A stretch of DNA of 64,000 bases from the IMG/VR virus record IMGVR_UViG_3300030117_008055, positions 41,320 through 105,319 of that record, one strand, 5' to 3'. The stretch comes from a virus. Shown here one piece after another: positions 1 to 64,000 of this stretch (the stretch's first letter is position 1; every line of letters begins with the position of its first letter). The notes under the pieces are model-generated. The model had not been told where the DNA came from. It did no database searches and saw only the letters and a list, made by a program, of their open reading frames with translations. The translations under genes and the position numbers were made by a program.

Positions 1-1
1 G

Positions 2-145
2 TTTGAAAAAGAACACGAAAAACGTCTTTTGGAGCCTGAGCCGGATGAGTATACTGAAAATCCACAAAGATTCCATCATGATGTTAAGGGCACACTAAGA
101 CCAAACATGCGTCCTTATGGAATAAGTACAGTGTACAGAATTTAG
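2..145 (+). CDS. C-terminal end of an upstream gene (partial)
   Basis: The window opens inside a reading frame that gives 47 codons before a TAG stop. The visible end is charged and finishes in RPYGISTVYRI. No domain can be recognised. In T4-like phages the genes upstream of the gp21 protease include the portal protein gp20, so a portal C-terminus is possible, but nothing in these residues proves it. The 5' end lies outside the window. It is followed after 7 bases by the next start codon, which suggests co-transcription with the downstream small genes. Confidence 0.6.
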   Translation, partial: FEKEHEKRLLEPEPDEYTENPQRFHHDVKGTLRPNMRPYGISTVYRI

Positions 146-152
146 GTGAAAA

Positions 153-464
153 ATGCATTTATTATGGTTTGTTTTAGCAGCATATGGGATGACCTTCATC
201 CTAGTTTACGGCTCAATATTCAACTCAATTAGGCCAACCAAAGGAAAGTTGGGGGAATTGTTACATTGTCCCCTCTGTACTGGCTTCTGGGTTGGGGTCT
301 TTTTGTGGAGTGTTAACCACTGGACAGAACTATTTAGTTTTGACTACAATTTAATAAATGCTCTTGTTTGTGGGTGTGTATCTGCAGGCACGAGTTATTT
401 TTTGAGCATGGTGCTGAATGATTTTGGAATCAAAATATACAAAAGGGGAGGTGATGAAAAATGA
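153..464 (+). CDS. Small membrane protein, DUF1360-like
   Basis: This 103-residue protein begins with a hydrophobic helix (about residues 3-20) and has one or two more hydrophobic stretches near residues 44-56 and 68-88. It contains the motif CPLCTGFWVG, typical of DUF1360 membrane proteins found in phages and Bacillus. Its function is not known; a role at the cell envelope is inferred from the membrane segments only. It overlaps the next tiny ORF by four bases (ATGA arrangement at 461-464). Confidence 0.6.
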   Translation: MHLLWFVLAAYGMTFILVYGSIFNSIRPTKGKLGELLHCPLCTGFWVGVFLWSVNHWTELFSFDYNLINALVCGCVSAGTSYFLSMVLNDFGIKIYKRGGDEK

Positions 465-538
465 AACGTCGTAATTGTCCACAAGTTCGTCGTTGTTGTA
501 ACGGCAGCATGTTCGTGCGGGTTGCGCCCGCATTTTAA
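461..538 (+). CDS. Tiny basic ORF, 25 residues, uncertain
   Basis: An ATG overlaps the stop of the preceding gene and is preceded by GGGGAGGTGATG, so translation is plausible. The product would be 25 residues, rich in Arg and Cys (CPQVRRCCNG). The end of the reading frame overlaps a G+C-rich hairpin that looks like a transcription terminator. It may therefore be a real leader-like peptide or only a chance frame; no family is recognised. Confidence 0.35.
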   Translation: MKRRNCPQVRRCCNGSMFVRVAPAF

Positions 539-548
539 AATATTTTAT
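516..548 (+). terminator. Hairpin with A/T-rich tail, possible terminator
   Basis: GCGGG (517-521) pairs with CCCGC (527-531) around a five-base loop, and T516-A532 can extend it. A T- and A-rich run follows (TTTTAAAATATTTT). The shape fits a weak intrinsic terminator placed between the small membrane gene and the next small gene. The tail is broken by A residues, so efficiency is uncertain. Confidence 0.45.
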
Positions 549-575
549 TGTTCTTAATTACAGGAGGAAATTTAA

Positions 576-728
576 ATGAATAAGGGACATGGAGCTGGCA
601 ACATGCCAAAACCAGGAGCAAATGTTTGCCCTGCAGGAAGCGGAAAAGGAAACATTGGAAAATCTCTCGGTGATCCACTAAGCGTCAAAATTAGGACAGG
701 TAAGTCTGCTGACAAGCCTAAGAAGTAA
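576..728 (+). CDS. Small Gly/Lys-rich protein, unknown
   Basis: A clear Shine-Dalgarno (AGGAGG, 563-568) precedes this ATG. The 50-residue product is rich in Gly, Lys and Pro with one Cys and no hydrophobic core, so it is probably unstructured or basic and binding in nature. It sits directly upstream of the prohead protease, a place where T4 has the small head-core genes 67 and 68. Assignment as a small head-core protein is inference from position only. Confidence 0.55.
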   Translation: MNKGHGAGNMPKPGANVCPAGSGKGNIGKSLGDPLSVKIRTGKSADKPKK

Positions 729-731
729 ATA

Positions 732-1367
732 ATGTCAAAGAAGCTTTTAAGAGAGTATTTTGAGCTGTGCCCAGAAGGTCGCTGCCCCGTTGATGTTTTA
801 ACTGAATCTGAAAAAAGAAAAGTTATGAATGAGGGAGCAGTGTACCTTGTTGGCGTATGCCAGAGGGCAGGCGTTAAAAATGGCAATGGTAGGATCTACA
901 ACAAAGAAACTTTAAGTCGTGAGATTCAAAAATATCAAAATGCCATTAATGACCGTCGATCTTTAGGCGAGCTTGATCATCCTGATGATTCTGTTATAAA
1001 TCTTAAAAACGCATCTCATTTAATTACGAAGATGTATTGGGATGGGGATAATGTAATGGGAAAAGTTGAGGTGCTAGACACACCTTCAGGAGCTATTCTT
1101 AAGGCATTGGTAAAGTCGGGTGTTAAGCTAGGGATTTCATCTCGTGGCTTGGGCTCTGTTAAGCAAGTTAATGGAGACACGATTGTTGAAGACGATTTTC
1201 AATTAATTTGTTTTGATGTTGTTTCAGAGCCTTCAACACCAGGCGCATATTTGGACCCTCACAAGTCTGCTAAAACTATAAACATATCGCCGACAATAAA
1301 TAAGTATATTAATGAAGGCAAGCAGAACAAACTAGATGATCTTTTCAGTTCAATTTTAGGTGATTAA
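732..1367 (+). CDS. 21: Prohead core protease, gp21-like
   Basis: The 211-residue protein matches the T4 gp21 prohead protease family, which cleaves scaffold and capsid precursor proteins during head maturation. The family signature around the catalytic His is visible as GELDHP (His83), and the Ser motif as LGISSRGLGS (Ser136/137). The N-terminal part has the usual NGNGRIY region that precedes them. Length is close to that of T4 gp21 (212). It starts three bases after the upstream small gene and ends directly against the next ATG. Its natural substrates here would be the scaffold (11182) and capsid (12320) proteins, which are unusually far downstream. Confidence 0.9.
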   Translation: MSKKLLREYFELCPEGRCPVDVLTESEKRKVMNEGAVYLVGVCQRAGVKNGNGRIYNKETLSREIQKYQNAINDRRSLGELDHPDDSVINLKNASHLITKMYWDGDNVMGKVEVLDTPSGAILKALVKSGVKLGISSRGLGSVKQVNGDTIVEDDFQLICFDVVSEPSTPGAYLDPHKSAKTINISPTINKYINEGKQNKLDDLFSSILGD

Positions 1368-1730
1368 ATGAAGTTAAATGAGTTTAAAAAACTACTACAA
1401 CCAATGGTCAAGGACATGATCAAAGAGGCTCTCCTAGAGGAGGGTTTATTGTCGAATATTGTGTCAGAAGTCGCCAAAGGGCTTGTTTTAGCAGAGGTAA
1501 AAACTAACCAAGAGCCTCAAAGACAACGAGATCTTCACTCTGAAGCGGTCGAGGCGGCTAGAAGAGACTTACAAGCTACAAAAAATGAAAATAGACACAT
1601 ATTTGAGGGCACAGAGCCTGCGCCTTCAGGTGACGGCCGCGGCCCTCTTTCGGGAGTTGCACCAAACGACCCTGGTGTAGATATTAACAAGCTTTTAGGC
1701 GGTTCGCGAGACTGGTCTAAGCTAATATAG
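1368..1730 (+). CDS. Small head-region protein, unknown
   Basis: This 120-residue protein starts immediately after the protease stop codon. The first 60 residues are predicted helical and amphipathic (repeated Lys/Glu with Leu/Val spacing); the C-terminal half is Gly/Pro-rich and probably flexible, ending in GGSRDWSKLI. No family is recognised. Tight coupling to gp21 suggests a role in prohead assembly, for example a core or targeting protein, but this is inferred from position. Confidence 0.6.
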   Translation: MKLNEFKKLLQPMVKDMIKEALLEEGLLSNIVSEVAKGLVLAEVKTNQEPQRQRDLHSEAVEAARRDLQATKNENRHIFEGTEPAPSGDGRGPLSGVAPNDPGVDINKLLGGSRDWSKLI

Positions 1731-1738
1731 GAAAAAAA

Positions 1739-1963
1739 ATGTCAAAAACAGTAAACGTATCAGTTAGCTTAAACGAGGTTGGAGGAAATCCACACCGCTT
1801 GATACGAAAATTCATTAAAAAGTGCAAAAAAGAAAGAATTATTGAAGATTATAGAGACCGTCGTTTTTACGAAAAACCTTCAGTAAAGAAAAGAAGAGAC
1901 AAAAAACGAAAATTAAGAAATGCTAGAAAAGCAGAAGCAGAGAGAAATAGGAGCAAAGGATAG
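1739..1963 (+). CDS. rpsU: Ribosomal protein bS21 homologue, phage-encoded
   Basis: The 74-residue, very basic product has the layout of bacterial small-subunit protein bS21. An N-terminal beta-like segment is followed by helix residues 16-33 (NPHRLIRKFIKKCKKE), the family hallmark RRFYEKPS (41-48), and a long Lys/Arg-rich helical tail. Cellular bS21 is usually about 65-75 residues, so this is full length. bS21 sits near the anti-Shine-Dalgarno end of 16S rRNA and affects initiation. A viral copy could replace the host protein and favour phage mRNAs; that role is inferred from published ideas on phage bS21. The stop overlaps the GTG start of the next gene by one base, embedding it in the head operon. 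Confidence 0.88.
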   Translation: MSKTVNVSVSLNEVGGNPHRLIRKFIKKCKKERIIEDYRDRRFYEKPSVKKRRDKKRKLRNARKAEAERNRSKG

Positions 1964-2436
1964 TGGCGACAACAGTAGCATCAGCAACATTAAAAGTTAC
2001 TCTTAAGGAAGATATTGTCCTAAATGGCCGTCAGCAAGGCAGCGAAGCTGTTTTGTCAATCCCCAGCATCAATGAGATTTCAAAGAGAATTGTAACAGTT
2101 ACGACTTCAAAGCATGAATTGATTAGCTTTTCTGGTACTGCTGGTAAAGGCATGTATATTTTAGCAGATATGCGCTATTTGAGATTTACAAACTTAGATG
2201 ATACAAATCATTTATTTTTAATTTTTAAGAATGAAGACAACGATGAGTTTGTGGTAAAATTAGATAAAGGACAATCTTTTGTATATAATGGAGATTTGGA
2301 TGGCGGAACAAATGATACAATGGAGGCTTTGACCGCTGGCACAGCCAGTGTTAGTAATGTAGGATATTTGCTTAGTGTCTCAGCACAAGCTGATACTGAT
2401 TCTTGTGATTTAGAAATGTTTACAGCCTCAGCCTAA
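1963..2436 (+). CDS. Probable virion protein, unknown (GTG start)
   Basis: The GTG start shares a base with the bS21 stop codon (TAGTG), a coupled arrangement. The 157-residue protein is rich in beta-forming and small residues, with the stretch ILADMRYLRFTNLDDTN followed by short hydrophobic strands and a Gly/Thr/Ala-rich C-terminus. Such composition is common in capsid decoration and fibre-attachment proteins of marine phages. No family can be named. Position next to two fibre-like genes supports a structural role. Confidence 0.55.
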   Translation: MATTVASATLKVTLKEDIVLNGRQQGSEAVLSIPSINEISKRIVTVTTSKHELISFSGTAGKGMYILADMRYLRFTNLDDTNHLFLIFKNEDNDEFVVKLDKGQSFVYNGDLDGGTNDTMEALTAGTASVSNVGYLLSVSAQADTDSCDLEMFTASA

Positions 2437-2497
2437 ATTTAGAATGATTATTAGCAATATCCAATATACAAAACTAAATACATAGAGAGGAATTATT

Positions 2498-2986
2498 ATG
2501 GCAACATTTTCAAGACACGTAGCTAGCGTAGGTAACGCAGCATCATACCAGGTATCTGGCATACCGTGGATTTCTGGTTCTTCGATGCCCATCAATGATG
2601 GAAGTGCGGACGGCGGCGCGGATGACATGCCGGCCGAAATTAAATTCGAGTTTCCAAGAGTCACAAAGTCTGTTACAATTCTATATGCAGCCGGCGCCGC
2701 TGGCACTCCCACAAATGGCGGAGGGACCATGCATGGTTCAACCACCGCGGGGCTTAGAATCCACTTTAACTCTACTGGGTCAGGTAATGTATTGTCAAAA
2801 CGTCACTTTGTGGAGCTTAATGAGATTAACGAGTCAATGACTTTTAATGTGCGGTGCAAAGAGATATACATCTCTAGAGCGGAAACTGCTGATGGCGAAC
2901 CCATTGAATTTAGGGTAATTTGTGACTTAACAAACATTCCTGCCGGCGAAATGGGTGCACTAACTGGCTCTGGCTTGACAGAGTAG
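2498..2986 (+). CDS. Probable virion structural protein, unknown
   Basis: The 162-residue product has a good ribosome binding site (AGAGAGG) and a composition rich in Gly, Ser, Ala and Thr with alternating hydrophobic residues, suggesting a beta-sandwich. A segment KSVTILYAAGAAG and a later IHFNSTGSGNV are visible but not diagnostic. It lies between the bS21 pair and the first giant fibre-like gene. It could be a head decoration or fibre-connector protein; this is inferred from context. Confidence 0.55.
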   Translation: MATFSRHVASVGNAASYQVSGIPWISGSSMPINDGSADGGADDMPAEIKFEFPRVTKSVTILYAAGAAGTPTNGGGTMHGSTTAGLRIHFNSTGSGNVLSKRHFVELNEINESMTFNVRCKEIYISRAETADGEPIEFRVICDLTNIPAGEMGALTGSGLTE

Positions 2987-3000
2987 GGAGATAAGAATTA

Positions 3001-6000
3001 ATGTCAGGATTCAGATCAGGTCAGGGTGGAGGTTCACCAACAGATTTAAAGCCGAGAGATTCGGTTACAGTTCAAGGCACAACGCCTACGATTACAATTG
3101 GTGATGGTGGCGATGAAGATATTAAACTTCTCTTCAATAGCAACACCAACGACTACTATGTTGGATCTGATGCCACTGATGACAAGCTTCATGTCGGAGT
3201 TGGTTCTGCAATCGGCACGAACGTTGCGATAACGGTAGATAGCTCTGCTCAAGTTTCAAAGCTTAACCTAGCAGCTGCAGCGGTTGCTGTGGCTGATGAT
3301 CACATTGTGATCCTTGACGGTGGTGCAACTGGTGCCCCAAAGGCAGAGAGCATTCAAGATCTTCTCTCCGCAATTGCTGGCTCTGGAATCAGTGTCAGTG
3401 GAAATCAGCTAGTAGCTGATGGTGGCGGAACGGCTGATTCAGTTGCCGCTGACAATATTTCTACTGGTGATGCAGCTATAAGTCTTGCTACAAGCACTGG
3501 CAATATCACTATCGATGCCCAAGGTAACAATACAGATATTATCTTTAAAGGCACGGATGCCACTTCAGACATTACGATGCTTACGCTTGATGGTAGCGAA
3601 GCTGGAGCAGCTACATTTAATTCAACTGTTACTGCAACTGGTTTTACTATTGGCTCTGCAGCAATCACTGAAGCAGAGCTTGAAATTTTAGACGGTGCTA
3701 GCGTAACTACTACTGAGCTTAACTTAATTGATGGTGATACCTCTAGAGGCACAACCGCAGTTGCAGACGGTGATGGCTTTCTACACAACGATGCCGGCAC
3801 AATGAGAATGACAAATGTCAGCAAGTTAGCTGACTTGTTTGCTGGCACCGGTCTAGGCGCGTCCAGCTCAGTTTTGAGTGTTGATGCAGCACAAACAGGT
3901 ATCACGTCTATTCTTGCAACAGATCTTAAGATTGGCGAAGATGACGAAACGAAGATCGACTTTGAAACTGCCGACGAGATTCATTTTTATGCGGCAAACG
4001 TAGAGCAAGTTTATTTAGCAGACAATATCTTCGGACCCCAGAGCGATTCTGATGTCGACCTAGGCACAACCGGCGTGCGCTGGAAAGACGCGTACATCGA
4101 CACTATCACCACAACTAGTACCATCACCGCAGCCGGCAGAGTAATAGTTGACGACGCAACTGAAGCTACGTCGACAACTGACGGCTCACTACAGACCGAT
4201 GGCGGATTAAGTGTTGCAAAAAGCGCAGTTATTGGAGACGATCTAGATCTGTTATCAAACGGCGCTATTCTTAATATAGGCAGCGCTCAAAAGTTTACGG
4301 CAACGCATGCCAACGCAAACAACACGCTAACAATAACTGCTGATCATAGATTGGCATTTGGTGATGCTGGAGATTATATTGCTGGAGATGGCACTGACTT
4401 ATCAATTGTTTCAAGCGGCGCCGCTAATGTTAGTGCAACTATGTTAACAGTCACAACAGACACTGCCCTCTTTACTTCTGCAAATGCAAACGACCCACTA
4501 GTCACGATAAGAAACACCGCTGACGATGCAACTGGCGCTAGACTAGTGTTTGTTAAGGACAAAGGCTCCCCTGGTGCAGACGGCGATGACCTAGGTATAA
4601 TCGAGTTTATTGGCGATGATGCCGCACAAACTCAGACTACGTTTGCTAAAATTGTTGCTGAAGTGTCTGAGGCTGATGATAGTGATGAAGCTGGTAAATT
4701 ATCCTTCTTCGTAGCAGAAAGTGATGGCACCACGGTGCATCTGACTGAAGGGCTTATCTTAGAAGGTGAGCATGCAACAGATGGTCAAGTTGACGCAACA
4801 ATCGGTGCAGGTGCAGCCTCAACCACAACGGTTGCTGGTGATTTAGCGGTCACTTCTGATGCTACAGTTGGAGACGATTTATCTCTTACATCAGATTCCT
4901 CTGTCTTCAACATGGGCGCTGGCAACGACTTCACAATCACGCACGATGGAACAACCGGAGCAACTATTGCTGGTAATCCAATTATTGTCGATTCAGGTGG
5001 CAATCTAACATTAGATGCACACACTGGAATTTTTATACTTAAAGATGCGGGCTCGGAAGTTCTTAGGCTTACCGAAGGCAATTCTGGCGATGTTACAGTC
5101 AAGTTAGCAACTGATGGGAAAGATCTAGTCTTCACAGACAATGGCGATGCCACGAACATGAAGATTCTCGATGCCGCGGCCGGTATTAATGTTCCCGGAG
5201 AAGTACAAACAACTAAAATAGCTTTTACTGATGGCGATGATGCAATCACAATTGCAGATGGTGGAGGAGTTACTTTTTCAGACACAGTTAAGATTCAAGA
5301 TGACAAGACTTTGACCTTTGGAACAGGCGATGAGTGGACGATTGAATACGATGAAGATGGTGATAATGATTTAGTTTTGACCGGTTCAGATATTAGTATT
5401 GAAAGCAGCACGTCAGCTAAGCCTGTGATGCAGTTGCTTAATACCAATGCTGATGCAAATGGCTCTACATTTAAATTTAACAAGAATGGATCCAGTGTCG
5501 CTGATGGTGATGTTATAGGTAACCTTGAATTTGTCAGCGAAGATGACGGAAGTAATGTTCATACTTATGGTAAGGTGATCGGTTCTATTGATGTCGATGC
5601 TGCAGGCGAAGAGTCTGGCAAATTACAGCTTCAAGTGGCCTCACACGACGGTGGCGTTGAGGATGGTCTTATCTTAGTTGGAGGATCCGCGGACGCCGAG
5701 GTTGATGTAACTATCGGCAAGGGCACCGCATCTATTACTACCATAGCAGGTGGTATAGCTGTACAAGGCCTTCAAACAACATCTGCTAACTCTAGCGGCG
5801 TCGCGTTAACCACTAGTGGGCTGACTGGGTTAACCGCCGGCGCCGATAGTTCGAATGATACGTACACTCTTGCAAACGGTGAAGTAAATGGACAAATAAA
5901 AGAGATAACGCTCCTAGGCGCCGCGAACCCCGCATCAATTGATAATCAGGTTATAACAGTTGCAACAGCCGGCTGGAATAGCGATTCAGATCCCGATGGT

Positions 6001-6114
6001 ATTATAACTATGACGGCGATAGGCGACTTTATAAGATTGATGTGGTTAAACCCTGGATCTGGATTTGTTTGGGTGCCGATTATAAGGATTGGAAACACAA
6101 GCTTAAGCGACTAA
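3001..6114 (+). CDS. Long repeat-rich tail fibre-like protein
   Basis: This 1037-residue protein starts with a Gly/Ser-rich tail and then consists of short beta-type repeats rich in Asp, Gly, Thr and Ala. Recognisable units include TTTELNLIDGDTS, a phrase common in fibre-like virion proteins of marine T4-like phages, and repeated 'TTVAGDLAVTSDATVGDDLSL' style modules (around residues 605-640) that recur in the second giant protein at 6728. No enzyme domain or intramolecular chaperone is seen at the C-terminus. It probably forms an elongated trimeric fibre or whisker. It is one of two related proteins inserted between gp21 and gp22. Confidence 0.7.
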   Translation: MSGFRSGQGGGSPTDLKPRDSVTVQGTTPTITIGDGGDEDIKLLFNSNTNDYYVGSDATDDKLHVGVGSAIGTNVAITVDSSAQVSKLNLAAAAVAVADDHIVILDGGATGAPKAESIQDLLSAIAGSGISVSGNQLVADGGGTADSVAADNISTGDAAISLATSTGNITIDAQGNNTDIIFKGTDATSDITMLTLDGSEAGAATFNSTVTATGFTIGSAAITEAELEILDGASVTTTELNLIDGDTSRGTTAVADGDGFLHNDAGTMRMTNVSKLADLFAGTGLGASSSVLSVDAAQTGITSILATDLKIGEDDETKIDFETADEIHFYAANVEQVYLADNIFGPQSDSDVDLGTTGVRWKDAYIDTITTTSTITAAGRVIVDDATEATSTTDGSLQTDGGLSVAKSAVIGDDLDLLSNGAILNIGSAQKFTATHANANNTLTITADHRLAFGDAGDYIAGDGTDLSIVSSGAANVSATMLTVTTDTALFTSANANDPLVTIRNTADDATGARLVFVKDKGSPGADGDDLGIIEFIGDDAAQTQTTFAKIVAEVSEADDSDEAGKLSFFVAESDGTTVHLTEGLILEGEHATDGQVDATIGAGAASTTTVAGDLAVTSDATVGDDLSLTSDSSVFNMGAGNDFTITHDGTTGATIAGNPIIVDSGGNLTLDAHTGIFILKDAGSEVLRLTEGNSGDVTVKLATDGKDLVFTDNGDATNMKILDAAAGINVPGEVQTTKIAFTDGDDAITIADGGGVTFSDTVKIQDDKTLTFGTGDEWTIEYDEDGDNDLVLTGSDISIESSTSAKPVMQLLNTNADANGSTFKFNKNGSSVADGDVIGNLEFVSEDDGSNVHTYGKVIGSIDVDAAGEESGKLQLQVASHDGGVEDGLILVGGSADAEVDVTIGKGTASITTIAGGIAVQGLQTTSANSSGVALTTSGLTGLTAGADSSNDTYTLANGEVNGQIKEITLLGAANPASIDNQVITVATAGWNSDSDPDGIITMTAIGDFIRLMWLNPGSGFVWVPIIRIGNTSLSD

Positions 6115-6134
6115 TATGGAGGATAGTTTATAAA

Positions 6135-6689
6135 ATGTCAGTAGGTCACTTTCCATTTTTCGGATTAACAAAGTTCGGAGGCTATTGGGATCCAAATACC
6201 AATACGCTTACAGGAACACTTGGAAATACCGGCATTGTATCTGAGACCCCAGTGAGCAATGCTCTTGCTAATGGCAATCTTAATTCTGTTGTTGTAACGC
6301 CTGCAGGTCGCCCACTTTTACCTTTTAATGGATTATATTTCTCCGTTAACACTGCGACAACTGGCTCATCTGGAACAATAATTGATAGCATGGGCTCCCT
6401 TAACATTAATGATTTGGTTATTTATGATGCTAACAATTCAAGCGATATTAAGTGGATAAGAGTTGATTTTGGAACTGTATTCTCGTCTGTGTTTTTTGGG
6501 GATGTAAGTCAAAACGGAATCGGAAATTCAAATCCAATATCTTTTACCTCGGACTTTGCAACCCCTAGAGCGTCATATTTTAGAATTTTATCTAAGAAGG
6601 GTGACGATGGTATTTTATTTTCTAAAGTTGAAGACGCCGGATCTTTAAGAATATCAACAGATGCAGAAGCAAAACTAGATGAGTTTTAA
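6135..6689 (+). CDS. Probable virion protein, unknown
   Basis: The start is placed at ATG 6135 because GGAGGATAG lies just upstream; an earlier in-frame ATG at 6042 would sit inside the preceding gene without its own binding site. The product is 184 residues, with Gly/Asn/Ser-rich beta segments and a C-terminal part containing DFATPRASYFRILSKKGDDG. No family is recognised. It lies between the two giant fibre-like genes, so it may be a short fibre, cap or connector. Confidence 0.6.
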   Translation: MSVGHFPFFGLTKFGGYWDPNTNTLTGTLGNTGIVSETPVSNALANGNLNSVVVTPAGRPLLPFNGLYFSVNTATTGSSGTIIDSMGSLNINDLVIYDANNSSDIKWIRVDFGTVFSSVFFGDVSQNGIGNSNPISFTSDFATPRASYFRILSKKGDDGILFSKVEDAGSLRISTDAEAKLDEF

Positions 6690-6727
6690 ATGTGCGATAA
6701 TATATATAAAAAACAGGAATCAAAAAA

Positions 6728-9700
6728 ATGAGTAGATTATTTGTAGATAAGATTGCAGCGAACACCACCAACGGTGACGTTCATGTCGAAACAAACTTAA
6801 TTGTTAGCGGAAACTTAAATGTTACTGGCACTTTTGATGCGCATGTTGCAGACTTTAAAGTTAACGCCAATTCAATGGTTCTTGGTGATGCATCCACGGA
6901 TACTGTCACTTTTAATGCTTCGACAGCTTCGATTCCAAACAACTTAAGCTTCACGACTGGCTCTATTGCTGTCGGCACAACAACTTTTGTTGCCCCGTCT
7001 GGCGTGGCTAAGTATATACTAGTTTCCGACGCGTCCTCTGCTGGCATTAGCTTGAATGACACTCAAGGAACCCAATGGGACGTTTACTCAGCAGACGGTA
7101 GATTAAACTTTTTTGCCAGCGCCAACGGCGCTGGTGTTGCAAACAGAATGGCAATACTACACGATGGGCAAGTTGGCATTGGAACAATAGCCCCATCTAC
7201 GCTCTTGGAGGTCGCAGGCGACGTAAAAGTCAGTGGTGCGAACAAGCTGTACCTTTTCGACTCAGGCGGCGAATATCTTTCATCTGACGGAACAGACCTC
7301 ACAATCGCTGCTGGCACTGCAATTAACATTGCAGCCGGCGTACTAGATTTAAGCGCTCAAACAGTTGACGTTACTTTAAATGCCGCTGTTGACGCACTTA
7401 ATTTCGATTCAAACACCCTATCGATCGATGCTAGCAACAACAGAGTTGGTATCGGTACCGCAGCCCCGGCTATGCCACTGCATGTTGTCAACTCTGCTGG
7501 TGGACGAATTATGCTCCACAGATCGTCCGGAGATAGTAGCAGCCAATTAGGTGGAATTCTATTTGGGGCTAATGATGGTGATACAAACCTAGCAATGATA
7601 ACAGCTTACCAAGATGGTGCTGCTGACGCTGCTTATATTTCGTTTGAAACTGAGGCAACTGGCGGTTCGTTGGCTGAACGCCTTCGCATCACCAGCGCTG
7701 GCAACGTTGGTATTGGCGTGACCGACCCAGATGAGCTTTTAGAGGTCGCTGGCGATGTTAAAGTTAGCGGCGCCAACAAGCTTTATCTTTTCGATTCTGG
7801 CGGTGAGCACCTCTCATCTGATGGAACAGATCTCACAATTGCCTCCGGCCAGGATATTAACTTAACAGCGACAACTGACATTAATATTCCCGCCAATGTT
7901 GGACTTACACTTGGCAGCGATGGCTTCAAGCTTGAAGGCAATGGAACCGATTTGACAGTCACGTCTAGCAATGATATCAACTTAACAGCGACAACTGACA
8001 TTAATATTCCTGCTAACGTTGGACTTACTTTTGGTGACGATGGTGAGAAGATTGAAGGTGATGGAACTGATCTAACTATTTCTGCGGGTGCCGCCATCAA
8101 TATTGCGGCTGGCACTTTAGACCTTAGTGCTCAAACAGTAGATGTTACGTTAAACGCTGCTGTCGATGCTCTTAATTTCGATTCAAACACTTTATCAATC
8201 GACGCCAGCAACAACAGAGTCGGTATCGGAACGGCCGCACCACAGCGCCAGCTTCATATTGAGAACACGGATACTAGAGTCTTGTTGAAGTCTACTGCTA
8301 CTAATAGTAATTGCCAGATTAGATTTGAGACAACAGCTTTGGAAACGACAATTGGTGCCAATATTAAAACAAATGGTTCGCAGTTTGAGATTGTCGATAC
8401 CACTAATAATGTTGCACGATTAACAATAGATAATGCTGGCAATGTTGGCATTGGAACGGCTAGCCCTAGCAGCCTTCTTCATGTCGATGGTGATGCCTTA
8501 ATTGGCGATGATCTATCCTTGAAATCCGACAGCGCAGTACTTAACTTCGGTGCAGATGATGACGTATCATTAACACATGTCGCTGACACAGGCCTTCTGC
8601 TTAACGGCACAATGAAGATTCAGTTCAATGACGCATCACAGTTTATCCAAGGCTCTTCAGCTACAGTACTATCCATTGGGGCGACGGATGAGATTGATCT
8701 TACAGCGACAACTATCGACATCAACGGCGCCGCTGATATTAGCGGAAATCTTGTTGTTGGCGGCAATCTTACAATCAACGGAACAACCACAACGGTTAAT
8801 TCTACAGTTCTAACTGTTGAAGATCCAATTATAACAATTGGCGATGCTGCAGGCGATATCGCCGCGGACGACAATAAAGATCGTGGTATAGAATTTAAAT
8901 ACCACAACGGATCTTCTGCTAAAGTTGGATTCTTTGGATTTGATGATAGCACAGGCAAGTTTACCTTTATTGCAGACGCAACAAATTCATCTGAAGTTTT
9001 CAGCGGAACAGTGGGCCCAATTGATGTAGGTGCGATTAGCGCGTCTTCACTTGAAACATCAGCCGCTGCCACAGTCGGCACGGATCTAACAGTTACCGGT
9101 GGCGACATTATCTTTGGAAATGGCCAAAGCGCGACAATTGATGTTGCAGATGTTTCTGGTACGGATACTTCTGGTAAGGACCTTACCTTGCTGGCAGGCG
9201 CCGGCACAGGAAACGCAACCGGAGGAGAATTTAGAGTTGAGTTAGCACCAAATGTTAACTCTAGCGGCACCTCGGTCAACAGCCATGCTCGCATGCTGAC
9301 TATTACTGCTGGTTCTGTTGCAAATGGCGCCGGCGGTCTGATGCTGTTTGAGGGAGCAAATTTGAGAGTGACTCCAGATACAGCAGCGAGCGTGGATGCA
9401 ACGCTCTGGGCCACAGGTGGCGAAGGCCAAAATGCTAATTTAAAATTAGTTTCCGACGATCATGATGACGCCGGGGACGCGTGGCAGGTTAGAGGTACAG
9501 GCGCCAGTGGCTTGCTTTTCCAGAATGACATAGCCTCAAAAGACACTTTTGTTTCTCAAATGAGCTATATTCCCCATGCCACAGCTGCTAGTGGTTATCT
9601 GTCTCTGGCTGGAAGCCTTAAAGTTGGAAGCAACATTATTCAAAACTCTGAGGGCACAACGACCATTACAATGGACACCAGTGAAAATATCACTGTGGCC

Positions 9701-11095
9701 GGCGGCATTGTCTCCACTGGCAATCTTACCGTTAATGGTGATGCGTCTTTTGCTGATGACGTAACGCTTGGCTCTGATGGTGCGATTGTTAACTTTGGCG
9801 CCAACAGCAAAGTCACTCTAACTCACAGCACTGACACAAACTCAGGTTCGGCTACTGCTGAGGGTGTGATATTACAAACATCATCAGCTTTAGATGACGA
9901 CATGGCATTCCCTCTTGTCCTCTCTCACCTTACCTCTGGCAACCCAGATGGCCCGGATTCAGATCCTTCCCCTGGCTTGGGTGTTGGATTAGGATTTCAA
10001 ATTGATTCTGATGCCGGAGCGCTTCAAGAAGCGGGAGCGATTACTGTACAGACCGTCGATGCAACGAGTGGGGCAGAGTCGTATGGCATGACTTTTTCTC
10101 TAATGAAAAACGGCGCCACGCCAACCAGTATATTGTCGTTGGATAACGATCTCGGCGGTGGCGGCAACACGCACATGCAGCTTTATCATGATATGACAAA
10201 TTATGCTAAGTTTCAAGTTCAAGCCAATGGATATTTAACTATTAGCACTGAAGATAGTGACGGAACAGTCGGCCACATGTCCTTGCAACCCGATGGTGAT
10301 TTTGAAATTAAGCCAGCTGGAAATACTATTACATTCAAAAACAGCAGCAATGATACGGCGATTAATTTTGATATAGCTAGTGCAGACGCGTCAACAATTA
10401 GTTTTGGTGCAAATAGCGAGATTACTTTAAAAAATGTACACGACACTGGGCTAACCTTAACGAACACTATTAGCGACACAGACAACCGCCCAATTGTTCT
10501 GCAGTTAAAGTCCGAAGAGGATGATATTGCAGCTGACGACGTCATCGCGTCTATCGAGATGGCTGCTGGCGACTCTGATGGCACAGATGGAGCAACGGTG
10601 GCTGCAGGTATTCATGCAATCGCAGAGGGTGCATTTAGCGCCAGTGCCAATGCAACCAAGCTAGTGTTCACAACTGGTGCTAGCGAAACTGCAGCTTCAA
10701 GTGCAACTGCAAAAATGTCTCTATCGTCTACAGGTGTGCTTGACGTCAAAGCAGGTATAGAAATTACTGACAATGATGCGGACACTATAACGGCAACCGG
10801 TGGATCTGCTGTTACGGCAGGGACTGTAACTCAAACTGCTCGAAAGGGAGTTATTACTGTTGACTTGGCAACTAATAGCTGCAATATTGCTGCTTCATCT
10901 ACATACATCATCACACTAACAAATGCTTTTTGCGACACAGATAGTGTTGTGTTCGCGTGTAGCACAGTTGATCAAGGAGCAGTTGGTATTTCTGTAACAG
11001 CGCTTAGTAATTCTGGATGTAAAATAAATGTTCAGAACGCTCATCCATCTCAAGCTATTACAAACAACTTTACTATTAACTATGTGATACTCTAG
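6728..11095 (+). CDS. Giant fibre-like protein with VGIG repeats
   Basis: The 1455-residue protein is built from beta-repeat modules. Phrases such as NRVGIGTAAP, NVGIGTASPSSLLHVDGD and SLETSAAATVGTDLTV are typical of phage fibres. A block of about 90 residues (GDVKVSGANKLYLFDSGGE to SNNRVGIGTAAP) occurs near residues 162-245 and again in rearranged form near 342-505; nucleotide copies differ mostly at synonymous sites. The last about 90 residues (from GVITVDLATN) form a different, Cys-containing domain that could be the tip. No S74 chaperone domain is seen. It is likely a receptor-contacting or head fibre protein; which one cannot be decided here. Confidence 0.72.
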   Translation: MSRLFVDKIAANTTNGDVHVETNLIVSGNLNVTGTFDAHVADFKVNANSMVLGDASTDTVTFNASTASIPNNLSFTTGSIAVGTTTFVAPSGVAKYILVSDASSAGISLNDTQGTQWDVYSADGRLNFFASANGAGVANRMAILHDGQVGIGTIAPSTLLEVAGDVKVSGANKLYLFDSGGEYLSSDGTDLTIAAGTAINIAAGVLDLSAQTVDVTLNAAVDALNFDSNTLSIDASNNRVGIGTAAPAMPLHVVNSAGGRIMLHRSSGDSSSQLGGILFGANDGDTNLAMITAYQDGAADAAYISFETEATGGSLAERLRITSAGNVGIGVTDPDELLEVAGDVKVSGANKLYLFDSGGEHLSSDGTDLTIASGQDINLTATTDINIPANVGLTLGSDGFKLEGNGTDLTVTSSNDINLTATTDINIPANVGLTFGDDGEKIEGDGTDLTISAGAAINIAAGTLDLSAQTVDVTLNAAVDALNFDSNTLSIDASNNRVGIGTAAPQRQLHIENTDTRVLLKSTATNSNCQIRFETTALETTIGANIKTNGSQFEIVDTTNNVARLTIDNAGNVGIGTASPSSLLHVDGDALIGDDLSLKSDSAVLNFGADDDVSLTHVADTGLLLNGTMKIQFNDASQFIQGSSATVLSIGATDEIDLTATTIDINGAADISGNLVVGGNLTINGTTTTVNSTVLTVEDPIITIGDAAGDIAADDNKDRGIEFKYHNGSSAKVGFFGFDDSTGKFTFIADATNSSEVFSGTVGPIDVGAISASSLETSAAATVGTDLTVTGGDIIFGNGQSATIDVADVSGTDTSGKDLTLLAGAGTGNATGGEFRVELAPNVNSSGTSVNSHARMLTITAGSVANGAGGLMLFEGANLRVTPDTAASVDATLWATGGEGQNANLKLVSDDHDDAGDAWQVRGTGASGLLFQNDIASKDTFVSQMSYIPHATAASGYLSLAGSLKVGSNIIQNSEGTTTITMDTSENITVAGGIVSTGNLTVNGDASFADDVTLGSDGAIVNFGANSKVTLTHSTDTNSGSATAEGVILQTSSALDDDMAFPLVLSHLTSGNPDGPDSDPSPGLGVGLGFQIDSDAGALQEAGAITVQTVDATSGAESYGMTFSLMKNGATPTSILSLDNDLGGGGNTHMQLYHDMTNYAKFQVQANGYLTISTEDSDGTVGHMSLQPDGDFEIKPAGNTITFKNSSNDTAINFDIASADASTISFGANSEITLKNVHDTGLTLTNTISDTDNRPIVLQLKSEEDDIAADDVIASIEMAAGDSDGTDGATVAAGIHAIAEGAFSASANATKLVFTTGASETAASSATAKMSLSSTGVLDVKAGIEITDNDADTITATGGSAVTAGTVTQTARKGVITVDLATNSCNIAASSTYIITLTNAFCDTDSVVFACSTVDQGAVGISVTALSNSGCKINVQNAHPSQAITNNFTINYVIL
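7195..8235 (+). repeat. Internal coding repeats in the fibre gene
   Basis: Within the giant fibre gene, modules at about 7205-7310 and 7742-7850 encode nearly the same residues, as do 7311-7460 and 8091-8238, and the 30-base run around 7860 recurs almost exactly around 7980. Most differences fall in third codon positions. The pattern points to duplication followed by selection for protein sequence. Confidence 0.7.
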
Positions 11096-11144
11096 TGTTG
11101 GATTTTAGTTAAAACTTAAAATCAGTCATTTGCAAAAATTAATT

Positions 11145-11155
11145 ACTATTTATTA
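11145..11155 (+). promoter_or_regulatory. ACTATTTATTA motif before scaffold gene
   Basis: The sequence ACTATTTATTA lies 27 bases before the scaffold start codon. The same core ACTATTTA occurs before four other genes (14239, 16919, 22331, 35270). It is a candidate late promoter element, by position only; no -35 box is evident. Confidence 0.3.
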
Positions 11156-11181
11156 TGGAAAATATTCTCAGGAGAAAATAA

Positions 11182-12300
11182 ATGTCAGACATGCTAGAAC
11201 AAGCTATTATCGATGCTGAGGCTCTAAAGGATGCAGCAGTAAAAAATGCTGAAACTTTAGTTTTAGAGCAGTATTCAGGTCAGATTAAAGAAGCAGTTCA
11301 GGCTATGCTTGAGCAGGAGGATCCTTTGGCTGATTTAGGCGGTGGTGATCCTCTTGGAGGCGACGCCGGCGCAGGTGATGCTGCAGCTGCAGGACCTGCG
11401 GCTGGAGAAGGAGCAGAATCGGCAGAGTCTAATGTGATTAAGCATATTCCTTTGGTTGCTGACGCTCGCGGCCCAAACGAGACTGTTACAATTCCTCTTG
11501 ATTCCTTAATGGAAGAGCTTAAGCTTATGAGTGAGAACTTAGAGCATCAGCTTGAAGAAGAGTTTACCTTTGATGAAGGAATCGCTCGTGGCGTAACGGA
11601 TGCTTTAGTTGACTATGATCCTGATGCCGCTGGCCCTGGACAAATGAACGAAGAGGAAGAACTAGAGGAAGTAGAGCTAGATGAAGAGTTTATATCAGAT
11701 CTAGCCGAGGCTCTAAAAGTTGATATTCTTCCAGTTAAGTCTGGATTCTTGTCTACCCCTGAATCTGCATATGAACTAGCTGAGGAAGAAATCCTTGCCC
11801 TTGAGCAAGACTCTGAAGTTAGAGAGAAAAAGGCTGCTATGAGAAGAGCAGTCGAAGAATTAAAAGCTGTCAACGAGGTTCTACAAAGCAAAAATGATGA
11901 AATTTCAGAATCTCTTGACGAAGCAAAAGACTTTATTGTCAAGTTACGCGATGCAGTTGTTGTGTTGAAAGAAAAGATGGAGGCAACTTCACTTTCTAAC
12001 GCACGTCTTCTGTATCAAAATAAAGCTTTAACCAGCGACTCTTTAAATGGGCGGCAAAAACGTAAGCTTGCCGAAGCTGTTTCTAAAGCTACAACAATTG
12101 AAGAAGCAAAAGTAATCTATGAGACACTTCATAGCACAGTGGGCAGCACCAACCCTGCGAAGCAGCCAAATTCACTGCGCGAGGCGGTAGAGAAGTCTTC
12201 TTCTGTGATCCTGGCCGGATCCCGTAAAGCGGAAAAAAGCCAAAAAGAAGATCCTTCGTTTGATCGTTGGAGATTTTTAGCAGGAATTAATAAAGACTAA
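11182..12300 (+). CDS. 22: Prohead scaffold protein, gp22-like
   Basis: The 372-residue product precedes the major capsid gene, as gp22 does in T4. It is acidic and strongly helical, with a Gly/Ala-rich low-complexity segment (about residues 50-85) and a long coiled-coil region (about 205-275) carrying repeated Lys/Glu. It has a clear ribosome binding site (CAGGAG). T4 gp22 forms the inner core on which gp23 assembles and is then degraded by gp21. Family membership rests on position, composition and architecture, not on a sharp motif. The final residues (DRWRFLAGINKD) are conserved-looking and may be the capsid-binding end. Confidence 0.78.
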   Translation: MSDMLEQAIIDAEALKDAAVKNAETLVLEQYSGQIKEAVQAMLEQEDPLADLGGGDPLGGDAGAGDAAAAGPAAGEGAESAESNVIKHIPLVADARGPNETVTIPLDSLMEELKLMSENLEHQLEEEFTFDEGIARGVTDALVDYDPDAAGPGQMNEEEELEEVELDEEFISDLAEALKVDILPVKSGFLSTPESAYELAEEEILALEQDSEVREKKAAMRRAVEELKAVNEVLQSKNDEISESLDEAKDFIVKLRDAVVVLKEKMEATSLSNARLLYQNKALTSDSLNGRQKRKLAEAVSKATTIEEAKVIYETLHSTVGSTNPAKQPNSLREAVEKSSSVILAGSRKAEKSQKEDPSFDRWRFLAGINKD

Positions 12301-12319
12301 TTTATAGGAGGATTTCAAA

Positions 12320-14167
12320 ATGTCTGTATTACAAAAATTAACAGAAGGCATTGTTAATCGGAATCTTTCAAGAGATGGTGCTGCCCTAATGGATAAGTGG
12401 GAAAAGACCGGTCTTCTTGAAGGAATTACTGATCAAAATCAACGCCAAGGAATGGCCCGTCTCTTAGAGAATCAGGCCGCACAGCTTCTTAAGGAGGCTT
12501 CAACTCTAGGTGCAGGTGACGTCGAAGGTTTCGCTTCGGTTGCTTTCCCTATCGTTCGCCGTGTTTTCGGTGGACTTATTGCTAATGAGCTTGTGTCGGT
12601 TCAGCCGATGAGCTTGCCTTCGGGCCTCATCTTCTTCCTCGACTTCAAGTACGACGACGGGGATCTCAAGTCCGGAGCGACCGAAGATGCGTCGGTATAT
12701 GGCGGTGGACGCCTCGGTGCAGAGATCACTGGTGGTGTGCTCCTTACGGGTGTTAACGCTGAGCGTGGTTTCTACGGCCTCACTAACGGCTATTCTAGCC
12801 CAAGTGGTTCCGTAGTGGCAACTGCTGCGATCAAGACTGCTTCTGCAGAGGATGGTAGCACTGTCGTTATGAGTGGTGCTCTTCGCTTAAATCAGCTTAC
12901 GGGCTCGAATGCATTTGCAAGAAACTTGCTTAAGCATGATCCTGATTTGGTTGAAGCTCGACGCTACATTGTTCTGACCGTCGCCAAGTCTGATCTTACT
13001 GACTTCGACGAGAATAATCTTATCGCGGTTCAGTGGGAAGGCACTGCAGTTACTGCAGATACTGCTGGTGATGCTGGCGAGATTTTGAATGGAGCAAACA
13101 ACGGCATTCAGATTCGTCGACTGACTCAGGTCGACCCAGACAATGCTGCCAATCTTATGCTCGTTTTCGAGCGTACAACTGACAGCACACCTACTGTTAG
13201 CGACAGCACGCCCGATCTCGCATTGGCATATGCACGTCAGGACAACTTTGATAACACTGCAGCTAACGTCCCTGGTGGCGTTGTTGGTGATATCTTCGCT
13301 CTTGAGGGTGCAAACAATAATAACGCCGGTACATCTGTCGGTGGTGAGTTTGTTGGTGATGATAGTGGCACTGGCGGGGCGCACGTCGACAGCATGAAAG
13401 AGCTTAACATCGACGTGTCCAGCATCGCTGTGACCACGCAGACCAAAAAGCTCAAGGCTAAGTGGACCCCTGAGCTTGGTCAGGATCTTAATGCGTACCA
13501 TAACTTGGATGCCGAGGTTGAGCTTACTCAACTTCTTTCCGAGCACATTGCGCTTGAGATTGATCGCGAGATCATGAGTGAGTTGGTTACGCAGGCTACT
13601 GCTGATACCTTCCATTGGTCGCGACGACCTGGTAAGTTTCTGGATCGAAGCAGTGGTGAGCAGGTTGGTGGCGATGTTGCCAATGAGTCTCTCATGGGTG
13701 CTGACTTCACCGGTACTGTGTCCGAGTGGTACGAGACTCTGATCGAGACCATCAATGATGTGTCGGCTCAGATTCACCGTAAGACTCTCCGCGGTGGCGC
13801 TAACTTCATTGTCTGCGGACCAGAAGTTGCTAATATCCTTGAGTTCACCTCTGGTTACCGTGCAAACGTTAGCCATGAGGATAGCCGTGGTGATATTGGT
13901 GCAGTTAAGGCTGGTAACCTTAGCCGTAAGTTCGATGTTTACGTCGATCCTTACTTCCCTCGTTCAACGATCCTTGTTGGTCGTCGTGGGGCTAGCTTCC
14001 TTGAGAGCGGCTATGTTTATGCACCTTACGTGCCTCTACAGGTTACTCCGACAATCTTCGGTACTGAGGACTTCGTGCCCCGTAAGGGCGTGATGACTCG
14101 TTATGCCAAGAAGATGGTCCGACCTGATATGTACGGTCTGGTTATCTGCCATGATCTCTTAGGCTAA
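12320..14167 (+). CDS. 23: Major capsid protein, gp23-like
   Basis: This 615-residue protein matches T4-like gp23 (521 in T4). The N-terminal prohead part contains RMA-type MARLLENQAAQLLKEA, followed by FPIVRRVFGGLIANELVSVQPMSLPSG, the best-conserved segment of the family. The C-terminal half has the expected DISSQI-like helix (NDVSAQIHRKT) and ends LQVTPTIFGTEDFVPRKGVMTRYAKKMVRPDMYG. It is longer than T4 gp23, with an insertion around residues 200-360. The N-terminus is probably removed by gp21; LLE at 48-50 fits the protease rule but the site is a guess. Codon use is more G+C-rich and uniform than in neighbours, as expected for the most abundant virion protein. A strong terminator follows. 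Confidence 0.95.
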   Translation: MSVLQKLTEGIVNRNLSRDGAALMDKWEKTGLLEGITDQNQRQGMARLLENQAAQLLKEASTLGAGDVEGFASVAFPIVRRVFGGLIANELVSVQPMSLPSGLIFFLDFKYDDGDLKSGATEDASVYGGGRLGAEITGGVLLTGVNAERGFYGLTNGYSSPSGSVVATAAIKTASAEDGSTVVMSGALRLNQLTGSNAFARNLLKHDPDLVEARRYIVLTVAKSDLTDFDENNLIAVQWEGTAVTADTAGDAGEILNGANNGIQIRRLTQVDPDNAANLMLVFERTTDSTPTVSDSTPDLALAYARQDNFDNTAANVPGGVVGDIFALEGANNNNAGTSVGGEFVGDDSGTGGAHVDSMKELNIDVSSIAVTTQTKKLKAKWTPELGQDLNAYHNLDAEVELTQLLSEHIALEIDREIMSELVTQATADTFHWSRRPGKFLDRSSGEQVGGDVANESLMGADFTGTVSEWYETLIETINDVSAQIHRKTLRGGANFIVCGPEVANILEFTSGYRANVSHEDSRGDIGAVKAGNLSRKFDVYVDPYFPRSTILVGRRGASFLESGYVYAPYVPLQVTPTIFGTEDFVPRKGVMTRYAKKMVRPDMYGLVICHDLLG

Positions 14168-14197
14168 GCTTAAAGATTTGGTTATAACGCCAAACGA

Positions 14198-14230
14198 CCC
14201 CGCCTGTTCATTCAGGCGGGGTTTTCTTTT
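14198..14230 (+). terminator. Strong intrinsic terminator after gp23
   Basis: CCCCGCCTG (14198-14206) pairs perfectly with CAGGCGGGG (14213-14221) around a six-base loop, followed by TTTTCTTTT. This is a classic rho-independent terminator closing the head gene block. Confidence 0.92.
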
Positions 14231-14238
14231 GTCTTCAA

Positions 14239-14248
14239 ACTATTTACC
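14239..14248 (+). promoter_or_regulatory. ACTATTTA motif before neck gene
   Basis: ACTATTTACC lies between the gp23 terminator and the next gene, 24 bases before its start codon. Since the upstream terminator is strong, a new promoter is expected here, and this shared motif is the best candidate. Confidence 0.35.
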
Positions 14249-14271
14249 TTGTACAATAGGAGATAAAATGT

Positions 14272-15549
14272 ATGTCGCTCCCAAACCTTACACCCGCATC
14301 TTCAGCCAGCGCAGTTGTTCTGCCTGAGACTGGCTCTTTATCAAACGCAGCGATATCAACCAATTATCCCTATGGAATATACGCTTCTGGCTCGCTTTCA
14401 AATAGTAGTTTTGTCACAGGCGCAGCAGAGCAAGTAAATTATACTTACCGCAAACTCGGCGGTGATATACTTGACATTGAACTAACAGAGAAGAATATAT
14501 TTGCATCTTATGAAGAAGCTGTGCTAGAGTATTCTTATATTTTAAATGTCCATCAGGCAAAAAATATACTTCATAGCGCTTTGGGCTCTACAACTGGCAC
14601 TTTTGATAGTGATGGCGAAAGAACAGATGCTAAGGCTGACGACAAAATACAATTAAAATATCCAAAGTTTAGATTTGGCTACGCCAAAAGAGCTATGGAC
14701 CACAGCATTTCAGAAACTGGCTTAGGCGGGACAACTCCAGTGTATACAGCTTCCTTTGACGCAGTGTCCCAAAAACAAGAATATGATTTACAAGAGATAG
14801 TCCAGAATCTATCTTTAACTGGAAGCTCAAATTATCCGGGCGTTGTTGATAACAGTAGGGTTATCATTCGCAGAGTGTACTATAGGACTCCTCATACAAT
14901 GTGGAGATTTTATGGATACTATGGAGGGATGAATCAAGTTGGTAATATGTCAACTTATGGCATGTATGCAGATGATTCAACATTTGAAGTTATTCCCCCA
15001 TGGCACAACAAACTTCAAGCCATGGCATATGAGGACGCGATCTACACTAGGAACTCACACTATTCATACGAAATTCAGAATAATGTTTTAAAATTATTTC
15101 CGTTTCCAACAACTTTAAGTCCCGAAAAATATTTTTTTGAATTTACTGTGCACAGCCCTGATGAAATATTCGAAGAACAAGATATTAAAAAAGATGGAAT
15201 TGATGGCGTCAACAACATGAACACGCTTCCTATGTCTAATATACCTTATGAGAATATCAATGCCATAGGAAAGCAGTGGATTCGTAGATTTGCTCTTGCT
15301 TTGACAAAAGAAACACTTGGGCAAGTGCGCTCAAAGTTTGGAAACGTTCCAATTCCAAACAATACTGTACAGCTTAATGGAGCTGCACTTATTACAGAGG
15401 GCAAAGACCTACAAAACAAGCTTCGCGAGGAACTTCAGAAAGTTCTAGATGAAATGACTTATGAAAAGATGGTGGAAACTCAAAGCAATATCACTGAGAA
15501 GACTCAAGGCATTGCAAAACACTATCCTTTCTTTATTTACCAGGGATAG
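14272..15549 (+). CDS. Neck/structural protein, gp13-like by position
   Basis: The 425-residue product begins the tail-connector block. Its C-terminal third contains WIRRFALALTKETLGQVR, followed by FGNVPIPNNTVQLNGAALI and a Glu/Lys helix, a pattern seen in T4-like neck and connector proteins. The start at ATG 14272 is preceded by AGGAG at ten bases; another ATG four bases earlier is in a different frame. Gene order (before gp14-like, gp15, gp18, gp19) supports gp13, the head completion/neck protein. Recognition of the family itself is moderate. Confidence 0.6.
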   Translation: MSLPNLTPASSASAVVLPETGSLSNAAISTNYPYGIYASGSLSNSSFVTGAAEQVNYTYRKLGGDILDIELTEKNIFASYEEAVLEYSYILNVHQAKNILHSALGSTTGTFDSDGERTDAKADDKIQLKYPKFRFGYAKRAMDHSISETGLGGTTPVYTASFDAVSQKQEYDLQEIVQNLSLTGSSNYPGVVDNSRVIIRRVYYRTPHTMWRFYGYYGGMNQVGNMSTYGMYADDSTFEVIPPWHNKLQAMAYEDAIYTRNSHYSYEIQNNVLKLFPFPTTLSPEKYFFEFTVHSPDEIFEEQDIKKDGIDGVNNMNTLPMSNIPYENINAIGKQWIRRFALALTKETLGQVRSKFGNVPIPNNTVQLNGAALITEGKDLQNKLREELQKVLDEMTYEKMVETQSNITEKTQGIAKHYPFFIYQG

Positions 15550-15554
15550 TATAG

Positions 15555-16049
15555 ATGGCTGATGAAACAGATAAGTGGACAAGACCAGCTGTGCCTCCAC
15601 CGCCCTTGTTTTTAGGCGAAAAAGAACGCGATCTTGTCAAGCAAGTTAACGATGAAATCATTGAGCGTGTTATTGGGCAAGCAATTGCTTACTATCCTAT
15701 TGATTTAGAGCGCACAAGATACCATCAGCTTTACGGTGAGGCAATTGTAAAAACATTTTTGCCACCGGTTCGCGTGCATGCTTTGATCGACTTTCAGGGT
15801 CAAGAAACAAAGGCTGAAAATCATGGAATTGACAAAATGACAAAGATAACTGTGCATTTTCACAAGCGTAGGTTGACCGAAGACCAAGATTTGTTTGTTA
15901 GAGAGGGGGACTTTGTGCTCTATGGCGAAGCGTTCTACGAGATTGTGTCTTTAAAAGAAGCAAAAGAGCTTTTTGGCCAAGTTGATCGAAGAATAGAGAT
16001 ATCAGCACAATGTATACGTTCAAGGGAGGGCTTGTTCGATGGCACGTGA
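15555..16049 (+). CDS. Neck/head closure protein, gp14-like
   Basis: The 164-residue protein starts with a Pro-rich segment (WTRPAVPPPP) and continues with a mixed alpha/beta domain containing YGEAIVKTFLPPVRVHALIDF and DFVLYGEAFYEIVSLKEA. The latter resembles the segment of T4-like neck proteins where the structural core ends. It is shorter than T4 gp14 (256). It overlaps the next gene by 11 bases. Position between the gp13-like and gp15-like genes supports a role joining head and tail; alternative names such as head closure protein are possible. Confidence 0.55.
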   Translation: MADETDKWTRPAVPPPPLFLGEKERDLVKQVNDEIIERVIGQAIAYYPIDLERTRYHQLYGEAIVKTFLPPVRVHALIDFQGQETKAENHGIDKMTKITVHFHKRRLTEDQDLFVREGDFVLYGEAFYEIVSLKEAKELFGQVDRRIEISAQCIRSREGLFDGT

Positions 16050-16890
16050 TAAACAAAAAGGCGATGTACAAGAAAAAGAAAGAGATATACCCTATTACAA
16101 GTCTGATTTAGAAGATGTTGACATGTCTGTATTTAATTTTTTCAATAAAAAGCTTAATATCAGCACCAGAACCAATAAAGGCTTTGCATCTGTGCCTATT
16201 GTGTGGGCTGGATACGAAAGAGCTAACAATGTAAAGCGAGACGACATTAAACGAGACTCAAAAGGTAACGTTACTTATCCTATAATTGTTATTGAAAGAG
16301 GGAATATTGTAAAAGACCTGCAAAATGCAAAATCCTTTCCTTACGCAGCTGTCGACCCCCGCGGAGATTTGAAAGGCGGGCTAATAGAGATCAACCGCGT
16401 TATAAAACAAGATAAAACTTCAAACTTTTTAAAAGCTGATACAATGTCTCGTTTATCGCAAGAAGGTCTTCCTGTAAAAAGAGGTCAAGAAAGCAATAAA
16501 GTTGTTTACGAAACCCTAACCATACCTATACCCATATATGTTAATATTGATTATAAAATAGTTGTCAGAACAGAGTATCAAGAGCAAATGAACGATATAA
16601 TGACGCCAATTATTAGAGCGTCAAATGCGCATCGTAGAATTATGATTGGTCATGGTGGAAATGCTTATGAAGCCTTTATGGATGACAGTTATTCAGTAGC
16701 AAACAATATTTCAAATTATGAAACTAATGAGAGAAAATACGAAACATCTATGAATATGAAAGTTTTGGCTTATCTTATTGGGGACACTAGAAATCAGAAA
16801 CAACCTCGTGTTGTTCGCAGAGAAAATCCAGTCAAGGTGCGCCTTTTAAGAGAGAGAGTTGTGGTCGGTGACATCGACGACGTATTTTAG
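16039..16890 (+). CDS. 15: Tail sheath stabiliser/completion protein, gp15-like
   Basis: This 283-residue protein fits T4 gp15 (272 residues), which caps the top of the sheath and tube. It starts with a helix region containing SVFNFFNKKLNI, then VPIVWAGYERA, equivalent to the T4 VPITYAS segment. Later comes a long beta-hairpin with YETLTIPIPIYVNIDYKIVV and the helix EQMNDIMTPII, and finally NERKYETSMNMKVLAYLIG, matching the T4 RRIEWSLTFEVNGWMYP region. Gene order directly before gp18 is as in T4. Confidence is good because three separate segments line up. Confidence 0.78.
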   Translation: MARDKQKGDVQEKERDIPYYKSDLEDVDMSVFNFFNKKLNISTRTNKGFASVPIVWAGYERANNVKRDDIKRDSKGNVTYPIIVIERGNIVKDLQNAKSFPYAAVDPRGDLKGGLIEINRVIKQDKTSNFLKADTMSRLSQEGLPVKRGQESNKVVYETLTIPIPIYVNIDYKIVVRTEYQEQMNDIMTPIIRASNAHRRIMIGHGGNAYEAFMDDSYSVANNISNYETNERKYETSMNMKVLAYLIGDTRNQKQPRVVRRENPVKVRLLRERVVVGDIDDVF

Positions 16891-16918
16891 AATTAAAAGG
16901 ATTTTGCATTTAGGATAT

Positions 16919-16929
16919 ACTATTTATTA
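16919..16929 (+). promoter_or_regulatory. ACTATTTATTA motif before sheath gene
   Basis: ACTATTTATTA occurs 53 bases before the sheath start codon. It is followed by a small inverted repeat, TGTTCT (16938-16943) with AGAACA (16950-16955). Same motif as before the scaffold gene; candidate late promoter. Confidence 0.35.
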
Positions 16930-16981
16930 GAGAAAAATGTTCTACAAAAAGAACAACCTTTAGTGGTTAAGGAGTAAAAAA

Positions 16982-19900
16982 ATGTCAGACGATAGATTTA
17001 AGTTTATTTCACCGGGCGTCTTCATCGAGGAGATTGATCAGTCACAGTTGCCGGAGTTAACTGAGCGCATGGGTCCAGTTGTTGTTGGGCGTTTTCGCAA
17101 AGGACCATCAAATAGACCTGTAAAAATTAAAGATTTTAACGAGCTAGTTGACGTTTTTGGAGCGCCTGCTCCTGGAAACGCATCTGGCGATATCTGGCGC
17201 TCTGCTGCGATGACAGCACCCACTTATGCTGCATATGCTGCTCAAGCTTGGTTAAGAAATAATACTCCTTGCACCATTATCCGCTTGCTTGGTGTTTCGC
17301 ACGAAGATGCAGACTCATACAGCACCAGCCCAACTGCTCCTGCAGGCTGGAGAACGGCTAATACTATAGCGAAAACCGGATCCGTAGGTGGAGCTTACGG
17401 CTTGCTTGTCATGCCTGATCCTGATGCAACAAATCAAGGTGCAACGACAGGCTCTCTGGTAACCACAATAAAAATTCAACAAGACCTTCAAGCTGGCCAC
17501 TGGATTAAGATTGGAATTCCAAACCATCTTCATGTAGGCGGCGTGGGCGCAACTCCAAACGAAGCGCAGTCTCTGCAGTTTCTTTTCGCGGCTAACTCGG
17601 ACGCCCCAGGAGACCAAACATCAATCAAGATTCTTGCTGGTACTGGAACTGGAGAAGCGAACACTACAGAAGCGATGAACAGGCTAGTTGCTCTTATTAA
17701 CGGAAGCACTGCAGAGGGCGCTGGTCAGCAGGCCGCGCTCGATGCCTTGGAAAATGGCGCTTATGGCGTGCATGCTGCCGGCACAACTGGTGTTGCCTCG
17801 TTAGCAGCTATTCAAGCCTCTCTCACTGCTAGCTACACTGCTACCAATGTAGGCGCTGAGGACAACGCAGTAGGGACGCTCACAATCTCGACTGTTCAGG
17901 GAGGAAACTTACCTAACAATATTAGAATTATGGTGCGCGATTCTCTTATCGGCGGCGCCGATGGTGTCGCTACTCTTGGAGTCGCAACTGTCGATTCTGA
18001 GAATCATGCTGAGATGGAGTTAACTTCATCAACCGCTGTGCCTGTTACAGGAGCTTTGGGTGCCATCTGGTATGTTGAAGATGGCTACGTCCAGCTAATG
18101 GGAACTCCCCGTGATGCTCTTGATTCTGATAATGTACCAGTTACAAGTTCTGGTGTTTGGATTCGTTCGACAGGAGGCCAGTCTTTCCACGCAAGGGTTG
18201 CTTCAGGTTCTGCTGGAACTGTCTTGCAAGGAGCTAAGTTTAATTTTGATCCAACCTCGGATCAATTCATCCGTAAATCCTTTAACACTGATCCAACTGC
18301 AACTAATTCTGATTTGATTGATACATCAGCCGGCGGCGCTGTGCAGAAATACTTCTTGGGCGAGACCTTTGAGGAGGAGATTCGCACAAGGCTAAGTGCT
18401 AACTCTGTTAGCGCTTCAGCTGCAGGTGATTATCTTGCATGCGTTGTTGGTCTTAGCCGGCCCACACCTTCAACTGATTGGTCTAATCACCTTGTCTCTG
18501 CAACAGCAGGCGGAACTGGTTGGTTCTTCTCACAAGACAAGCGTGGAGCTGTTGAATCTGGTAACGGATTTGATCCAACTGATACTAGCATGGTTGAGAA
18601 ACTTTTCCGGTTTGTTGCTCTTGACAATGGCGAGATGACAAATAGAGAAATTAAAATTTCACTAGCAGACATTAAGCAGCCTGCTAATAACTTTGTAAAG
18701 TTTGGATCTTTCACTGTGTTGATTCGCGATGCAAAAGATACAGACAATAATCCAGTTGTCTTAGAAAGATACACAGGAGTTAACTTAGATCCTACATCTT
18801 CAAAATACATTGGCAGGGTTATTGGTGACAAAGAGTACGCCTATGATACTGTCTCAAGAACAGTTAGACAGTATGGTACCTATGATAATGCATCTAAATT
18901 TGTACGCGTGCTTGTCTCTGCTTTTGTTGACGCAGGAAATGCTGAAGGATTGCTTCCTTTTGGTGTATACGGACCTGTTGTGCCTGATACCTTGGAAGTT
19001 CTAGGAAATCAAGGTCATACTGATGCTGATCCTAAAATTAACAATTTAACTCTCGCCACTCCTGCTGATATTAAAGGCGCTGGATCTTGGGTTGTTGGAG
19101 CAGATAGCTTACCAACTGCTTCTTTGCAGAACATCGATGCTCTTGTTAATACGGCCGCATCGCCTATTGATGGGGATGGTAGTGACAACGTTGTTTGGGA
19201 TGCTGGTCGCGCCGATCTTACTGGTGCCATTGAGTGGCCATCAAATAGAATTAGAGTTAGCGCTTCCGAGGGAGACTTAACTCGCCTATCTCAGGCCTAC
19301 TTTGGATATCAATCCAATCGTGCCGGCACTAGAATATTTGCTGAGGAAAACTTGGACCACTTCAGAGGGCCGGCACTTGGAGTTGACATGTTTAGTCAAA
19401 CAGTTAGCGCTAGCCATTACTCTTGGATCTTTACTTTGGATGATCTGGTCGTTGTTAATTCTGCTGATGGGCTATCAGTTAAGTCCGCAGTTCACACTAG
19501 TGGATCCCGAGCTAGCGCCACATCAAAGACCGGCCTAAGCGGATCAGACTCAATTCTTGATGCGGGATTCAACCGGTTTACCTCTCCAGTTTTTGGAGGC
19601 CAAGATGGTCTAGACGTCACAGAGAAGGATCCGTTCCGGAATCGTTACTTGTCTACCGGATCGTCGGCGACTACAAACTATGCTTGGAATACTATTGAGC
19701 GATCAATTAATGTTCTGTCAGACCCAGAGTTTATCGAGTTTGATATCGCAACAATTCCAGGCTTAACCAATCAAACTCTTACTGATCAGCTTGTTGTTGC
19801 AGTTGAGGAACGCGCTGATGCTTTGGCAATTATTGATCTTAGCGGAAGTTACGAGCCTCCTCATGAGGGCATTGTTGCCGGCGAAGCAGTCTCTAGAAGA

Positions 19901-20599
19901 ACTGGGTCAGTTGATAATGTTGTTGCAAATCTTAAGGGTCGAGGCCTTAACTCAAGTTACGCATGTGCCTTCTTCCCGTTTGTTCAGATTCGAGATACGG
20001 TGAGCGATGCGATTCTATTCGTCCCGCCCTCCGTTGTCGCTCTGGGTACTATGTCTAGTTCGCAGCGCAGATCAGCAGTCTGGTTTGCCCCAGCTGGATT
20101 TACCCGCGGTGGCTTAAGCGAAGGTTCTGCCGGCTTGCCTGTTGTAGGAGTGCGCACCCGCGTTACTTCCGACCAGCGTGACAAGCTTTACGATGCAAAC
20201 ATTAATCCAATTGCAAGTTTCCCTGCAGAGGGTATTGTGGTGTTCGGTCAGAAAACACTTCAGGTTACGCCTTCGGCCCTTGACAGGATTAATGTTCGAC
20301 GGCTTCTTATCTTCCTTAAGAAGGAAATTTCCAGAATTGCATCGAGAACACTCTTCGAGCAAAACGTTCAGTCGACTTGGGATCGCTTCAAAGGCGAGGT
20401 TAACCCATTCTTGGCTGGAGTGAAAGCTGGGCTAGGCTTAACCGACTACAAGTTGGTTCTCGACAGCACCACAACCACAGATGAGCTTGTAGATAGAAAC
20501 ATTCTATACGCAAAGATTTTCATTAAACCAGCAAGAGCCATTGAGTTTATCGCACTTGATTTTATTATCACACGCAGTGGCGCATCTTTTGACGATTAA
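16982..20599 (+). CDS. 18: Tail sheath protein, gp18-like, very long
   Basis: The protein begins FKFISPGVFIEEID, the conserved start of contractile sheath proteins, followed by GPVVVGRFRKGPSNRPVKI and NELVDVFG. The C-terminal part contains the conserved sheath core: VVGVRTRVTSDQRDKLYDAN, INPIASFPAEGIVVFGQKTL, the segment INVRRLLIFLKKEISR and the final IEFIALDFIITRSGASF. It contracts to drive the tail tube into the cell. At 1205 residues it is almost twice T4 gp18 (659); the extra length lies in the middle (about residues 110-750), Ala/Gly/Thr-rich and probably forming surface domains. It is followed by the tube gene as usual. Confidence 0.93.
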   Translation: MSDDRFKFISPGVFIEEIDQSQLPELTERMGPVVVGRFRKGPSNRPVKIKDFNELVDVFGAPAPGNASGDIWRSAAMTAPTYAAYAAQAWLRNNTPCTIIRLLGVSHEDADSYSTSPTAPAGWRTANTIAKTGSVGGAYGLLVMPDPDATNQGATTGSLVTTIKIQQDLQAGHWIKIGIPNHLHVGGVGATPNEAQSLQFLFAANSDAPGDQTSIKILAGTGTGEANTTEAMNRLVALINGSTAEGAGQQAALDALENGAYGVHAAGTTGVASLAAIQASLTASYTATNVGAEDNAVGTLTISTVQGGNLPNNIRIMVRDSLIGGADGVATLGVATVDSENHAEMELTSSTAVPVTGALGAIWYVEDGYVQLMGTPRDALDSDNVPVTSSGVWIRSTGGQSFHARVASGSAGTVLQGAKFNFDPTSDQFIRKSFNTDPTATNSDLIDTSAGGAVQKYFLGETFEEEIRTRLSANSVSASAAGDYLACVVGLSRPTPSTDWSNHLVSATAGGTGWFFSQDKRGAVESGNGFDPTDTSMVEKLFRFVALDNGEMTNREIKISLADIKQPANNFVKFGSFTVLIRDAKDTDNNPVVLERYTGVNLDPTSSKYIGRVIGDKEYAYDTVSRTVRQYGTYDNASKFVRVLVSAFVDAGNAEGLLPFGVYGPVVPDTLEVLGNQGHTDADPKINNLTLATPADIKGAGSWVVGADSLPTASLQNIDALVNTAASPIDGDGSDNVVWDAGRADLTGAIEWPSNRIRVSASEGDLTRLSQAYFGYQSNRAGTRIFAEENLDHFRGPALGVDMFSQTVSASHYSWIFTLDDLVVVNSADGLSVKSAVHTSGSRASATSKTGLSGSDSILDAGFNRFTSPVFGGQDGLDVTEKDPFRNRYLSTGSSATTNYAWNTIERSINVLSDPEFIEFDIATIPGLTNQTLTDQLVVAVEERADALAIIDLSGSYEPPHEGIVAGEAVSRRTGSVDNVVANLKGRGLNSSYACAFFPFVQIRDTVSDAILFVPPSVVALGTMSSSQRRSAVWFAPAGFTRGGLSEGSAGLPVVGVRTRVTSDQRDKLYDANINPIASFPAEGIVVFGQKTLQVTPSALDRINVRRLLIFLKKEISRIASRTLFEQNVQSTWDRFKGEVNPFLAGVKAGLGLTDYKLVLDSTTTTDELVDRNILYAKIFIKPARAIEFIALDFIITRSGASFDD

Positions 20600-20628
20600 A
20601 CTAGTTAATGATATAGGAGACCAGATAC

Positions 20629-21228
20629 ATGGCATTTTTTACAGAGACAGATAAAAAGTTAGGCAATCCTTTCGAGCCTAAAAGAAAATTCAGATGGCTT
20701 GTGAGCTTCAGTAATATTGGACAGCAAGCTAGCTTTATGTGTGTTAGCGTCTCCAAGCCATCAGCCAACATAGATGTTCACAAGCATGAATTTTTAAATC
20801 ATGAATTTAAATTTCCAACCAAGCTTAAGTGGCAACCTATAAGCGTTAAGTTTATTGATTCGTTTCAAGCAGACATGGGAAATAAATTCTATAATTTAAT
20901 GAGAAATTCTGGTTACCAAGCACCTGAAAGCTTTGAGGCTGCAAAAATGGGCTTTACTAAGTCACAAATGCAGTTTGCTATCGGTCAAGTTACAATTAGC
21001 CAGTATGATGGTGGTGACGTCGATGTAGATCCGTCCACTGTTGCAATTACTGACAACCCAGGCTTTAACTTAGGAGTGCCAAGAGAAACTTGGACTTTGC
21101 ATAATTCTCTTATGACTTCTGTTAAATTTGGTGACGGTTTGAGTTATACTGATAATGGCATAGTTGAAGTTGAAGTTGGTTTAGAGTATGATTATGCTAC
21201 AATTTTAACTGGCCCACTAGCAGTATAA
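20629..21228 (+). CDS. 19: Tail tube protein, gp19-like
   Basis: The 199-residue product follows the sheath gene, as in T4. It has NPFEPKRKFRWLVSF at the start, matching the tube family, then a beta-barrel-like pattern with KWQPISVKFIDSF and a C-terminal GIVEVEVGLEYDYATI, typical of the last strand of tube proteins. T4 gp19 is 163 residues, so this version is slightly longer. Tube subunits stack in hexamers inside the sheath and conduct DNA. A clear ribosome binding site (ATAGGAG) precedes the start. Confidence 0.9.
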   Translation: MAFFTETDKKLGNPFEPKRKFRWLVSFSNIGQQASFMCVSVSKPSANIDVHKHEFLNHEFKFPTKLKWQPISVKFIDSFQADMGNKFYNLMRNSGYQAPESFEAAKMGFTKSQMQFAIGQVTISQYDGGDVDVDPSTVAITDNPGFNLGVPRETWTLHNSLMTSVKFGDGLSYTDNGIVEVEVGLEYDYATILTGPLAV

Positions 21229-21252
21229 AATAAATAAATTTACGAGGTAAAA

Positions 21253-22113
21253 ATGAGAAACAACGAGAAGCGCGTTGGGCAACCAGGGGGCCAAAACCCT
21301 GAGAGCCCAGCTGCAGCAGTTGCTGCGCAGCAGTCTCAACCACTTTCTTTTGTAACACCAACGCAGTTTGTTGAGTTGCCTTCTAAGGGAGAGCTTTATC
21401 CTGAAGGACACCCTCTTCATAAGCAAGGGGTTATCGAAATTAAGTATATGACTGCCAAAGAAGAAGATATCCTAACTTCAGAGGCTTTGCTTAGACAAGG
21501 CTTGGCGTTGGAGCGTCTTTTGTTTAGCATTATTTTGGATAAAAGAATTGATCCCGAAACACTACTTTCGGGAGATCGCAATGCAATACTTATTGCGGCC
21601 AGAGAGAGTGGGTATGGTGCATTATATGAGACAAAAATAACTTGTCCCTCATGTGGTAGTGTGTCGGACTATACTTTTAGCTTAGAGGAAAAAACACTTA
21701 GCTTAGGCTGCTTAGATGACAACATACTCAAAGACAATTCTGTTAGATTGAAAGACGGAGTGCTTTATACAATGCTTCCCAAAACTGGTGTTGAGGTAGG
21801 CTTTAAGCTTCTTACAGGCAAAGATGAAAATGATTTGTCAAACCAGTCAAAACAAAAGAAAGCCAAAGGTCAGCATAATACGGTTACAGATCAGTTGTAT
21901 AAAATAATTACCTCTGTAAACGGAAGCGAGGATAGATATACAGTGCATGAATTTATTATGTCTATGCCTATTAGTGATTCTAAACTTTTAAGAAAACTGC
22001 ATAGGAAAATGACACCTAATGTAGATTTAACTCAGCTATACGGCTGTTCTAAGTGCGGTCACACCACAGACATGGAGGTGCCGTTTAATACGGAATTTTT
22101 TTGGCCTGAATGA
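21253..22113 (+). CDS. 26: Baseplate hub protein, gp26-like, with zinc ribbon
   Basis: The 286-residue protein has an unstructured N-terminus (to about residue 30), then FVELPSKGELYPEGHPL and IEIKYMTAKEEDILTS, hallmarks of the T4 gp26 baseplate hub family. GDRNAILIAARESGYG follows. Two Cys pairs (CPSCG near residue 136 and CSKCG near 272) likely bind one zinc. The protein acts in baseplate hub assembly. The last codons contain a run of seven T residues directly before the stop, and the next small ORF is open in the +1 frame across this point, which suggests possible frameshifting. Confidence 0.82.
   Translation: MRNNEKRVGQPGGQNPESPAAAVAAQQSQPLSFVTPTQFVELPSKGELYPEGHPLHKQGVIEIKYMTAKEEDILTSEALLRQGLALERLLFSIILDKRIDPETLLSGDRNAILIAARESGYGALYETKITCPSCGSVSDYTFSLEEKTLSLGCLDDNILKDNSVRLKDGVLYTMLPKTGVEVGFKLLTGKDENDLSNQSKQKKAKGQHNTVTDQLYKIITSVNGSEDRYTVHEFIMSMPISDSKLLRKLHRKMTPNVDLTQLYGCSKCGHTTDMEVPFNTEFFWPE
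22096..22102 (+). promoter_or_regulatory. T7 run, possible +1 frameshift site
   Basis: Seven T residues form codons TTT TTT T.. eleven bases before the gp26 stop. Slippage by +1 would join gp26 to the downstream 55-residue ORF, adding GLNDEY before its first Met. The reading frame is consistent with +1 and not with -1. Confidence 0.35.
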
Positions 22114-22120
22114 TGAATAT

Positions 22121-22288
22121 ATGGAATATGTCTATAATGACTTTTTCCTATTAAAATACCACGGTGGCTGGAGTTTCATCGAAGCCTATAACTTGCCTGT
22201 GGGATTGAGAAAGTGGTTCTTGAAAAGGTTGCAACGTCAATTTGAAGACGAAAAAGATGCGATCGAAAAGGCCAATGAAGATAGTTAA
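22121..22288 (+). CDS. Small tail assembly chaperone-like ORF
   Basis: This 55-residue ORF begins MEYVYNDFFLLKYHGGWS and continues with EAYNLPVGLRKWFLKRL and a charged helix. The pattern 'GGWSFIEAYNLPV...RKWFLKR' resembles small T4-like proteins that follow gp26 and help hub assembly (gp51-like position). The ATG has no Shine-Dalgarno, and the frame stays open upstream into the end of gp26 in the +1 frame, passing the T7 run at 22096-22102. It may be made by ribosomes that shift +1 at that run, as a C-terminal extension of gp26, or by reinitiation. Confidence 0.65.
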   Translation: MEYVYNDFFLLKYHGGWSFIEAYNLPVGLRKWFLKRLQRQFEDEKDAIEKANEDS

Positions 22289-22293
22289 TACGA

Positions 22294-22322
22294 GGAGGGC
22301 TAGCGCCCTCCTTTTCTTTTTT
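22294..22322 (+). terminator. Intrinsic terminator
   Basis: GGAGGGC (22294-22300) pairs with GCCCTCC (22305-22311) around TAGC, followed by TTTTCTTTTTT. It closes the sheath-tube-hub transcription unit. Confidence 0.9.
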
Positions 22323-22330
22323 GTATTAGC

Positions 22331-22340
22331 ACTATTTAGT
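22331..22340 (+). promoter_or_regulatory. ACTATTTA motif before tape-measure gene
   Basis: ACTATTTAGT sits between the terminator and the next gene, 18 bases before the ATG. If it is a -10-like element, transcription would start almost at the ribosome binding site (AAGGGG), giving a very short leader. Confidence 0.3.
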
Positions 22341-22357
22341 TTAAGGGGTACAGTAAG

Positions 22358-24958
22358 ATGTCTGACGCAGAAAATCTAGAAAAAATCCTGCAGCTAATGA
22401 AAGACATAGCTGCAGAGAAGATAAAAGCTAGTCAGCTAAGTCGTGGCGAACGAGAGGACGTCGCCGCGTTGTCTAATTTATTATTACAGCAAGAAAGTAC
22501 CACAAACAAGCTTATACAGCAATATAATAGAAAAATACAGGCTGCTAGATCTAATCAAAAAGAAGAACTCGCGCTGCAGCTTGAACAAGAAAAAAAATTA
22601 TATGACTTTATTCAAAGAAAAAGACAAGCTGAGGGCAATGCTCTTAAACAAAGCGCTGAAGAAGCCCGCAAAAATAACGACATTCAGATTAGAGATCGAA
22701 AAGATGCTCAAGATAAATTAGAAAATAATGTTAAAGCATCTTTTGACAGGCAAAGCAGCAGTTATAGGGCGTCGAATGTATTGTTGAAAAAAGTTCAAGA
22801 AGCTCAGCTTGCTGCTCTCGGCAACCTGGCCACAAAGATGAATGTTAACACAAAGAAAGCCGGCGCCGGCGTACAAAACGTATTTGGCGAGATTATTAAA
22901 GGAAGCGGCGGTCTTGGAGGCAAGGTAGTAAAGATTGGTGGAGAATTATTAGGTGAAGTTATCGGCATGGGTGCGGATGTTTTAGAAGGCCAAGCAGACA
23001 CAATTAGCACAGCTACTAAAAACATTGTTAAAGATTTAGACACTCAGTACAGAAACTTCAGAAAAACAATTGGTTTTGGACTCAAAGAGTCCCAAGCAGC
23101 ATTTCTTGCCGTAATGGACGACGAAGCTGAGCTAGCTCAGAGATTTAATAACAATGCGGCCGCAGCACGAGCCGGTTTGAAGATGATATCCGATATCTAT
23201 ATTGATCCTAGTGATGCCGCGGCCGCGATGAAAGAGCTAGCACAAGGTGTTTCTACATTCTCAGAAGTAATGAAAGCCACTCCAGATATTGGCGCAGCCA
23301 TGGCCAACAACGTTGCAGCTCTGGGTCGCCTAGGTATCTCACAACAAGCTACAGCCAAAACAATGGAAATTGGCTCAAAAGCTATGTCTATGAACGGCAT
23401 AGAAATGATTAAACTTACGCGTCAAGTTGTTGCGACAGGTTTAGCAATTGATAAAGACTTGAATCAGGTCATGGCAGACTTTAATACTATGGCGCCTCAG
23501 CTAACTCAGTTTGGTGAAAACATGACCACAGTTTTTGCTAAGCTTGAGGCTCAGTCTAAAGCAACAGGTATTGCTGCAGGTGATCTTTTAAATACTGCAA
23601 TGAAGTTTGATACTTTTGAAGGCGCAGCGCAAGCTGCTGGTAAGCTAAATGCTATCTTAGGAGATACTGTTGTCGATACAATGGCACTAATTCATGCCTC
23701 GCCAGATGAAAAAATTGAAATGTTACGACAAAGCCTTGATGATGCTGGCAAGTCATTTGATGATATGCATCGTCGCGAGCAACAAGTTATTGCTACTAGT
23801 TTAGGATTAGGCAGTGTCATGGAGGCGCAAAAGCTATTCAACGAAGAAAATGCTGATGCATATGAAAGCTATGCTAGTAATTTTGAAAAAGGAATCGATA
23901 CAAGCAAAACTCAAGACCAAATTAAAGAACTTGCCAAGTCAACTGCAACAATTAATGATGTTCTTGAGGGAGCTGCATCAAATATGGCTAGCACGATTAA
24001 CGTTGCTACTTCTGCGTTAAGAGCTACAGCAGAGACTATATATAAAACATTTACTGGCACTACAGATACCGTTCGAGGTCTCGCTGGTAGTTCAGACACT
24101 GCGTCAAAAGCAGCGATTCAACAAGCAAAAGCAGCTGACAAGGTTCAGGAGAGCAATAAGAAACTAAAATCCTCTTATGATAACTTAAAGGGGGCAGCTC
24201 CAACGCCAACTGCAGCAAAGGTACCTTCTCCAAAAGAAGCGCCAAAGGGAATCATCGAAACTCTCATGCCTGCACCAAAAAAAGCTGTGGATCCTTCAGA
24301 GATATCAAAAGCTCAAGCACTTGCTTTCCAAGACAGAACTGCTATTTTAGCTCAGGCACAGGCCGGCGTTAGAAATGTTGAAAACGCTATGAAGATGTTT
24401 GGAGATATTAATGCTCCTGGTGGTCAATCACTTGAAAAGAAGGCTACTGTCGCCGTGACGATGCTTCAGGACGAAATGAAAGAAGTTGTTAAAGACTTAA
24501 GCAAGAATCTAGGCGTAAGCATGGAGGAAGCATTTAAAATAGGTATGGATCTAGAACTCTTTGCTCCCGCACTGGCTGCTTCGGCTAATATTATTGAAAA
24601 TCTTGCAAAGCAAGAAAAAACAGGACCGGCCGAAGCTGGAATTCCTATTGCGCGTATGGTGGAAATGCTCAAAGCAGAAAAAACTGTGCCTGAAGCCATA
24701 CCCATGGTTAGAGAGTTTGAGACATTAAAAACAAAAACTTTAGATAGCACAGTTCATATGGAAAAAATTACTTTACTTCAAGAGATACAAAAAGAATCAA
24801 ATGATCAAGTAACAAAAAACATGCAAGAGCTAGTGCAGTTTGTGAAAGAGAATCAAAAGGTCGCCGATGCTGGTGCTGATGTAAAAACTTTAACACTTAG
24901 ACTGGGACAGAGAGAATTTGCAGCGGTGGTTGAAGATAGCTTAAAGATGTTAAGATAA
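22358..24958 (+). CDS. Tape-measure-like tail protein
   Basis: This 866-residue protein is almost wholly helical: N-terminal coiled coils (residues 1-150), a hydrophobic Gly/Ala-rich segment near 175-215 (GLGGKVVKIGGELLGEVIG) that could cross a membrane, a middle domain with Ala-rich helices (about 240-500), and a C-terminal coiled coil. Such architecture is typical of tape-measure proteins, which set tail length and are ejected ahead of DNA. Its place after tube and gp26 genes corresponds to T4 gp29. No direct sequence motif proves the family, so the call is by architecture and position. It is longer than T4 gp29 (590). Confidence 0.65.
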   Translation: MSDAENLEKILQLMKDIAAEKIKASQLSRGEREDVAALSNLLLQQESTTNKLIQQYNRKIQAARSNQKEELALQLEQEKKLYDFIQRKRQAEGNALKQSAEEARKNNDIQIRDRKDAQDKLENNVKASFDRQSSSYRASNVLLKKVQEAQLAALGNLATKMNVNTKKAGAGVQNVFGEIIKGSGGLGGKVVKIGGELLGEVIGMGADVLEGQADTISTATKNIVKDLDTQYRNFRKTIGFGLKESQAAFLAVMDDEAELAQRFNNNAAAARAGLKMISDIYIDPSDAAAAMKELAQGVSTFSEVMKATPDIGAAMANNVAALGRLGISQQATAKTMEIGSKAMSMNGIEMIKLTRQVVATGLAIDKDLNQVMADFNTMAPQLTQFGENMTTVFAKLEAQSKATGIAAGDLLNTAMKFDTFEGAAQAAGKLNAILGDTVVDTMALIHASPDEKIEMLRQSLDDAGKSFDDMHRREQQVIATSLGLGSVMEAQKLFNEENADAYESYASNFEKGIDTSKTQDQIKELAKSTATINDVLEGAASNMASTINVATSALRATAETIYKTFTGTTDTVRGLAGSSDTASKAAIQQAKAADKVQESNKKLKSSYDNLKGAAPTPTAAKVPSPKEAPKGIIETLMPAPKKAVDPSEISKAQALAFQDRTAILAQAQAGVRNVENAMKMFGDINAPGGQSLEKKATVAVTMLQDEMKEVVKDLSKNLGVSMEEAFKIGMDLELFAPALAASANIIENLAKQEKTGPAEAGIPIARMVEMLKAEKTVPEAIPMVREFETLKTKTLDSTVHMEKITLLQEIQKESNDQVTKNMQELVQFVKENQKVADAGADVKTLTLRLGQREFAAVVEDSLKMLR

Positions 24959-24970
24959 GGAATTTTAAAA

Positions 24971-25840
24971 ATGTCATTTAAAATAGCAGCAGAAATAGGT
25001 ATACTAGGTGAGTCACGTTTTGCAAATGTGCCTTTTAAAGGACCAGGCGAAGGGTTTGCACCTAGTCGAGAAGCTGAAGCTGGCACGAAAATAGAATTTA
25101 TACCCATACACTATAATAACGCACCCGTCATCTCATTCATAGCTTTTATGCCCAGTATTAAAGACAATATTAAACAAGGCATTCAGACAACACAGCCTTT
25201 TGGACGTCTAGATCCGATTAGGATGTGGAGAAGTTCCGAAAGAACAATAGATGTTAGCTTTAAGATAGCTTCCTCATCAAAAGAAATGGCTTTAAGAAAT
25301 TTAAATAACTTAAGTTGGCTTTTAGCTTCGACTTATCCAACATATGATTCTTCAAAGTGTGGCTGCGCAACCTCGGTTGCCGCATCACCAATGTTTCGTG
25401 TTAAATACGCTAATTTAATAACTAGCACATCGAACTATGACGGCTTGTTATCTGTCATACAGGGGGTAGGGGTTGAGCACAACTTTGAAAGAGGTGTTAT
25501 ACACATCGATGCCGATGGTAAAGATAGCAGCCTTTTAACAAATGCTAAGTTTCCAAAACAAGCTGGCAATTATTTAGTTGCATCCGAAATTTCAGTTAGT
25601 TGCACTTTGGACGTCGTGCATGAGGACTCGCTAGGATGGGATTATCACACCGGAGAGTGGCGAGGGCGTACTGGTGCTGGATATCCATATGGATTAGGCA
25701 CCATAAAAGTAGCTGCCGACCCTCCTGCCTCTGGTGGCGGCGGCGCAACATCTCAAGGTTTAAGTCAAGACTTTTTTCAAAACGCAGAAAATACTTACGG
25801 CCGAGAAGCAGAGGCTGCAGCTGCAAAAATACTTGGATAA
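24971..25840 (+). CDS. Baseplate/tube-end protein, gp48/gp54-like
   Basis: The 289-residue product has a beta-rich middle with RTIDVSFKIASSSKEMALRN, then the helix NLNNLSWLLASTYPTY, followed by VKYANLI and IQGVGVEHNFERGVI. This arrangement resembles the tube-like proteins that start the tail tube on the baseplate (T4 gp48 and gp54) and related LysM-neighbour proteins in other contractile tails. The C-terminus is Gly/Ser/Ala-rich. It is followed directly by a LysM-like baseplate gene, again matching T4 logic. The exact T4 counterpart cannot be decided. Confidence 0.5.
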   Translation: MSFKIAAEIGILGESRFANVPFKGPGEGFAPSREAEAGTKIEFIPIHYNNAPVISFIAFMPSIKDNIKQGIQTTQPFGRLDPIRMWRSSERTIDVSFKIASSSKEMALRNLNNLSWLLASTYPTYDSSKCGCATSVAASPMFRVKYANLITSTSNYDGLLSVIQGVGVEHNFERGVIHIDADGKDSSLLTNAKFPKQAGNYLVASEISVSCTLDVVHEDSLGWDYHTGEWRGRTGAGYPYGLGTIKVAADPPASGGGGATSQGLSQDFFQNAENTYGREAEAAAAKILG

Positions 25841-25846
25841 AAGATT

Positions 25847-26179
25847 ATGAGATACTCAAAGAACAAAATAAAAACCAGTAAAAATCGTGCCTACAGACAA
25901 TACTTAAAAAATCGCGGTTTAAAACACATATCACATTACAATACAAGCAAGCTTAGGCACCCTACTGTTGAAAATTTACAAGATTTCGAAAGAGTTAGTC
26001 ATGTTTGGAAAACTGGAGATAAGTGGTATAAATTAGCTGACTTATACTATAAGGATCCAACTAAGTGGTGGGTAATTGCTTTTTACAATCAAAGACCTAC
26101 AGAAGCACATGTGACTCCTGGTGAGGTTGTATATATACCACTGCCCTTAGATTCTATTTTATATCAGATAGGGTATTAG
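25847..26179 (+). CDS. LysM-like baseplate wedge protein, gp53-like
   Basis: This 110-residue protein has a very basic N-terminus and then WKTGDKWYKLADLYYKDPTKWWVIAFYN followed by VTPGEVVYIPLP. That is the LysM-type fold (helix pair between two short strands) seen in small baseplate proteins including T4 gp53 and phage P2 gpX. It should anchor at the baseplate inner ring. It starts six bases after the previous stop and ends one base before the next ATG, so the three genes are coupled. Confidence 0.65.
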   Translation: MRYSKNKIKTSKNRAYRQYLKNRGLKHISHYNTSKLRHPTVENLQDFERVSHVWKTGDKWYKLADLYYKDPTKWWVIAFYNQRPTEAHVTPGEVVYIPLPLDSILYQIGY

Positions 26180-26180
26180 T

Positions 26181-29000
26181 ATGAGCAAAGACACATCTCA
26201 GTCAGCAGCGACTGACAAAAGCATAACCTCAGAAGAGCAGGCTCAAATAGATGCGCAAGGAGCTGTATCATCTCCACAGTCTGAGCAAGCTGATTTGCAA
26301 AAGCGCAAAGATCAGCTTAAAGAAACACAAGCTGCAAAGCAAAAAAAAGCAGCTAGAAGAAACGCAGAAAGAAATCTTAGAAACATTCAGCAGTGCTTAT
26401 TGTGTGAAAACATAGATACAATTTCAAACTATCATAGACAAAATTCTGATAAGTTTGCATATCAAGTTATTAGGCAAATGTATGGCTCTAGTGAGAGGAT
26501 TGTTAATGAGCTAAAAAGCTTGCCTGACCTCGATGGCTTCTTTTGTGTTAGAACATCTATTTTATCTCTGCTGCAGCCGGATATAAGAATTTTTAAAGTT
26601 ACTCATGAAGTGGCTGCTCCAACACCAGATGGTGTCGCTAGAGAGCCCAAGACAAACCCCACAAGACCAACATACAGAGAAATAATTTTTTCTAGTGTTT
26701 TTGGGACTGAAAACGCAACTAGCACTCAGCAATATTTAAACTCTGAAGCCTCAGAGCCAAACTGGAGAAATGTTGGACTTCAAAGCTTTACCTTTAATCA
26801 GTTTGGTAAATCACATGGAGCAATGGAGCAGAACATTCAGTGTCAATTAAGGCTTTATGTTAAAAGCCTAAAAGATTTAGTTGCGATATCTCCCGGCTCT
26901 CAGGCCAGGTATGTTGACTTGATGCTTTGGCCAGAGGCAAAAATTAACAGAGATACACAACAATATAATCCCAAACATTACGAAATAAAAGTTGTCATGG
27001 GCTACAAAAGACCACCTAAGCAAGCTCTAGAAGGACTTAAGCCAACAAGAGAAGAAAGAGAATTTTTAAAGAATATACATCTTTTTAATTACGTTGTTTC
27101 TTTGACTCTTTACAAGTATGATTTTAGCATTAAAGAAACTGGCGAGGTTGACGTTACAATAGATTATTTTGGAAGAGTCGATTCTGTCTTTAATAGCTCC
27201 GCGGCATCTCCATTAAAGGGCGGCATAGTTGTTGCAAAAAATGGAGGAAAGCTGGAGCTAAAGCCTGAAATGAAAGGAAGCCAGGATTTTATGACATTTT
27301 CAAAAATAAAAAGTCAATTAGGAAACTTGGTAGTTTCTAAACAAAATCCTGATTTAGCCACTGGTGATTTAATTGATCAAGTAGCAGAATTATTAAAAAA
27401 TCCACTCTTTAGGCACATGTATAAAGATGCTTATGATATTATAATCACAAAAGAGTTTGAACCTGCGGATGTTCAAACTGCTTTAGATAACTTAACTTCT
27501 AAAGAAGGCGCTAGTTTGATGGCAGCTGTGCTTCGAAGACAATCTATGAGCATAAAAGGAGAGGCATTTCAACTTTTTATGAAACAACTTCTTGATGGCA
27601 ATACTATTAGTGAAGATGTCGGTGATAGAATGTTTGCGATTAGTGTCAATAAGGAAAATATGGATACGGCACTTGGCATTATAAATGCACCCGCCAAAGG
27701 AGCAGACAAGGCAAAGAGAGAAGAAATAAAAACTAATACTTCAAATGCAATCGGATTAGCTGCAAAAAGCGTCAGGGTTGGAAAAGTCAAAGATTTGTCA
27801 TCTGTTTTGAACTCGCTTCAGAAAACCGAGGAACAAGCCGGCGACCTAGCTTCAAATGTAGAATCAGAATCTTCATCTAAGGACGCTGCGTCTATAGACA
27901 CAATTAAAGGCGCCGCGGCACAATCAATTGTCACCAGCAAGTCAACAGGAGACTCATATGAATTTTATTTCATATATCTTGGAGACATTATAGAATTAGC
28001 AGCAAAAAATGCTGGCATGTTCGCTTTCCTAAAAGAAGAAAAGCCTCCGTTTAACCCTGATTCCTACATGACTCAGGAAGTTGATAAAGACTACACGCTG
28101 ACTAATATGAGGCTTTTGCTTGGGCCTTTAGAATACCAAGATGCATCTGGAAAAATTCGCAGCATTAATTTGGCTGAATTTCCGATATCATATGATTTAT
28201 TTCGCAATTGGTTTTTAACCAAAATAGTCAGGGAGGATAACTCTAAGATATCTCTTGGCAGTTTTTTAAATAAATTAATAAATCAGTTGGTACTTCCATC
28301 TTTGGGGGCGGACTGCTTACGTCCTATAAAATTAAGAAACACAAGGTTTCAAAACATATATGTGACAATTCCTGGAACTCCTGTCGGGTCTGCTGAGCAG
28401 CTTCAGGGCGCTTTTGATACTGCGGAACTTTTACCAATGGAAAGGAAAATAGACGTATCCTCAGGCAGATTTGCAGCTGCGTTTAGCAAGCCCGCAAGAC
28501 AGAAAAGAGAGGCAGGAGTTGAGGCCATAGTAAAAAATAGTTATGACTATAAACTAATCCAAGTAAATTCTATTAAAAGCATTGTCTCTAGAAAAGCAGA
28601 TTGTAAGGAAGACTTAAAAGATGGAATATATCATTTTAATATTGGTTCCGACAGGGGTATTTTGAAAGAAATGATATTTTCGAAAACTGACCTGCCTGGC
28701 TTAGCAGAGCTAAGATCAGCTCAAGCGATAGAAGCTGGAGGCGACCAGCTAAAACAATTAGCATTTCCGTTCAACTGTAATTTAAAACTAGTTGGAAACA
28801 CACTATTTATACCAGGTATGATATTCTATGCTAATCCTAGCTTTTTGGGGCTAGGCAACCCTCAAGACAAAAATTCTATTGCTTATCAATTAAATTTAGG
28901 GGGCTACTTTTTGGTCTTAACAACAAAAACAACAATTTCCCCAGGCCTCTTTGAAACTGAGGTGGAAGGCGTTACTATCGGACACGGGAAGGTAACATGA
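26181..29000 (+). CDS. Large baseplate hub-like structural protein
   Basis: The 939-residue product has a low-complexity Gln/Lys/Ala-rich N-terminus (1-65), a long middle region with beta-type segments (IQCQLRLYVKSLKDLV, YEIKVVMGYK), a helical region around 440-590, and a C-terminal domain ending with LVGNTLFIPGMIFYANP and YFLVLTTKTTISPGLFETEVEGV. The last pattern recalls hub proteins (T4 gp27 and gpD types), in which a beta-barrel ends with 'G..F.PG' and a closing strand. It is therefore likely a baseplate hub component, with moderate confidence. It ends one base before the next start. Confidence 0.5.
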   Translation: MSKDTSQSAATDKSITSEEQAQIDAQGAVSSPQSEQADLQKRKDQLKETQAAKQKKAARRNAERNLRNIQQCLLCENIDTISNYHRQNSDKFAYQVIRQMYGSSERIVNELKSLPDLDGFFCVRTSILSLLQPDIRIFKVTHEVAAPTPDGVAREPKTNPTRPTYREIIFSSVFGTENATSTQQYLNSEASEPNWRNVGLQSFTFNQFGKSHGAMEQNIQCQLRLYVKSLKDLVAISPGSQARYVDLMLWPEAKINRDTQQYNPKHYEIKVVMGYKRPPKQALEGLKPTREEREFLKNIHLFNYVVSLTLYKYDFSIKETGEVDVTIDYFGRVDSVFNSSAASPLKGGIVVAKNGGKLELKPEMKGSQDFMTFSKIKSQLGNLVVSKQNPDLATGDLIDQVAELLKNPLFRHMYKDAYDIIITKEFEPADVQTALDNLTSKEGASLMAAVLRRQSMSIKGEAFQLFMKQLLDGNTISEDVGDRMFAISVNKENMDTALGIINAPAKGADKAKREEIKTNTSNAIGLAAKSVRVGKVKDLSSVLNSLQKTEEQAGDLASNVESESSSKDAASIDTIKGAAAQSIVTSKSTGDSYEFYFIYLGDIIELAAKNAGMFAFLKEEKPPFNPDSYMTQEVDKDYTLTNMRLLLGPLEYQDASGKIRSINLAEFPISYDLFRNWFLTKIVREDNSKISLGSFLNKLINQLVLPSLGADCLRPIKLRNTRFQNIYVTIPGTPVGSAEQLQGAFDTAELLPMERKIDVSSGRFAAAFSKPARQKREAGVEAIVKNSYDYKLIQVNSIKSIVSRKADCKEDLKDGIYHFNIGSDRGILKEMIFSKTDLPGLAELRSAQAIEAGGDQLKQLAFPFNCNLKLVGNTLFIPGMIFYANPSFLGLGNPQDKNSIAYQLNLGGYFLVLTTKTTISPGLFETEVEGVTIGHGKVT

Positions 29001-29001
29001 T

Positions 29002-30471
29002 ATGTCAACCTCTGCATTAGAAATATTCTCTGCTAGAAATAATATAAATGATAATTATAAAGAATTTGCAGATATCAAATATTTTGATCTTCATAGGAAG
29101 CACTTCTTATATGGTCGGATCGATCGCGATGGAGATGCAGTTGAATTATTAGATACAAACCTAGCTCAAATCGAGGGTGGTGCAAGAACTGAATTTGCAG
29201 TTGATTTTGTTAAAGATGCGTATGATTTTTTGAGAAATGAAATTTCAAGGCTAACAAAAGGAAGTTACATAGAGCCGAACAGTGTTTATAATCCAAACTC
29301 ATTTCAGGTCTATAAAGCCTGGCGCTCAGGAGATTTAGAATACAGCTATTATCGCTACTTAAACAATCTATACACAGACTTTGTACAAAACTTTTTAGAG
29401 CGGGAGCGTCGTTTTGAATATATCTTAAACTTTGATACTTTTATGCAGCAATTCTTTAAGTATATTAGTACGATTGCATATCGATTTCCTATTACGAAAA
29501 CCGGATACATACTGTCAAACCATTGTTCTCCTTTTGTTAGCGGGTTAATGATTGAAATAGCCAAAGAACAGCATGGAATCGTAAATGACAAGCGTATTTT
29601 GGACTTTACAGAAGACCCAAATTATACATTGATAAAGAGAGCTACTAAGCGTGTTGGATTTATGGTGGATAGAAATGCACCCTGGAGGTTTGTTTTTAAT
29701 TTAGCTTCTGGTGGCACAACTAAAGGCGGTAAGTTTAATACCGACATGATTAAAACTTACGATGGTAAAAAAATAAGTCAAAAATTAGTGGGCACTGGTG
29801 GCGCGTTCTTTATGAGTAAGTATGGAGTTACTTTCTTAAAGCAAAGAAAGGACGCTCCAGTGGGAGAGTCACATCCGCTGGCCGGCACTTCGTTTAGCAC
29901 CCACGTCTTTGATCAGTATTATAGAAAAACACATTTACATGAGATAGAAAACATTAGAAATTATATGTTTTTATTTTATTCTTCATTCTTTAATCAGTTT
30001 ACTACGTTTAGCAAGCTTGAAGAATATCAATGTCAGACTTCACTAGAGTTTAACACAAAATTAGCAATAAAATATATTAATAGAAGGGAGTTGCCTGGAC
30101 AAGATCCTAGATTTGCAGGAACAAACGTTTTGATCCCAGATGTTTTTAATAAAACATATAAAGATGATTTTTGGCTGAGTTTTATTTTGAGGTTTAGGCT
30201 TTTGGAGACAAAACAAAATTTATCGGAAGCAAGACTGCAGAGAATAGAGCGAGATATGATGGGAATATATAGGGCCATAGGAAGAACAGCTGCTTTAAAT
30301 TACATTAATAACTTGACAAAAGGCTTTCACGATCTTAAGTTTGTACATGAAGGAGATTACCATCAAGGGCAACCACGATCTGAATACGAATCAAGAAAAA
30401 GAAAGTCTCTCATGGAAATATACGAGAGCACAGACACTGAACTAGTTGCGACTTTGAATGAAATAAAATAA
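29002..30471 (+). CDS. Probable baseplate/tail protein, unknown
   Basis: The 489-residue protein is rich in aromatic residues (Tyr and Phe) and appears mixed alpha/beta. Segments such as FRNEISRLTKGSY and FLFYSSFFNQFTTFSKLEEY are visible but match no family that can be recalled. It is the last member of the tail block and abuts the polymerase gene by three bases. A structural role is inferred from the company it keeps. It ends in a charged helix (RKSLMEIYESTDTELVATL). Confidence 0.5.
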   Translation: MSTSALEIFSARNNINDNYKEFADIKYFDLHRKHFLYGRIDRDGDAVELLDTNLAQIEGGARTEFAVDFVKDAYDFLRNEISRLTKGSYIEPNSVYNPNSFQVYKAWRSGDLEYSYYRYLNNLYTDFVQNFLERERRFEYILNFDTFMQQFFKYISTIAYRFPITKTGYILSNHCSPFVSGLMIEIAKEQHGIVNDKRILDFTEDPNYTLIKRATKRVGFMVDRNAPWRFVFNLASGGTTKGGKFNTDMIKTYDGKKISQKLVGTGGAFFMSKYGVTFLKQRKDAPVGESHPLAGTSFSTHVFDQYYRKTHLHEIENIRNYMFLFYSSFFNQFTTFSKLEEYQCQTSLEFNTKLAIKYINRRELPGQDPRFAGTNVLIPDVFNKTYKDDFWLSFILRFRLLETKQNLSEARLQRIERDMMGIYRAIGRTAALNYINNLTKGFHDLKFVHEGDYHQGQPRSEYESRKRKSLMEIYESTDTELVATLNEIK

Positions 30472-30474
30472 TCT

Positions 30475-31647
30475 ATGCTTTTTCAAACGCTTGATAACAA
30501 AAGGGAGTGTTATGCAGTCTACTCCGATGGAGAGCTTTATCACTACCCTAATAATTTACACATGACGGAAACTTGGGATTGGACATGTCACGCTCCGCCT
30601 AATGTTGACTTTGCACAAGTGTGGTGTAACGGAAAAAGTCTAAGTGAGGTATGCCCGGAAGAACTTAAAATTAGTTTACAGCATATCCAAAATAAAGCTC
30701 GGGCTTTTTTTAAATCATTTCAATCTTCAAAAATGTCAATGGATGATGTGTGCTTTTATGATTTAGTTCCAAAAAATTTTTTGTTAGATTATTGCAATAT
30801 TAAAAATGAAATATCTAAGCATGTTTTTTCTAGCTACCAAAAACCAAAAAACTATGACTTTTTAGTTGAGCTTGTAGAGATGCTTGATGATATATCTTGT
30901 CACACGTTGAACTTTGACCACACAAGACTATCATCATTATCAGCAGCCGAGCACAAAAAAGCATTGGCGTGCAATAATTTAAAAAAAATATTTTATAATC
31001 CATGGGGTAGTGTTACGGGACGGCTAACCACGAGACCTAATAGCTTTCCAATACTAACACTGCCTCGTACTTTACGCTCAGGCCTGACTCCAAACAATGA
31101 TCTTTTTGTTGAGCTAGATTACAATTCTGCAGAGATGAGAACAGCGTTTGCTCTTCTGGGGATGCAGCAGCCGGAAAATGATATTCATGATCATCTTAAA
31201 AGCGAGGTCTTCAATGATAAGCTTAGTAGGGATGAGGTTAAACAGAAAGTTTTTGCTTGGCTTTATAATCCAAAAGCTAGCAATAAAAAATTGCAAAAGT
31301 TTTTAGACAAAGAAAAGATTCTAGAAAAGTATTACACGTCTGGAGTTGTTAAAACTCCATTTGATCGCGACATACAAGTTGAGCCAGAAAAAGCATTGAA
31401 TTATCTAGTTCAAAGCACCACTAGTGATTTGTTCCTAGCACAAGCTATCAAGATATATAATATGCTTAAAGATAGCAACTCTCATATTGCTTTTTGCATC
31501 CATGACAGTTTAGTGCTAGATGTTGAAAGATCTGATAGGCAGTTGGTGTCAAAAATAATCTCTGTCTTCTCACAGACACCGTATGGTCATTTTAAAACAA
31601 ACGTCTCTTTTGGTAAAGATTTTGGCACTATGAGGAAAATTAAATGA
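30475..31647 (+). CDS. polA: Minimal family A DNA polymerase
   Basis: This 390-residue protein holds the polymerase core of family A. Visible motifs: VTGRLTT (180-186, thumb/palm TGR), motif A FVELDYNSAEMRT with catalytic Asp215, an O-helix with Arg252, Lys256, Phe260 and Tyr264 at exactly the R-x3-K-x3-F-x3-Y spacing of Klenow residues 754/758/762/766, and motif C IHDSLVLDV with Asp344. The 3'-5' exonuclease domain is missing or not recognisable, and no 5' nuclease domain is present. Typical family A enzymes are 600-900 residues. It shares four bases with the FtsZ-like gene downstream. It could act in gap filling, repair or restart beside the family C enzyme at 45604. Confidence 0.85.
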   Translation: MLFQTLDNKRECYAVYSDGELYHYPNNLHMTETWDWTCHAPPNVDFAQVWCNGKSLSEVCPEELKISLQHIQNKARAFFKSFQSSKMSMDDVCFYDLVPKNFLLDYCNIKNEISKHVFSSYQKPKNYDFLVELVEMLDDISCHTLNFDHTRLSSLSAAEHKKALACNNLKKIFYNPWGSVTGRLTTRPNSFPILTLPRTLRSGLTPNNDLFVELDYNSAEMRTAFALLGMQQPENDIHDHLKSEVFNDKLSRDEVKQKVFAWLYNPKASNKKLQKFLDKEKILEKYYTSGVVKTPFDRDIQVEPEKALNYLVQSTTSDLFLAQAIKIYNMLKDSNSHIAFCIHDSLVLDVERSDRQLVSKIISVFSQTPYGHFKTNVSFGKDFGTMRKIK

Positions 31648-32492
31648 ATGTGATAGGTTTAGGAGAGGCAGGCTGTAAAATATCTCATTATCTTAGCAAA
31701 TATGATGATTATCAAACATTTCAGATCGATGTAGAAAATAAGCAATATGATAATTTTATAAAAATTAAAAAATTAGATAGCCATGAAGATTATGAAGCAA
31801 AGTACAAGCCTTTAAAAATAAATGTTGCCAATGGGCTTGATACGTTTTTAATACTGTCGGGCGCTGGTGCAATATCGGGTGCTGTTCTGAGAATATTAGA
31901 GCAGCTAGACAATAACAATGTTAAAATTATTTATATAAAGCCTAGACTCTCAGAGCTTTCCAGCTTGCAAAAGACTCGCCATAGAATTGTAAGTCAAGTG
32001 TTGCAAGAATATTGTAGATCTGCAAAACTAAAAGAGTTTACAATTATCGATAATTCTCTGATTGAAGATTTATTGCCAGAGATACCGCTTGATGATTATT
32101 GGAGCCCAATCAATCAACTTATAGGTGATACATTCCACATGATTAACTTTTTTAATAAAAGCGAGCCTCTTTTGAAGAGTAGTAATGCTGTGCCTAAAAC
32201 TGCAGTCATGTCGACTTACTCTTTAGTTGACTTTTCAAACATGCAGGAAAAAAAATTGTACGATTTATCTTTCCCCAGAGCAAAAAGTTATTATTTTGCT
32301 CTAGGAAAGCAGTTTATTAAGGATAATAAAGACATTTTGACACAGGTACGACAATTTATATCTTTGAATGACAGTGAAAACTGTGATTGCTCTTATGAGA
32401 TTCATCAGACTGATTACGATCAAAACTATGTGTATGGATATCATTATGCAAGTTTTGTTCAGGAGCAAGATAAAAACTTGTTTACAAGTTAA
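31644..32492 (+). CDS. Divergent FtsZ/tubulin-like protein
   Basis: This 282-residue product looks like the GTPase domain of the FtsZ/tubulin superfamily. Residues 1-30 form a strand, a Gly-rich loop (GLGEAG, 5-10) and a helix, as loop T1 of FtsZ. Residues 66-88 read TFLILSGAGAISGAVLRIL, matching the strand-T4 loop-helix signature (GGGTGSG), though degenerate. Then VKIIYIKP (93-100), a helix with QKTRHRIVSQVL, and FTIIDNSLIEDLL (132-144), matching the FtsZ strand-helix before T6. A clear T7 NxDxxD motif is absent, so GTP hydrolysis may be weak or lost. Phage tubulins such as PhuZ centre replicating DNA; here the role is open. It overlaps polA by four bases. Confidence 0.55.
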   Translation: MNVIGLGEAGCKISHYLSKYDDYQTFQIDVENKQYDNFIKIKKLDSHEDYEAKYKPLKINVANGLDTFLILSGAGAISGAVLRILEQLDNNNVKIIYIKPRLSELSSLQKTRHRIVSQVLQEYCRSAKLKEFTIIDNSLIEDLLPEIPLDDYWSPINQLIGDTFHMINFFNKSEPLLKSSNAVPKTAVMSTYSLVDFSNMQEKKLYDLSFPRAKSYYFALGKQFIKDNKDILTQVRQFISLNDSENCDCSYEIHQTDYDQNYVYGYHYASFVQEQDKNLFTS

Positions 32493-32516
32493 TAAAGAGT
32501 GTTTATTATATTAACT
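32487..32516 (+). promoter_or_regulatory. A/T-rich inverted repeat after FtsZ-like gene
   Basis: AGTTAATA (32487-32494) pairs perfectly with TATTAACT (32509-32516); a second pairing TAATAAA/TTTATTA lies inside it. It overlaps the stop codon of the FtsZ-like gene and precedes the SSB gene. It may stop or process the transcript; there is no T tract. Confidence 0.3.
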
Positions 32517-32571
32517 GCAGATAGTTGGAATATTTGCCAGCTATACTATACCTTAAATAAAGGAGATAACA

Positions 32572-33312
32572 ATGGGTATTGATTTAACAAAAATGAAGGC
32601 AAAGCGCGATGCCTTAGAGAATCGCGACACCGGTAAGACCGTTTTTTGGCGACCGGAAGATGGTGAACAAACTATCAGGATTCTACCGCCCTCAGATGGA
32701 GACCCCTTTAAGGAGTATTGGTTCCATTACAACTTGGGCAAGAATGCTGGTTTTCTAAGTCCTAAGAAGAACTTTGGCGAAGATGATCCGTTGAATGATT
32801 TTATTCGTCAGCTCTTCAAGGATGGCTCTGAAGAGTCGGTCAAGATGGCTAAGAACCTCTCAGCGCGCCAGCGCTTCTTCTCTCCTGTAATTGTACGTGG
32901 AGAGGAAGAAAAAGGGCCGCGGCTGTGGGGTTTTGGCAAGATGGCCTACAAGGAGCTTCTGAATCTCGTCCTCAACCCAGAGTATGGTGATATTACTGAT
33001 GTGACTGAAGGCACTGACCTTGTTATTAATTATGGCAAGCCAGCAGGTGCACAGTTCCCTCAGACTACTATCACCCCTCGTCGTCGTCCTTCTGTTCTCT
33101 CTGAGTCTGAGGACGAGATTCGTACTTGGCTAGACGGTATTCCAGATGCGGATGAGGTGTTCGAGCGTAAGACGCCTGAGCAGGTTCAATCGATGCTAGA
33201 TGAATTCTTGCTCGGCGCCGGCGATGCGGAAGAGACCTCAACAGAGGCTACCCATTACGGTAATTCCACTACGCAAGTTGACAAAGCTTTTGAGGAGCTT
33301 CTCGGAACCTAG
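32572..33312 (+). CDS. 32: Single-stranded DNA binding protein, gp32-like
   Basis: The 246-residue protein has the T4 gp32 layout. A basic N-terminus (KMKAKRDALEN) would mediate cooperativity, followed by an OB-type core containing TIRILPPSDGDPFKEYWFHYN, a family hallmark, and a region around RRRPSVLSE. The C-terminus is acidic and flexible (from about 195), ending VDKAFEELLGT, typical for tails that bind partner proteins. No Cys/His zinc site is visible. The codon use is more G+C-rich and biased than in neighbours, in line with high expression. A hairpin terminator follows. Confidence 0.82.
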   Translation: MGIDLTKMKAKRDALENRDTGKTVFWRPEDGEQTIRILPPSDGDPFKEYWFHYNLGKNAGFLSPKKNFGEDDPLNDFIRQLFKDGSEESVKMAKNLSARQRFFSPVIVRGEEEKGPRLWGFGKMAYKELLNLVLNPEYGDITDVTEGTDLVINYGKPAGAQFPQTTITPRRRPSVLSESEDEIRTWLDGIPDADEVFERKTPEQVQSMLDEFLLGAGDAEETSTEATHYGNSTTQVDKAFEELLGT

Positions 33313-33326
33313 CGCATCACCGCAGG

Positions 33327-33356
33327 GAGGCACGGGTTACAGGTGCCTCATTTTTA
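33327..33356 (+). terminator. Intrinsic terminator after SSB
   Basis: GAGGCAC (33327-33333) pairs with GTGCCTC (33343-33349) around a nine-base loop, followed by ATTTTTATTT. This allows strong expression of the SSB with limited read-through into the following genes. Confidence 0.75.
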
Positions 33357-33378
33357 TTTAATACTTCTAGTTATTTGT

Positions 33379-33696
33379 ATGGAAGTGTTGCTTCATGCGC
33401 TCGTAACCGCGTCGGTGTTTTTACTAGGTGTAGTAGCCGGTGCTCTAATAGAGAATGCAAGAATGAAGTATCTAGATAGATTAAAATATCTTGAAAAAAC
33501 AACACAAGAAATTCTTTTGCCTCTTGCAAACAAGATAAGTCATATAGATGCTAGACAAAATTTTAGGCCTCCAGTGAGAGAAACATGGGTTGATTATGAA
33601 AAACTAGACCCAGACGAAACACTGGAGTTGCCTAAAGAATATCTAGAACAGTTAAACTTAAGAGGTAAAAATGGCGAAGGCAAAGAAGTTAGGTAA
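33379..33696 (+). CDS. Small membrane-anchored protein, unknown
   Basis: The start is set at ATG 33379. A GTG at 33343 would lie within the terminator stem and is less likely, although it would keep the frame. The 105-residue product has one N-terminal membrane helix (about residues 5-25, HALVTASVFLLGVVAGALI) and a charged cytoplasmic part with coiled-coil character and LPKEYLEQLNLRGKNGE. No family is recognised. It overlaps the uvsX start by 26 bases, so the two are likely translated together. Confidence 0.5.
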   Translation: MEVLLHALVTASVFLLGVVAGALIENARMKYLDRLKYLEKTTQEILLPLANKISHIDARQNFRPPVRETWVDYEKLDPDETLELPKEYLEQLNLRGKNGEGKEVR

Positions 33697-34786
33697 GCTA
33701 AACTTATCAGAGATGCGCAATCTGATTAATAAAAAAGCTGGTATGGATGTTGCGCACAATTTAACACAAGATAATCCAACGGAAGTAAAAGACTGGATCC
33801 CAACAGGTTCTAGGTGGCTTGATAGTATTATCTGTCGAGGCAAGCCGGCAGGAATCCCTGTAGGAAAAGTTGTAGAAATCGCTGGACTTGAAGGATCGGG
33901 CAAGTCTTATATGGCCGCTCAAATTGCTGCCAATGCTCAGAGCAAAGACATTGATGTTATTTATTTTGACTCTGAGTCGGCTATTGATCCTACTTTCTTG
34001 AAAAATGCTGGTTGCGATCTTGAGCGGCTGCTCTATGTACAAGCTCAGAGTGTTGAGTTTGTTTTAGAAACAATCGAGGAACTTTTAGGCTCTAATGACA
34101 ATAGAATGTTGTTTGTCTGGGATAGTCTAGCTCTGACTCCGGCGATTAGTGATGTTGATGGAGACTTCAACCCTCAGTCATCAATGGCCATGAAGGCTAG
34201 AATTTTGGCTAAAGGCATGTCTAAATTGACTGTTCCGATTGCTAACTCACAATCAACTTTCTTAGTTCTTAACCAGCTTAAGACGAACATTCCTCAAGGC
34301 CCAGCTGCTCGAATTGAGGCTATGACTACTCCTTATATAACTCCTGGTGGTAAAGCTATGCATTATGCATATTCTCTAAGAATTTGGCTTACTGGCAGGA
34401 AAGCAAAAGCTAGCTATATTCAGGATGATCATGGATTTAGAATTGGTTCTGAAGTAAAGGTTAAACTTAAAAAGAGTCGCTTTGGTACTGAAGGGCGAGA
34501 GTGCACTTTTAAAATTGTTTGGGCTGGCAGTGTTGGCATCCAAGACCAAGAATCTTGGCTTGAGGCTGTAAAGGGATCCAATAATATCGTTCAGCGAGGC
34601 GCCTGGTATGAGCTAGTGTACGAAGATGGTACAACTGAAAAATTTCAAGCAGCTAAGTGGCTAGAGAAACTTCAAAGTGAGAAGTTTAAAGATAGGGTTC
34701 TTCAAATTATGGATGAAGAAATTATCATGCGCTTTGAGAAAAAAGAAGGCAATGCTGATGATTTCTACAATGTTGATCCCGAATAA
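33671..34786 (+). CDS. uvsX: RecA/UvsX-type recombinase
   Basis: This 371-residue protein is a RecA-family ATPase like T4 UvsX (391). The Walker A motif is AGLEGSGKS (71-79), Walker B lies in MLFVWDSLALTP, and the conserved loop regions with SSMAMKARILAKGMSKL and FLVLNQLKTNIPQG are present. The N-terminal part (1-45) is the oligomerisation helix. It drives strand invasion, recombination-dependent replication and repair. It belongs to the replication block between SSB and RNase H. Confidence 0.93.
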   Translation: MAKAKKLGKLNLSEMRNLINKKAGMDVAHNLTQDNPTEVKDWIPTGSRWLDSIICRGKPAGIPVGKVVEIAGLEGSGKSYMAAQIAANAQSKDIDVIYFDSESAIDPTFLKNAGCDLERLLYVQAQSVEFVLETIEELLGSNDNRMLFVWDSLALTPAISDVDGDFNPQSSMAMKARILAKGMSKLTVPIANSQSTFLVLNQLKTNIPQGPAARIEAMTTPYITPGGKAMHYAYSLRIWLTGRKAKASYIQDDHGFRIGSEVKVKLKKSRFGTEGRECTFKIVWAGSVGIQDQESWLEAVKGSNNIVQRGAWYELVYEDGTTEKFQAAKWLEKLQSEKFKDRVLQIMDEEIIMRFEKKEGNADDFYNVDPE

Positions 34787-34810
34787 ACTCGCTTACTAGC
34801 CATCTTTTGT

Positions 34811-34825
34811 GTCTATAATATAGAC
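34811..34825 (+). promoter_or_regulatory. Perfect 15-bp palindrome with TATAAT next to start codon
   Basis: GTCTATA-A-TATAGAC is an exact inverted repeat ending at the base before the ATG of the deaminase gene. Inside it lies TATAAT (34814-34819). Transcription starting 7 bases downstream of this -10 would begin on the ATG itself. There is no ribosome binding site. It may be both promoter and operator. Confidence 0.5.
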
Positions 34826-35269
34826 ATGCCAACAACGTTACAAAAAAATCATACCAATATTGATGGCGTAGATGTAGACTTGTCCAAAAGACAAAAGCGT
34901 TTTTTTGAGCTTGCAAAAAATATTGCCCATGGCAGCAGCTACGATAAGTTGCGCCATGGTGCAGTCCTTGTGCGAGGAGGGTCTGTTATTAATGCAGCTT
35001 GCAATAAAGACAAATTCTCTTCTTTTGGGTCTAGGTTTCGCTCTCCTGACACGGGTCCAGGAACACACCATGCTGAGCTAGGCTGTGTCTTAGGAATATC
35101 TCGTGAGGTGACATCAGGCGCTGATATTTATGTTTGCAGGGTAAATAAAAAAAATGAGTTTAGACTTAGCAAGCCCTGTCAAATGTGTCATGATATCTTA
35201 AAACACGTTGGCGTTAAAAGAGTATATTACACAACTGATAGCGGAAGTGTAAAAATGTACAAACTTTGA
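34826..35269 (+). CDS. Deoxycytidylate/cytidine deaminase-like protein
   Basis: The 147-residue protein has the zinc-binding signatures of the cytidine deaminase superfamily: HHAELGCVLG (His and catalytic Glu) and KPCQMCHDIL (PCxxC). Between them is a typical strand-helix arrangement. Phage dCMP deaminases convert dCMP to dUMP, feeding thymidylate synthesis, consistent with ThyX and dUTPase in this genome. The exact substrate cannot be read from sequence; an RNA or nucleoside substrate remains possible. The ATG lacks a Shine-Dalgarno and abuts a palindrome with TATAAT, suggesting leaderless expression. Confidence 0.72.
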   Translation: MPTTLQKNHTNIDGVDVDLSKRQKRFFELAKNIAHGSSYDKLRHGAVLVRGGSVINAACNKDKFSSFGSRFRSPDTGPGTHHAELGCVLGISREVTSGADIYVCRVNKKNEFRLSKPCQMCHDILKHVGVKRVYYTTDSGSVKMYKL

Positions 35270-35280
35270 ACTATTTATTA
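35270..35280 (+). promoter_or_regulatory. ACTATTTATTA motif
   Basis: ACTATTTATTA lies 21 bases before the next start codon and is identical over 11 bases to copies before the scaffold and sheath genes. Candidate promoter element. Confidence 0.3.
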
Positions 35281-35300
35281 AACTCAAAGGGGAGAGCATT

Positions 35301-35633
35301 ATGGACAGTCTAAAATCAGTTGTTAAAGAATACCTAAGAGACACTCTTTACGAGGCAGATGTTGTAATGAGAAGTGATCGATCAAAGCGATTGACACTAA
35401 TTACTGACAACCTTAGAGGGATTTGTGGGATTACAGTATGCACTGTGAAAGAAGCAGCAAAGAAAGTTTCTAAGACTGTTGAAGTAACGCCTCTTAAAAT
35501 CAAGTTTCATATGGTTGAGCCAAATATGCAAAGGCAATTAGCTAGGATGCAGATAGAGGCTCGAAAAATTGATGGAATATACTCTTTTATCGCGACAAAA
35601 GTTGGAAAGGTTAAAAACAGAATTTATCGCTAA
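35301..35633 (+). CDS. Small protein, unknown
   Basis: The 110-residue product has a good ribosome binding site (AAAGGGGAG) and is moderately basic, with an N-terminal helix (KSVVKEYLRDTLYE), a beta-rich middle and another helix around NMQRQLARMQIEA. The segment LITDNLRGICGITVC is distinctive but does not point to a known family. It sits between deaminase and RNase H in the replication block, so a DNA-related role is possible but not shown. Confidence 0.5.
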   Translation: MDSLKSVVKEYLRDTLYEADVVMRSDRSKRLTLITDNLRGICGITVCTVKEAAKKVSKTVEVTPLKIKFHMVEPNMQRQLARMQIEARKIDGIYSFIATKVGKVKNRIYR

Positions 35634-35645
35634 TAAGAGGTTAGA

Positions 35646-36632
35646 ATGAAAAACGAAGGACGTATGCTGATTATTGATCAGCTTAACTTATTTTTTCGAA
35701 ACTATATTGTAAATCCAAGTCTTTCACTTCAGGGCCAGCCTATTGGGGGCCTCCGTGGTTGCATTCAGAGTTTGCAAAAGCTAGTTCGTGAAACAAATCC
35801 TGATATGATTGTTGTTTGCTGGGATGGCGCAGGCGGCTCAAAGAAGAGAAAGCTTCTACAGAAAGATTACAAAGCAGGCCGAAAGCCTATCCGTCTGAAT
35901 AGAGCAGTAAAAAACTTGTCGGAGCAACAAGAAGTTGAAAATAAAATCTGGCAACAGATGAGGTTGGTTGATTATTATAATCAATTGCCAGTCCTGCAGT
36001 TTATGTTTGATTCAACCGAGGCAGACGACATTATTGCACACATAAGCCAGGACGCTCGTTTTAAAAACTGGCAGAAAATTATTGTGTCAAGCGATAAAGA
36101 TTTCTTTCAACTTTTAAACGAGAGCACGGTTTTAATGCGTCCTATTCAAAAAGAAGTATTAAATAAAAATTCAATCATTGATAAATTTGATATTCATCCG
36201 ACGAATTTTGCTATGGCCCGTGCGCTAGTAGGCGACAAGTCTGATAATATTGAAGGCATTCCAGGCCTAGGTCTAAAAACTGTTGCAAAAAGATTTCCAA
36301 TATTTAAAGATGAGAAGTCTGTGACTTTTTCTGATCTCATATCTTTTTGTAAAGAGCGCTTAGAAGATAGCAATATTAAGGCATACAAGAGCGTCTTAGA
36401 CAATGAAGATGTCATTAGAAACAATTACCATATGATGCAGCTTTACACTCCATTAATGTCTATTAACAGCAAAAACCTTGTATATGAAACTTTAGCTAAC
36501 CCAGATATGTCCTTTAATAAGACAGGGTTAACAAAAATGATGCTCAAAGATGGATTTGGGGAAATCAACTTTATCGACTTATTTGCACATTGTAAAAAGA
36601 TTTCTGTGTACAATAAGCAAGATTGTGCTTAA
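35646..36632 (+). CDS. rnh: 5'-3' exonuclease / RNase H, flap-nuclease family
   Basis: The 328-residue protein matches T4 RNase H (305 residues). Visible: LIIDQLNLFFRN with a metal-binding Asp, VVCWDGAGGSKKRKLLQKDYKAGR (second acidic site and arch), EADDIIAHI, VSSDKDFFQLL, and the helix-hairpin-helix region GDKSDNIEGIPGLGLKTVAKRF. It removes RNA primers and flaps during lagging-strand synthesis. It is placed directly before the helicase gene, in line with a replication operon. All key acidic clusters are present. Confidence 0.92.
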   Translation: MKNEGRMLIIDQLNLFFRNYIVNPSLSLQGQPIGGLRGCIQSLQKLVRETNPDMIVVCWDGAGGSKKRKLLQKDYKAGRKPIRLNRAVKNLSEQQEVENKIWQQMRLVDYYNQLPVLQFMFDSTEADDIIAHISQDARFKNWQKIIVSSDKDFFQLLNESTVLMRPIQKEVLNKNSIIDKFDIHPTNFAMARALVGDKSDNIEGIPGLGLKTVAKRFPIFKDEKSVTFSDLISFCKERLEDSNIKAYKSVLDNEDVIRNNYHMMQLYTPLMSINSKNLVYETLANPDMSFNKTGLTKMMLKDGFGEINFIDLFAHCKKISVYNKQDCA

Positions 36633-36650
36633 AATTGTAGAGAGGTAATT

Positions 36651-38015
36651 ATGACAGAATCAATAAGTTTTTCCCGTTATGGAAAACAATTCCAAGAATC
36701 ACTATCGCAGCTTATTTTACAAGACAGGCCCTTTGCAGATCAGATCGAGGAAGTGCTAAATGTTAGCTTCTTTGAGCTTAAATATCTTAGAGTGTTTGTA
36801 TCTTTGATTTATGACTATAGAAATAAATATGGCGTGCATCCAACTGACAAGATTATTGCGTCCATACTTCGCACTGAGCTTGACAGCCACTCTGATACAA
36901 CTCAGAAGCAGACCAGAGATTTCTTCGCCAGAGTCTTAATTAAGAATGTCCAAGATGAGCAATATATTAAAGAAACTAGTTTAGATTTCTGTAAGAAGCA
37001 AAAATTAAAAGAAGCACTTATGAAGTCTGTAACTTTGATACAAAGCTCTTCATACGATGAAGTAAAACACCTAATTGACGAGGCGCTTAAGCTTGGCACT
37101 GATAATAATTTTGGCCATGACCTTATAAAAGACTTTGAGCTTCGCTATGAACTAAAGGCTCGTGGCCCTGTCTCCACTGGATGGGACAAGATAGACAAGA
37201 TCACTAAAGATGGCCTAGGCATGGGCGAGCTTGGAGTTGTAATTGCACCTACAGGTGCAGGAAAATCAATGGCCTTGGCTCATCTTGGTTCTCATGCGGT
37301 TAAGAGTGGTAAAAATGTAGTGCATTATACGTTAGAATTGAGCGAGTCAGTTACAGGGCAAAGATATGACAGCTGTATATCCTCAGTTCCGCTATCTATG
37401 CTATTTGGGCACAAAGAAGATGTTCTAGAGGCTATATCTGATATTAAGGGTTCGTTGATTGTTAAAGAGTATCCAACAAAGACAGCAACCACCAATGTAA
37501 TCAGGGCTCACTTAGAAAAATTAAAAAAACGTAATCAAAAAATTGATATGATTATAGTAGATTACGCCGATTTGCTAAGACCCACTACACATTTCAAAGA
37601 GAAAAGGAACGAGTTAGAGTCTATTTATGAAAACTTGAGGGCTATTGCTCAAGAATTTAACTGTCCAGTTTGGACAGCATCTCAAACTAACAGATCAGGA
37701 CTAAATGCTGAAGTTGTTACAATGGAATCTATTTCGGAGGCTTTTAACAAGTGCTTCGTTGCAGACTTTATCTGCTCTATATCTAGAACTAGAAAAGACA
37801 AGAATGCGAATACTGGAAGAATGTTCGTTGCAAAAAACAGAAACGGACCAGATGGTATGGTATTTCCCTTGTTCATGGATACAAGCAATGTTAGCATTAA
37901 GGTATTAGAGCAGACTGATGAGCCAACACAGGCTAGCATGTCTCCTAAAGAGCTTGGCGATAATTTGAGAGAAAAATACAAAGCTTTTAGAAAAACACGG
38001 AAGGAGAATACTTAA
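36651..38015 (+). CDS. 41: Replicative DNA helicase, gp41/DnaB-like
   Basis: The 454-residue protein is a DnaB/gp41-type hexameric helicase. Walker A is APTGAGKSMALAHLG (200-206 core), Walker B lies in KIDMIIVDYADLLRP, followed by CPVWTASQTNRSG (motif H3/H4 region) and an arginine-finger-like segment near FICSISRTRKD. The first 170 residues form the helical N-terminal domain. It unwinds DNA at the fork. It overlaps the ribonucleotide reductase start by one base (TAATG), a coupled arrangement. No primase is seen in the window. Confidence 0.92.
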   Translation: MTESISFSRYGKQFQESLSQLILQDRPFADQIEEVLNVSFFELKYLRVFVSLIYDYRNKYGVHPTDKIIASILRTELDSHSDTTQKQTRDFFARVLIKNVQDEQYIKETSLDFCKKQKLKEALMKSVTLIQSSSYDEVKHLIDEALKLGTDNNFGHDLIKDFELRYELKARGPVSTGWDKIDKITKDGLGMGELGVVIAPTGAGKSMALAHLGSHAVKSGKNVVHYTLELSESVTGQRYDSCISSVPLSMLFGHKEDVLEAISDIKGSLIVKEYPTKTATTNVIRAHLEKLKKRNQKIDMIIVDYADLLRPTTHFKEKRNELESIYENLRAIAQEFNCPVWTASQTNRSGLNAEVVTMESISEAFNKCFVADFICSISRTRKDKNANTGRMFVAKNRNGPDGMVFPLFMDTSNVSIKVLEQTDEPTQASMSPKELGDNLREKYKAFRKTRKENT

Positions 38016-39871
38016 TGGATGTATCAAATAGAATTTTATCAGATATCACAGTTTACATGAAATATGCACGCTACTTGCCCGAGAAACAAAGGAGAGAAAC
38101 GTGGGACGAGTTAGTAACGCGCAATAAAAAAATGCATATTAAAAAATATCCCTCTTTAAAGAAGGAAATTGAAAGCGCGTATAAATATGTTTATGAAAAA
38201 AAAGTATTACCGAGCATGCGATCCATGCAATTCGGCGGTAAGCCGATTGAAGTGGCACCTAACAGGATATACAACTGTGCTTACCTTCCTCTCGATCATG
38301 CTCTTGCTTTCAGCGAGTGCATGTTTCTTCTTCTTGGCGGAACTGGTGTCGGATTTTCTGTACAAAAACACCACGTTGAGAAACTACCTGAGATCCAAGC
38401 CCCAAGCACGAAAAGGACTAGACGCTATTTGATAGCTGATTCAATTGAAGGCTGGGCTGACGCGGTAAAGGTTCTTATGAATTCTTACTTCAAGGGCGGT
38501 TCCCGCATTAGATTTGATTTTAGTGATATCCGTCCGAAGGGTGCGAGACTACTTACTTCTGGAGGCAAGGCTCCTGGCCCGCAGCCTCTGAAAGAATGTC
38601 TTTTAAAGATCAGGGGGATCTTGGATGGCAAAGAGGTTGGCGATCAGCTCGAAACTATCGAAGTTCATGACATTGTTTGTCATATTGCTGATGCTGTTCT
38701 TGCCGGGGGGATCCGTCGCGCTGCTCTTATTTCACTATTCTCGGCCGATGATGAAGAAATGCTTGCCGCAAAAACTGGTAACTGGTGGGAAGCAAACCCT
38801 CAAAGAGGGAGAGCAAACAACTCTGTTGTCTTGATGCGTCATAGAATCACTGAAGAGTATTTCAAGAATATCTGGGAGCGCGTCAGGGCCTCAGGCGCCG
38901 GCGAGCCGGGATTCTACTTCTCTAACGATAAAGACTGGGGCACTAATCCATGTTGTGAGATTGGCCTTAGACCATATCAGTTTTGTAATCTTGTCGAGAT
39001 TAACGCGTCAGACCTTTCAAGCCAAGAGGAGTATGAGGATAGAACTCGTGCAGCAACTTTTATTGCAACACTGCAGGCAGGCTATACAGATTTTCACTAT
39101 CTAAGAGATGTCTGGCGACGCACTACTGAGAAAGATGCCTTAATTGGTGTTTCGATGACAGGAATAGCATCAGGCAGAGTTTTAGAACTTGATATGAAGG
39201 CTGCTGCGCTTGTTGTCAAAAAAGAAAACAAAAGAGTTGCTAATGAGATAGGTATTAAACCAGCGGCACGCACCACCTGTGTTAAGCCTGCTGGCACGAC
39301 CTCACTAACATTGGGTACCTCTTCTGGTATTCATGCTTGGCATAATGATCACTATGTTAGAAGAGTCAGGGTGGGGAAAAATGAGTCCATCTATACACAT
39401 TTACAAATTCATCATCCTGAGCTTATTGAAGATGAGTTTTTCAGGCCACATGACACTGCAGTTATATCCGTCCCTCAGCGTGCACCAGATGGCTCTATCA
39501 CAAGAAACGAATCAGCGCTTGACTTATTAGAAAGGGTGCGTATGGTTTATAAAGACTGGGTTAAGTCTGGACACCAAAGGGGACAAAATACACATAACGT
39601 TTCGGCCACAATATCAATAAAGGATGAAGAGTGGGATCAAGTTGCAGAATGGATGTGGAAACACAGAGACATTTATAATGGTCTTTCCGTGCTGCCATAC
39701 AGCGATCACACGTACAAGCAAGCACCATTTGAGGATTGTGATCGTGAAACATATGATAAACTGTATCAACTACTAAATGAGGTTGATATTACAAAAATTG
39801 TCGAATTTGATGATGACACAAACCTTTCTGGAGAGCTGGCATGTGCTGGCGGCGCTTGTGAGATAAAATAA
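38015..39871 (+). CDS. nrdJ: Class II (B12-dependent) ribonucleotide reductase
   Basis: This 618-residue enzyme matches the monomeric adenosylcobalamin-dependent ribonucleoside-triphosphate reductase. Early landmarks are MRSMQFGG, NCAYLPLD and GGTGVGFSVQKHH. The finger-loop region reads NPCCEIGLRPYQFCNLVEINAS, including the catalytic Cys/Glu neighbourhood. A later block KPAGTTSLTLGTSSGIHAW is also conserved. The C-terminus ends with a Cys pair (Cys610, Cys615) for re-reduction. Class II enzymes need cobalamin, so host or environment must supply B12. A dTTP route is nearby (ThyX). Confidence 0.92.
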   Translation: MDVSNRILSDITVYMKYARYLPEKQRRETWDELVTRNKKMHIKKYPSLKKEIESAYKYVYEKKVLPSMRSMQFGGKPIEVAPNRIYNCAYLPLDHALAFSECMFLLLGGTGVGFSVQKHHVEKLPEIQAPSTKRTRRYLIADSIEGWADAVKVLMNSYFKGGSRIRFDFSDIRPKGARLLTSGGKAPGPQPLKECLLKIRGILDGKEVGDQLETIEVHDIVCHIADAVLAGGIRRAALISLFSADDEEMLAAKTGNWWEANPQRGRANNSVVLMRHRITEEYFKNIWERVRASGAGEPGFYFSNDKDWGTNPCCEIGLRPYQFCNLVEINASDLSSQEEYEDRTRAATFIATLQAGYTDFHYLRDVWRRTTEKDALIGVSMTGIASGRVLELDMKAAALVVKKENKRVANEIGIKPAARTTCVKPAGTTSLTLGTSSGIHAWHNDHYVRRVRVGKNESIYTHLQIHHPELIEDEFFRPHDTAVISVPQRAPDGSITRNESALDLLERVRMVYKDWVKSGHQRGQNTHNVSATISIKDEEWDQVAEWMWKHRDIYNGLSVLPYSDHTYKQAPFEDCDRETYDKLYQLLNEVDITKIVEFDDDTNLSGELACAGGACEIK

Positions 39872-39881
39872 GGAGTAAAAA

Positions 39882-40133
39882 ATGAGCGACGAATTTACAA
39901 AAGAAGAGTATATTGTTGAGTATATTAAAGCCTTGAAGGCTGTTGAGGATGAAATGGAGCCATACAAAGAGCATAAAAGAGACCTTAGAACAAACTATGC
40001 TAAGAATGGATGGCTAACTAAGGACGAAATGCGTCAAGCTGTCCGCGCTTATCGTATGCTCAAAAAAGGAGACGACATCAATGAGTTCGTTGACTACTTT
40101 AAAAAGATCAGCGGCAGGGTTTCAGGAGTGTAG
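39882..40133 (+). CDS. Small charged protein, GapR/DUF2312-like
   Basis: The 83-residue protein is highly charged and helical: AVEDEMEPYKEHKRDLRTNYAKNGWLTKDEMRQAVRAYR. The order, helix with Glu/Lys, then a short turn and a second helix with 'RQAVRAYR', recalls the DUF2312/GapR family of DNA-associated proteins. The similarity is only in pattern; no motif is decisive. The stop lies one base before the next start. Confidence 0.45.
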   Translation: MSDEFTKEEYIVEYIKALKAVEDEMEPYKEHKRDLRTNYAKNGWLTKDEMRQAVRAYRMLKKGDDINEFVDYFKKISGRVSGV

Positions 40134-40134
40134 C

Positions 40135-40416
40135 ATGCTTTATCCATTGAATAAATATTTAGTTGTTAAGCCAATTCAAGATAACGAAAAAGATAATCAC
40201 TCTACAGTTTTAATCCCTGATGGTGTTGATATTAAGAAGTCGACTTTTTGCCTAGTTGAGCTAGTTGAGCCGAATGTTAATTCCACTCTGCGTGCTGGGA
40301 TGAAGCTTGTAACACAAAGCCACCTTCTTGAATCAGCAGAAATTGCTGGAAATACTTACTATTTATTATTAGAAAATTATGTTGTAGGCTTTCTAGGCGC
40401 TTCCGAGGAAAGCTAG
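40135..40416 (+). CDS. groES: GroES-like co-chaperonin
   Basis: The start is put at ATG 40135, preceded by AGGAG, rather than an upstream in-frame ATG at 40081 inside the previous gene. The 93-residue protein reads MLYPLNKYLVVKPI at its start, like the GroES opening strand, then HSTVLIPDG (mobile-loop region), a strand FCLVELVEP, AGMKLVTQ and a final strand YYLLLENYVVGFL. This matches the 10-kDa GroES fold and length (97). T4 gp31 is a phage GroES analogue for capsid folding. The same window encodes GroEL at 55096, so the two may work together. Similarity is clear in order but low in identity. Confidence 0.65.
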   Translation: MLYPLNKYLVVKPIQDNEKDNHSTVLIPDGVDIKKSTFCLVELVEPNVNSTLRAGMKLVTQSHLLESAEIAGNTYYLLLENYVVGFLGASEES

Positions 40417-40432
40417 AAAGACTGGGTTAAAG

Positions 40433-41134
40433 ATGAAAATAAAATTGTATGACGATGATGTTGGGTTTGTAGAGCTTGTTGATCACATGGGGAGTGACTT
40501 AACAATAGTTAACTCTGCTAGGGTATCTTTTGGAAAGCATAAAGATGAGCTTGATCAGAAAGACAAAAAGCTTATTTCTTACTTAGTAAAGCACAGGCAT
40601 ACATCAACATTTGAACACAATGTTGTTACTTTTAGATTGCGTGTGCCTTTATTTGTCAGATCTCAGCATCATCGTCATAGGACTTGGTCGTATAATGAAA
40701 TCAGCAGAAGATACACTGATGTTGATATTAACTTTTACGAACCTCAGTCTTTTCGAAGCCAACATGATACCAACAGGCAAGCTAGTAATTTAGATAGTTT
40801 TGATCCATTTGTAGACTCAGAAAAAATAACTGGCGGAACTACAGCTAGCTATCTAGTTAGAAATCATCACAAAAAAAGTTTAGCACTTTACAACAAGCTT
40901 CTAGAAAACGGAGTGTGTCGAGAACAAGCTCGTGGAGTTTTACCACAAAATATGTATACTGAGTATTACGCAACTGTCAATTTAAACAACCTTTTGAAGT
41001 TTATAGATTTGCGAACCCATGCAGGAGCACAGGTTGAGATTCAGGACTTAGCCAATGGCATGCTTCAGATAGCAAGGTCTTTGTGGCCTGTAGCTGTTGA
41101 TTCATACGCTAAACTAAGGAGAGAGGATAAATGA
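40433..41134 (+). CDS. thyX: Flavin-dependent thymidylate synthase ThyX
   Basis: The 233-residue protein has the ThyX signature HRHRTWSYNEISRRYT (the RHRxxSxNExSxR motif) near residues 80-95, an N-terminal ARVSFG segment and a C-terminal LRTHAGAQVEIQDLA region. It converts dUMP to dTMP using FAD and NADPH. Length is typical (about 220-250). It shares an overlap with the lysis gene downstream (ATGA). Together with NrdJ, deaminase and dUTPase, it completes the path to dTTP. Confidence 0.95.
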   Translation: MKIKLYDDDVGFVELVDHMGSDLTIVNSARVSFGKHKDELDQKDKKLISYLVKHRHTSTFEHNVVTFRLRVPLFVRSQHHRHRTWSYNEISRRYTDVDINFYEPQSFRSQHDTNRQASNLDSFDPFVDSEKITGGTTASYLVRNHHKKSLALYNKLLENGVCREQARGVLPQNMYTEYYATVNLNNLLKFIDLRTHAGAQVEIQDLANGMLQIARSLWPVAVDSYAKLRREDK

Positions 41135-41856
41135 ACTTAGTTTCTGCTTTTACGCTTATTGCTGCGTGTTGTGTTACGCCATCTGATTTTGCATTTAAAA
41201 ACACTATTCATATTGTAGACAATAGCTACGCCACGTGGCTTAAGCCTCTGGCTATCCCAGGTGAAAAACATGCCTACATACCCGTTACGTCGTTAGACTC
41301 GCCGTTTACCGACGAAGAAATAATCTATGAGGCTATGACTAATTGTAAAAATGCTAGAAAAAAAATAATTGATCGTAATCTTTTGGAGTCTCTTCTTCAG
41401 ATTGAAAAGAATTATGGTGTGCCAAATAGTATGAGGGGTATGGTACTGGCAGCAGCTTGCAGCGAGTCTGGATACAATCCTTTTGCGAGGGGCGATAGAA
41501 AGTTTAGCAAGAGTAAAAAGAAGCCTATGGCTATAGGCATGTTTCAGCTTTGGCCTATTTATGAAAAAATGTATCCTGGTTTAAACAGAACTGATCCAAT
41601 TAAGTCTGCACAAGCTTGGCTTGGTCACATTGTAAAAAAAATTCCAAAAGTTAAAAAACAGTGCAGGTTTAGAACTGAAAAAAAGATCTGGGTTGCTGCC
41701 TGGGTTACAGGCATAAGATATAAAAAAGCTGGAGGTCGCTGTTATGAGAGACCTCTACACCTTAGAGTTTTGAAAAAGTGGCACAAAAATATCAACAATT
41801 ATCGAAAAGATATTTTGAAGTGCAGTGTGAAGGGAAGCGATGGATGCGGATGCTGA
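41131..41856 (+). CDS. Secreted lytic transglycosylase-like enzyme
   Basis: The 241-residue protein has a hydrophobic N-terminus resembling a signal sequence (MNLVSAFTLIAACC). The catalytic core shows AAACSESGYNPFARG (catalytic Glu) and AIGMFQLWP (substrate loop), matching the SLT/lysozyme-like fold; Cys pairs at the C-terminus (CSVKGSDGCGC) could form disulphides in the periplasm. It should cut peptidoglycan at infection or lysis. It overlaps the next gene by 17 bases. It differs from the multidomain lysozyme fusion at 43311. Confidence 0.72.
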   Translation: MNLVSAFTLIAACCVTPSDFAFKNTIHIVDNSYATWLKPLAIPGEKHAYIPVTSLDSPFTDEEIIYEAMTNCKNARKKIIDRNLLESLLQIEKNYGVPNSMRGMVLAAACSESGYNPFARGDRKFSKSKKKPMAIGMFQLWPIYEKMYPGLNRTDPIKSAQAWLGHIVKKIPKVKKQCRFRTEKKIWVAAWVTGIRYKKAGGRCYERPLHLRVLKKWHKNINNYRKDILKCSVKGSDGCGC

Positions 41857-42538
41857 TTTTTATTGGCCCGAAATCACCATAGGGAATAGCCTAGATGCAG
41901 TACGATTTGCCATTTCAAACAAGAATTACTTACTTTTTAATTGTTTTCCTTGCATTAATTCTTATGACTTATGCGGGGATATAAATCCTGTCCAAGTTCT
42001 ATGGTCTGAGGCCAGCTATAACGCCTACAACATGGGCTTGGTTCCAATTCCTAGTCCAGCTCAGTCCATTAGTATTTCTGAGCTTCTGTCTGTACGGACC
42101 TCCTCCGGAGGTTACTTTAAGATAAAATATGATAAAATTAATATTTTCTCTACTGAGGGAATAAAATCTAATTTAATCGATTACCACTCTCAGCTTCTTT
42201 ACAATAGAGTAGTTGACTGGTTTGATGTAAAAAGTGGCGGGGATATTAAGTACGAAGGCAATCTTGTAGAGCCTGTTAAACATGTTGTTTCATACCCCAG
42301 CAGCAGGATTGATGGTAAGCGATATTTTGACTTGTTTAGTGTTTCTCACTTAACAGAGCAACAGCTTCTAGATTATAATTTTTCTGATACTTTCATAAAA
42401 TTTAGAATTGAAAAGCAATCAATAAATAACTTAAAATTACTTTTCTGGAAAAGAGATGTTATTAGGGTGTCTAAGATAGATCTAGTATCCTCGCAGGAAA
42501 ACATTTGCTGGCACGTGCCACAGATAGAGAATCAATAA
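41840..42538 (+). CDS. Unknown protein, paired with nucleotidyltransferase-like gene
   Basis: This 232-residue protein is mixed alpha/beta with many aromatic residues: FNCFPCINSYDLCGD, YNAYNMGLVPIPSPAQSI and SVSHLTEQQLLDYNFSD are the most regular segments. No family is recognised. It is placed between a transglycosylase and a nucleotidyltransferase-like gene, with overlap at the 5' side and direct abutment at the 3' side, so the three are co-translated. Function cannot be assigned. Confidence 0.45.
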   Translation: MDADADFYWPEITIGNSLDAVRFAISNKNYLLFNCFPCINSYDLCGDINPVQVLWSEASYNAYNMGLVPIPSPAQSISISELLSVRTSSGGYFKIKYDKINIFSTEGIKSNLIDYHSQLLYNRVVDWFDVKSGGDIKYEGNLVEPVKHVVSYPSSRIDGKRYFDLFSVSHLTEQQLLDYNFSDTFIKFRIEKQSINNLKLLFWKRDVIRVSKIDLVSSQENICWHVPQIENQ

Positions 42539-43273
42539 ATGAATAATTTAGCTGGCATTGTGCCCATAGCTGGCCACTCTTCAGATATGAAGTTTCCCTG
42601 GCACCATGCAATGATGCCTTATGACAAAGACAAGACTCTGGTTCAAAACGCTGTGTACACATGTGCCATAGCGGGGTGTAAATCAATATGGCTAGTTTGC
42701 AATCATGATATACAGCCTATTATAAAAAGTCTAGTTGGAGATTCTATAGAGGATCCAGTATATAAATTTAGATCTCATTCAAAATATGCTGGGGAACACA
42801 AGAGGCGTATACCAATCTTCTACGTCCCGCTTTCTCCGAGAGACTTAAGAAATAAAAACAATATTTCATGGAGTGCAATATTTGGATGCATGACAGCAAA
42901 AAAAATATTTGGCCAAATAAGCACTTATACCGCTCCGGATAGATATTTTGTTTCTTGGCCATACGCAATATTAAATAATTCGTCTTTGCGTCAGCATAGA
43001 AAAACAATTTCTAAGAAAAGTTTAATTTTTTCAAGTGCAGGCAGCAGTGTTGCAACGAATGATTTTTTGCCATTCTGTTTTTCCAACTTAGAGCTTGACG
43101 AGTTGTATGCACATTGTTATAAATTAAACAATCCTTATGTTGACGCCGTTCCATTTTCAGAGCTTTCCATATCTGATGTTTTTTATCCGCTTCTCGATAA
43201 TGAAACGCTAGAGGCTGATTTGCGATATCGAAGGGTATCTTCATGGGACGATTATTGTCGTATTTTTAAATGA
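42539..43273 (+). CDS. Nucleotidyltransferase-like conserved phage protein
   Basis: The 244-residue protein starts AGIVPIAGHSSDMKFPWH, then VQNAVYTCAIAGCKSIWLVCNHD, a pattern close to the GT-A fold of sugar nucleotidyltransferases (G..PAAG..S.M...P). The segment RRIPIFYVPLSPRD follows, and DRYFVSWPYAIL marks a possible catalytic Asp strand. Marine T4-like phages are known to carry similar proteins of unsettled function. The expected lysine after the Gly-rich loop is not clear, so activity is uncertain. It may modify surface glycans or nucleotides. Confidence 0.5.
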   Translation: MNNLAGIVPIAGHSSDMKFPWHHAMMPYDKDKTLVQNAVYTCAIAGCKSIWLVCNHDIQPIIKSLVGDSIEDPVYKFRSHSKYAGEHKRRIPIFYVPLSPRDLRNKNNISWSAIFGCMTAKKIFGQISTYTAPDRYFVSWPYAILNNSSLRQHRKTISKKSLIFSSAGSSVATNDFLPFCFSNLELDELYAHCYKLNNPYVDAVPFSELSISDVFYPLLDNETLEADLRYRRVSSWDDYCRIFK

Positions 43274-43280
43274 ACTGACG

Positions 43281-43293
43281 ATTAGTAACTAAT
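43281..43293 (+). promoter_or_regulatory. 13-bp palindrome before lysozyme fusion
   Basis: ATTAGT-A-ACTAAT is an exact inverted repeat, immediately followed by a -10-like TATACT (43294-43299) and the ribosome binding site GGAG. The layout is like the palindrome at 34811. Possible operator or promoter part. Confidence 0.35.
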
Positions 43294-43310
43294 TATACTG
43301 GAGAATAAAC

Positions 43311-45341
43311 ATGGCGAGAAGAACAAAAAGCAAATATAGAATATCTAAAAATTATGTTTTTAACGCAGATGCTATATCAAAGATTGAAGAGATTGCAAAA
43401 GGCACTGGTGTGCCGGCAGACATCATAGCTGGAATATTCGTTAATGAAAGCGGCGGTCGTAATAGAGCGCTGGCGATGAATCCTAGATTTATATACGGAA
43501 AAAGTTCCTCAGGTAGAGATAGTAAAACGAGGAGCCCACAGAAGTGGCTCATGAAAAAACTAGTAGGTACAGTAGCTGAGCAATATGGTTCAGCAGGAAA
43601 ATCAGCCCACGGTAAAACTGCGCAAAAAGTATTTAAAGAAATATATCGTCATTCGCCATATTGGGCTGTCTTTTGTGGCGCATTTGGCTTTCTTCAGGTG
43701 CTTGGCTCCCGCGGGATGAAGCGGTATGGGAAAGGTTCGGACGGTGCTCGTAAATTTTATGAAGCATTTCAGTCAGACCCTTACAGGGTTGGTGTTAACG
43801 CAGCGATTGATTGGTGGAAATCTAATCCAGCAGCTAAACAACTTGCACTTAATAGAGACTACAGAGGAGTAACAATAAAATATCTTGGAGGTCTAGGCAC
43901 CGGTGCGTACGAAGCAACGATGAGACGCGCCGCGGATATTTATAGAAGACAGACAGGCATGCAAGGGGGAGAGGTAGCCACATCGCCTGCTCGACGAATC
44001 GCACTGATTGGCGACTCAAACGCAGCGACCATGACGCCTCTGTACGCTTCGCATTTTTCAGGAGATAAAGTCTATAAAGCAAAACCAGCGTCGGGAGCAG
44101 GAACGGAATGGTTTTTGTTTCTTTTGCGAGCTGTGCAGGCAAAAGATGCCAGCAAAGCGCCTCCTAAGCGTGGAGGTAAAAAAATAGCCAAAGACCTTAT
44201 TAATTTTAAACCAGATATAATACATATAACAGCCATGGGGGGCAACGATACAGAGAAAACCACAAGCAAATCAGGATTAAAAGAGATAGAAAAAAATGCC
44301 AAGGCATTGTTTGCTATCATAAAAACATATAAGGGCACTGTTCATGGGCCACCCAAAAATCGCCCGGGATCTGCCTCTACTAATCCTAAATCTGTGTTTC
44401 ATAAGTCAAAAGGAAACAATGCCTCTGAAAGATATACTGCAGCCAGGCAAAAAGTAGCAGAAGTCTTGCAAAAAGCAGCTGCTGATGTAGGTATATCCTT
44501 CTTTAATCCTTTTGGCGGTCAAATACCAGATATGACCAGAAAAGGCTCATATAAAGGAGACGGTATCCATATGGCAGCAGGCGCAGCACGTGCGCACTTT
44601 AATGCTGCGAAAGCAATGCTAGGCGGAGCCACTTCAGGCGCCGGCGGTGTTTCATATTCTTCGGGAGTCGATGCTGCCTCAGGAGGCGCCTCCACAGGCA
44701 CAGGTTCAGGGACATCTGCAGAAGACGAGCATGCTATAGCAATGAGCGCTGAAGAAAGAGAGGCGAGGGCTAAAGAAAGAAGAGAGCGAGAAGAAATAAG
44801 AAAAAAATATAGACAGGCGTTCGACAGCGCTATCACCGCCGGGCTAGAATCGGGGAAAGAAAGTTACGAGGATTTAAAAAATGTATTTCAAACACAAACC
44901 AATCTTGGAAAAGTAGCTATAGCGTCTTATAAGCATAAGGACGATCCTGGTAAAATATTTGATACTGCTTTTAAGAATCAAAATGCGCCACCCGCAGAGA
45001 AGCTAGGGCAAAATGTTGAGGATCCAGATAAAGAAATTGAATCACAATCAGCCGACGGTCGTATACTTAAAAAATATATTGCAGTCTTGAATAAGCATCA
45101 GCCAGATTTTAATTTTGAAGATTTTTATTCTGAGGTTAACACATACATAGCTAAAGGTTTTGGCATGGATGCTATCGAGGATCTTTTTCCAAAATCTGGT
45201 AGGGATTATGTTTTTGGAGACGAGCACTGGAGAGTGTTTGTCTTAATAAGAGATCTTAAAGATAAAATATCCGCTCAAAATGTTTCTGAATCATATAGAT
45301 TTTTAGGAAATCTTGTTAGGGAGATAAAACAAAAATGGTAA
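43311..45341 (+). CDS. Lysozyme-SGNH hydrolase fusion protein
   Basis: This 676-residue protein has at least three parts. Residues 20-215 resemble a lysozyme/transglycosylase domain, with GIFVNESGGRNR (Glu46) and GAFGFLQVLG. Residues 226-435 form an SGNH hydrolase: block I IALIGDSN (Ser236), block II SGAGTEW, block III MGGND (Asn312) and block V GDGIH (Asp417, His420). From about 435 there is a Gly/Ser/Ala-rich linker and then a charged coiled-coil C-terminal region. Glycan cleavage and de-esterification in one protein would suit O-acetylated peptidoglycan, but the substrate is inferred. It could be a virion-associated enzyme rather than the endolysin. Confidence 0.75.
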   Translation: MARRTKSKYRISKNYVFNADAISKIEEIAKGTGVPADIIAGIFVNESGGRNRALAMNPRFIYGKSSSGRDSKTRSPQKWLMKKLVGTVAEQYGSAGKSAHGKTAQKVFKEIYRHSPYWAVFCGAFGFLQVLGSRGMKRYGKGSDGARKFYEAFQSDPYRVGVNAAIDWWKSNPAAKQLALNRDYRGVTIKYLGGLGTGAYEATMRRAADIYRRQTGMQGGEVATSPARRIALIGDSNAATMTPLYASHFSGDKVYKAKPASGAGTEWFLFLLRAVQAKDASKAPPKRGGKKIAKDLINFKPDIIHITAMGGNDTEKTTSKSGLKEIEKNAKALFAIIKTYKGTVHGPPKNRPGSASTNPKSVFHKSKGNNASERYTAARQKVAEVLQKAAADVGISFFNPFGGQIPDMTRKGSYKGDGIHMAAGAARAHFNAAKAMLGGATSGAGGVSYSSGVDAASGGASTGTGSGTSAEDEHAIAMSAEEREARAKERREREEIRKKYRQAFDSAITAGLESGKESYEDLKNVFQTQTNLGKVAIASYKHKDDPGKIFDTAFKNQNAPPAEKLGQNVEDPDKEIESQSADGRILKKYIAVLNKHQPDFNFEDFYSEVNTYIAKGFGMDAIEDLFPKSGRDYVFGDEHWRVFVLIRDLKDKISAQNVSESYRFLGNLVREIKQKW

Positions 45342-45553
45342 TAAAAAGATTATTCTGTAAACACCCAAGAGAAAGTGGCAAGACATGGCTGCAGCATACT
45401 TTGTTTGCTTTCGGAGTCTCTGTGAAACTTTCTGTTTCATCTTTGCTTTTCTTTTTGCATGCTCTTGCACCGTTTGTGCCAATACCTGACGCATACAATC
45501 TGGAAGCGATGGCCAGCTATCTTTTAAAAAAGAATGAAGAAGCGAATAAATAA
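45335..45553 (+). CDS. Small membrane protein, DUF6356-like, possible holin
   Basis: The 72-residue product overlaps the end of the lysozyme fusion. It starts with a charged segment (HPRESGKTWLQH) followed by a long hydrophobic helix (FAFGVSVKLSVSSLLFFLHALAP interrupted) and a charged tail. The 'H-P-x-E-S-G-K/E-T-x-x-x-H' opening and the helix ending in 'HALAPF' are characteristic of DUF6356 proteins. A holin role is suggested by position after a cell-wall hydrolase, not by homology. Confidence 0.55.
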   Translation: MVIKRLFCKHPRESGKTWLQHTLFAFGVSVKLSVSSLLFFLHALAPFVPIPDAYNLEAMASYLLKKNEEANK

Positions 45554-45572
45554 ATGTTTTAGTTTTTAATAG

Positions 45573-45598
45573 TGTTCCTACATTGTGTCCGTAGGAGT
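45573..45598 (+). promoter_or_regulatory. Hairpin covering dnaE ribosome binding site
   Basis: TCCTAC (45576-45581) pairs with GTAGGA (45591-45596), with two further G-T pairs outside, around a nine-base loop. The 3' arm contains the Shine-Dalgarno (AGGAG) of the DNA polymerase gene starting at 45604. Folding would block ribosomes. Confidence 0.45.
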
Positions 45599-45603
45599 TA
45601 TTT

Positions 45604-48600
45604 ATGGAACGAACTAAATCATCTATCCCGTTTGTTGGTCTTCATGCGCACAGTGTCGCAGGATCAGTATTCGATGGATTCGGCTATCCGCAAGATCATA
45701 TGGATTTTGCTTATCAAAACGGCATGGGCGCGCTCGCCCTTACAGACCATGGCAACATGAATGGAATGTCATATCAGGTTCTTCACGCTAAGAAAATGAA
45801 GTCTGAGGGCAAATCGTTTAAGCCTATTTTTGGCGTCGAGGCCTATTTTGTACCTTCAATCTCTGAATGGAAAGAAGAGTATGAAAAGATTAAAGCCGAC
45901 AAGAAACAAGCCAGAAAGATTATTAATGACACTGACAAGGTTGAGGCCGAGGACGAGAACGCTTCAAAAAGCAAGACAAAAAGCAAGATCAACTCCTATG
46001 GCCACATTGTTCTTTTAGCCATGAATCAAACTGGTCTTAATAATATTTTTAAGATTGTCTCTGATTCCCATCAGGGCGACAGCTTTTATAGAAAACCTAG
46101 GTTAGACTATGACATGCTTAAGAAGCATGGCGAGGGCATCATTGCTTCCTCTGCTTGTCTTGGTGGTGTATATGCTAGAAATTATTGGGACAATCGAGAT
46201 AACGGCGATGATGCTGTTCTTGAAGCCATGAGGAACACAACATCAAATATGATCGACTGTTTGGGTGACAGATGGTATGGCGAGCTTCAGTGGAACAACG
46301 TACCAGAACAGCACGAGCTTAACAAGTTTGTTATTAAAATGCATGAAGAATTTGGCATTGAGCTTGTTTCCACAGCGGACAGTCACTATCCAAATCCTGA
46401 GGCGTGGAAAGATAGAGAACTGTACAAGCGCCTAGGATGGCTAGGATCAAAACTGCCAGAGTGGGCTAGCACTGAGCTTCCTGTTTCTGTCGAAGAGGTT
46501 GGCCATGAGTTGTACCCAAAGAACGGCGATCAAATGTGGGATTCTTACAAGCGCTATTCAAAGCAGTGCAACTTCAAATATGATGATGACCTTGTACACG
46601 ACTCTATTACTAAAACACACTGGATTGCGCATGAAAGAATCGAAGACTTTATGCCGGATGATACTGTTCGTCTGCCTGGCTTCGTGGTACCAGATAATGT
46701 AGAGGCCTCAGAAGCTCTTATCAAAGAAGCAATCTCTGGTCTAAGAAAGATGTCTCTGCAAGAAAACAAGGCATACGTTGACCGACTCAAGGAAGAGTTG
46801 CTTGTTATCAATGAGCGCGGTTTTGCTAAATACTTCTTAACTATGAAAGCTGTATCAGACAAAGCCAATGAACATATGTTGTCCGGACCAGGACGCGGAT
46901 CCGCTGCTGGTTCGCTAGTTGCCTATGTTCTTGGTATTACTCAGGTCGACCCGATCAAGTATGGATTATTGTTTAGTCGGTTCTTGCGTGCAGACGCTAC
47001 TGACTATCCCGACATTGACTACGACGTCAGTGACGCTTTTGGTCTCAAGGAGATCTTAGCTAAAGAGTGGGGAGAGACAACCGTTGTACCTATTTCCAAC
47101 TTTAACACCTTGCAGCTTAGATCGCTAATCAAAGATATTAGCAAGCTTTATGATGTGCCCTTTACGGAAGTAAATGCCGTCACCGGAAAGATGGTGCGCG
47201 AAGCTACGCCAAAAGCAAAAGCAGATCATGGCATTAAGGCTGGAGTATATGCTCCAACATTTGAAGAGGTTATGAAATATTCAGAATCGCTAATCCGATT
47301 CCTTACAAAATATCCGCAGATCAAAACTCATGTTGAGGCGCTTGTTGGGCAAGTTAGGTCAACTAGTCGTCATGCTGGCGGTGTTGTTATTGGCGAGAAC
47401 CTAGATAGACATATGCCTCTTATTTGTTCAGGCGGTGTACTTCAGACTCCATGGTCCGAAGGCATGAACGTGAGACATCTTGAGCCTTTAGGTTTTATTA
47501 AGTTTGACATCTTGGGCCTGTCAACACTAGAGATGATTCAGTCGGCTGTTGGTCATGTGCTTAAAAGGCATCACGGTATTGACAACCCAAGCTTCGCAGA
47601 CATTAAGAAATACTATGATGACAATCTGCATCCTGATTCGATTGATCTCAACGATCCGAAAGTTTATAAAAATATCTTTCATAAGGGTAAGTTTATGGGC
47701 GTATTTCAGTTTACAAACGCTGGCGCTCAGAGATTCTGTATGAGATCGAAGCCTAATAACATTATTGATATTTCTGCGATTACATCGATCTACAGACCAG
47801 GTCCTCTTGGTGCCAACGTTGACAGGAAGTATGTCAAGGCAAAGAACGACCCAGAGTCAATCCAGTATGTAAATGATGTTATTGAGGAAGTGACTAAAGA
47901 AACAGCAGGCTTTTTGATCTTTCAAGAGCAGATTGCTTTGCTAGCTCACAAGTTGGGCCATGACATTAGTTTGGATGAGGGCAATAAACTTAGAAAGCTT
48001 TTAACCAAGAAGGGGACTGGAAAAGGTGCTGAAGAGAAAGAAGTTATCAAGCAAAAATTTATTAGAGGCTGTGTTGCTAAGTCAATCGATCGATCAACCG
48101 CCTCGTCACTCTGGGACAATTTTGAGTATTTTTCTGGCTATGGCTTTAACAAGTCTCATGCTGTTGCTTATAGTATCCTTTCTTTCCAGTGTGCTTGGCT
48201 CTTGAACTATTTTCCAGAGTGCTGGGCAGCTGCTTTCCTTGACAAGGAGCCTGAATCTAGAAAAGAGGCAGCGATTAGTTTAGCTCAGAAGAATGGTTTC
48301 TATATTCAAAATGTGGATATCAATACTTCTACAAGTCAGTGGGAGATCTCTGATAACGGTGAGACCCTGGTGCAGCCTTTGAGTTCTATCAAAGGACTAG
48401 GCGACAAAGCTATCGATCAGATTATCACGCATAGGCCATTCAGTACCGTAGAGGATCTTTTATTCAGTAAAGAAATTGTTTATTCAAAGCTAAATAAAAA
48501 AGCTCTTGACGTTCTGTGTCGTTCAGGCGCACTAGATTCTTTATCTGATGAGCGCTTTACCGGATGCAAACATCTTTGGATGTCTTGTGTACAGGATAGA

Positions 48601-49032
48601 CCTAAAAACCCTAAGAAGCTGGCAGAGAATATTAAGCTATATGCCCCAGAGGCTGACTTTTCTGTGGAGGAAAAGATTGATTATGTTTCTTCTCTTACTG
48701 GAATCTTCCCTTTTAATCTAGTCATGACGCGGGAGATTCGTGAATCCATCAACAGGCACTGTGTGCCAGCACTTGGTAATTGGGATGATGACTTAGGAGT
48801 GGCTTGGTTTGTTCCAAGAGAGATTATTCCTAAGAAAACTAAGAACGACAAGCTGTACTGGCTTTTGAAGGTGACAGATGAAACCTCGGCTAACATTACA
48901 ATCAAGTGTTGGGGTATCAGGCCTGATGATCAAGTTCATCTCAACAGGCCGTATGCAGCTAAGCTAGATCATAGCAGTGAGTGGGGGTTCAGCACAAGAT
49001 CAATTCGCCATAACTTTAAACTACTGGGATAA
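45604..49032 (+). CDS. dnaE: DNA polymerase III alpha subunit (family C, DnaE-like)
   Basis: The 1142-residue protein is a complete family C polymerase. The PHP domain opens with FVGLHAHSVAGS and ALTDHGNMNG. The palm shows GPGRGSAAGSLVAYVLG and the catalytic acid motif YPDIDYDVSD. Further conserved segments are RHAGGVVIG, FIKFDILGLSTL, ITSIYRPGPLGAN and the finger region FNKSHAVAYSILSFQ. The C-terminal part has helix-hairpin-helix and OB-type elements. It should be the main replicase, a class unusual for T4-like phages, which normally use family B. A Lys/Glu-rich insertion lies at about residues 95-135 within the PHP domain. Confidence 0.95.
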   Translation: MERTKSSIPFVGLHAHSVAGSVFDGFGYPQDHMDFAYQNGMGALALTDHGNMNGMSYQVLHAKKMKSEGKSFKPIFGVEAYFVPSISEWKEEYEKIKADKKQARKIINDTDKVEAEDENASKSKTKSKINSYGHIVLLAMNQTGLNNIFKIVSDSHQGDSFYRKPRLDYDMLKKHGEGIIASSACLGGVYARNYWDNRDNGDDAVLEAMRNTTSNMIDCLGDRWYGELQWNNVPEQHELNKFVIKMHEEFGIELVSTADSHYPNPEAWKDRELYKRLGWLGSKLPEWASTELPVSVEEVGHELYPKNGDQMWDSYKRYSKQCNFKYDDDLVHDSITKTHWIAHERIEDFMPDDTVRLPGFVVPDNVEASEALIKEAISGLRKMSLQENKAYVDRLKEELLVINERGFAKYFLTMKAVSDKANEHMLSGPGRGSAAGSLVAYVLGITQVDPIKYGLLFSRFLRADATDYPDIDYDVSDAFGLKEILAKEWGETTVVPISNFNTLQLRSLIKDISKLYDVPFTEVNAVTGKMVREATPKAKADHGIKAGVYAPTFEEVMKYSESLIRFLTKYPQIKTHVEALVGQVRSTSRHAGGVVIGENLDRHMPLICSGGVLQTPWSEGMNVRHLEPLGFIKFDILGLSTLEMIQSAVGHVLKRHHGIDNPSFADIKKYYDDNLHPDSIDLNDPKVYKNIFHKGKFMGVFQFTNAGAQRFCMRSKPNNIIDISAITSIYRPGPLGANVDRKYVKAKNDPESIQYVNDVIEEVTKETAGFLIFQEQIALLAHKLGHDISLDEGNKLRKLLTKKGTGKGAEEKEVIKQKFIRGCVAKSIDRSTASSLWDNFEYFSGYGFNKSHAVAYSILSFQCAWLLNYFPECWAAAFLDKEPESRKEAAISLAQKNGFYIQNVDINTSTSQWEISDNGETLVQPLSSIKGLGDKAIDQIITHRPFSTVEDLLFSKEIVYSKLNKKALDVLCRSGALDSLSDERFTGCKHLWMSCVQDRPKNPKKLAENIKLYAPEADFSVEEKIDYVSSLTGIFPFNLVMTREIRESINRHCVPALGNWDDDLGVAWFVPREIIPKKTKNDKLYWLLKVTDETSANITIKCWGIRPDDQVHLNRPYAAKLDHSSEWGFSTRSIRHNFKLLG

Positions 49033-49033
49033 T

Positions 49034-49348
49034 ATGGGAAGCTTAAAAAGAAAAATGGCCAGGAACAAGGCTAAGAAAAATAAAAAGATAGAAAAGAAAA
49101 TAGCTAAGAAGCTTGGGATGTTTAACATCATGGGTGACGAGTGTTCAGCGTGTCAAAAACCTTTTGATAAGAAATCAAAAGAGGACGTTCAGACTTGGAA
49201 AGTTATTGTAAGAGAGCAAGAAAAGATCGTTAGACTTTATTGTCCCAATTGCTGGGGCATGGCTAACAAACTTATAAAGGAGATAGAAGATGATCTTAGA
49301 GTACAGCATGAGAGAGGGAGCGAAAGCTCCGACGAGAGCAAACCCTAG
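49034..49348 (+). CDS. Small zinc-ribbon protein, basic N-terminus
   Basis: The start is set at ATG 49034, two bases after the dnaE stop; an earlier in-frame start lies within dnaE. The 104-residue protein has a very basic N-terminal helix (KRKMARNKAKKNKKIEKK) and one zinc-ribbon made of CSACQKPF and YCPNCWG. The layout is familiar from small conserved proteins of marine T4-like phages, without a known role. It overlaps the dUTPase start by 59 bases. Nucleic acid binding is likely but inferred. Confidence 0.6.
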   Translation: MGSLKRKMARNKAKKNKKIEKKIAKKLGMFNIMGDECSACQKPFDKKSKEDVQTWKVIVREQEKIVRLYCPNCWGMANKLIKEIEDDLRVQHERGSESSDESKP

Positions 49349-49835
49349 TGACGCAGGGTTAGATGTTTATTATTGTCCAAAGGACCCATCAATAAGCGCA
49401 GCGTCAATCAAGCCGGGGGACAATATGGTATTGCCTACTGGCCTTAGTTTTGGGGTGCCTCATGGATACATGCTTCAGGTTTGCAATCGCTCAAGCATGG
49501 GAGCTAAGCATTCTTTAGTTGTAGGTGCGCATATTATTGACAGCGGATATGACGGAGAAATATTTATTGATCTACACAATATTGGCTCAGAAACACAACA
49601 CTTGGCTTCCGGCGATAAGATTGCTCAACTAGTTCTAGTTCCGGTGATTCACTTTAGAGCTGTGAAGGCTGAGGACAAAGACCTGTACAGGGATTCAATT
49701 ACAATTTCTAATCGCGGTGCAGGGTCTTTAGGGAGCACGAATAAAGCTAAACTTGTTCCGCCTGGGGGCGGTCCTCCGTACAACTCAAGTGAAGTAATTG
49801 AAAACCCTCTCAATGGTATGGTGTCAGGATTTTGA
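49290..49835 (+). CDS. dut: dUTPase
   Basis: The 181-residue protein has all five trimeric dUTPase motifs: SDAGLDVYY (1), RSSMGAKHSLVV (2), IDSGYDGEIFIDLHN with the catalytic Asp (3), GDKIAQLVL (4) and RGAGSLGSTNK at the C-terminal lid (5, normally RGxGGFGST). A short extra tail follows. It hydrolyses dUTP to dUMP and pyrophosphate, keeping uracil out of DNA and supplying ThyX. It overlaps the upstream gene by 59 bases, which is unusual but keeps a plausible binding site (AAGGAG). Confidence 0.92.
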   Translation: MILEYSMREGAKAPTRANPSDAGLDVYYCPKDPSISAASIKPGDNMVLPTGLSFGVPHGYMLQVCNRSSMGAKHSLVVGAHIIDSGYDGEIFIDLHNIGSETQHLASGDKIAQLVLVPVIHFRAVKAEDKDLYRDSITISNRGAGSLGSTNKAKLVPPGGGPPYNSSEVIENPLNGMVSGF

Positions 49836-49836
49836 A

Positions 49837-50148
49837 ATGAGTAACAAATATGCAGAACTTAAAGATGTGTTAATGGGAAAGTTTGATGCGGAAGAGGTGG
49901 AGCCTCTCAAGTTACCGACTAAAGAACAAGACAATATGCCTGAAAAGTTTGTCGAGCACCCGCCTCACTACAACCAAGGCACATATGAGACAATTGATAT
50001 CATAGAGGACTGGGACTTAGGTTTTCACTGTGGCAATGCTATAAAGTACATCTCCAGGCACAAACACAAGGGACAACCAATCAGAGATATCAAGAAAGCA
50101 ATATGGTATTTGAATAGATATCTAGACTCAATGGAGGGTCAAAAATGA
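49837..50148 (+). CDS. DUF3310 family protein
   Basis: The start at ATG 49837 is chosen because an upstream in-frame ATG (49798) lies inside dut. The 103-residue protein contains HPPHYNQGTYETIDIIEDW and CGNAIKYISRHKHKG, then DIKKAIWYLNRYLD, the DUF3310 signature common in phages and sometimes called a nucleotide-kinase-like or SaV family protein. Its role is unknown; association with nucleotide genes is consistent here. It overlaps the next gene by four bases. Confidence 0.82.
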   Translation: MSNKYAELKDVLMGKFDAEEVEPLKLPTKEQDNMPEKFVEHPPHYNQGTYETIDIIEDWDLGFHCGNAIKYISRHKHKGQPIRDIKKAIWYLNRYLDSMEGQK

Positions 50149-51161
50149 GAAAGACTTATACTTTTGATGATGTTTTGTTGGTGCCAAAATATAGTGCGCT
50201 AGAATCTAGATCTCAAGTTAGTTTGCAATCTTCTTTAGATGATGAAAAGTCTTTAAGGTTGCCAGTAATATCTAGTCCGATGGATACAGTCACCGAAACC
50301 AGCATGGCAGTTGCTATGCATTCTGCTGGTGGTCTCGGCGTTATCCATAGATACAATACAATTGAAGAACAGTCTGCTCTTGTTGGTGAGTCTTACTACG
50401 CAGGTGTCGATAATGTCGCCGCGGCAGTAGGCATGACTGGAGATTACATGCAAAGGTCTGAACATTTAGTTAAGGCTGGCGCAAGCATACTTTGTGTTGA
50501 TGTGGCTCATGGCGATCACATTATGATGAGGGATTGTTTATTTAATTTAAAGAGCAACTTTGACGTGCACATTATGGCTGGAAACGTTGCAACCCTTGAT
50601 GCTTTTGAAAGATTGTCTGACTGGGGCGCAGATTCTATTAGGGTGGGCATTGGAGGAGGATCCATATGTTCAACGAGAATTGTTACTGGCCACGGAATTC
50701 CAACCTTGCAAAGTGTTTTTGACATATCTAATACTAGTTATGACACAAAAATTATTGCGGACGGCGGCATCAAAACTACGGGGGACATGGTAAAGGCTCT
50801 CGCGGCAGGTGCAGACTTTGTCATGGTGGGCTCTATGTTAGCTGGCACAAGACAAACGCCGGGTCAGGTGTTTACAAATGTCAAAGGCGAAAGTTACAAG
50901 GCGTACAGAGGAATGGCTAGCGCACAAGCGCAGACGGACTGGCGTGGCAAATCTTCAACCCCAGAGGGTGTTTCAACTACAATTCCCTTCCGAGGCGATG
51001 TTTTCGATATTATTAAAGATATTGATGGTGGTATTCGTAGTGGCCTGTCTTACACGGGTGCTAGCAATCTGGGACAACTTCGAGCGAAATGTGAATTCAT
51101 TGTACAAACCCAAGCAGGGCAGCATGAAAGCAACACACATATTCTATGGAGATCCAGATGA
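50145..51161 (+). CDS. guaB: IMP dehydrogenase / GMP reductase family enzyme
   Basis: This 338-residue protein is a TIM-barrel enzyme of the IMPDH/GMPR family: TFDDVLLVP at the start, [11 protein letters not shown], the catalytic Cys loop [42 protein letters not shown] (shown in parts), and the C-terminal [17 protein letters not shown]. The last resembles IMPDH (AGxxESHxH), while length without CBS domains and 'PFRGDV...[15 protein letters not shown]' recalls GMP reductase. The usual GPGS is GGGS. It would act in guanine nucleotide supply. Which direction it runs cannot be settled from sequence. Confidence 0.82.
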
Positions 51162-51490
51162 AAACTCTTCCCATACCAGACCCAGCGACTAGAAAAAAGA
51201 TTATGTTTTACGACACACCTCAAAGGCAGGCACAACTAAAGATACAGTGTCAGCATGATGGGCTAAAACAATCTGAGTTCTTTAGATTGATGGTTGAGGG
51301 ATACATAAATAATCACCCTGACTTGATTAAGTTTCTTCATGAATGTAAAGAAAAGTACTCTATTCAGGGTAGAGACAAAAGAAATAAAGCTCAGAGGATG
51401 CGAAAAGCTGGCCGAGAGAATGTAGAGCAGTTCTCTCTTGACGACTCTGATATTAAAAATATATTTGATTTACTGGAGAATGATTTATAA
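51158..51490 (+). CDS. Small protein, ribbon-helix-helix-like, possible regulator
   Basis: The start at ATG 51158 has GGAG at a good distance and overlaps the guaB stop by four bases; a start 12 bases upstream would lack one. The 110-residue product has RQAQLKIQCQHDGLKQSEF followed by helix FRLMVEGYINNHPDLIKF, a layout compatible with a ribbon-helix-helix DNA-binding fold, then a basic segment and an acidic end (DDSDIKNIFDLLEND). Marine T4-like phages carry similar small proteins of unknown function. Regulation is a guess from fold pattern. It shares one base with the following gene. Confidence 0.5.
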   Translation: MKTLPIPDPATRKKIMFYDTPQRQAQLKIQCQHDGLKQSEFFRLMVEGYINNHPDLIKFLHECKEKYSIQGRDKRNKAQRMRKAGRENVEQFSLDDSDIKNIFDLLENDL

Positions 51491-51726
51491 TGGAGTGTTT
51501 AAATACTTGTCGACAACTTAATTTCCCGTGTCCTGTCAAGGAATGTCGGCAGCACATAGACTATAGCGAGGATTTAAATTGCACGCTTGAGTCTATATCA
51601 AAGCACGGTAATATGACCTTGAGAGAATCTGCTGACCGCCTAGGCATAAGCTTTGTTAGGGTAAAGCAGATAGAGGACCAGGCCCTAAAAAAAATAGGTC
51701 GTTTCTTTGAAAAAGATTCTATTTAG
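51490..51726 (+). CDS. Small sigma-factor region 4-like protein
   Basis: This 78-residue protein contains MTLRESADRLGISFVRVKQIEDQALKKI, spanning about residues 42-68, which follows the sigma-70 region 4.2 pattern (LTLEEVG..LGVTRERVRQIE.KAL.KL). The N-terminal part holds four Cys residues (Cys4, Cys8, Cys15, Cys20) that may bind zinc, and no region 2 is present. It may be a stand-alone DNA-binding factor that recognises -35-like elements or modifies host RNA polymerase. Start codon overlaps the preceding stop (TAATG). It is followed by a strongly expressed-looking gene. Confidence 0.68.
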   Translation: MECLNTCRQLNFPCPVKECRQHIDYSEDLNCTLESISKHGNMTLRESADRLGISFVRVKQIEDQALKKIGRFFEKDSI

Positions 51727-51763
51727 AATAGCACCTTTAAAGGTATCTTCATGGAGAAAACAA

Positions 51764-52540
51764 ATGAGCAAGACTCTACTAACTGAATCAGAAATTAGAA
51801 AAATGATGGGCTTAGCCAATATCGGAGCCCTTGGCGATCACTTTGTGAATCGTCTCCACGAGCAAGAAATGGCTGAACCCGAAGAGGACGAAGCTGCAGG
51901 CGAGGGCGAGATGGCTATGGACGACGCTGGTGACGCTGGTGCTGAAGACGCAGCAGTGGCTCCGGGAGAAGACGAAGGCATGGAGGGAGCCATTGAACAG
52001 GTTCTGAGTGTTGTCGTTGATGCTCTTGGTGAGCTTCCTGGCGCGCCTAAAGTAACCCTTCAGACTGATGATGCCGCTGGCGGAGACATGGATATGGACG
52101 CCGGCGAAGAGATGGGTGAGCCAGCTGGCGGAGAGATGGATATGGAGGCTGCTCCAGAGGAGGAGGCTGCTGATGCTGCTCTTGAAGAGGCACTTCGTCG
52201 ACTAGGTGTTAGACTTTCAGAGTCACTAGATGAAGAGCTGTCTATGGAAGACGACCTTGAGGAAGGCATGTACGAAGATGACATGGAAGAAGGTATGTAC
52301 GAAGACGACCTTGAAGAGGGTATGTACGAAGATGACATGGAAGAAGGCATGCACGGTGAAGACATGCATGGTGAAGATATGCATGGCGAGGGTATGCATG
52401 GTGAAGACATGGATGAGGACTACATGGAAGAAGGCATGCACGAGGATGATATGGATGAGATGGGACGCATGGAAGAAGATCTTGTCAACGAGGTAACTCG
52501 TAGAGTTTCAGCCAGACTTCTAAAAAGACTTAAGAGATAA
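51764..52540 (+). CDS. Acidic Met-rich repeat protein
   Basis: The start is ATG 51764 with GGAG upstream; an earlier in-frame ATG (51707) lies within the previous gene. The 258-residue product is extremely acidic. After an N-terminal helix (LTESEIRKMMGLANIGALGDH), residues 35-150 are Glu/Asp/Ala/Gly-rich, and residues 164-235 contain nine-residue repeats of the type EGMYEDDME, then five-residue repeats HGEDM. The end is a basic amphipathic helix (VTRRVSARLLKRLKR). It may be a head-core or DNA-packaging related protein, or a metal-binding one (Met/His/Asp). Function is unknown. A strong terminator follows. Confidence 0.6.
   Translation: MSKTLLTESEIRKMMGLANIGALGDHFVNRLHEQEMAEPEEDEAAGEGEMAMDDAGDAGAEDAAVAPGEDEGMEGAIEQVLSVVVDALGELPGAPKVTLQTDDAAGGDMDMDAGEEMGEPAGGEMDMEAAPEEEAADAALEEALRRLGVRLSESLDEELSMEDDLEEGMYEDDMEEGMYEDDLEEGMYEDDMEEGMHGEDMHGEDMHGEGMHGEDMDEDYMEEGMHEDDMDEMGRMEEDLVNEVTRRVSARLLKRLKR
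52256..52470 (+). repeat. Tandem coding repeats (27-bp and 15-bp units)
   Basis: Three 27-base units encode (L/M)EEGMYEDD, followed by about four 15-base units encoding MHGED/HGEGM. Copies are nearly identical at the DNA level, so expansion is recent compared with the fibre repeats. Confidence 0.8.
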
Positions 52541-52560
52541 AATTATTATTTTGACTTTAC

Positions 52561-52594
52561 AAAAAGGCAGGGAATTTTCCCTGCCTTTTTTTTT
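52561..52594 (+). terminator. Strong intrinsic terminator
   Basis: GGCAGGGA (52566-52573) pairs with TCCCTGCC (52578-52585) around ATTT, flanked by A5 and followed by nine T residues. It could act in both directions. Confidence 0.93.
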
Positions 52595-52608
52595 AAACGG
52601 AGAAGCAC

Positions 52609-53250
52609 GTGAACTTTAACAGTGAAGATAAAAAAGAAACACCCGAGGAGAAAGAAGAGAGTATAATTCAAGTGCTCAATTCTGCTCTTGAAAAGCCAGA
52701 GCTAAGGGTAACAGGAGTTTATGGTGATATTAATGAGGAAAAATGCTCAGAGACGGTATGGGGCCTGCTAGCACTTCATGAAACTGGTAAAAGATATTAC
52801 AAAGAAGAAGATTCTGATCAATTGGTTGAGGAGTATACACCCATAGATTTTTATATATCGTCTTACGGCGGACAGGCTGCAGAAATGTTCGCTGTTTATG
52901 ATGTCGTAAGAAGTCTTCGAGATACAACGCCTATCATAACACATGGTATTGGCAAGGTAATGTCAGCAGGAGTTCTGTTGTTAGCGTCTGGCACTAAAGG
53001 CGAGCGTCGCATCGGGAAACATTGCAGGGTAATGATCCATGGTGTTATATCTGGCCAGCACGGTCATATAGCTGATGTAAAAAATGAATTTGAGGAAGCA
53101 AAGCTAACCCAAAAACTCTATATTGATGCACTAGCGGAAGAGACCAACATGACGCACAGCTACATTAAAAGACTCATGAATAGAAAAACTAATGTATATT
53201 TAGACGCCCAAGAGGCAGTTGAGCTTGGCATAGCCGATATCGTTTTTTAG
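52609..53250 (+). CDS. clpP: ClpP-like serine protease
   Basis: The 213-residue protein starts at GTG 52609 with a CGGAGAAG binding site. It has the ClpP fold marks: IDFYISSYGGQAAE (oxyanion region), GKVMSAGVLLLASG with nucleophile Ser119, and RVMIHGVISG with His144. In ClpP the triad Asp lies in 'RDRFLSA.EAVE.G..D'; here the matching place reads NVYLDAQEAVELGIAD, so the Asp seems replaced by Asn195. An N-terminal acidic extension of about 25 residues is present. It might process phage proteins, or replace host ClpP in a Clp complex. Whether activity is full cannot be told. Confidence 0.82.
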   Translation: MNFNSEDKKETPEEKEESIIQVLNSALEKPELRVTGVYGDINEEKCSETVWGLLALHETGKRYYKEEDSDQLVEEYTPIDFYISSYGGQAAEMFAVYDVVRSLRDTTPIITHGIGKVMSAGVLLLASGTKGERRIGKHCRVMIHGVISGQHGHIADVKNEFEEAKLTQKLYIDALAEETNMTHSYIKRLMNRKTNVYLDAQEAVELGIADIVF

Positions 53251-53276
53251 TTACTACTTAGTTTAGAGGGTTAGTT

Positions 53277-55019
53277 ATGAATGAACAAGATCTTAAAATG
53301 CTGGAGGAATCTTTTTTTCCAGGCACTAAGATTTCTTTAAAAGAAATATTTGAAATAATTGATTTAGAGGAGCAGAGTCTAAATAAAAACAAGCTCCTCT
53401 TCGAGCAGCAGAAAGAGCACTCTCTATCCATTAGTATGATTCCAGACATGGATATTACGGAGCTTGGATGGGGAAATCTTGAAACTAATGCCAGGAGAAA
53501 GAAGACTTTTAGTGCTTCTGCTCGTGGCCAGCTTGAAGGATTTTTAAAAAACATTCAAGGCACAGATCTTGCTTCAAAGATAAAGAGTTTAAATGACTTC
53601 TACTCTATGGACGAAAATCTTATGAACAAGCTTCAGCTTGAGCAGAAAGGCCCAGGTGGAAAAATATCTGCTGTTCTATCTTATCTGGTTTTCTATAAAA
53701 CACTTACCAAGGTTTTAACTAACTTTAATGCCGCTTCAGCAGGATTTAATTTTGAAGCCTTCCTGGCTGTGATGCTAGGCGGCAAGCAGGTGCCAACGAA
53801 TAGTAATACAATCGCTGACCTCATGGATAGCTCTGGCGTTCCCATTTCTCTTAAACTTTACGCCGAGGAGTCTGTTGAAGTCGGCGGTAGTTATCGTGAT
53901 CTAATTGGCGATCTCTCAAAAGAAGCTGGTAGTATGCAATACATTGTATGCATGAAGAAGCTGGCGACTGAAGTTGGAGAACAGGGTGAGATCACTAAAA
54001 TAAAAGGGCAAGTTGGGTCAATCAAGTTTTATCGTTTTGACTTCACGATTGAAAATTTATTTAATATTCTGTCTAAATCAAGCAAGAACTCAAGGAGGAA
54101 TATTATATTGCCAGCTAGCTACATTTCAGGAGCCGAGCCGGATGTAGCTACAGGTCTGCCAGTTGGGGGCACGTTTCCCAGCCCGCAAGCAGCTGCAGCA
54201 GAGTTTCAAGAACTGGCGATTGCTAGACTTAAAGAAGTTGAAATAGAGAAGATTATTGGTGGCTTTAATTATGAAAAACTCTTTACTGCTTTAGATTATG
54301 GCAAGGCCACAGATATCTGGGAGGGTACAACTCCTAATATCGAGCGCGGAGCAACAAAGATGGGACAGAAAAAAGTCATAGACAAGCTAATGCTTGATCA
54401 AGATTTGTTTCCAGATGACACTCCGAGAGAAAAAATTAAATCCTTAGCTCTTGTGTTGATAGCTGCAAACAATGATCTTCGTATGAAATACTCTCAAACA
54501 ATGCAACAACAAAGAAGAGACGCAGAAATTAAACGTCAATATCTTGTAGGGTCTGATAAGGAATTGGTACAGGCTTCCGTTGATTTTTATAATGGCCTTC
54601 AGACAAATGAGCAGCGAATCGAGGCGCTTCAACAAACGCTAGGTTTTGTTGGTAGCAGTAGGCAGCATGCTGGTCATTTTAATTTGACAGGAAACATGGT
54701 AAAAAATATTCACACTTACGATCCAACATCAATCCCGTCAGCAAACGCACGCGGTGGTGCTGGTGGAGACACTCCAGCGTTTATTGGAGAAATTCGAATT
54801 GGAACGGACGAAATTCAGAAAATGCTTGATCAGGTCGTGTCTATCTTAAACAAAAACATATTTGATATCTTTAGCAATTTACAGCTTTTAACAACCAATA
54901 TTAAAACTTACTTTGCTGGCGGCATGTCTCCTAAAGATGAGCAAAAGGCAAAAACTGCCATGACAGCAGCAGACAATATTGAGAGAAAAACTCAAGAAGT
55001 CAGTGGCGTTGAAAGATAA
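53277..55019 (+). CDS. Large unknown protein, 580 residues
   Basis: The protein opens with charged helices (MNEQDLKMLEESFFPG), has a central mixed region with AGFNFEAFLAVMLGGKQVP and SGVPISLKLYAEESVEVGGSY, then helical stretches with Gln-rich content and a C-terminal part with IRIGTDEIQKMLDQVVSIL and a membrane-free tail. The middle segment 'FEAFLA...GG...T..D......G..ISLKL' loosely recalls restriction-endonuclease-like cores found in some phage proteins, but the evidence is weak. It could be a virion or DNA-transaction protein. Not recognised. Confidence 0.5.
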   Translation: MNEQDLKMLEESFFPGTKISLKEIFEIIDLEEQSLNKNKLLFEQQKEHSLSISMIPDMDITELGWGNLETNARRKKTFSASARGQLEGFLKNIQGTDLASKIKSLNDFYSMDENLMNKLQLEQKGPGGKISAVLSYLVFYKTLTKVLTNFNAASAGFNFEAFLAVMLGGKQVPTNSNTIADLMDSSGVPISLKLYAEESVEVGGSYRDLIGDLSKEAGSMQYIVCMKKLATEVGEQGEITKIKGQVGSIKFYRFDFTIENLFNILSKSSKNSRRNIILPASYISGAEPDVATGLPVGGTFPSPQAAAAEFQELAIARLKEVEIEKIIGGFNYEKLFTALDYGKATDIWEGTTPNIERGATKMGQKKVIDKLMLDQDLFPDDTPREKIKSLALVLIAANNDLRMKYSQTMQQQRRDAEIKRQYLVGSDKELVQASVDFYNGLQTNEQRIEALQQTLGFVGSSRQHAGHFNLTGNMVKNIHTYDPTSIPSANARGGAGGDTPAFIGEIRIGTDEIQKMLDQVVSILNKNIFDIFSNLQLLTTNIKTYFAGGMSPKDEQKAKTAMTAADNIERKTQEVSGVER

Positions 55020-55049
55020 TAATAACTGTAATAAATCTTAACACAGCTA

Positions 55050-55077
55050 TTGACTTAATGTTATATTTGCTTATATT
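55050..55077 (+). promoter_or_regulatory. Sigma-70-like promoter before groEL
   Basis: TTGACT (55050-55055) and TATATT (55072-55077) are separated by 16 bases, each matching 5 of 6 consensus positions. A start near 55084 would leave a 12-base leader before ATG 55096. It would let host RNA polymerase transcribe groEL without phage factors. Confidence 0.6.
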
Positions 55078-55095
55078 TTCATGACGAGGTGTATT

Positions 55096-56685
55096 ATGAA
55101 AAAGCATTGTCTTTCTGAAGAGCAACTTCAGGAGAAACTATCAAGCGGCGTTAATAAGTTAGCAGATTGCGTCGCTGTTACATTAGGGCCTAGAGGTCGA
55201 AATGTTATGCTAAGAGCAGGCGGAAAGCCTGTAATTACGAAAGATGGCGTAACTGTTGCCAAGTTTTTTTCAACTGATGATTTATTTGAAGATGCTGCGG
55301 CAGAGGTCTTAAAAGAGGTTGCTGACAACACAAATAGTTCTGCTGGCGATGGTACAACAACATCGACGGTGTTAGCTCGCGAGATTTTCAACGAAGCTCA
55401 AAAGTATATAAGAGCTGGTCATGACCCGCTTCAAATAAAGAAGGGCATGGAGAAATCACTTGAGTCAATTATATCTAGATTAAATAAAATATCACAGCCT
55501 GTTGAGAGTTTTGAAGAAATAAAAAACGTTGCAACCGTGTCTGCCAACAACGATGAAGCAATTGGAAATCTTATTGCCACTGCTGCCGATCAAGCTGGAG
55601 ATGAGGGTGTGGTGTCTGTTGTGGCTGGCCGCACTGAAGATACTAAATTAAATTTAGTCGAGGGATTTAAATTCGACAGCGGCTATGCTGCTCAAGCATT
55701 TGTAACCAACAAAAGAAAAAATACTGTAGATTATTCAGAGGTTTTTATTTTAGTTACTGAAGAAAAGATTACTCAAGTAGCTCAAATATTACCAGTGCTG
55801 GAGCAAGTGGCAAGAGAGGACCGTCCTTTAATTATTGTTGCAGAGTCAGTAGAGGAACAAGCGCTAGCTGCTTTGATTATGAATACAGTTAGAGGCTCAA
55901 TGAGGGTTGCCGCAGTAAAGGCGCCTGGATTTGGCCGGGAAAGAAAGGAGATTCTTTCTGACTTGGCCATGGCTGTCGGTGCTACTTTTGTTACACGAGG
56001 GTCGTCACCAAAGCTTGAAGATTTAAAACTAAAGCACCTTGGCAAGGCTAAGACAATTGAGGTTCAAAAGAACAGTACCACAATTGTTGATGGGAATGGA
56101 GACTGGGAGTTAATTGAAGAAAGAATTGAGTCGATTAAATCTGAGATAAAGCAAACGGAAGATATGAGAGAGTGCAAAAGACTCCAGCACAGAATATCAA
56201 GACTTCAAAGTGGCGTTGCTATAATAGAAGTAGGAGCCGCTAGTGAGGTCGAGATGGTGGAGAAAAAGCACCGCATAGAAGACGCCCTGGAGGCCGTGCG
56301 CGCCGCGCAAAGCTCTGGCATTGTGCCAGGGGGTGGCGCTGCTCTTGTGAGTTGTATTAGTTTCTTACCAAAGAATTTAAACAACTCGGAGTCATTCGGG
56401 CGCGAAGTTTTAAAAAAAGCCATGCTGGCTCCAATCACTCAAATATCAAAAAACTGTGGTGTTAGTCCAGATCTTGTGATTGATTCTGTGATGAGGCAGA
56501 ACAAAAGGAAGAAATCCAGCAACTATGGATATAATTTTGTTACTAATAAAGTGGTTGATATGTTTGAAGAGGGTATCATAGACCCAGCAAAGGTAACAAT
56601 CACTGCTCTAAAAAATGCAGTGTCCGTTGTGTCGACTCTTCTCACAACCGCCACGTGCATTATTCAGGAGCAAAATGAAAGCTAA
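55096..56685 (+). CDS. groEL: Chaperonin GroEL
   Basis: The 529-residue protein matches GroEL throughout: ADCVAVTLGPRGRNVML, KDGVTVAKFF, AGDGTTTSTVLAREI (ATP-binding Asp region), apical-domain segments EGFKFDSGYAAQAFVTN and RPLIIVAESVEEQALAAL, and the closing GGGAALVS. Start ATG 55096 is preferred over 55081 because GAGGT lies five bases before it. The usual Gly-Gly-Met C-terminal tail is missing, ending in IIQEQNES. Residue Asp-rich ATPase sites appear intact. It probably folds phage capsid or polymerase proteins together with the GroES-like protein at 40135. A sigma-70-like promoter lies just upstream. Confidence 0.96.
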   Translation: MKKHCLSEEQLQEKLSSGVNKLADCVAVTLGPRGRNVMLRAGGKPVITKDGVTVAKFFSTDDLFEDAAAEVLKEVADNTNSSAGDGTTTSTVLAREIFNEAQKYIRAGHDPLQIKKGMEKSLESIISRLNKISQPVESFEEIKNVATVSANNDEAIGNLIATAADQAGDEGVVSVVAGRTEDTKLNLVEGFKFDSGYAAQAFVTNKRKNTVDYSEVFILVTEEKITQVAQILPVLEQVAREDRPLIIVAESVEEQALAALIMNTVRGSMRVAAVKAPGFGRERKEILSDLAMAVGATFVTRGSSPKLEDLKLKHLGKAKTIEVQKNSTTIVDGNGDWELIEERIESIKSEIKQTEDMRECKRLQHRISRLQSGVAIIEVGAASEVEMVEKKHRIEDALEAVRAAQSSGIVPGGGAALVSCISFLPKNLNNSESFGREVLKKAMLAPITQISKNCGVSPDLVIDSVMRQNKRKKSSNYGYNFVTNKVVDMFEEGIIDPAKVTITALKNAVSVVSTLLTTATCIIQEQNES

Positions 56686-56956
56686 AATAACAATTACTAA
56701 AGATCTTAACGATATACCTGACCTTATCGTAGATTTGCTAAGGGAAGCAAAATATAAACTTGAGTCTATAAGTAAGTTCAAATTTAATTACCTTGATCCA
56801 TCTGAGCTAGCTCAGCAAATATCCAGTCAGAGACTAGTGATGTCTGATGTTGATGACATTTTTGAAAATGCACAAAATCTTGCTGCAGGCTATGTTTCAG
56901 CGCTTGAGGACTCGGCATCAGAGGTTCCTAAGGAGGGTTTGGATGAAAGAGTTTGA
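56675..56956 (+). CDS. Small acidic protein, unknown
   Basis: This 93-residue protein starts inside the last codons of groEL (11-base overlap) with CAGGAG upstream. It is helical and acidic, with KDLNDIPDLIVDLLREAKYKL and DVDDIFENAQNLAAGYVSAL. No family is recognised. Overlaps on both sides (14 bases downstream) indicate tight co-translation with groEL and the following small genes. Confidence 0.6.
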   Translation: MKAKITITKDLNDIPDLIVDLLREAKYKLESISKFKFNYLDPSELAQQISSQRLVMSDVDDIFENAQNLAAGYVSALEDSASEVPKEGLDERV

Positions 56957-57146
56957 TTTAATATATGTCCCAGCAGAGACGTATATGCTCAAGACAGGCA
57001 TTGATGACACGGTTCAAAGTTTTATAAAGCTTAATAAGCCTGCTAGTGTTATTCTTTTGGAGGACATGGGCCAAAAGGTTAAAGTTCTTCATGAAAATAA
57101 AAATTGGTTAATTGAAAAAAAACATTTAAGAGGGTTACATGATTAA
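56943..57146 (+). CDS. Small protein, unknown
   Basis: ATG 56943 has AAGGAGGG upstream and overlaps the preceding stop codon region. The 67-residue product has alternating hydrophobic strands (FDLIYVPAETYML, ASVILLEDMGQKVKVL) and could be a small beta-barrel. It overlaps the next gene by eight bases. No family is recognised. Confidence 0.6.
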   Translation: MKEFDLIYVPAETYMLKTGIDDTVQSFIKLNKPASVILLEDMGQKVKVLHENKNWLIEKKHLRGLHD

Positions 57147-57432
57147 ACTAACACAAATTAACACAACTACGGTTTCTATTACTCGTAACGAGACGGACGG
57201 CCCAGTTGTCGACAAGCAATATATTTTTAAAGATGTTTGGATCAATCCGACATATGTTACTAAGGTTGAGGAGGACGCTGCCTTAAACAACGAAAATATT
57301 AAAAAACCATTAATTAAAGGCTTAGACAATAGAGCAACATTTTCCAGAGTCTATGTTAGCTCAAATAATCATTCATCGTATTTTTCTGTTGTTGGTCACC
57401 CAAACATTGTTGTTTCCAAGCTTGGGGAATAA
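57139..57432 (+). CDS. Small protein, unknown
   Basis: The 97-residue product is beta-rich, with TQINTTTVSITRNETDG, KQYIFKDVWINPTYVTKV and RVYVSSNNHSSYFSVVGHP. It could be an OB- or Ig-like small domain. It starts eight bases inside the previous gene and stops three bases before the glutaredoxin gene. No family is recognised. Confidence 0.6.
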   Translation: MIKLTQINTTTVSITRNETDGPVVDKQYIFKDVWINPTYVTKVEEDAALNNENIKKPLIKGLDNRATFSRVYVSSNNHSSYFSVVGHPNIVVSKLGE

Positions 57433-57435
57433 GTC

Positions 57436-57675
57436 ATGGAAAAATTTATTTTGTACGTTAAAATTGATTGTCCCTTTTGCCATAAGGCAGAAGACTTACT
57501 AACAAAAGCTGGCAAAGAATACAATGTGGTTCCCTTCGATGGTGCACAAGATGTTTTAGAGCACGTGAAGCTTGCGTATGAACATAATACAGTTCCTATG
57601 GTTTTTTCTAGCAAAGCCAAAAACATTCAGTTTGTTGGTGGGTACACTGATCTTGTTGAGTATTTAGATGAGTGA
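57436..57675 (+). CDS. Glutaredoxin
   Basis: The 79-residue protein has the glutaredoxin fold order and the active site CPFC (residues 12-15 in KIDCPFCHKAEDLL), the cis-Pro motif TVPMVF and the glutathione-binding FVGGYTDL. It should reduce disulphides, possibly regenerating the ribonucleotide reductase C-terminal Cys pair. T4 also has a phage redoxin (NrdC). The gene overlaps the following ORF by eight bases. Confidence 0.88.
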   Translation: MEKFILYVKIDCPFCHKAEDLLTKAGKEYNVVPFDGAQDVLEHVKLAYEHNTVPMVFSSKAKNIQFVGGYTDLVEYLDE

Positions 57676-58012
57676 AGAGTCACAAAAAATTTACACCTTT
57701 AGTGTCGAAGCAGTGTATGAAATGCTTGACAGTGCGCAAGATGATAGAGATGTGGCTAGAGAGCTTCTTGCCATGTATCTTGATTTAGAAAGTCAAAATG
57801 AATACATATCTTTTCTTTTAAGTGAGGTGTTCTGGACAAACTACAGCATTACTAAATTGATTGAAAAAGAGATAGACACAGCGGTGCTGACTGAGGACAA
57901 GCAATTTATTGTTACGGAGACCACACTAAACATACTTCAGTCCCTTGTAATATCTAAGCACGCTGCCTCTAGTGAGCTTAGGAAAATGTCTGTTTCATTA
58001 CAAGAAAATTAA
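57668..58012 (+). CDS. Small helical protein, unknown
   Basis: The 114-residue product is acidic and helical, for example FSVEAVYEMLDSAQDDRDVAREL and a central ITKLIEKEIDTAV. No cysteine or clear motif is visible. It overlaps the glutaredoxin gene by eight bases and ends the small-gene chain that begins with groEL. No family is recognised. Confidence 0.55.
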   Translation: MSEESQKIYTFSVEAVYEMLDSAQDDRDVARELLAMYLDLESQNEYISFLLSEVFWTNYSITKLIEKEIDTAVLTEDKQFIVTETTLNILQSLVISKHAASSELRKMSVSLQEN

Positions 58013-58052
58013 TTTTTTAGGTTGACCGTGTTTTTTAGGTGCTTACTGTTAG

Positions 58053-58086
58053 ATTGTTCCGGGTGCTAAATAAGGTCCAGAACAAT
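58053..58086 (+). promoter_or_regulatory. Inverted repeat in hsp20 leader
   Basis: ATTGTTC (58053-58059) matches GAACAAT (58080-58086) as an inverted repeat. Between the arms is CTAAATA (58066-58072), a T4-late-like element. The arms could form a leader hairpin or a regulator site before hsp20. Confidence 0.35.
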
Positions 58087-58112
58087 AGTCTTGCTTAAAA
58101 AGGAGAAATATT

Positions 58113-58535
58113 ATGACTACCACACTTACTACTTATAGACCTAGCCTTATTGGAAGAGGCGTATTTGATGATCTGTTTGAGGCCATGGATTTTCCTACCC
58201 TTCTAAACAGAACGACGCAGGGATATCCAGTTGCAGATATTTATCAAAATGATATTGGAGATACTGTCATGGAGTTTGCGTTGGCTGGCTTTACCAAAGA
58301 CGATTTGCAGGTTGAAATTAAACCAGAGAAAAACAGTATTACTGTGAGTGCTGATAGGGGCGCTCGGGCCGATACTAATCGTAGAATCGCCAGACGTAGC
58401 TTTACTAAGACTTATGTAAATTACGATAATAATTTAAATCTGAGTCAAACCACAGCAGATTTTAACAATGGTCTTTTGACCTTGACTCTGCCTAGGAAAG
58501 AAGAAGCAAAGCCACTTAATATTGAAATTAAGTAA
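58113..58535 (+). CDS. Small heat shock protein Hsp20
   Basis: The 140-residue protein has an alpha-crystallin domain: PVADIYQNDIGDTVMEFALAG, then DDLQVEIKPEKNSITVSADR and a final GLLTLTLPRKEEAKPLNIEI, including the family 'NGLLTLTLP' ending. An N-terminal FDDLFEAMDFP segment is typical too. It is a holdase preventing aggregation. Phage Hsp20 genes are known from marine T4-like phages. A good binding site (AAAAGGAG) is present; the leader holds an inverted repeat. Confidence 0.93.
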   Translation: MTTTLTTYRPSLIGRGVFDDLFEAMDFPTLLNRTTQGYPVADIYQNDIGDTVMEFALAGFTKDDLQVEIKPEKNSITVSADRGARADTNRRIARRSFTKTYVNYDNNLNLSQTTADFNNGLLTLTLPRKEEAKPLNIEIK

Positions 58536-58562
58536 TTAATATTTACTTTTCCAATATGTTGT

Positions 58563-58568
58563 TATAAT
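58563..58568 (+). promoter_or_regulatory. Consensus -10 box TATAAT
   Basis: A perfect TATAAT lies between hsp20 and the PAP2 gene. The best -35 candidate (TTTACT, 58542-58547) is 15 bases away and weak. A start near 58575 would place the downstream 19-bp hairpin at the very 5' end of the mRNA. Confidence 0.4.
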
Positions 58569-58569
58569 T

Positions 58570-58609
58570 ATTGATGTAGGTGTGTAAACATTTACGCACT
58601 TGCATCAAT
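58570..58609 (+). promoter_or_regulatory. 19-bp RNA hairpin between hsp20 and PAP2 genes
   Basis: ATTGATG (58570-58576) pairs with CATCAAT (58603-58609), and the next 12 bases on each side also pair, using three G-U wobbles, with a two-base CA between the arms. Wobble pairs hold only for the + strand RNA. There is no T tract, so it is not a standard terminator. Confidence 0.6.
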
Positions 58610-58631
58610 ATTTGCACTATTGGAAGCATTA

Positions 58632-59249
58632 ATGAGCCTGAAGAAGAAGTCTTTTTATACCGCACTTGTATTCGTATTTTTTCTATCAGGGTATTTTCTA
58701 ATTCAGCGCATGGTCGACGCGGCCAGTCTAACTTTGTTGTTGGAAGCTGATAGATGGATACCTTTGATGACAGAATTTATCTGGATATATCACTCGCTGC
58801 CTCTTTACATACTACTTGTAATGGTATTTATGATAAAACAAGCTAGTGTTTTTTGGAGAACTGTTGTGAGCTGTTTAGCCTCAAGCGCAGTGATGTTTGT
58901 TTGTTTTGTACTATTACCTATAGAGTATCCCAGACCCGAAGTGCTAGCTAGTGATTTTTCAAGCTCGTTTTTGGTGCTAACTCAAGAGATAGATTTTGCT
59001 CACAATACATGTCCGTCTGGTCATGTGGCATTTGCATGGCTGATGTTTCTATCTGCCATCAGCACTCAATGGATAAAGCAAGAGCCTTGGATGGGCAGGG
59101 TGTGCTTTCTTTGGTCGTTAGGGATCATAATGTCAACTTTATTACTCAAGCAACATTTTATTGCAGACGTATTTGCAGGAGTTATATTGGCTAGTTTTTC
59201 ATTTTATTGTTCAAAGTTTGTCGTTCCTACTAAGAGGTTAGCTAGTTAG
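58632..59249 (+). CDS. PAP2-family membrane phosphatase
   Basis: ATG 58632 is preceded by GGAAG; a TTG 12 bases upstream is possible but weaker. The 205-residue protein has about five or six membrane helices. PAP2 motifs are visible as EYPRPEVL (motif 1 end), CPSGHVAFAW (motif 2, residues 127-136) and KQHFIADVFAG (motif 3, 173-183). Such enzymes remove phosphate from lipids such as undecaprenyl-pyrophosphate or phosphatidic acid. The role in infection may be envelope change or lipid carrier recycling at lysis; this is inferred. Confidence 0.82.
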   Translation: MSLKKKSFYTALVFVFFLSGYFLIQRMVDAASLTLLLEADRWIPLMTEFIWIYHSLPLYILLVMVFMIKQASVFWRTVVSCLASSAVMFVCFVLLPIEYPRPEVLASDFSSSFLVLTQEIDFAHNTCPSGHVAFAWLMFLSAISTQWIKQEPWMGRVCFLWSLGIIMSTLLLKQHFIADVFAGVILASFSFYCSKFVVPTKRLAS

Positions 59250-59267
59250 TATAGGGGGACGACAGCC

Positions 59268-59714
59268 TTGTTTGTAACAAACGAAAAAGAACTTAGAAAA
59301 GAATGTAAACCTTGTGGAGCACGAGAGGGCAACATAATAGGAGAGAGATTATTAGAAATGCTAGCCAAAACAAATGATGGTGTTGGTCTGGCGGCAAACC
59401 AAGTAGGTATCAACAAAAGAGTTTGTGTTGTAAATGTCGATCGACCAATAGTTTTAATTAATCCTAAAATTGTGGGCAAGTTTGGAAAAAGTTATTTTCA
59501 AGAAGGATGTCTTTCGTTCCCTGGCAAAGTTGTAATCACCGAGAGATGGACAAACATAGTCGTTTCATGCGCCGGTTCAAAACAATATATGTTTTCTTTT
59601 GAAAAAAACGCTTTGGAGTGTGTTTGTGTGCAGCATGAGATTGACCATTTAAATGGTGTGACTATGTTCGATAGAGCCGTAGATGACTTGGAGATTAATA
59701 ATGGCAAAATCTAA
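59268..59714 (+). CDS. def: Peptide deformylase
   Basis: The TTG start at 59268 follows AGGGGG. The 148-residue protein has all three deformylase motifs: GVGLAANQVG, EGCLSFPG (metal Cys) and QHEIDHLNG (metal His pair and catalytic Glu). It removes formyl groups from new proteins; phage deformylases are known from marine T4-like phages and lack the C-terminal extension of many bacterial enzymes, as here. It overlaps the next small gene by 14 bases. Confidence 0.95.
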   Translation: MFVTNEKELRKECKPCGAREGNIIGERLLEMLAKTNDGVGLAANQVGINKRVCVVNVDRPIVLINPKIVGKFGKSYFQEGCLSFPGKVVITERWTNIVVSCAGSKQYMFSFEKNALECVCVQHEIDHLNGVTMFDRAVDDLEINNGKI

Positions 59715-59859
59715 AACTAAAAAAGCAACTAGCAAAAAGAAAACCAGCATTGGTGATGGAAAATTTTCCAAAACTTGGAACAAAGGCGGAGGAACAACTG
59801 GCTCTACTCCATCAAAATTTCGCACCAAGAAAAAACCATATAGGGGACAGGGCAAGTGA
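59701..59859 (+). CDS. Tiny basic protein
   Basis: The 52-residue product is rich in Lys, Thr, Ser and Gly (KSKTKKATSKKKTS, then FSKTWNKGGGTTGS), with no hydrophobic core. It starts inside the deformylase gene and ends with a TGA overlapping the next GTG. It could bind nucleic acid or be packaged in the head. No family is recognised. Confidence 0.55.
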   Translation: MAKSKTKKATSKKKTSIGDGKFSKTWNKGGGTTGSTPSKFRTKKKPYRGQGK

Positions 59860-59999
59860 ACGAAGAGCAGCCTTTTCTACAGATCCCTCTCCCCTCATCT
59901 GATCCATGGGTCCAGCGTCAACAATACGAAAAGTGGCTTGAGGAACAGAAAGAGAAAGAAAATCAAGATGACGAAACAGTCATAATTATCGAGGTGTAG
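59856..59999 (+). CDS. Tiny acidic protein (GTG start)
   Basis: The GTG at 59856 overlaps the preceding stop (GTGA), preceded by AGGGGACAGGG. The 47-residue product has LPSSDPWVQRQQYEKWLEEQKEKE and ends in VIIIEV. It is likely helical and acidic. No family is recognised. Confidence 0.5.
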   Translation: MNEEQPFLQIPLPSSDPWVQRQQYEKWLEEQKEKENQDDETVIIIEV

Positions 60000-60015
60000 A
60001 CAAGGATCAAGTTGC

Positions 60016-60186
60016 ATGAGAGTGTATGTTCCAGACAAGAGCGACGCAGTTATTAATGAAGCACTGAAAGAGCTTTATCTTTTACGTCAGTCGATTGAGC
60101 ACGAGGCGGGTAGTGTCAAGTCTCGGTTGAAATCTATAGACAAAATCAGAAATGCTCTTCAGAACTTAATAGCTTCAAAAGGTTAA
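60016..60186 (+). CDS. Tiny helical protein, unknown
   Basis: The 56-residue product is predicted as one long helix pair (INEALKELYLLRQSIEHE, then SRLKSIDKIRNALQNLI). The binding site is weak (AAGGATC, 12 bases away). It lies in a chain of tiny genes between deformylase and the lipoprotein. No family is recognised. Confidence 0.5.
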   Translation: MRVYVPDKSDAVINEALKELYLLRQSIEHEAGSVKSRLKSIDKIRNALQNLIASKG

Positions 60187-60191
60187 GTTTT

Positions 60192-60353
60192 ATGTTTAAA
60201 TTAGGTGAGCTTGTCTCCGCGAGGAGATATAACTCTGTTGGTGTTATTGTTGATACAAAGGTGAGATTTGGTGCGCAATACTGTAAGGTTTTGTGGACTG
60301 GAGAAAAAGAAGCACACTGGGTATCATCAGAGCAGCTACGAGATAGGAATTAA
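60192..60353 (+). CDS. Tiny beta-rich protein, unknown
   Basis: The 53-residue product has alternating strands (LGELVSARRYNSVGVIVD, CKVLWTGEKEAHWVSS) that suggest a small SH3-like barrel of the kind seen in many phage proteins. A GTTAAG precedes it but no strong binding site. No family is recognised. Confidence 0.55.
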   Translation: MFKLGELVSARRYNSVGVIVDTKVRFGAQYCKVLWTGEKEAHWVSSEQLRDRN

Positions 60354-60380
60354 ATTAATTTCATAGAAAAAGGAGGTCTT

Positions 60381-60710
60381 ATGAAGTTATTGCTAGCAGC
60401 ACTAGTGCTGATGATGCTGCATGGTTGCAGCGAGGAAGACACTTATGTCGTCTCTACCGGCGATGTAACTGTTGAGGAAGGTCAAGCAGATGTGCCAGAC
60501 GATGTTTCTGCCACAGATGTTGTTGACCCCGTAGAAGATGTTACTACATTTGATGTAGAGCAAGACACGGAGGTGGATGTCGAGGTAGATGTTGAGGAAG
60601 GTATTGACGTCGAGGACGACGAAAATGTTGAGCAGTTGGACGAGGATCCAACCAGCTTCAGGAGCAATCCTGATCCAGGCTCTCAGTTTTTCAATCCTGA
60701 AGTCCCTTAA
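60381..60710 (+). CDS. Acidic lipoprotein
   Basis: The 109-residue product starts with a short signal sequence and lipobox MMLHGC (Cys16), so it should be lipid-anchored after cleavage. The mature part is a run of Asp, Glu and Val (DVEVDVEEGIDVEDDENVE) and lacks fixed structure. It has a strong binding site (AAGGAGG). Phage lipoproteins often act in superinfection exclusion or spanin function; nothing here decides between them. A hairpin follows before the tRNA cluster. Confidence 0.72.
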   Translation: MKLLLAALVLMMLHGCSEEDTYVVSTGDVTVEEGQADVPDDVSATDVVDPVEDVTTFDVEQDTEVDVEVDVEEGIDVEDDENVEQLDEDPTSFRSNPDPGSQFFNPEVP

Positions 60711-60716
60711 TCCACC

Positions 60717-60731
60717 GGGCGCTTTGCGCCC
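60717..60731 (+). terminator. G+C-rich hairpin before tRNA cluster
   Basis: GGGCGC (60717-60722) pairs with GCGCCC (60726-60731) around TTT. No T tract follows, so it may be an RNA processing signal rather than a terminator. Confidence 0.4.
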
Positions 60732-60736
60732 ACTTT

Positions 60737-60824
60737 GGCCGAGTGGTGGAATTGGCATACACAACAGACTTAAAATCTGTCGCCCGTATTGGGCTTGCGG
60801 GTTCGAGTCCCGCCTCGGCTACCA
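60737..60824 (+). tRNA. tRNA-Leu (anticodon UAA)
   Basis: An 88-base cloverleaf with a long variable arm, as for Leu. The anticodon loop CTTAAAA gives UAA. The acceptor arms GGCCGAG and CTCGGCT pair with one G-U at the first position. The CCA end is encoded. The T loop GGTTCGAGTCC is canonical. Confidence 0.93.
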
Positions 60825-60830
60825 TTACAA

Positions 60831-60903
<73 letters not shown>

Positions 60904-60913
60904 TATTATACAC

Positions 60914-60990
60914 GGGCTCTTAGCTCAGTTGGTTAGAGCCCCCCGCTCATAACGGGGTAGTCCTCGGTTCGAGTCCGAGAGAGCCCACCA
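60914..60990 (+). tRNA. tRNA with CAU anticodon (Met or Ile2)
   Basis: A 77-base cloverleaf with acceptor arms GGGCTCT and AGAGCCC, a CCCCG/CGGGG anticodon stem and loop CTCATAA. The CCA is encoded. CAU could mean elongator Met, or Ile if the host modifies the wobble C to lysidine; sequence alone does not settle it. Confidence 0.9.
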
Positions 60991-61003
60991 AACAAGGAGA
61001 ACT

Positions 61004-61927
61004 ATGTACAACTTAGGATATGCATGTATTAATATGGGCTTGAGTAATCAACCCAAGTCTAAAAGAGTTACTACAAATCGCTCAATGATTCGTAAGACTT
61101 TTGACGCTAAGGGTCTACCTTACGCTTCAGAGCTAACGCTACAAAACTGCTTGGATCTTGAAAGAATCATTCAGTGGAATCAAGATAACAACATTAAGTT
61201 TTATCGCATGTCTTCTGATATTGCGCCATGGCACAGTGAGTATAACCTTGAGGATCTTCCTGACTTCACAGCCATCGCTGCATCCCTTCAGCGAGCAGGT
61301 GCGTTGGCGAAGTTATATGGTCAGCGTATTACAACTCACCCTGGCCCCTTTAACAAGTTGACTAGTCCAACCCCTCACGTTGTAACTAATACAATCGTTG
61401 ACCTTGAGAACCACGGCAGAATATTTGATCTAATGGGACTTCCACGGACTCCTTATGCGAAGATTAATATTCACGTCGGCGCACACTATAACAACAAGCC
61501 AATGGCTGTCGATAATTTTTGTCGTAATTTTGAGCGGTTGTCTGATGCGGTGCGTAGTCGACTAACAGTTGAGAATGACGATAAGCCTAGTTTGTATTCT
61601 ACCAAAGAACTCTATGATGACGTGTACAGTCGTATTGGTATCCCGATTGTTTTTGACTATCATCACCACAAGTTTTGTGATGGGGGACAAGATGAAGAAG
61701 AGGCACTGCTGACTGCATGTACAACATGGGGAGATATTCGCCCTGTTGTGCATTATTCTCAATCTAGGTCCGTTGAGCATAATGATCCAAAGATCAGAGC
61801 TAATGCACACTCTGATTCATACTGGACACCGATTAATCTTTACGATCTTGATTTGGATGTTATGTTGGAGTGCAAGCACAAAGAAATTGGCTTGTACAAA
61901 ATGCGTGAACTTTTGGAGGCAGCATGA
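61004..61927 (+). CDS. uvdE: UV damage endonuclease UvdE
   Basis: The 307-residue TIM-barrel enzyme shows the UVDE family marks: LGYACINMGL at the start, FYRMSSDIAPW, QRITTHPGPF, KINIHVGAHYNNK, LTVENDDK, IVFDYHHHKFC and VVHYSQSRS, all near metal-binding His, Glu and Asp residues. It nicks DNA 5' to UV photoproducts, starting repair without light, and is consistent with a phage living in sunlit water. It begins 13 bases after the CAU tRNA with AAGGAG, and overlaps the next tiny gene by four bases. Confidence 0.93.
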   Translation: MYNLGYACINMGLSNQPKSKRVTTNRSMIRKTFDAKGLPYASELTLQNCLDLERIIQWNQDNNIKFYRMSSDIAPWHSEYNLEDLPDFTAIAASLQRAGALAKLYGQRITTHPGPFNKLTSPTPHVVTNTIVDLENHGRIFDLMGLPRTPYAKINIHVGAHYNNKPMAVDNFCRNFERLSDAVRSRLTVENDDKPSLYSTKELYDDVYSRIGIPIVFDYHHHKFCDGGQDEEEALLTACTTWGDIRPVVHYSQSRSVEHNDPKIRANAHSDSYWTPINLYDLDLDVMLECKHKEIGLYKMRELLEAA

Positions 61928-62055
61928 AGATTAAAAGATTTTTAAAGAGAAGATTCAACCACAAAACCACTGAAAACTCAGCAGATGTTTTGTTAACGAC
62001 ACTTATTTTATCCGGGTGGTTTGCGTGTCTCGTGTCCTACCTCGCTATAAACTAA
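61924..62055 (+). CDS. Tiny membrane protein, 43 residues
   Basis: The ATG overlaps the uvdE stop (ATGA). The product has a basic N-terminus ([13 protein letters not shown]) and one hydrophobic helix ([19 protein letters not shown]). It ends three bases before the Arg tRNA. No family is recognised; membrane location is inferred. Confidence 0.55.
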
Positions 62056-62058
62056 TAT

Positions 62059-62135
62059 GCGCCCGTAGCTCAGCTGGATAGAGCAACGGCCTTCTAAGCC
62101 GTAGGTCACAGGTTCGAACCCTGTCGGGCGTGCCA
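62059..62135 (+). tRNA. tRNA-Arg (anticodon UCU)
   Basis: A 77-base cloverleaf with acceptor arms GCGCCCG and CGGGCGT (a G-U at the first pair), D-arm GCTCAGCTGGATAGAGC, anticodon loop CTTCTAA and T loop GGTTCGAACC. The CCA is encoded. It reads AGA/AGG, codons that are frequent in the replication genes of this phage. Confidence 0.93.
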
Positions 62136-62159
62136 CATTTTTACTAATAGGAGAAAAAA

Positions 62160-62348
62160 ATGTTAGAACAAAAGAAAAATAACAATGTAGCAACAACCTT
62201 TTTTATTGCTTCGCTAGCGTCCGTTGTGGCGAGTATCGGAGTGTGGATGACCGTTGATGGTGATCCCGCACATGCAGAGCGCTTCGGCATCTTTGTAGGA
62301 CTTTGGGCGCCAACTCTCATGGGTCTTGCAAACTATTTCCGGGAGTAA
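62160..62348 (+). CDS. Small two-helix membrane protein
   Basis: The 62-residue product has two hydrophobic helices, [19 protein letters not shown] and [19 protein letters not shown], separated by DGDPAHAER. The second helix pattern is common in small membrane proteins of marine phages. It has a strong binding site (ATAGGAG). Function is unknown. Confidence 0.72.
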
Positions 62349-62351
62349 ATA

Positions 62352-62726
62352 ATGACGCCACCAGGCATCGCTAATACAAAAACTATGAGTCATAAGGTAT
62401 ATTATGATGAGAGTTGTTATGTCTGCTCACTAGAAATAAATGCGGTACGAAAACGAGGCGAAGCATGTGGTATCAAGTTTGTTGACATCAGTGATCCTAG
62501 CTTCAACAAGAAAGGTGACTTTGAAACAGAAATGGTAGGAGAGTTTGATGGCAAGCTCACAGTTGGTGCTGACACATTTCGTCTCATGTATGAAAAAATG
62601 GGATTCAAAAAAACTGTTGCGATTACTAAGCTACCAATATTAAAGCAGTTTTTTAATTCTGCATACTGGATTTTTGCACACTGTATTAGGCCGTATTTGC
62701 CAAGGAAAAAACGAGGTAAAACATGA
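62352..62726 (+). CDS. DUF393 thiol-disulphide oxidoreductase-like protein
   Basis: The 124-residue protein has the DCC-family opening VYYDESCYVCSLEI, with the active Cys pair CYVC, and the later VGADTFRLMYEKMG segment of DUF393. The C-terminus is basic with aromatic helices. It probably has a thioredoxin-like fold; the substrate is unknown. Start ATG 62352 has GGGAG upstream; an internal Met (62385) lies closer to the domain. It overlaps the next tiny gene by four bases. Confidence 0.75.
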   Translation: MTPPGIANTKTMSHKVYYDESCYVCSLEINAVRKRGEACGIKFVDISDPSFNKKGDFETEMVGEFDGKLTVGADTFRLMYEKMGFKKTVAITKLPILKQFFNSAYWIFAHCIRPYLPRKKRGKT

Positions 62727-62833
62727 GTGAATTTAAGCAACATATAGAAAAAGCCGAGCGCACGATTTTTTTTCTTAGTGTGTGCGGCTGTCTTTCGGCA
62801 GTGGCGTACATTGTGTCTAAGTTTTGTTTATAG
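62723..62833 (+). CDS. Tiny membrane protein, 36 residues
   Basis: The ATGA overlap with the DUF393 gene and GAGG upstream support translation. A charged start (SEFKQHIEKAER) precedes one hydrophobic helix (TIFFLSVCGCLSAVAYIVS). Function is unknown. Confidence 0.55.
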   Translation: MSEFKQHIEKAERTIFFLSVCGCLSAVAYIVSKFCL

Positions 62834-62848
62834 TTGGAGCACCACACA

Positions 62849-63319
62849 ATGAATGAAGAGTATTTTAAAAAGTGGAACCCCAGCGTTAACTACCGTGAGA
62901 GCCCCCATCTTTATAATATTGGCAGGGGTCAGCAGGGTGTTTTAATATGCGAGCCCTACAAGTCAGAGATATGTGCGTACTGGAGATTTAAAACTGTACC
63001 AGAGGCAAGGGCCAGCAGTCAAACGATTCTAAAAATGTTTTATAGTTTTTTAGACGATGATGATTTTGTTGGTGCAGACATGGCCAAAAAATTTTTACAT
63101 ATGGGCTTTACTAGGGCTAGAAGATATGCAAACCATCGTGATGGTAAAAAATATGCTAAGGACCGTTCGATAATCCCTCAAGAGCCTGATGCCATGACTT
63201 GCGAGAAAGCAGATAGTGCGAGGATATTTTATGCTTGCTGGAAAGAGGCAAGGGAAAACGAACGATATCTAAAAATGAAAACACGACACAAACAGAGGGC
63301 TTCAAATGAAGGGCAATAA
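62849..63319 (+). CDS. DUF4385 family protein
   Basis: The start is ATG 62849 with GGAG upstream; a TTG 15 bases earlier is less likely. The 156-residue protein has VNYRESPHLYNIGRGQQGVL and CEPYKSEICAYWRFKT, then DDFVGADMAKKFLHMGFTRA and RRYANHRDGKKY, which together are the DUF4385 signature found in T4-like marine phages. Its function is not known. It overlaps the next gene by 14 bases. Confidence 0.85.
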   Translation: MNEEYFKKWNPSVNYRESPHLYNIGRGQQGVLICEPYKSEICAYWRFKTVPEARASSQTILKMFYSFLDDDDFVGADMAKKFLHMGFTRARRYANHRDGKKYAKDRSIIPQEPDAMTCEKADSARIFYACWKEARENERYLKMKTRHKQRASNEGQ

Positions 63320-63545
63320 ACTTTTATTTTCAAAGTACAAACAAGACAGGATTAAGGGTTACAGAAAACTTATCAAATCACAGAAAGATTATTATGCTCC
63401 TCCAAAAGACGCTGTTAAGGATATTGTTGAGGCTATGGAGGCTCAGGGTTTTGACGTCACGAAAAAAGAAGTTGAGGCGTACATGACATCCTCATATGCA
63501 GTTTTTGATAGAAAGTATTATTTGGACCACAACAAGAGAAAATGA
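63306..63545 (+). CDS. Small basic protein, unknown
   Basis: The 79-residue product is Lys-rich at its N-terminus (LLFSKYKQDRIKGYRKLIK) and has a helical C-terminal part with DIVEAMEAQGFDVTKKEVEAY. The start lies inside the DUF4385 gene and its stop overlaps the next ATG (ATGA). No family is recognised. Confidence 0.6.
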   Translation: MKGNKLLFSKYKQDRIKGYRKLIKSQKDYYAPPKDAVKDIVEAMEAQGFDVTKKEVEAYMTSSYAVFDRKYYLDHNKRK

Positions 63546-64000
63546 AACTACTTAATAACATGAGGAGTATACTTTCTAAGTGGCGCAATTTTTTGCTCGC
63601 AGAGGCGCTTGACGCATACGAGGATAATGGACAGACAACTCTATATCATTACTCTAAAGCCGACAAGCCTTCTCTTGCATTGGATCCTGATCGTTTTTTA
63701 GAGCACAACGCCTACACTAGAAATGATTTCAATGCCTCATCTCTGCCGCGCATATTTTTTTATGTTAACCTTGATCATGCGGAGCCTATAGTTAAGGAGG
63801 GTGCAACTCTTTACACAACAAAGGTGAGCACAAGCGACATATACGACATGAGATCTGACGAACTAGGCTTAAAGCAGAAGGCCATGAGATATCCAGGCAT
63901 ACCAGCCAGTATAGATTTTGATTGGATGCTACGGAGTATCGCAGGGGCGATTCCAGAGAACTGGTCTAGTAAAAGTATTTTGCCCGAAGGTGCGTCCCCG
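63542..64000 (+). CDS. Unknown protein, cut by window end
   Basis: The ATG at 63542 overlaps the previous stop. The frame remains open for 153 codons to the end of the window. The visible part has LYHYSKADKPSLALDPDRF and RNDFNASSLPRIFFYVNLD, then ATLYTTKVSTSDIYDM. 'LYHYS' followed by a beta-rich domain occurs in some ADP-ribosyltransferase-like proteins, but here the catalytic residues cannot be checked. No family is assigned. Confidence 0.6.
   Translation, partial: MKLLNNMRSILSKWRNFLLAEALDAYEDNGQTTLYHYSKADKPSLALDPDRFLEHNAYTRNDFNASSLPRIFFYVNLDHAEPIVKEGATLYTTKVSTSDIYDMRSDELGLKQKAMRYPGIPASIDFDWMLRSIAGAIPENWSSKSILPEGASP

Follow-up and report, generated by a model that had tools for sequence, protein, structure and literature searches.

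What is the task of a tubulin-fold protein encoded directly behind a phage gene for DNA polymerase? The question is raised by a stretch of 64,000 nucleotides, hereafter the window, from a viral contig of IMG/VR (record IMGVR_UViG_3300030117_008055, positions 41,320 to 105,319), in which an open reading frame, here named tub, follows a gene for a family-A DNA polymerase, polA (Table 1). The phage tubulins described in the available literature place DNA, virions or plasmid-like genomes through filaments (PhuZ, TubZ). The tub family, met with in hundreds of viral-contig stretches of environmental DNA and linked to a DNA polymerase gene, shows the same fold minus much of the filament machinery. 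A role with the polymerase, if true, would give the tubulin fold a task new to it and DNA polymerases a new type of partner. In open-licence PMC full text, as far as it could be searched, no description of the family was found.

The coupling of tub to a DNA polymerase A gene, proposed in the preliminary description, is borne out by an ATGA in which the stop codon of the family-A polymerase frame and the start codon of tub overlap; an SD-like GAGG (31632-31635) lies 9-12 nt 5' of the tub ATG, within the polA 3' end. That tub is a real gene follows from its homologues at 140 loci (136 full length, 102 after de-replication) and from its low dN/dS (median 0.065, maximum 0.19 in 135 pairs); the homologues, full-length copies and dN/dS rule out a chance or spurious reading frame.

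Table 1. Positions of the features discussed, counted from the first letter of the window
Feature	Position	Strand	Basis or remark
Miniature family-A DNA polymerase (PolA), 390 aa	30475..31647	+	PF00476, 7.3e-14; catalytic motifs A, B, C kept
ATGA, polA stop TGA overlapping tub ATG	31644..31647	+	sequence
Tubulin/FtsZ-fold protein with degenerate active site (tub), 282 aa	31644..32492	+	ATG start; the finding of this study
T1 loop and start of H1, residues 5-14, GLGEAGCKIS (family GLGxAGCxIA)	31656..31685	+	family alignment, TubZ 4ei7 alignment
Degenerate T4 loop, residues 73-79, GAGAISG	31860..31880	+	GGGTG[ST]G signature lost
N137, T6 position	32052..32054	+	Asn in 101/102
H7 region, residues 152-171; Y152, N157 (101/102), H165 (102/102), N168	32097..32156	+	alignment, model
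T7/H8 region, residues 172-188	32157..32207	+	model without helix; without conserved acid
gp32-like single-strand DNA-binding protein (ssb)	32572..33312	+	conserved downstream of tub
UvsX/RecA-like recombinase	33671..34786	+	conserved downstream of tub
DNA polymerase III alpha with PHP domain, 1142 aa	45604..49032	+	probable main replicase

The AlphaFold2 model of the protein (pLDDT 92.0, pTM 0.90) consists of an N-terminal Rossmann-type domain, a core helix H7 and a C-terminal domain, in the order known from tubulin. In a Foldseek search of the PDB (best E 6.3e-12, TM-score 0.66 over the query), all 50 matches listed were FtsZ or TubZ, including two, 8grw_B and 7yop_B, that aligned poorly (TM-score 0.38-0.39) despite a low E-value. 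The VIA comparison was headed by CetZ (3zid_B, Z 24.1, 255 aligned residues, 3.0 A), with FtsZ 2r6r at Z 22.9 and TubZ 4ei7 at Z 22.4, and its 50 matches listed were FtsZ, TubZ, CetZ, or entries whose titles refer to structures of tubulin, microtubules or flagellar protofilaments. The fold search, the test named earlier as able to refute an FtsZ/tubulin fold, thus returned tubulin-superfamily chains among the matches listed.

Kinship at the level of sequence is distant, with an identity of about 9-16% to FtsZ, TubZ and tubulin structures, and the protein as a single query gave no useful database match. The Pfam Tubulin family (PF00091) had no match above cut-off in the record of the window, with 13 of 14 genomes matched in the control; searched member by member, it gave weak matches in 8/47 members (best E 0.0034). 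The family profile was more informative. It was built from alignment A3 (61 loci, 58 of them full length), from which three fragments and 11 identical sequences were dropped to leave 47 members, and its sole PDB match better than E 0.2 was plasmid TubZ, colinear and with E 7.6e-5 (2.5e-4 with profile A4). Other families were considered and rejected. Single-sequence Pfam searches for another Rossmann family gave only weak matches to saccharopine dehydrogenase (0.017) and TrkA_N (0.2), the latter also weak over the 47 members (12 matches, best 0.0098); among otherwise weak and scattered PHROGs matches, phrog_31126, annotated as terminase small subunit (3/47 members, best 4.1e-5), was set aside, since the fold searches point elsewhere. 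On the strength of the model, tub represents a phage-borne family that is new to the tubulin/FtsZ superfamily.

The best sequence match is TubZ/RepX of a Bacillus plasmid (4ei7), which is colinear from T1 through H7. Its T1 loop reads GLGMGGCAIA, and the two proteins share the T6 Asn, the H7 Asn and an H..IN motif in H7. However, tub is about 100 residues shorter, has lost the T4 signature, does not conserve the T7 acid, lacks H8 and H11, and is paired with a DNA polymerase, its neighbours being polA and ssb. FtsZ is similar in fold (Z about 21-23) and in the register of T4, T5, T6 and H7, which comes from a non-significant hhalign alignment to a single FtsZ sequence (probability 0.3%) and serves as illustration only; tub differs from it by the low identity and by a T3, T4 'TG', T7 and H8 that are eroded or lost. 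A phage protein annotated as FtsZ (A0A6J5RW92, uncultured Caudovirales phage, 452 aa) was the best BFVD match (E 1.1e-10, TM-score 0.74 over the query), although it is 170 residues longer.

What is kept and what is lost within this fold was counted on the 136 full-length sequences thinned to 102. The Gly-rich T1 loop recognized in the preliminary description is confirmed by its GxGxxG motif (G5 97/102, G7 102/102, G10 100/102), and the FTIIDNSLIEDLL segment proved to be the S6/T6/H6 region that carries N137. At the guanine pocket, position 153 is aromatic in 89/102 sequences, and N137 and N157 align with Asn residues of TubZ in the profile match to 4ei7. The T4 loop, described before as degenerate, takes the form GxGx(I/V)SG; GxGxx[ST]G is present in 60/102 sequences and the GTG triplet in just 2/102. 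The missing T7 catalytic motif was also upheld: the best acid column within residues 172-188, position 174, is acidic in 67/102. An N-x-[DE] at residues 172-174, found in 39/102, could from its sequence be a weakened T7 remnant. H8 is absent, the model having no helical stretch between residues 171 and 189, with a segment of 17-19 residues there across the 102 sequences; H11 is absent as well, 5-21 residues (median 10) following the last strand and forming in the model a three-residue helical turn. The T3 region is shortened. A second group of residues is under strict conservation, Q121, R125, S126 and H165 being invariant and N168 and K/R188 nearly so, and by the topology of the model these would lie at helix ends distant from the nucleotide.

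This anatomy bears on the earlier proposal that tub positions replicating DNA. A cytomotive or scaffolding tubulin, forming filaments perhaps via a non-canonical interface and placing phage DNA or replication sites as TubZ and PhuZ do, would agree with the fold found by Foldseek and VIA, with the significant TubZ kinship, near-identical T1 loop and H..IN motif, and with the replication gene neighbourhood. Loss of hydrolysis is also compatible with assembly elsewhere, as PhuZ D198A of phage RAY is reported still to make filaments (PMC10299810) and TubZ C-tail mutants to polymerise without GTPase activity (PMC5322520). However, the protofilament contact of phiKZ TubZ, tubulin and FtsZ is described as involving T7, the base of H8 and S9 (PMC3678025), and TubZ assembly dynamics as depending on the C-tail (PMC5322520), whereas tub has a short T3 and lacks H8, H11, the conserved T7 acid and the T4 'TG', and the adjoining PolA is probably not the main replicase. 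The proposal is weakened by these losses and we regard it as unlikely; the anatomy of the model suggests that filaments are absent. If tub nevertheless forms them, a tubulin of only about 280 aa would assemble with neither H8 nor a conserved T7 acid nor a complete T3, a minimal case that would test the assembly requirements of the superfamily.

The same erosion weakens the second proposal made earlier, that tub interferes with division by co-assembling with host FtsZ. In such a role tub would cap or poison host filaments as a dead-end, FtsZ-like subunit and halt division. A capping subunit might look like tub, an FtsZ-type fold whose interface has lost its lower (T7/H8) half, and other phage proteins are reported to target FtsZ, as with lambda Kil, or to bind it, as with T7 Gp0.4. 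Genes for host takeover tend to be accessory and to vary, whereas tub stays with polA in the loci examined and is under strong purifying selection; with an identity to FtsZ structures as low as that given above, capping or poisoning of host FtsZ appears very improbable.

The pairing with polA was followed in both directions, and the neighbourhood comparison in related phages that had been suggested as a check gave a consistent result. At 127/140 tub loci polA lies 5' of tub on the same strand. The 13 loci with no polA in view have short upstream sequences, less than 300 b in eight and 319-749 b in five; four of the 13 (L011, L084, L093, L099) begin in frames resembling the polA-tub inserts of other loci, and at L112, a contig end and the one exception among the loci that allow a judgement, the 454 b upstream hold another reading frame. 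In the reverse direction, tub lies 3' of polA in 79/79 polA loci with room (from the best 80 of at least 600 matches) and in 80/80 of a second polA set that shares contigs with the first, 79 of these by profile and one, cut by the contig end, read directly. The tub start overlaps the polA stop or falls within 20 nt of it in 76/127 loci (overlap in 61/127). No fusion of the two genes was found in the 140 loci, the longest frame of the family having 298 aa. Partial distance correlations over 50 loci, which are point values only, amounted to 0.58 for tub-polA and 0.05 for tub-ssb, even though in the window ssb directly follows tub; the value for ssb-uvsX was 0.59, close to that for tub-polA. Such gene pairing can, however, reflect co-regulation alone.

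A gap of more than 100 nt separates polA and tub at 49/127 loci, and 41 of these 49 hold a frame of about 103 aa with a KL[VI]RD motif. One to three examples of it gave no match under 0.05 in Pfam, NCBIfam, PHROGs and the PDB; we take it to resemble a MazG-type pyrophosphatase. This insert touches on a further explanation, in which tub would use an old tubulin scaffold to sense guanine nucleotides or to act on them as an enzyme; it would make no physical contact with the polymerase and would merely be expressed together with genes of nucleotide metabolism and replication. The retained guanine-pocket residues beside the lost phosphate-binding T4 'TG' fit such a role, as do the conserved residues away from the nucleotide, which are placed as a second site would be, and the presumed MazG-like frame at 41/127 loci. 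Yet no enzyme family was matched in the libraries searched, and the pairing with polA extends over 127 loci while the pyrophosphatase-like frame is found in 41, which makes a sensor or enzyme distinctly unlikely.

The polymerase itself was assessed on an alignment (A5) of 71 de-replicated sequences, from which four with a stop were removed; the remainder were thinned to 46, and exclusion of L023 left 45. D215, E220, R222, R252, K256, F260, Y264, H343 and D344 are invariant in 45/45. The fold matches Bacillus Pol I with Z 25.3, over a Pol I range (316-876) that is about 170 residues longer, and no exonuclease family was matched in the PolA frame in family searches. PolA is probably not the main replicase, because the phage encodes a Pol III alpha of 1142 aa, which was found in 11/12 long records and probably carries out the bulk of phage replication. 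This qualifies the earlier label of a T4-like phage: such families are matched by its genes for head, sheath, tube, UvsX and a gp32-like protein, but Pol III alpha is encoded too.

The reading that we tentatively prefer, with a likelihood somewhat short of even, is that tub is a tubulin-fold protein without the canonical GTPase and filament machinery which has kept the guanine end and works with the mini-PolA as an accessory subunit. The data suggest a cytoskeleton protein recruited to phage DNA replication. The protein would bind guanine nucleotide without the usual T7-dependent hydrolysis, would stay monomeric or build a static assembly, and might assist the exonuclease-less PolA as a tether, clamp-like or placement factor; together they may act in gap filling, primer processing or recombination-dependent replication. 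In a stronger version, which is rather doubtful, polymerisation and GTP hydrolysis would have been abandoned across a large phage lineage for a dedicated DNA polymerase accessory subunit, with a second conserved site (Q121, R125, S126, H165, N168, R/K188) at the end where tubulins normally contact the next subunit. A precedent is offered by Misato, a tubulin-superfamily protein described as acting on the TCP-1 chaperonin in an accessory role, whose nucleotide and oligomer sites may be altered (PMC4510148); it differs from tub in being eukaryotic, carrying insertions and having an unrelated context.

Among phage tubulins tub is unusual, as the preliminary description anticipated, in being coupled to polA and in its eroded or absent T4, T7, H8 and H11. 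PhuZ (phiKZ TubZ) of the nucleus-forming jumbo phages is likewise a phage-encoded tubulin fold, but there is no significant sequence similarity (hhalign to a single PhuZ sequence, probability 0.6%, non-significant), and, unlike tub, RAY PhuZ is reported to have the T4 signature (PMC10299810) and phiKZ TubZ a catalytic Asp in T7 and H11 (PMC3678025). In contrast to nucleus-forming jumbo phages, the 11 other long records of the family measure 147-193 kb; a search of the 12 long records with the phiKZ chimallin sequence, run without a positive control, gave no match. A search of viral_contigs for PhuZ relatives gave five stretches, none of them supported. A single pattern scan of bacterial and archaeal GTDB genomes returned 14 stretches, none supported by tblastn, and tblastn of 50,697 phage records with three family members gave nothing under E 0.1; the single match, which pairs query residues 2-77 with Vibrio phage GR11A at E 0.8, was judged chance. 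In IMG/VR at least 587 stretches hold relatives of tub (587/600 among the matches listed); the tub and polA scans each took the best 80 of at least 600 matches and thus cover the nearer relatives. As a separate observation, a scan of 25500-33800 of the window gave 33 promoter-like sites against 23.9 expected and 10 terminator-like sites against 6.5 expected.

The preliminary description had taken the 282-aa protein under study (here tub) for a divergent FtsZ/tubulin-like protein, with assignment to another Rossmann-type family in a fold search as the grounds for refutation; this search was run, and the matches listed by both Foldseek and VIA favour the tubulin fold. With the AlphaFold2 model of tub (pLDDT 92.0, pTM 0.90), all of the 50 Foldseek matches listed were FtsZ or TubZ (best E 6.3e-12, TM-score 0.66). 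The 50 matches listed by VIA were headed by CetZ at Z 24.1 (255 residues aligned, 3.0 A) and also included FtsZ, TubZ and entries whose titles name tubulin, microtubule or flagellar protofilament structures. In a viral structure library, an uncultured phage's 452-aa protein labelled "FtsZ" scored best (E 1.1e-10). Searches of Pfam, PHROGs, NCBIfam and PDB with the single sequence gave nothing meaningful. Among PDB sequences, a 47-member profile had one significant match, Bacillus cereus TubZ (4ei7; E 7.6e-5); the alignment is colinear from profile position 5 to 205, and the second-best match stands at E 0.29. For a 102-member profile TubZ was again the sole PDB match below 0.2 (2.5e-4). The only counter-evidence is that the Pfam Tubulin model did not reach tub and matched weakly in 8 of 47 relatives. 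We regard the tubulin/FtsZ fold as nearly certain.

Relatives were gathered by three IMG/VR scans (3, then 61, then the best 80 loci), and in the last one at least 587 of 600 matching stretches were confirmed. The 140 distinct loci include 136 of full length, 102 after de-replication. Among close pairs, the median dN/dS was 0.065 and the maximum 0.19 (135 pairs); full invariance (102/102) was found for G7, Y23, L82, H165 and, at the end of helix H5, Q121, R125 and S126 (residues of tub; helices H, strands S and loops T in tubulin/FtsZ naming). N168, at the end of H7, is nearly invariant, and K/R188 is found in 101/102. From the order of elements in the fold topology, Q121, R125, S126, H165, N168 and K/R188 would lie at the end away from the nucleotide. 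A pattern scan over genomes of bacteria and archaea gave 14 matches, none of them a relative; tblastn, run three times against 50,697 phage records, gave nothing below E 0.1, and searches of open-licence PMC full text listed no description of the family.

The family is closely tied to polA, the gene of a 390-aa family-A DNA polymerase, which lies upstream of tub on the same strand in 127/140 loci. Among the 13 loci with no polA in view, 8 have less than 300 b upstream, and L011, L084, L093 and L099 begin inside ORFs resembling inserts of other loci. L112 is the sole locus with room (454 b) showing neither polA nor a known insert; its upstream ORF may resemble the end of a type III polyketide synthase. 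Conversely, when polA served as query, tub was present in all 79 loci with room among the best 80 listed, the other being too short; in a further set built around a distant polA, it was found by profile in 79 of the best 80 listed, and the 80th has the tub start at the contig end. The tub start overlaps the polA stop or falls within 20 nt of it in 76/127 loci; 61 loci overlap, 37 of these by 4 nt. More than 100 nt separate the genes in 49 loci, 41 of which carry an ORF of ~103 aa with the motif KL[VI]RD, often sharing 4 nt with both neighbours; it had no match in the libraries searched, and we take it to resemble a MazG-type pyrophosphatase. The CDGxDNDCDGxxDE repeats of a different intervening ORF, in L072, may hint at host or surface display. 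Where enough downstream DNA is available, ssb (114/114) and uvsX (88/88) follow tub. Distance correlations over 50 loci, given without a significance test, were 0.58 for tub-polA after correction for ssb and uvsX, 0.05 for tub-ssb and 0.59 for ssb-uvsX.

Some parts typical of tubulins are retained. The T1 loop reads GLGxAGCxIA in the family and GLGMGGCAIA in TubZ, and the T6 Asn (N137) and H7 Asn (N157), placed in register by the 47-member profile alignment with 4ei7, are each kept in 101/102. Residue 152 is aromatic (Y or F) in 96/102 and residue 153 in 89/102. In tubulin, FtsZ and TubZ, residues of the T6 Asn, H7 Asn and H7 aromatic kind contact guanine. TubZ, the best PDB sequence match, has a T1 loop close to that of the family and both Asn. 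Other parts are eroded. The "TG" of T4 is lost (GAGAISG in the window protein; a GTG triplet in 2/102), and the T7 acid is unconserved, with an acid at residue 174 in 67/102, at 185 in 65 and at 182 in 39, and N-x-[DE] in the T7 region in 39/102. H8 is absent, residues 172-188 being without helix in the model, and H11 and the C-tail are lost (median 10 residues beyond the last strand). The T3/H3 segment is partly lost, the S2-S4 spacing having a median of 37 residues (range 32-56); in FtsZ it is about 52.

These losses bear on whether tub could be a minimal filament protein. Passages of PMC3678025 describe the protofilament contact of phiKZ TubZ, tubulin and FtsZ as taken up by S9, T7 and the H8 base, with a catalytic Asp on T7. 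According to passages of PMC5322520, hydrolysis varies among Clostridium TubZ mutants at T100, in the nucleotide site, and E200, in the catalytic loop, and mutants of the C-tail polymerise but lack GTPase activity; PhuZ D198A, in a passage of PMC10299810, shows no hydrolysis and still polymerises. Since the C-tail mutants and PhuZ D198A polymerise, loss of hydrolysis or of the tail alone is compatible with filaments; however, several interface parts are lost together in tub, which makes filaments less likely. By fold we call the family a member of the tubulin superfamily, and by the features compared one outside FtsZ, TubZ and PhuZ. Among phage tubulins, the reference list of PMC7824862 includes TubZ of a phage partition system, and its text mentions two kinds of tubulin in jumbo phages; PhuZ homologues occur in huge-phage metagenomes (a passage of PMC7162821), and the PhuZ group in 66.2% of chimallin-encoding phages (a passage of PMC10299810). 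In 12 long related records (118-193 kb), tub is present in 12/12; phiKZ chimallin was matched in 0/12, a search that lacked a positive control and so shows little.

In PolA, D215, E220 and R222 (motif A), R252, K256, F260 and Y264 (motif B) and H343 and D344 (motif C) are invariant in 45/45. Its model (pLDDT 93.9) matches the Bacillus Pol I large fragment over 369 residues (Z 25.3), covering positions 316-876 of the Bacillus enzyme with just 390 residues of its own. Bifunctional exonuclease/polymerase models match PolA solely in the polymerase part, and because no exonuclease family was matched in family libraries, what is left of its exonuclease domain seems to be a short stub at the N-terminus. 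As the phage itself also encodes a 1142-aa Pol III alpha with PHP domain, PolA is probably a second, auxiliary polymerase; Pol III alpha is present in 11/12 long related records. The phage combines Pol III alpha with UvsX, gp32-like and T4-type head genes as well as PolA.

On the most likely reading, tub would be a tubulin-fold partner of PolA that binds a guanine nucleotide without hydrolysing it. The results themselves show the predicted fold, the pairing, the conservation and the erosion of GTPase and filament parts; on this reading tub would also contact the small polymerase, and the step it serves may be gap filling, primer processing or recombination-dependent replication. The polymerase-partner function itself is put forward tentatively, as possible rather than probable; rival explanations are that tub is the minimal filament protein considered above, poisons host FtsZ or acts as a nucleotide sensor.

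Positions of features in the window, or in the IMG/VR locus named
Feature	Position	Strand	Size	Remarks
Major head protein	12320-14167		615 aa	best match, residues 349-598
Large tail sheath	16982-20599		1205 aa	best sheath match, residues 626-1203
Two large genes	26181-30471		939 and 489 aa	no convincing family match
polA	30475-31647	+	390 aa	family-A DNA polymerase by family match
tub	31644-32492	+	282 codons	ATG shares ATGA with TGA stop of polA
676-aa protein	43311-45341		676 aa	matches GDSL lipase and O-antigen acetylase, both weakly
DNA polymerase III alpha	45604-49032		1142 aa	PF07733 1.4e-50; PHP, alpha NTPase, finger, HHH domains
GroEL-family protein	55081-56685			phrog_5725, 1.7e-143
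KL[VI]RD ORF, L030	about 2465-2776			between polA and tub; one of several examples
KL[VI]RD ORF, L113	about 4687-5004			between polA and tub; one of several examples
Lipoprotein-like ORF, L072	about 2700-4616		638 aa	between polA and tub
Upstream ORF, L112	1-454			contains ...IDTFIAHPGGPKVL...

The virus record of which the window is part comprises 118,818 bases. By family matches, genes for gp32-like SSB, UvsX-like recombinase, a protein of an exonuclease family, DnaB-like helicase and ribonucleotide reductase are among those downstream of tub; upstream, the matches are to the families of tail tube, sheath, baseplate hub and major head proteins. As the gaps from the two large upstream genes into polA are only 1-3 nt, polA and tub may be co-transcribed with them. 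The 676-aa protein is possibly a surface-modifying enzyme.
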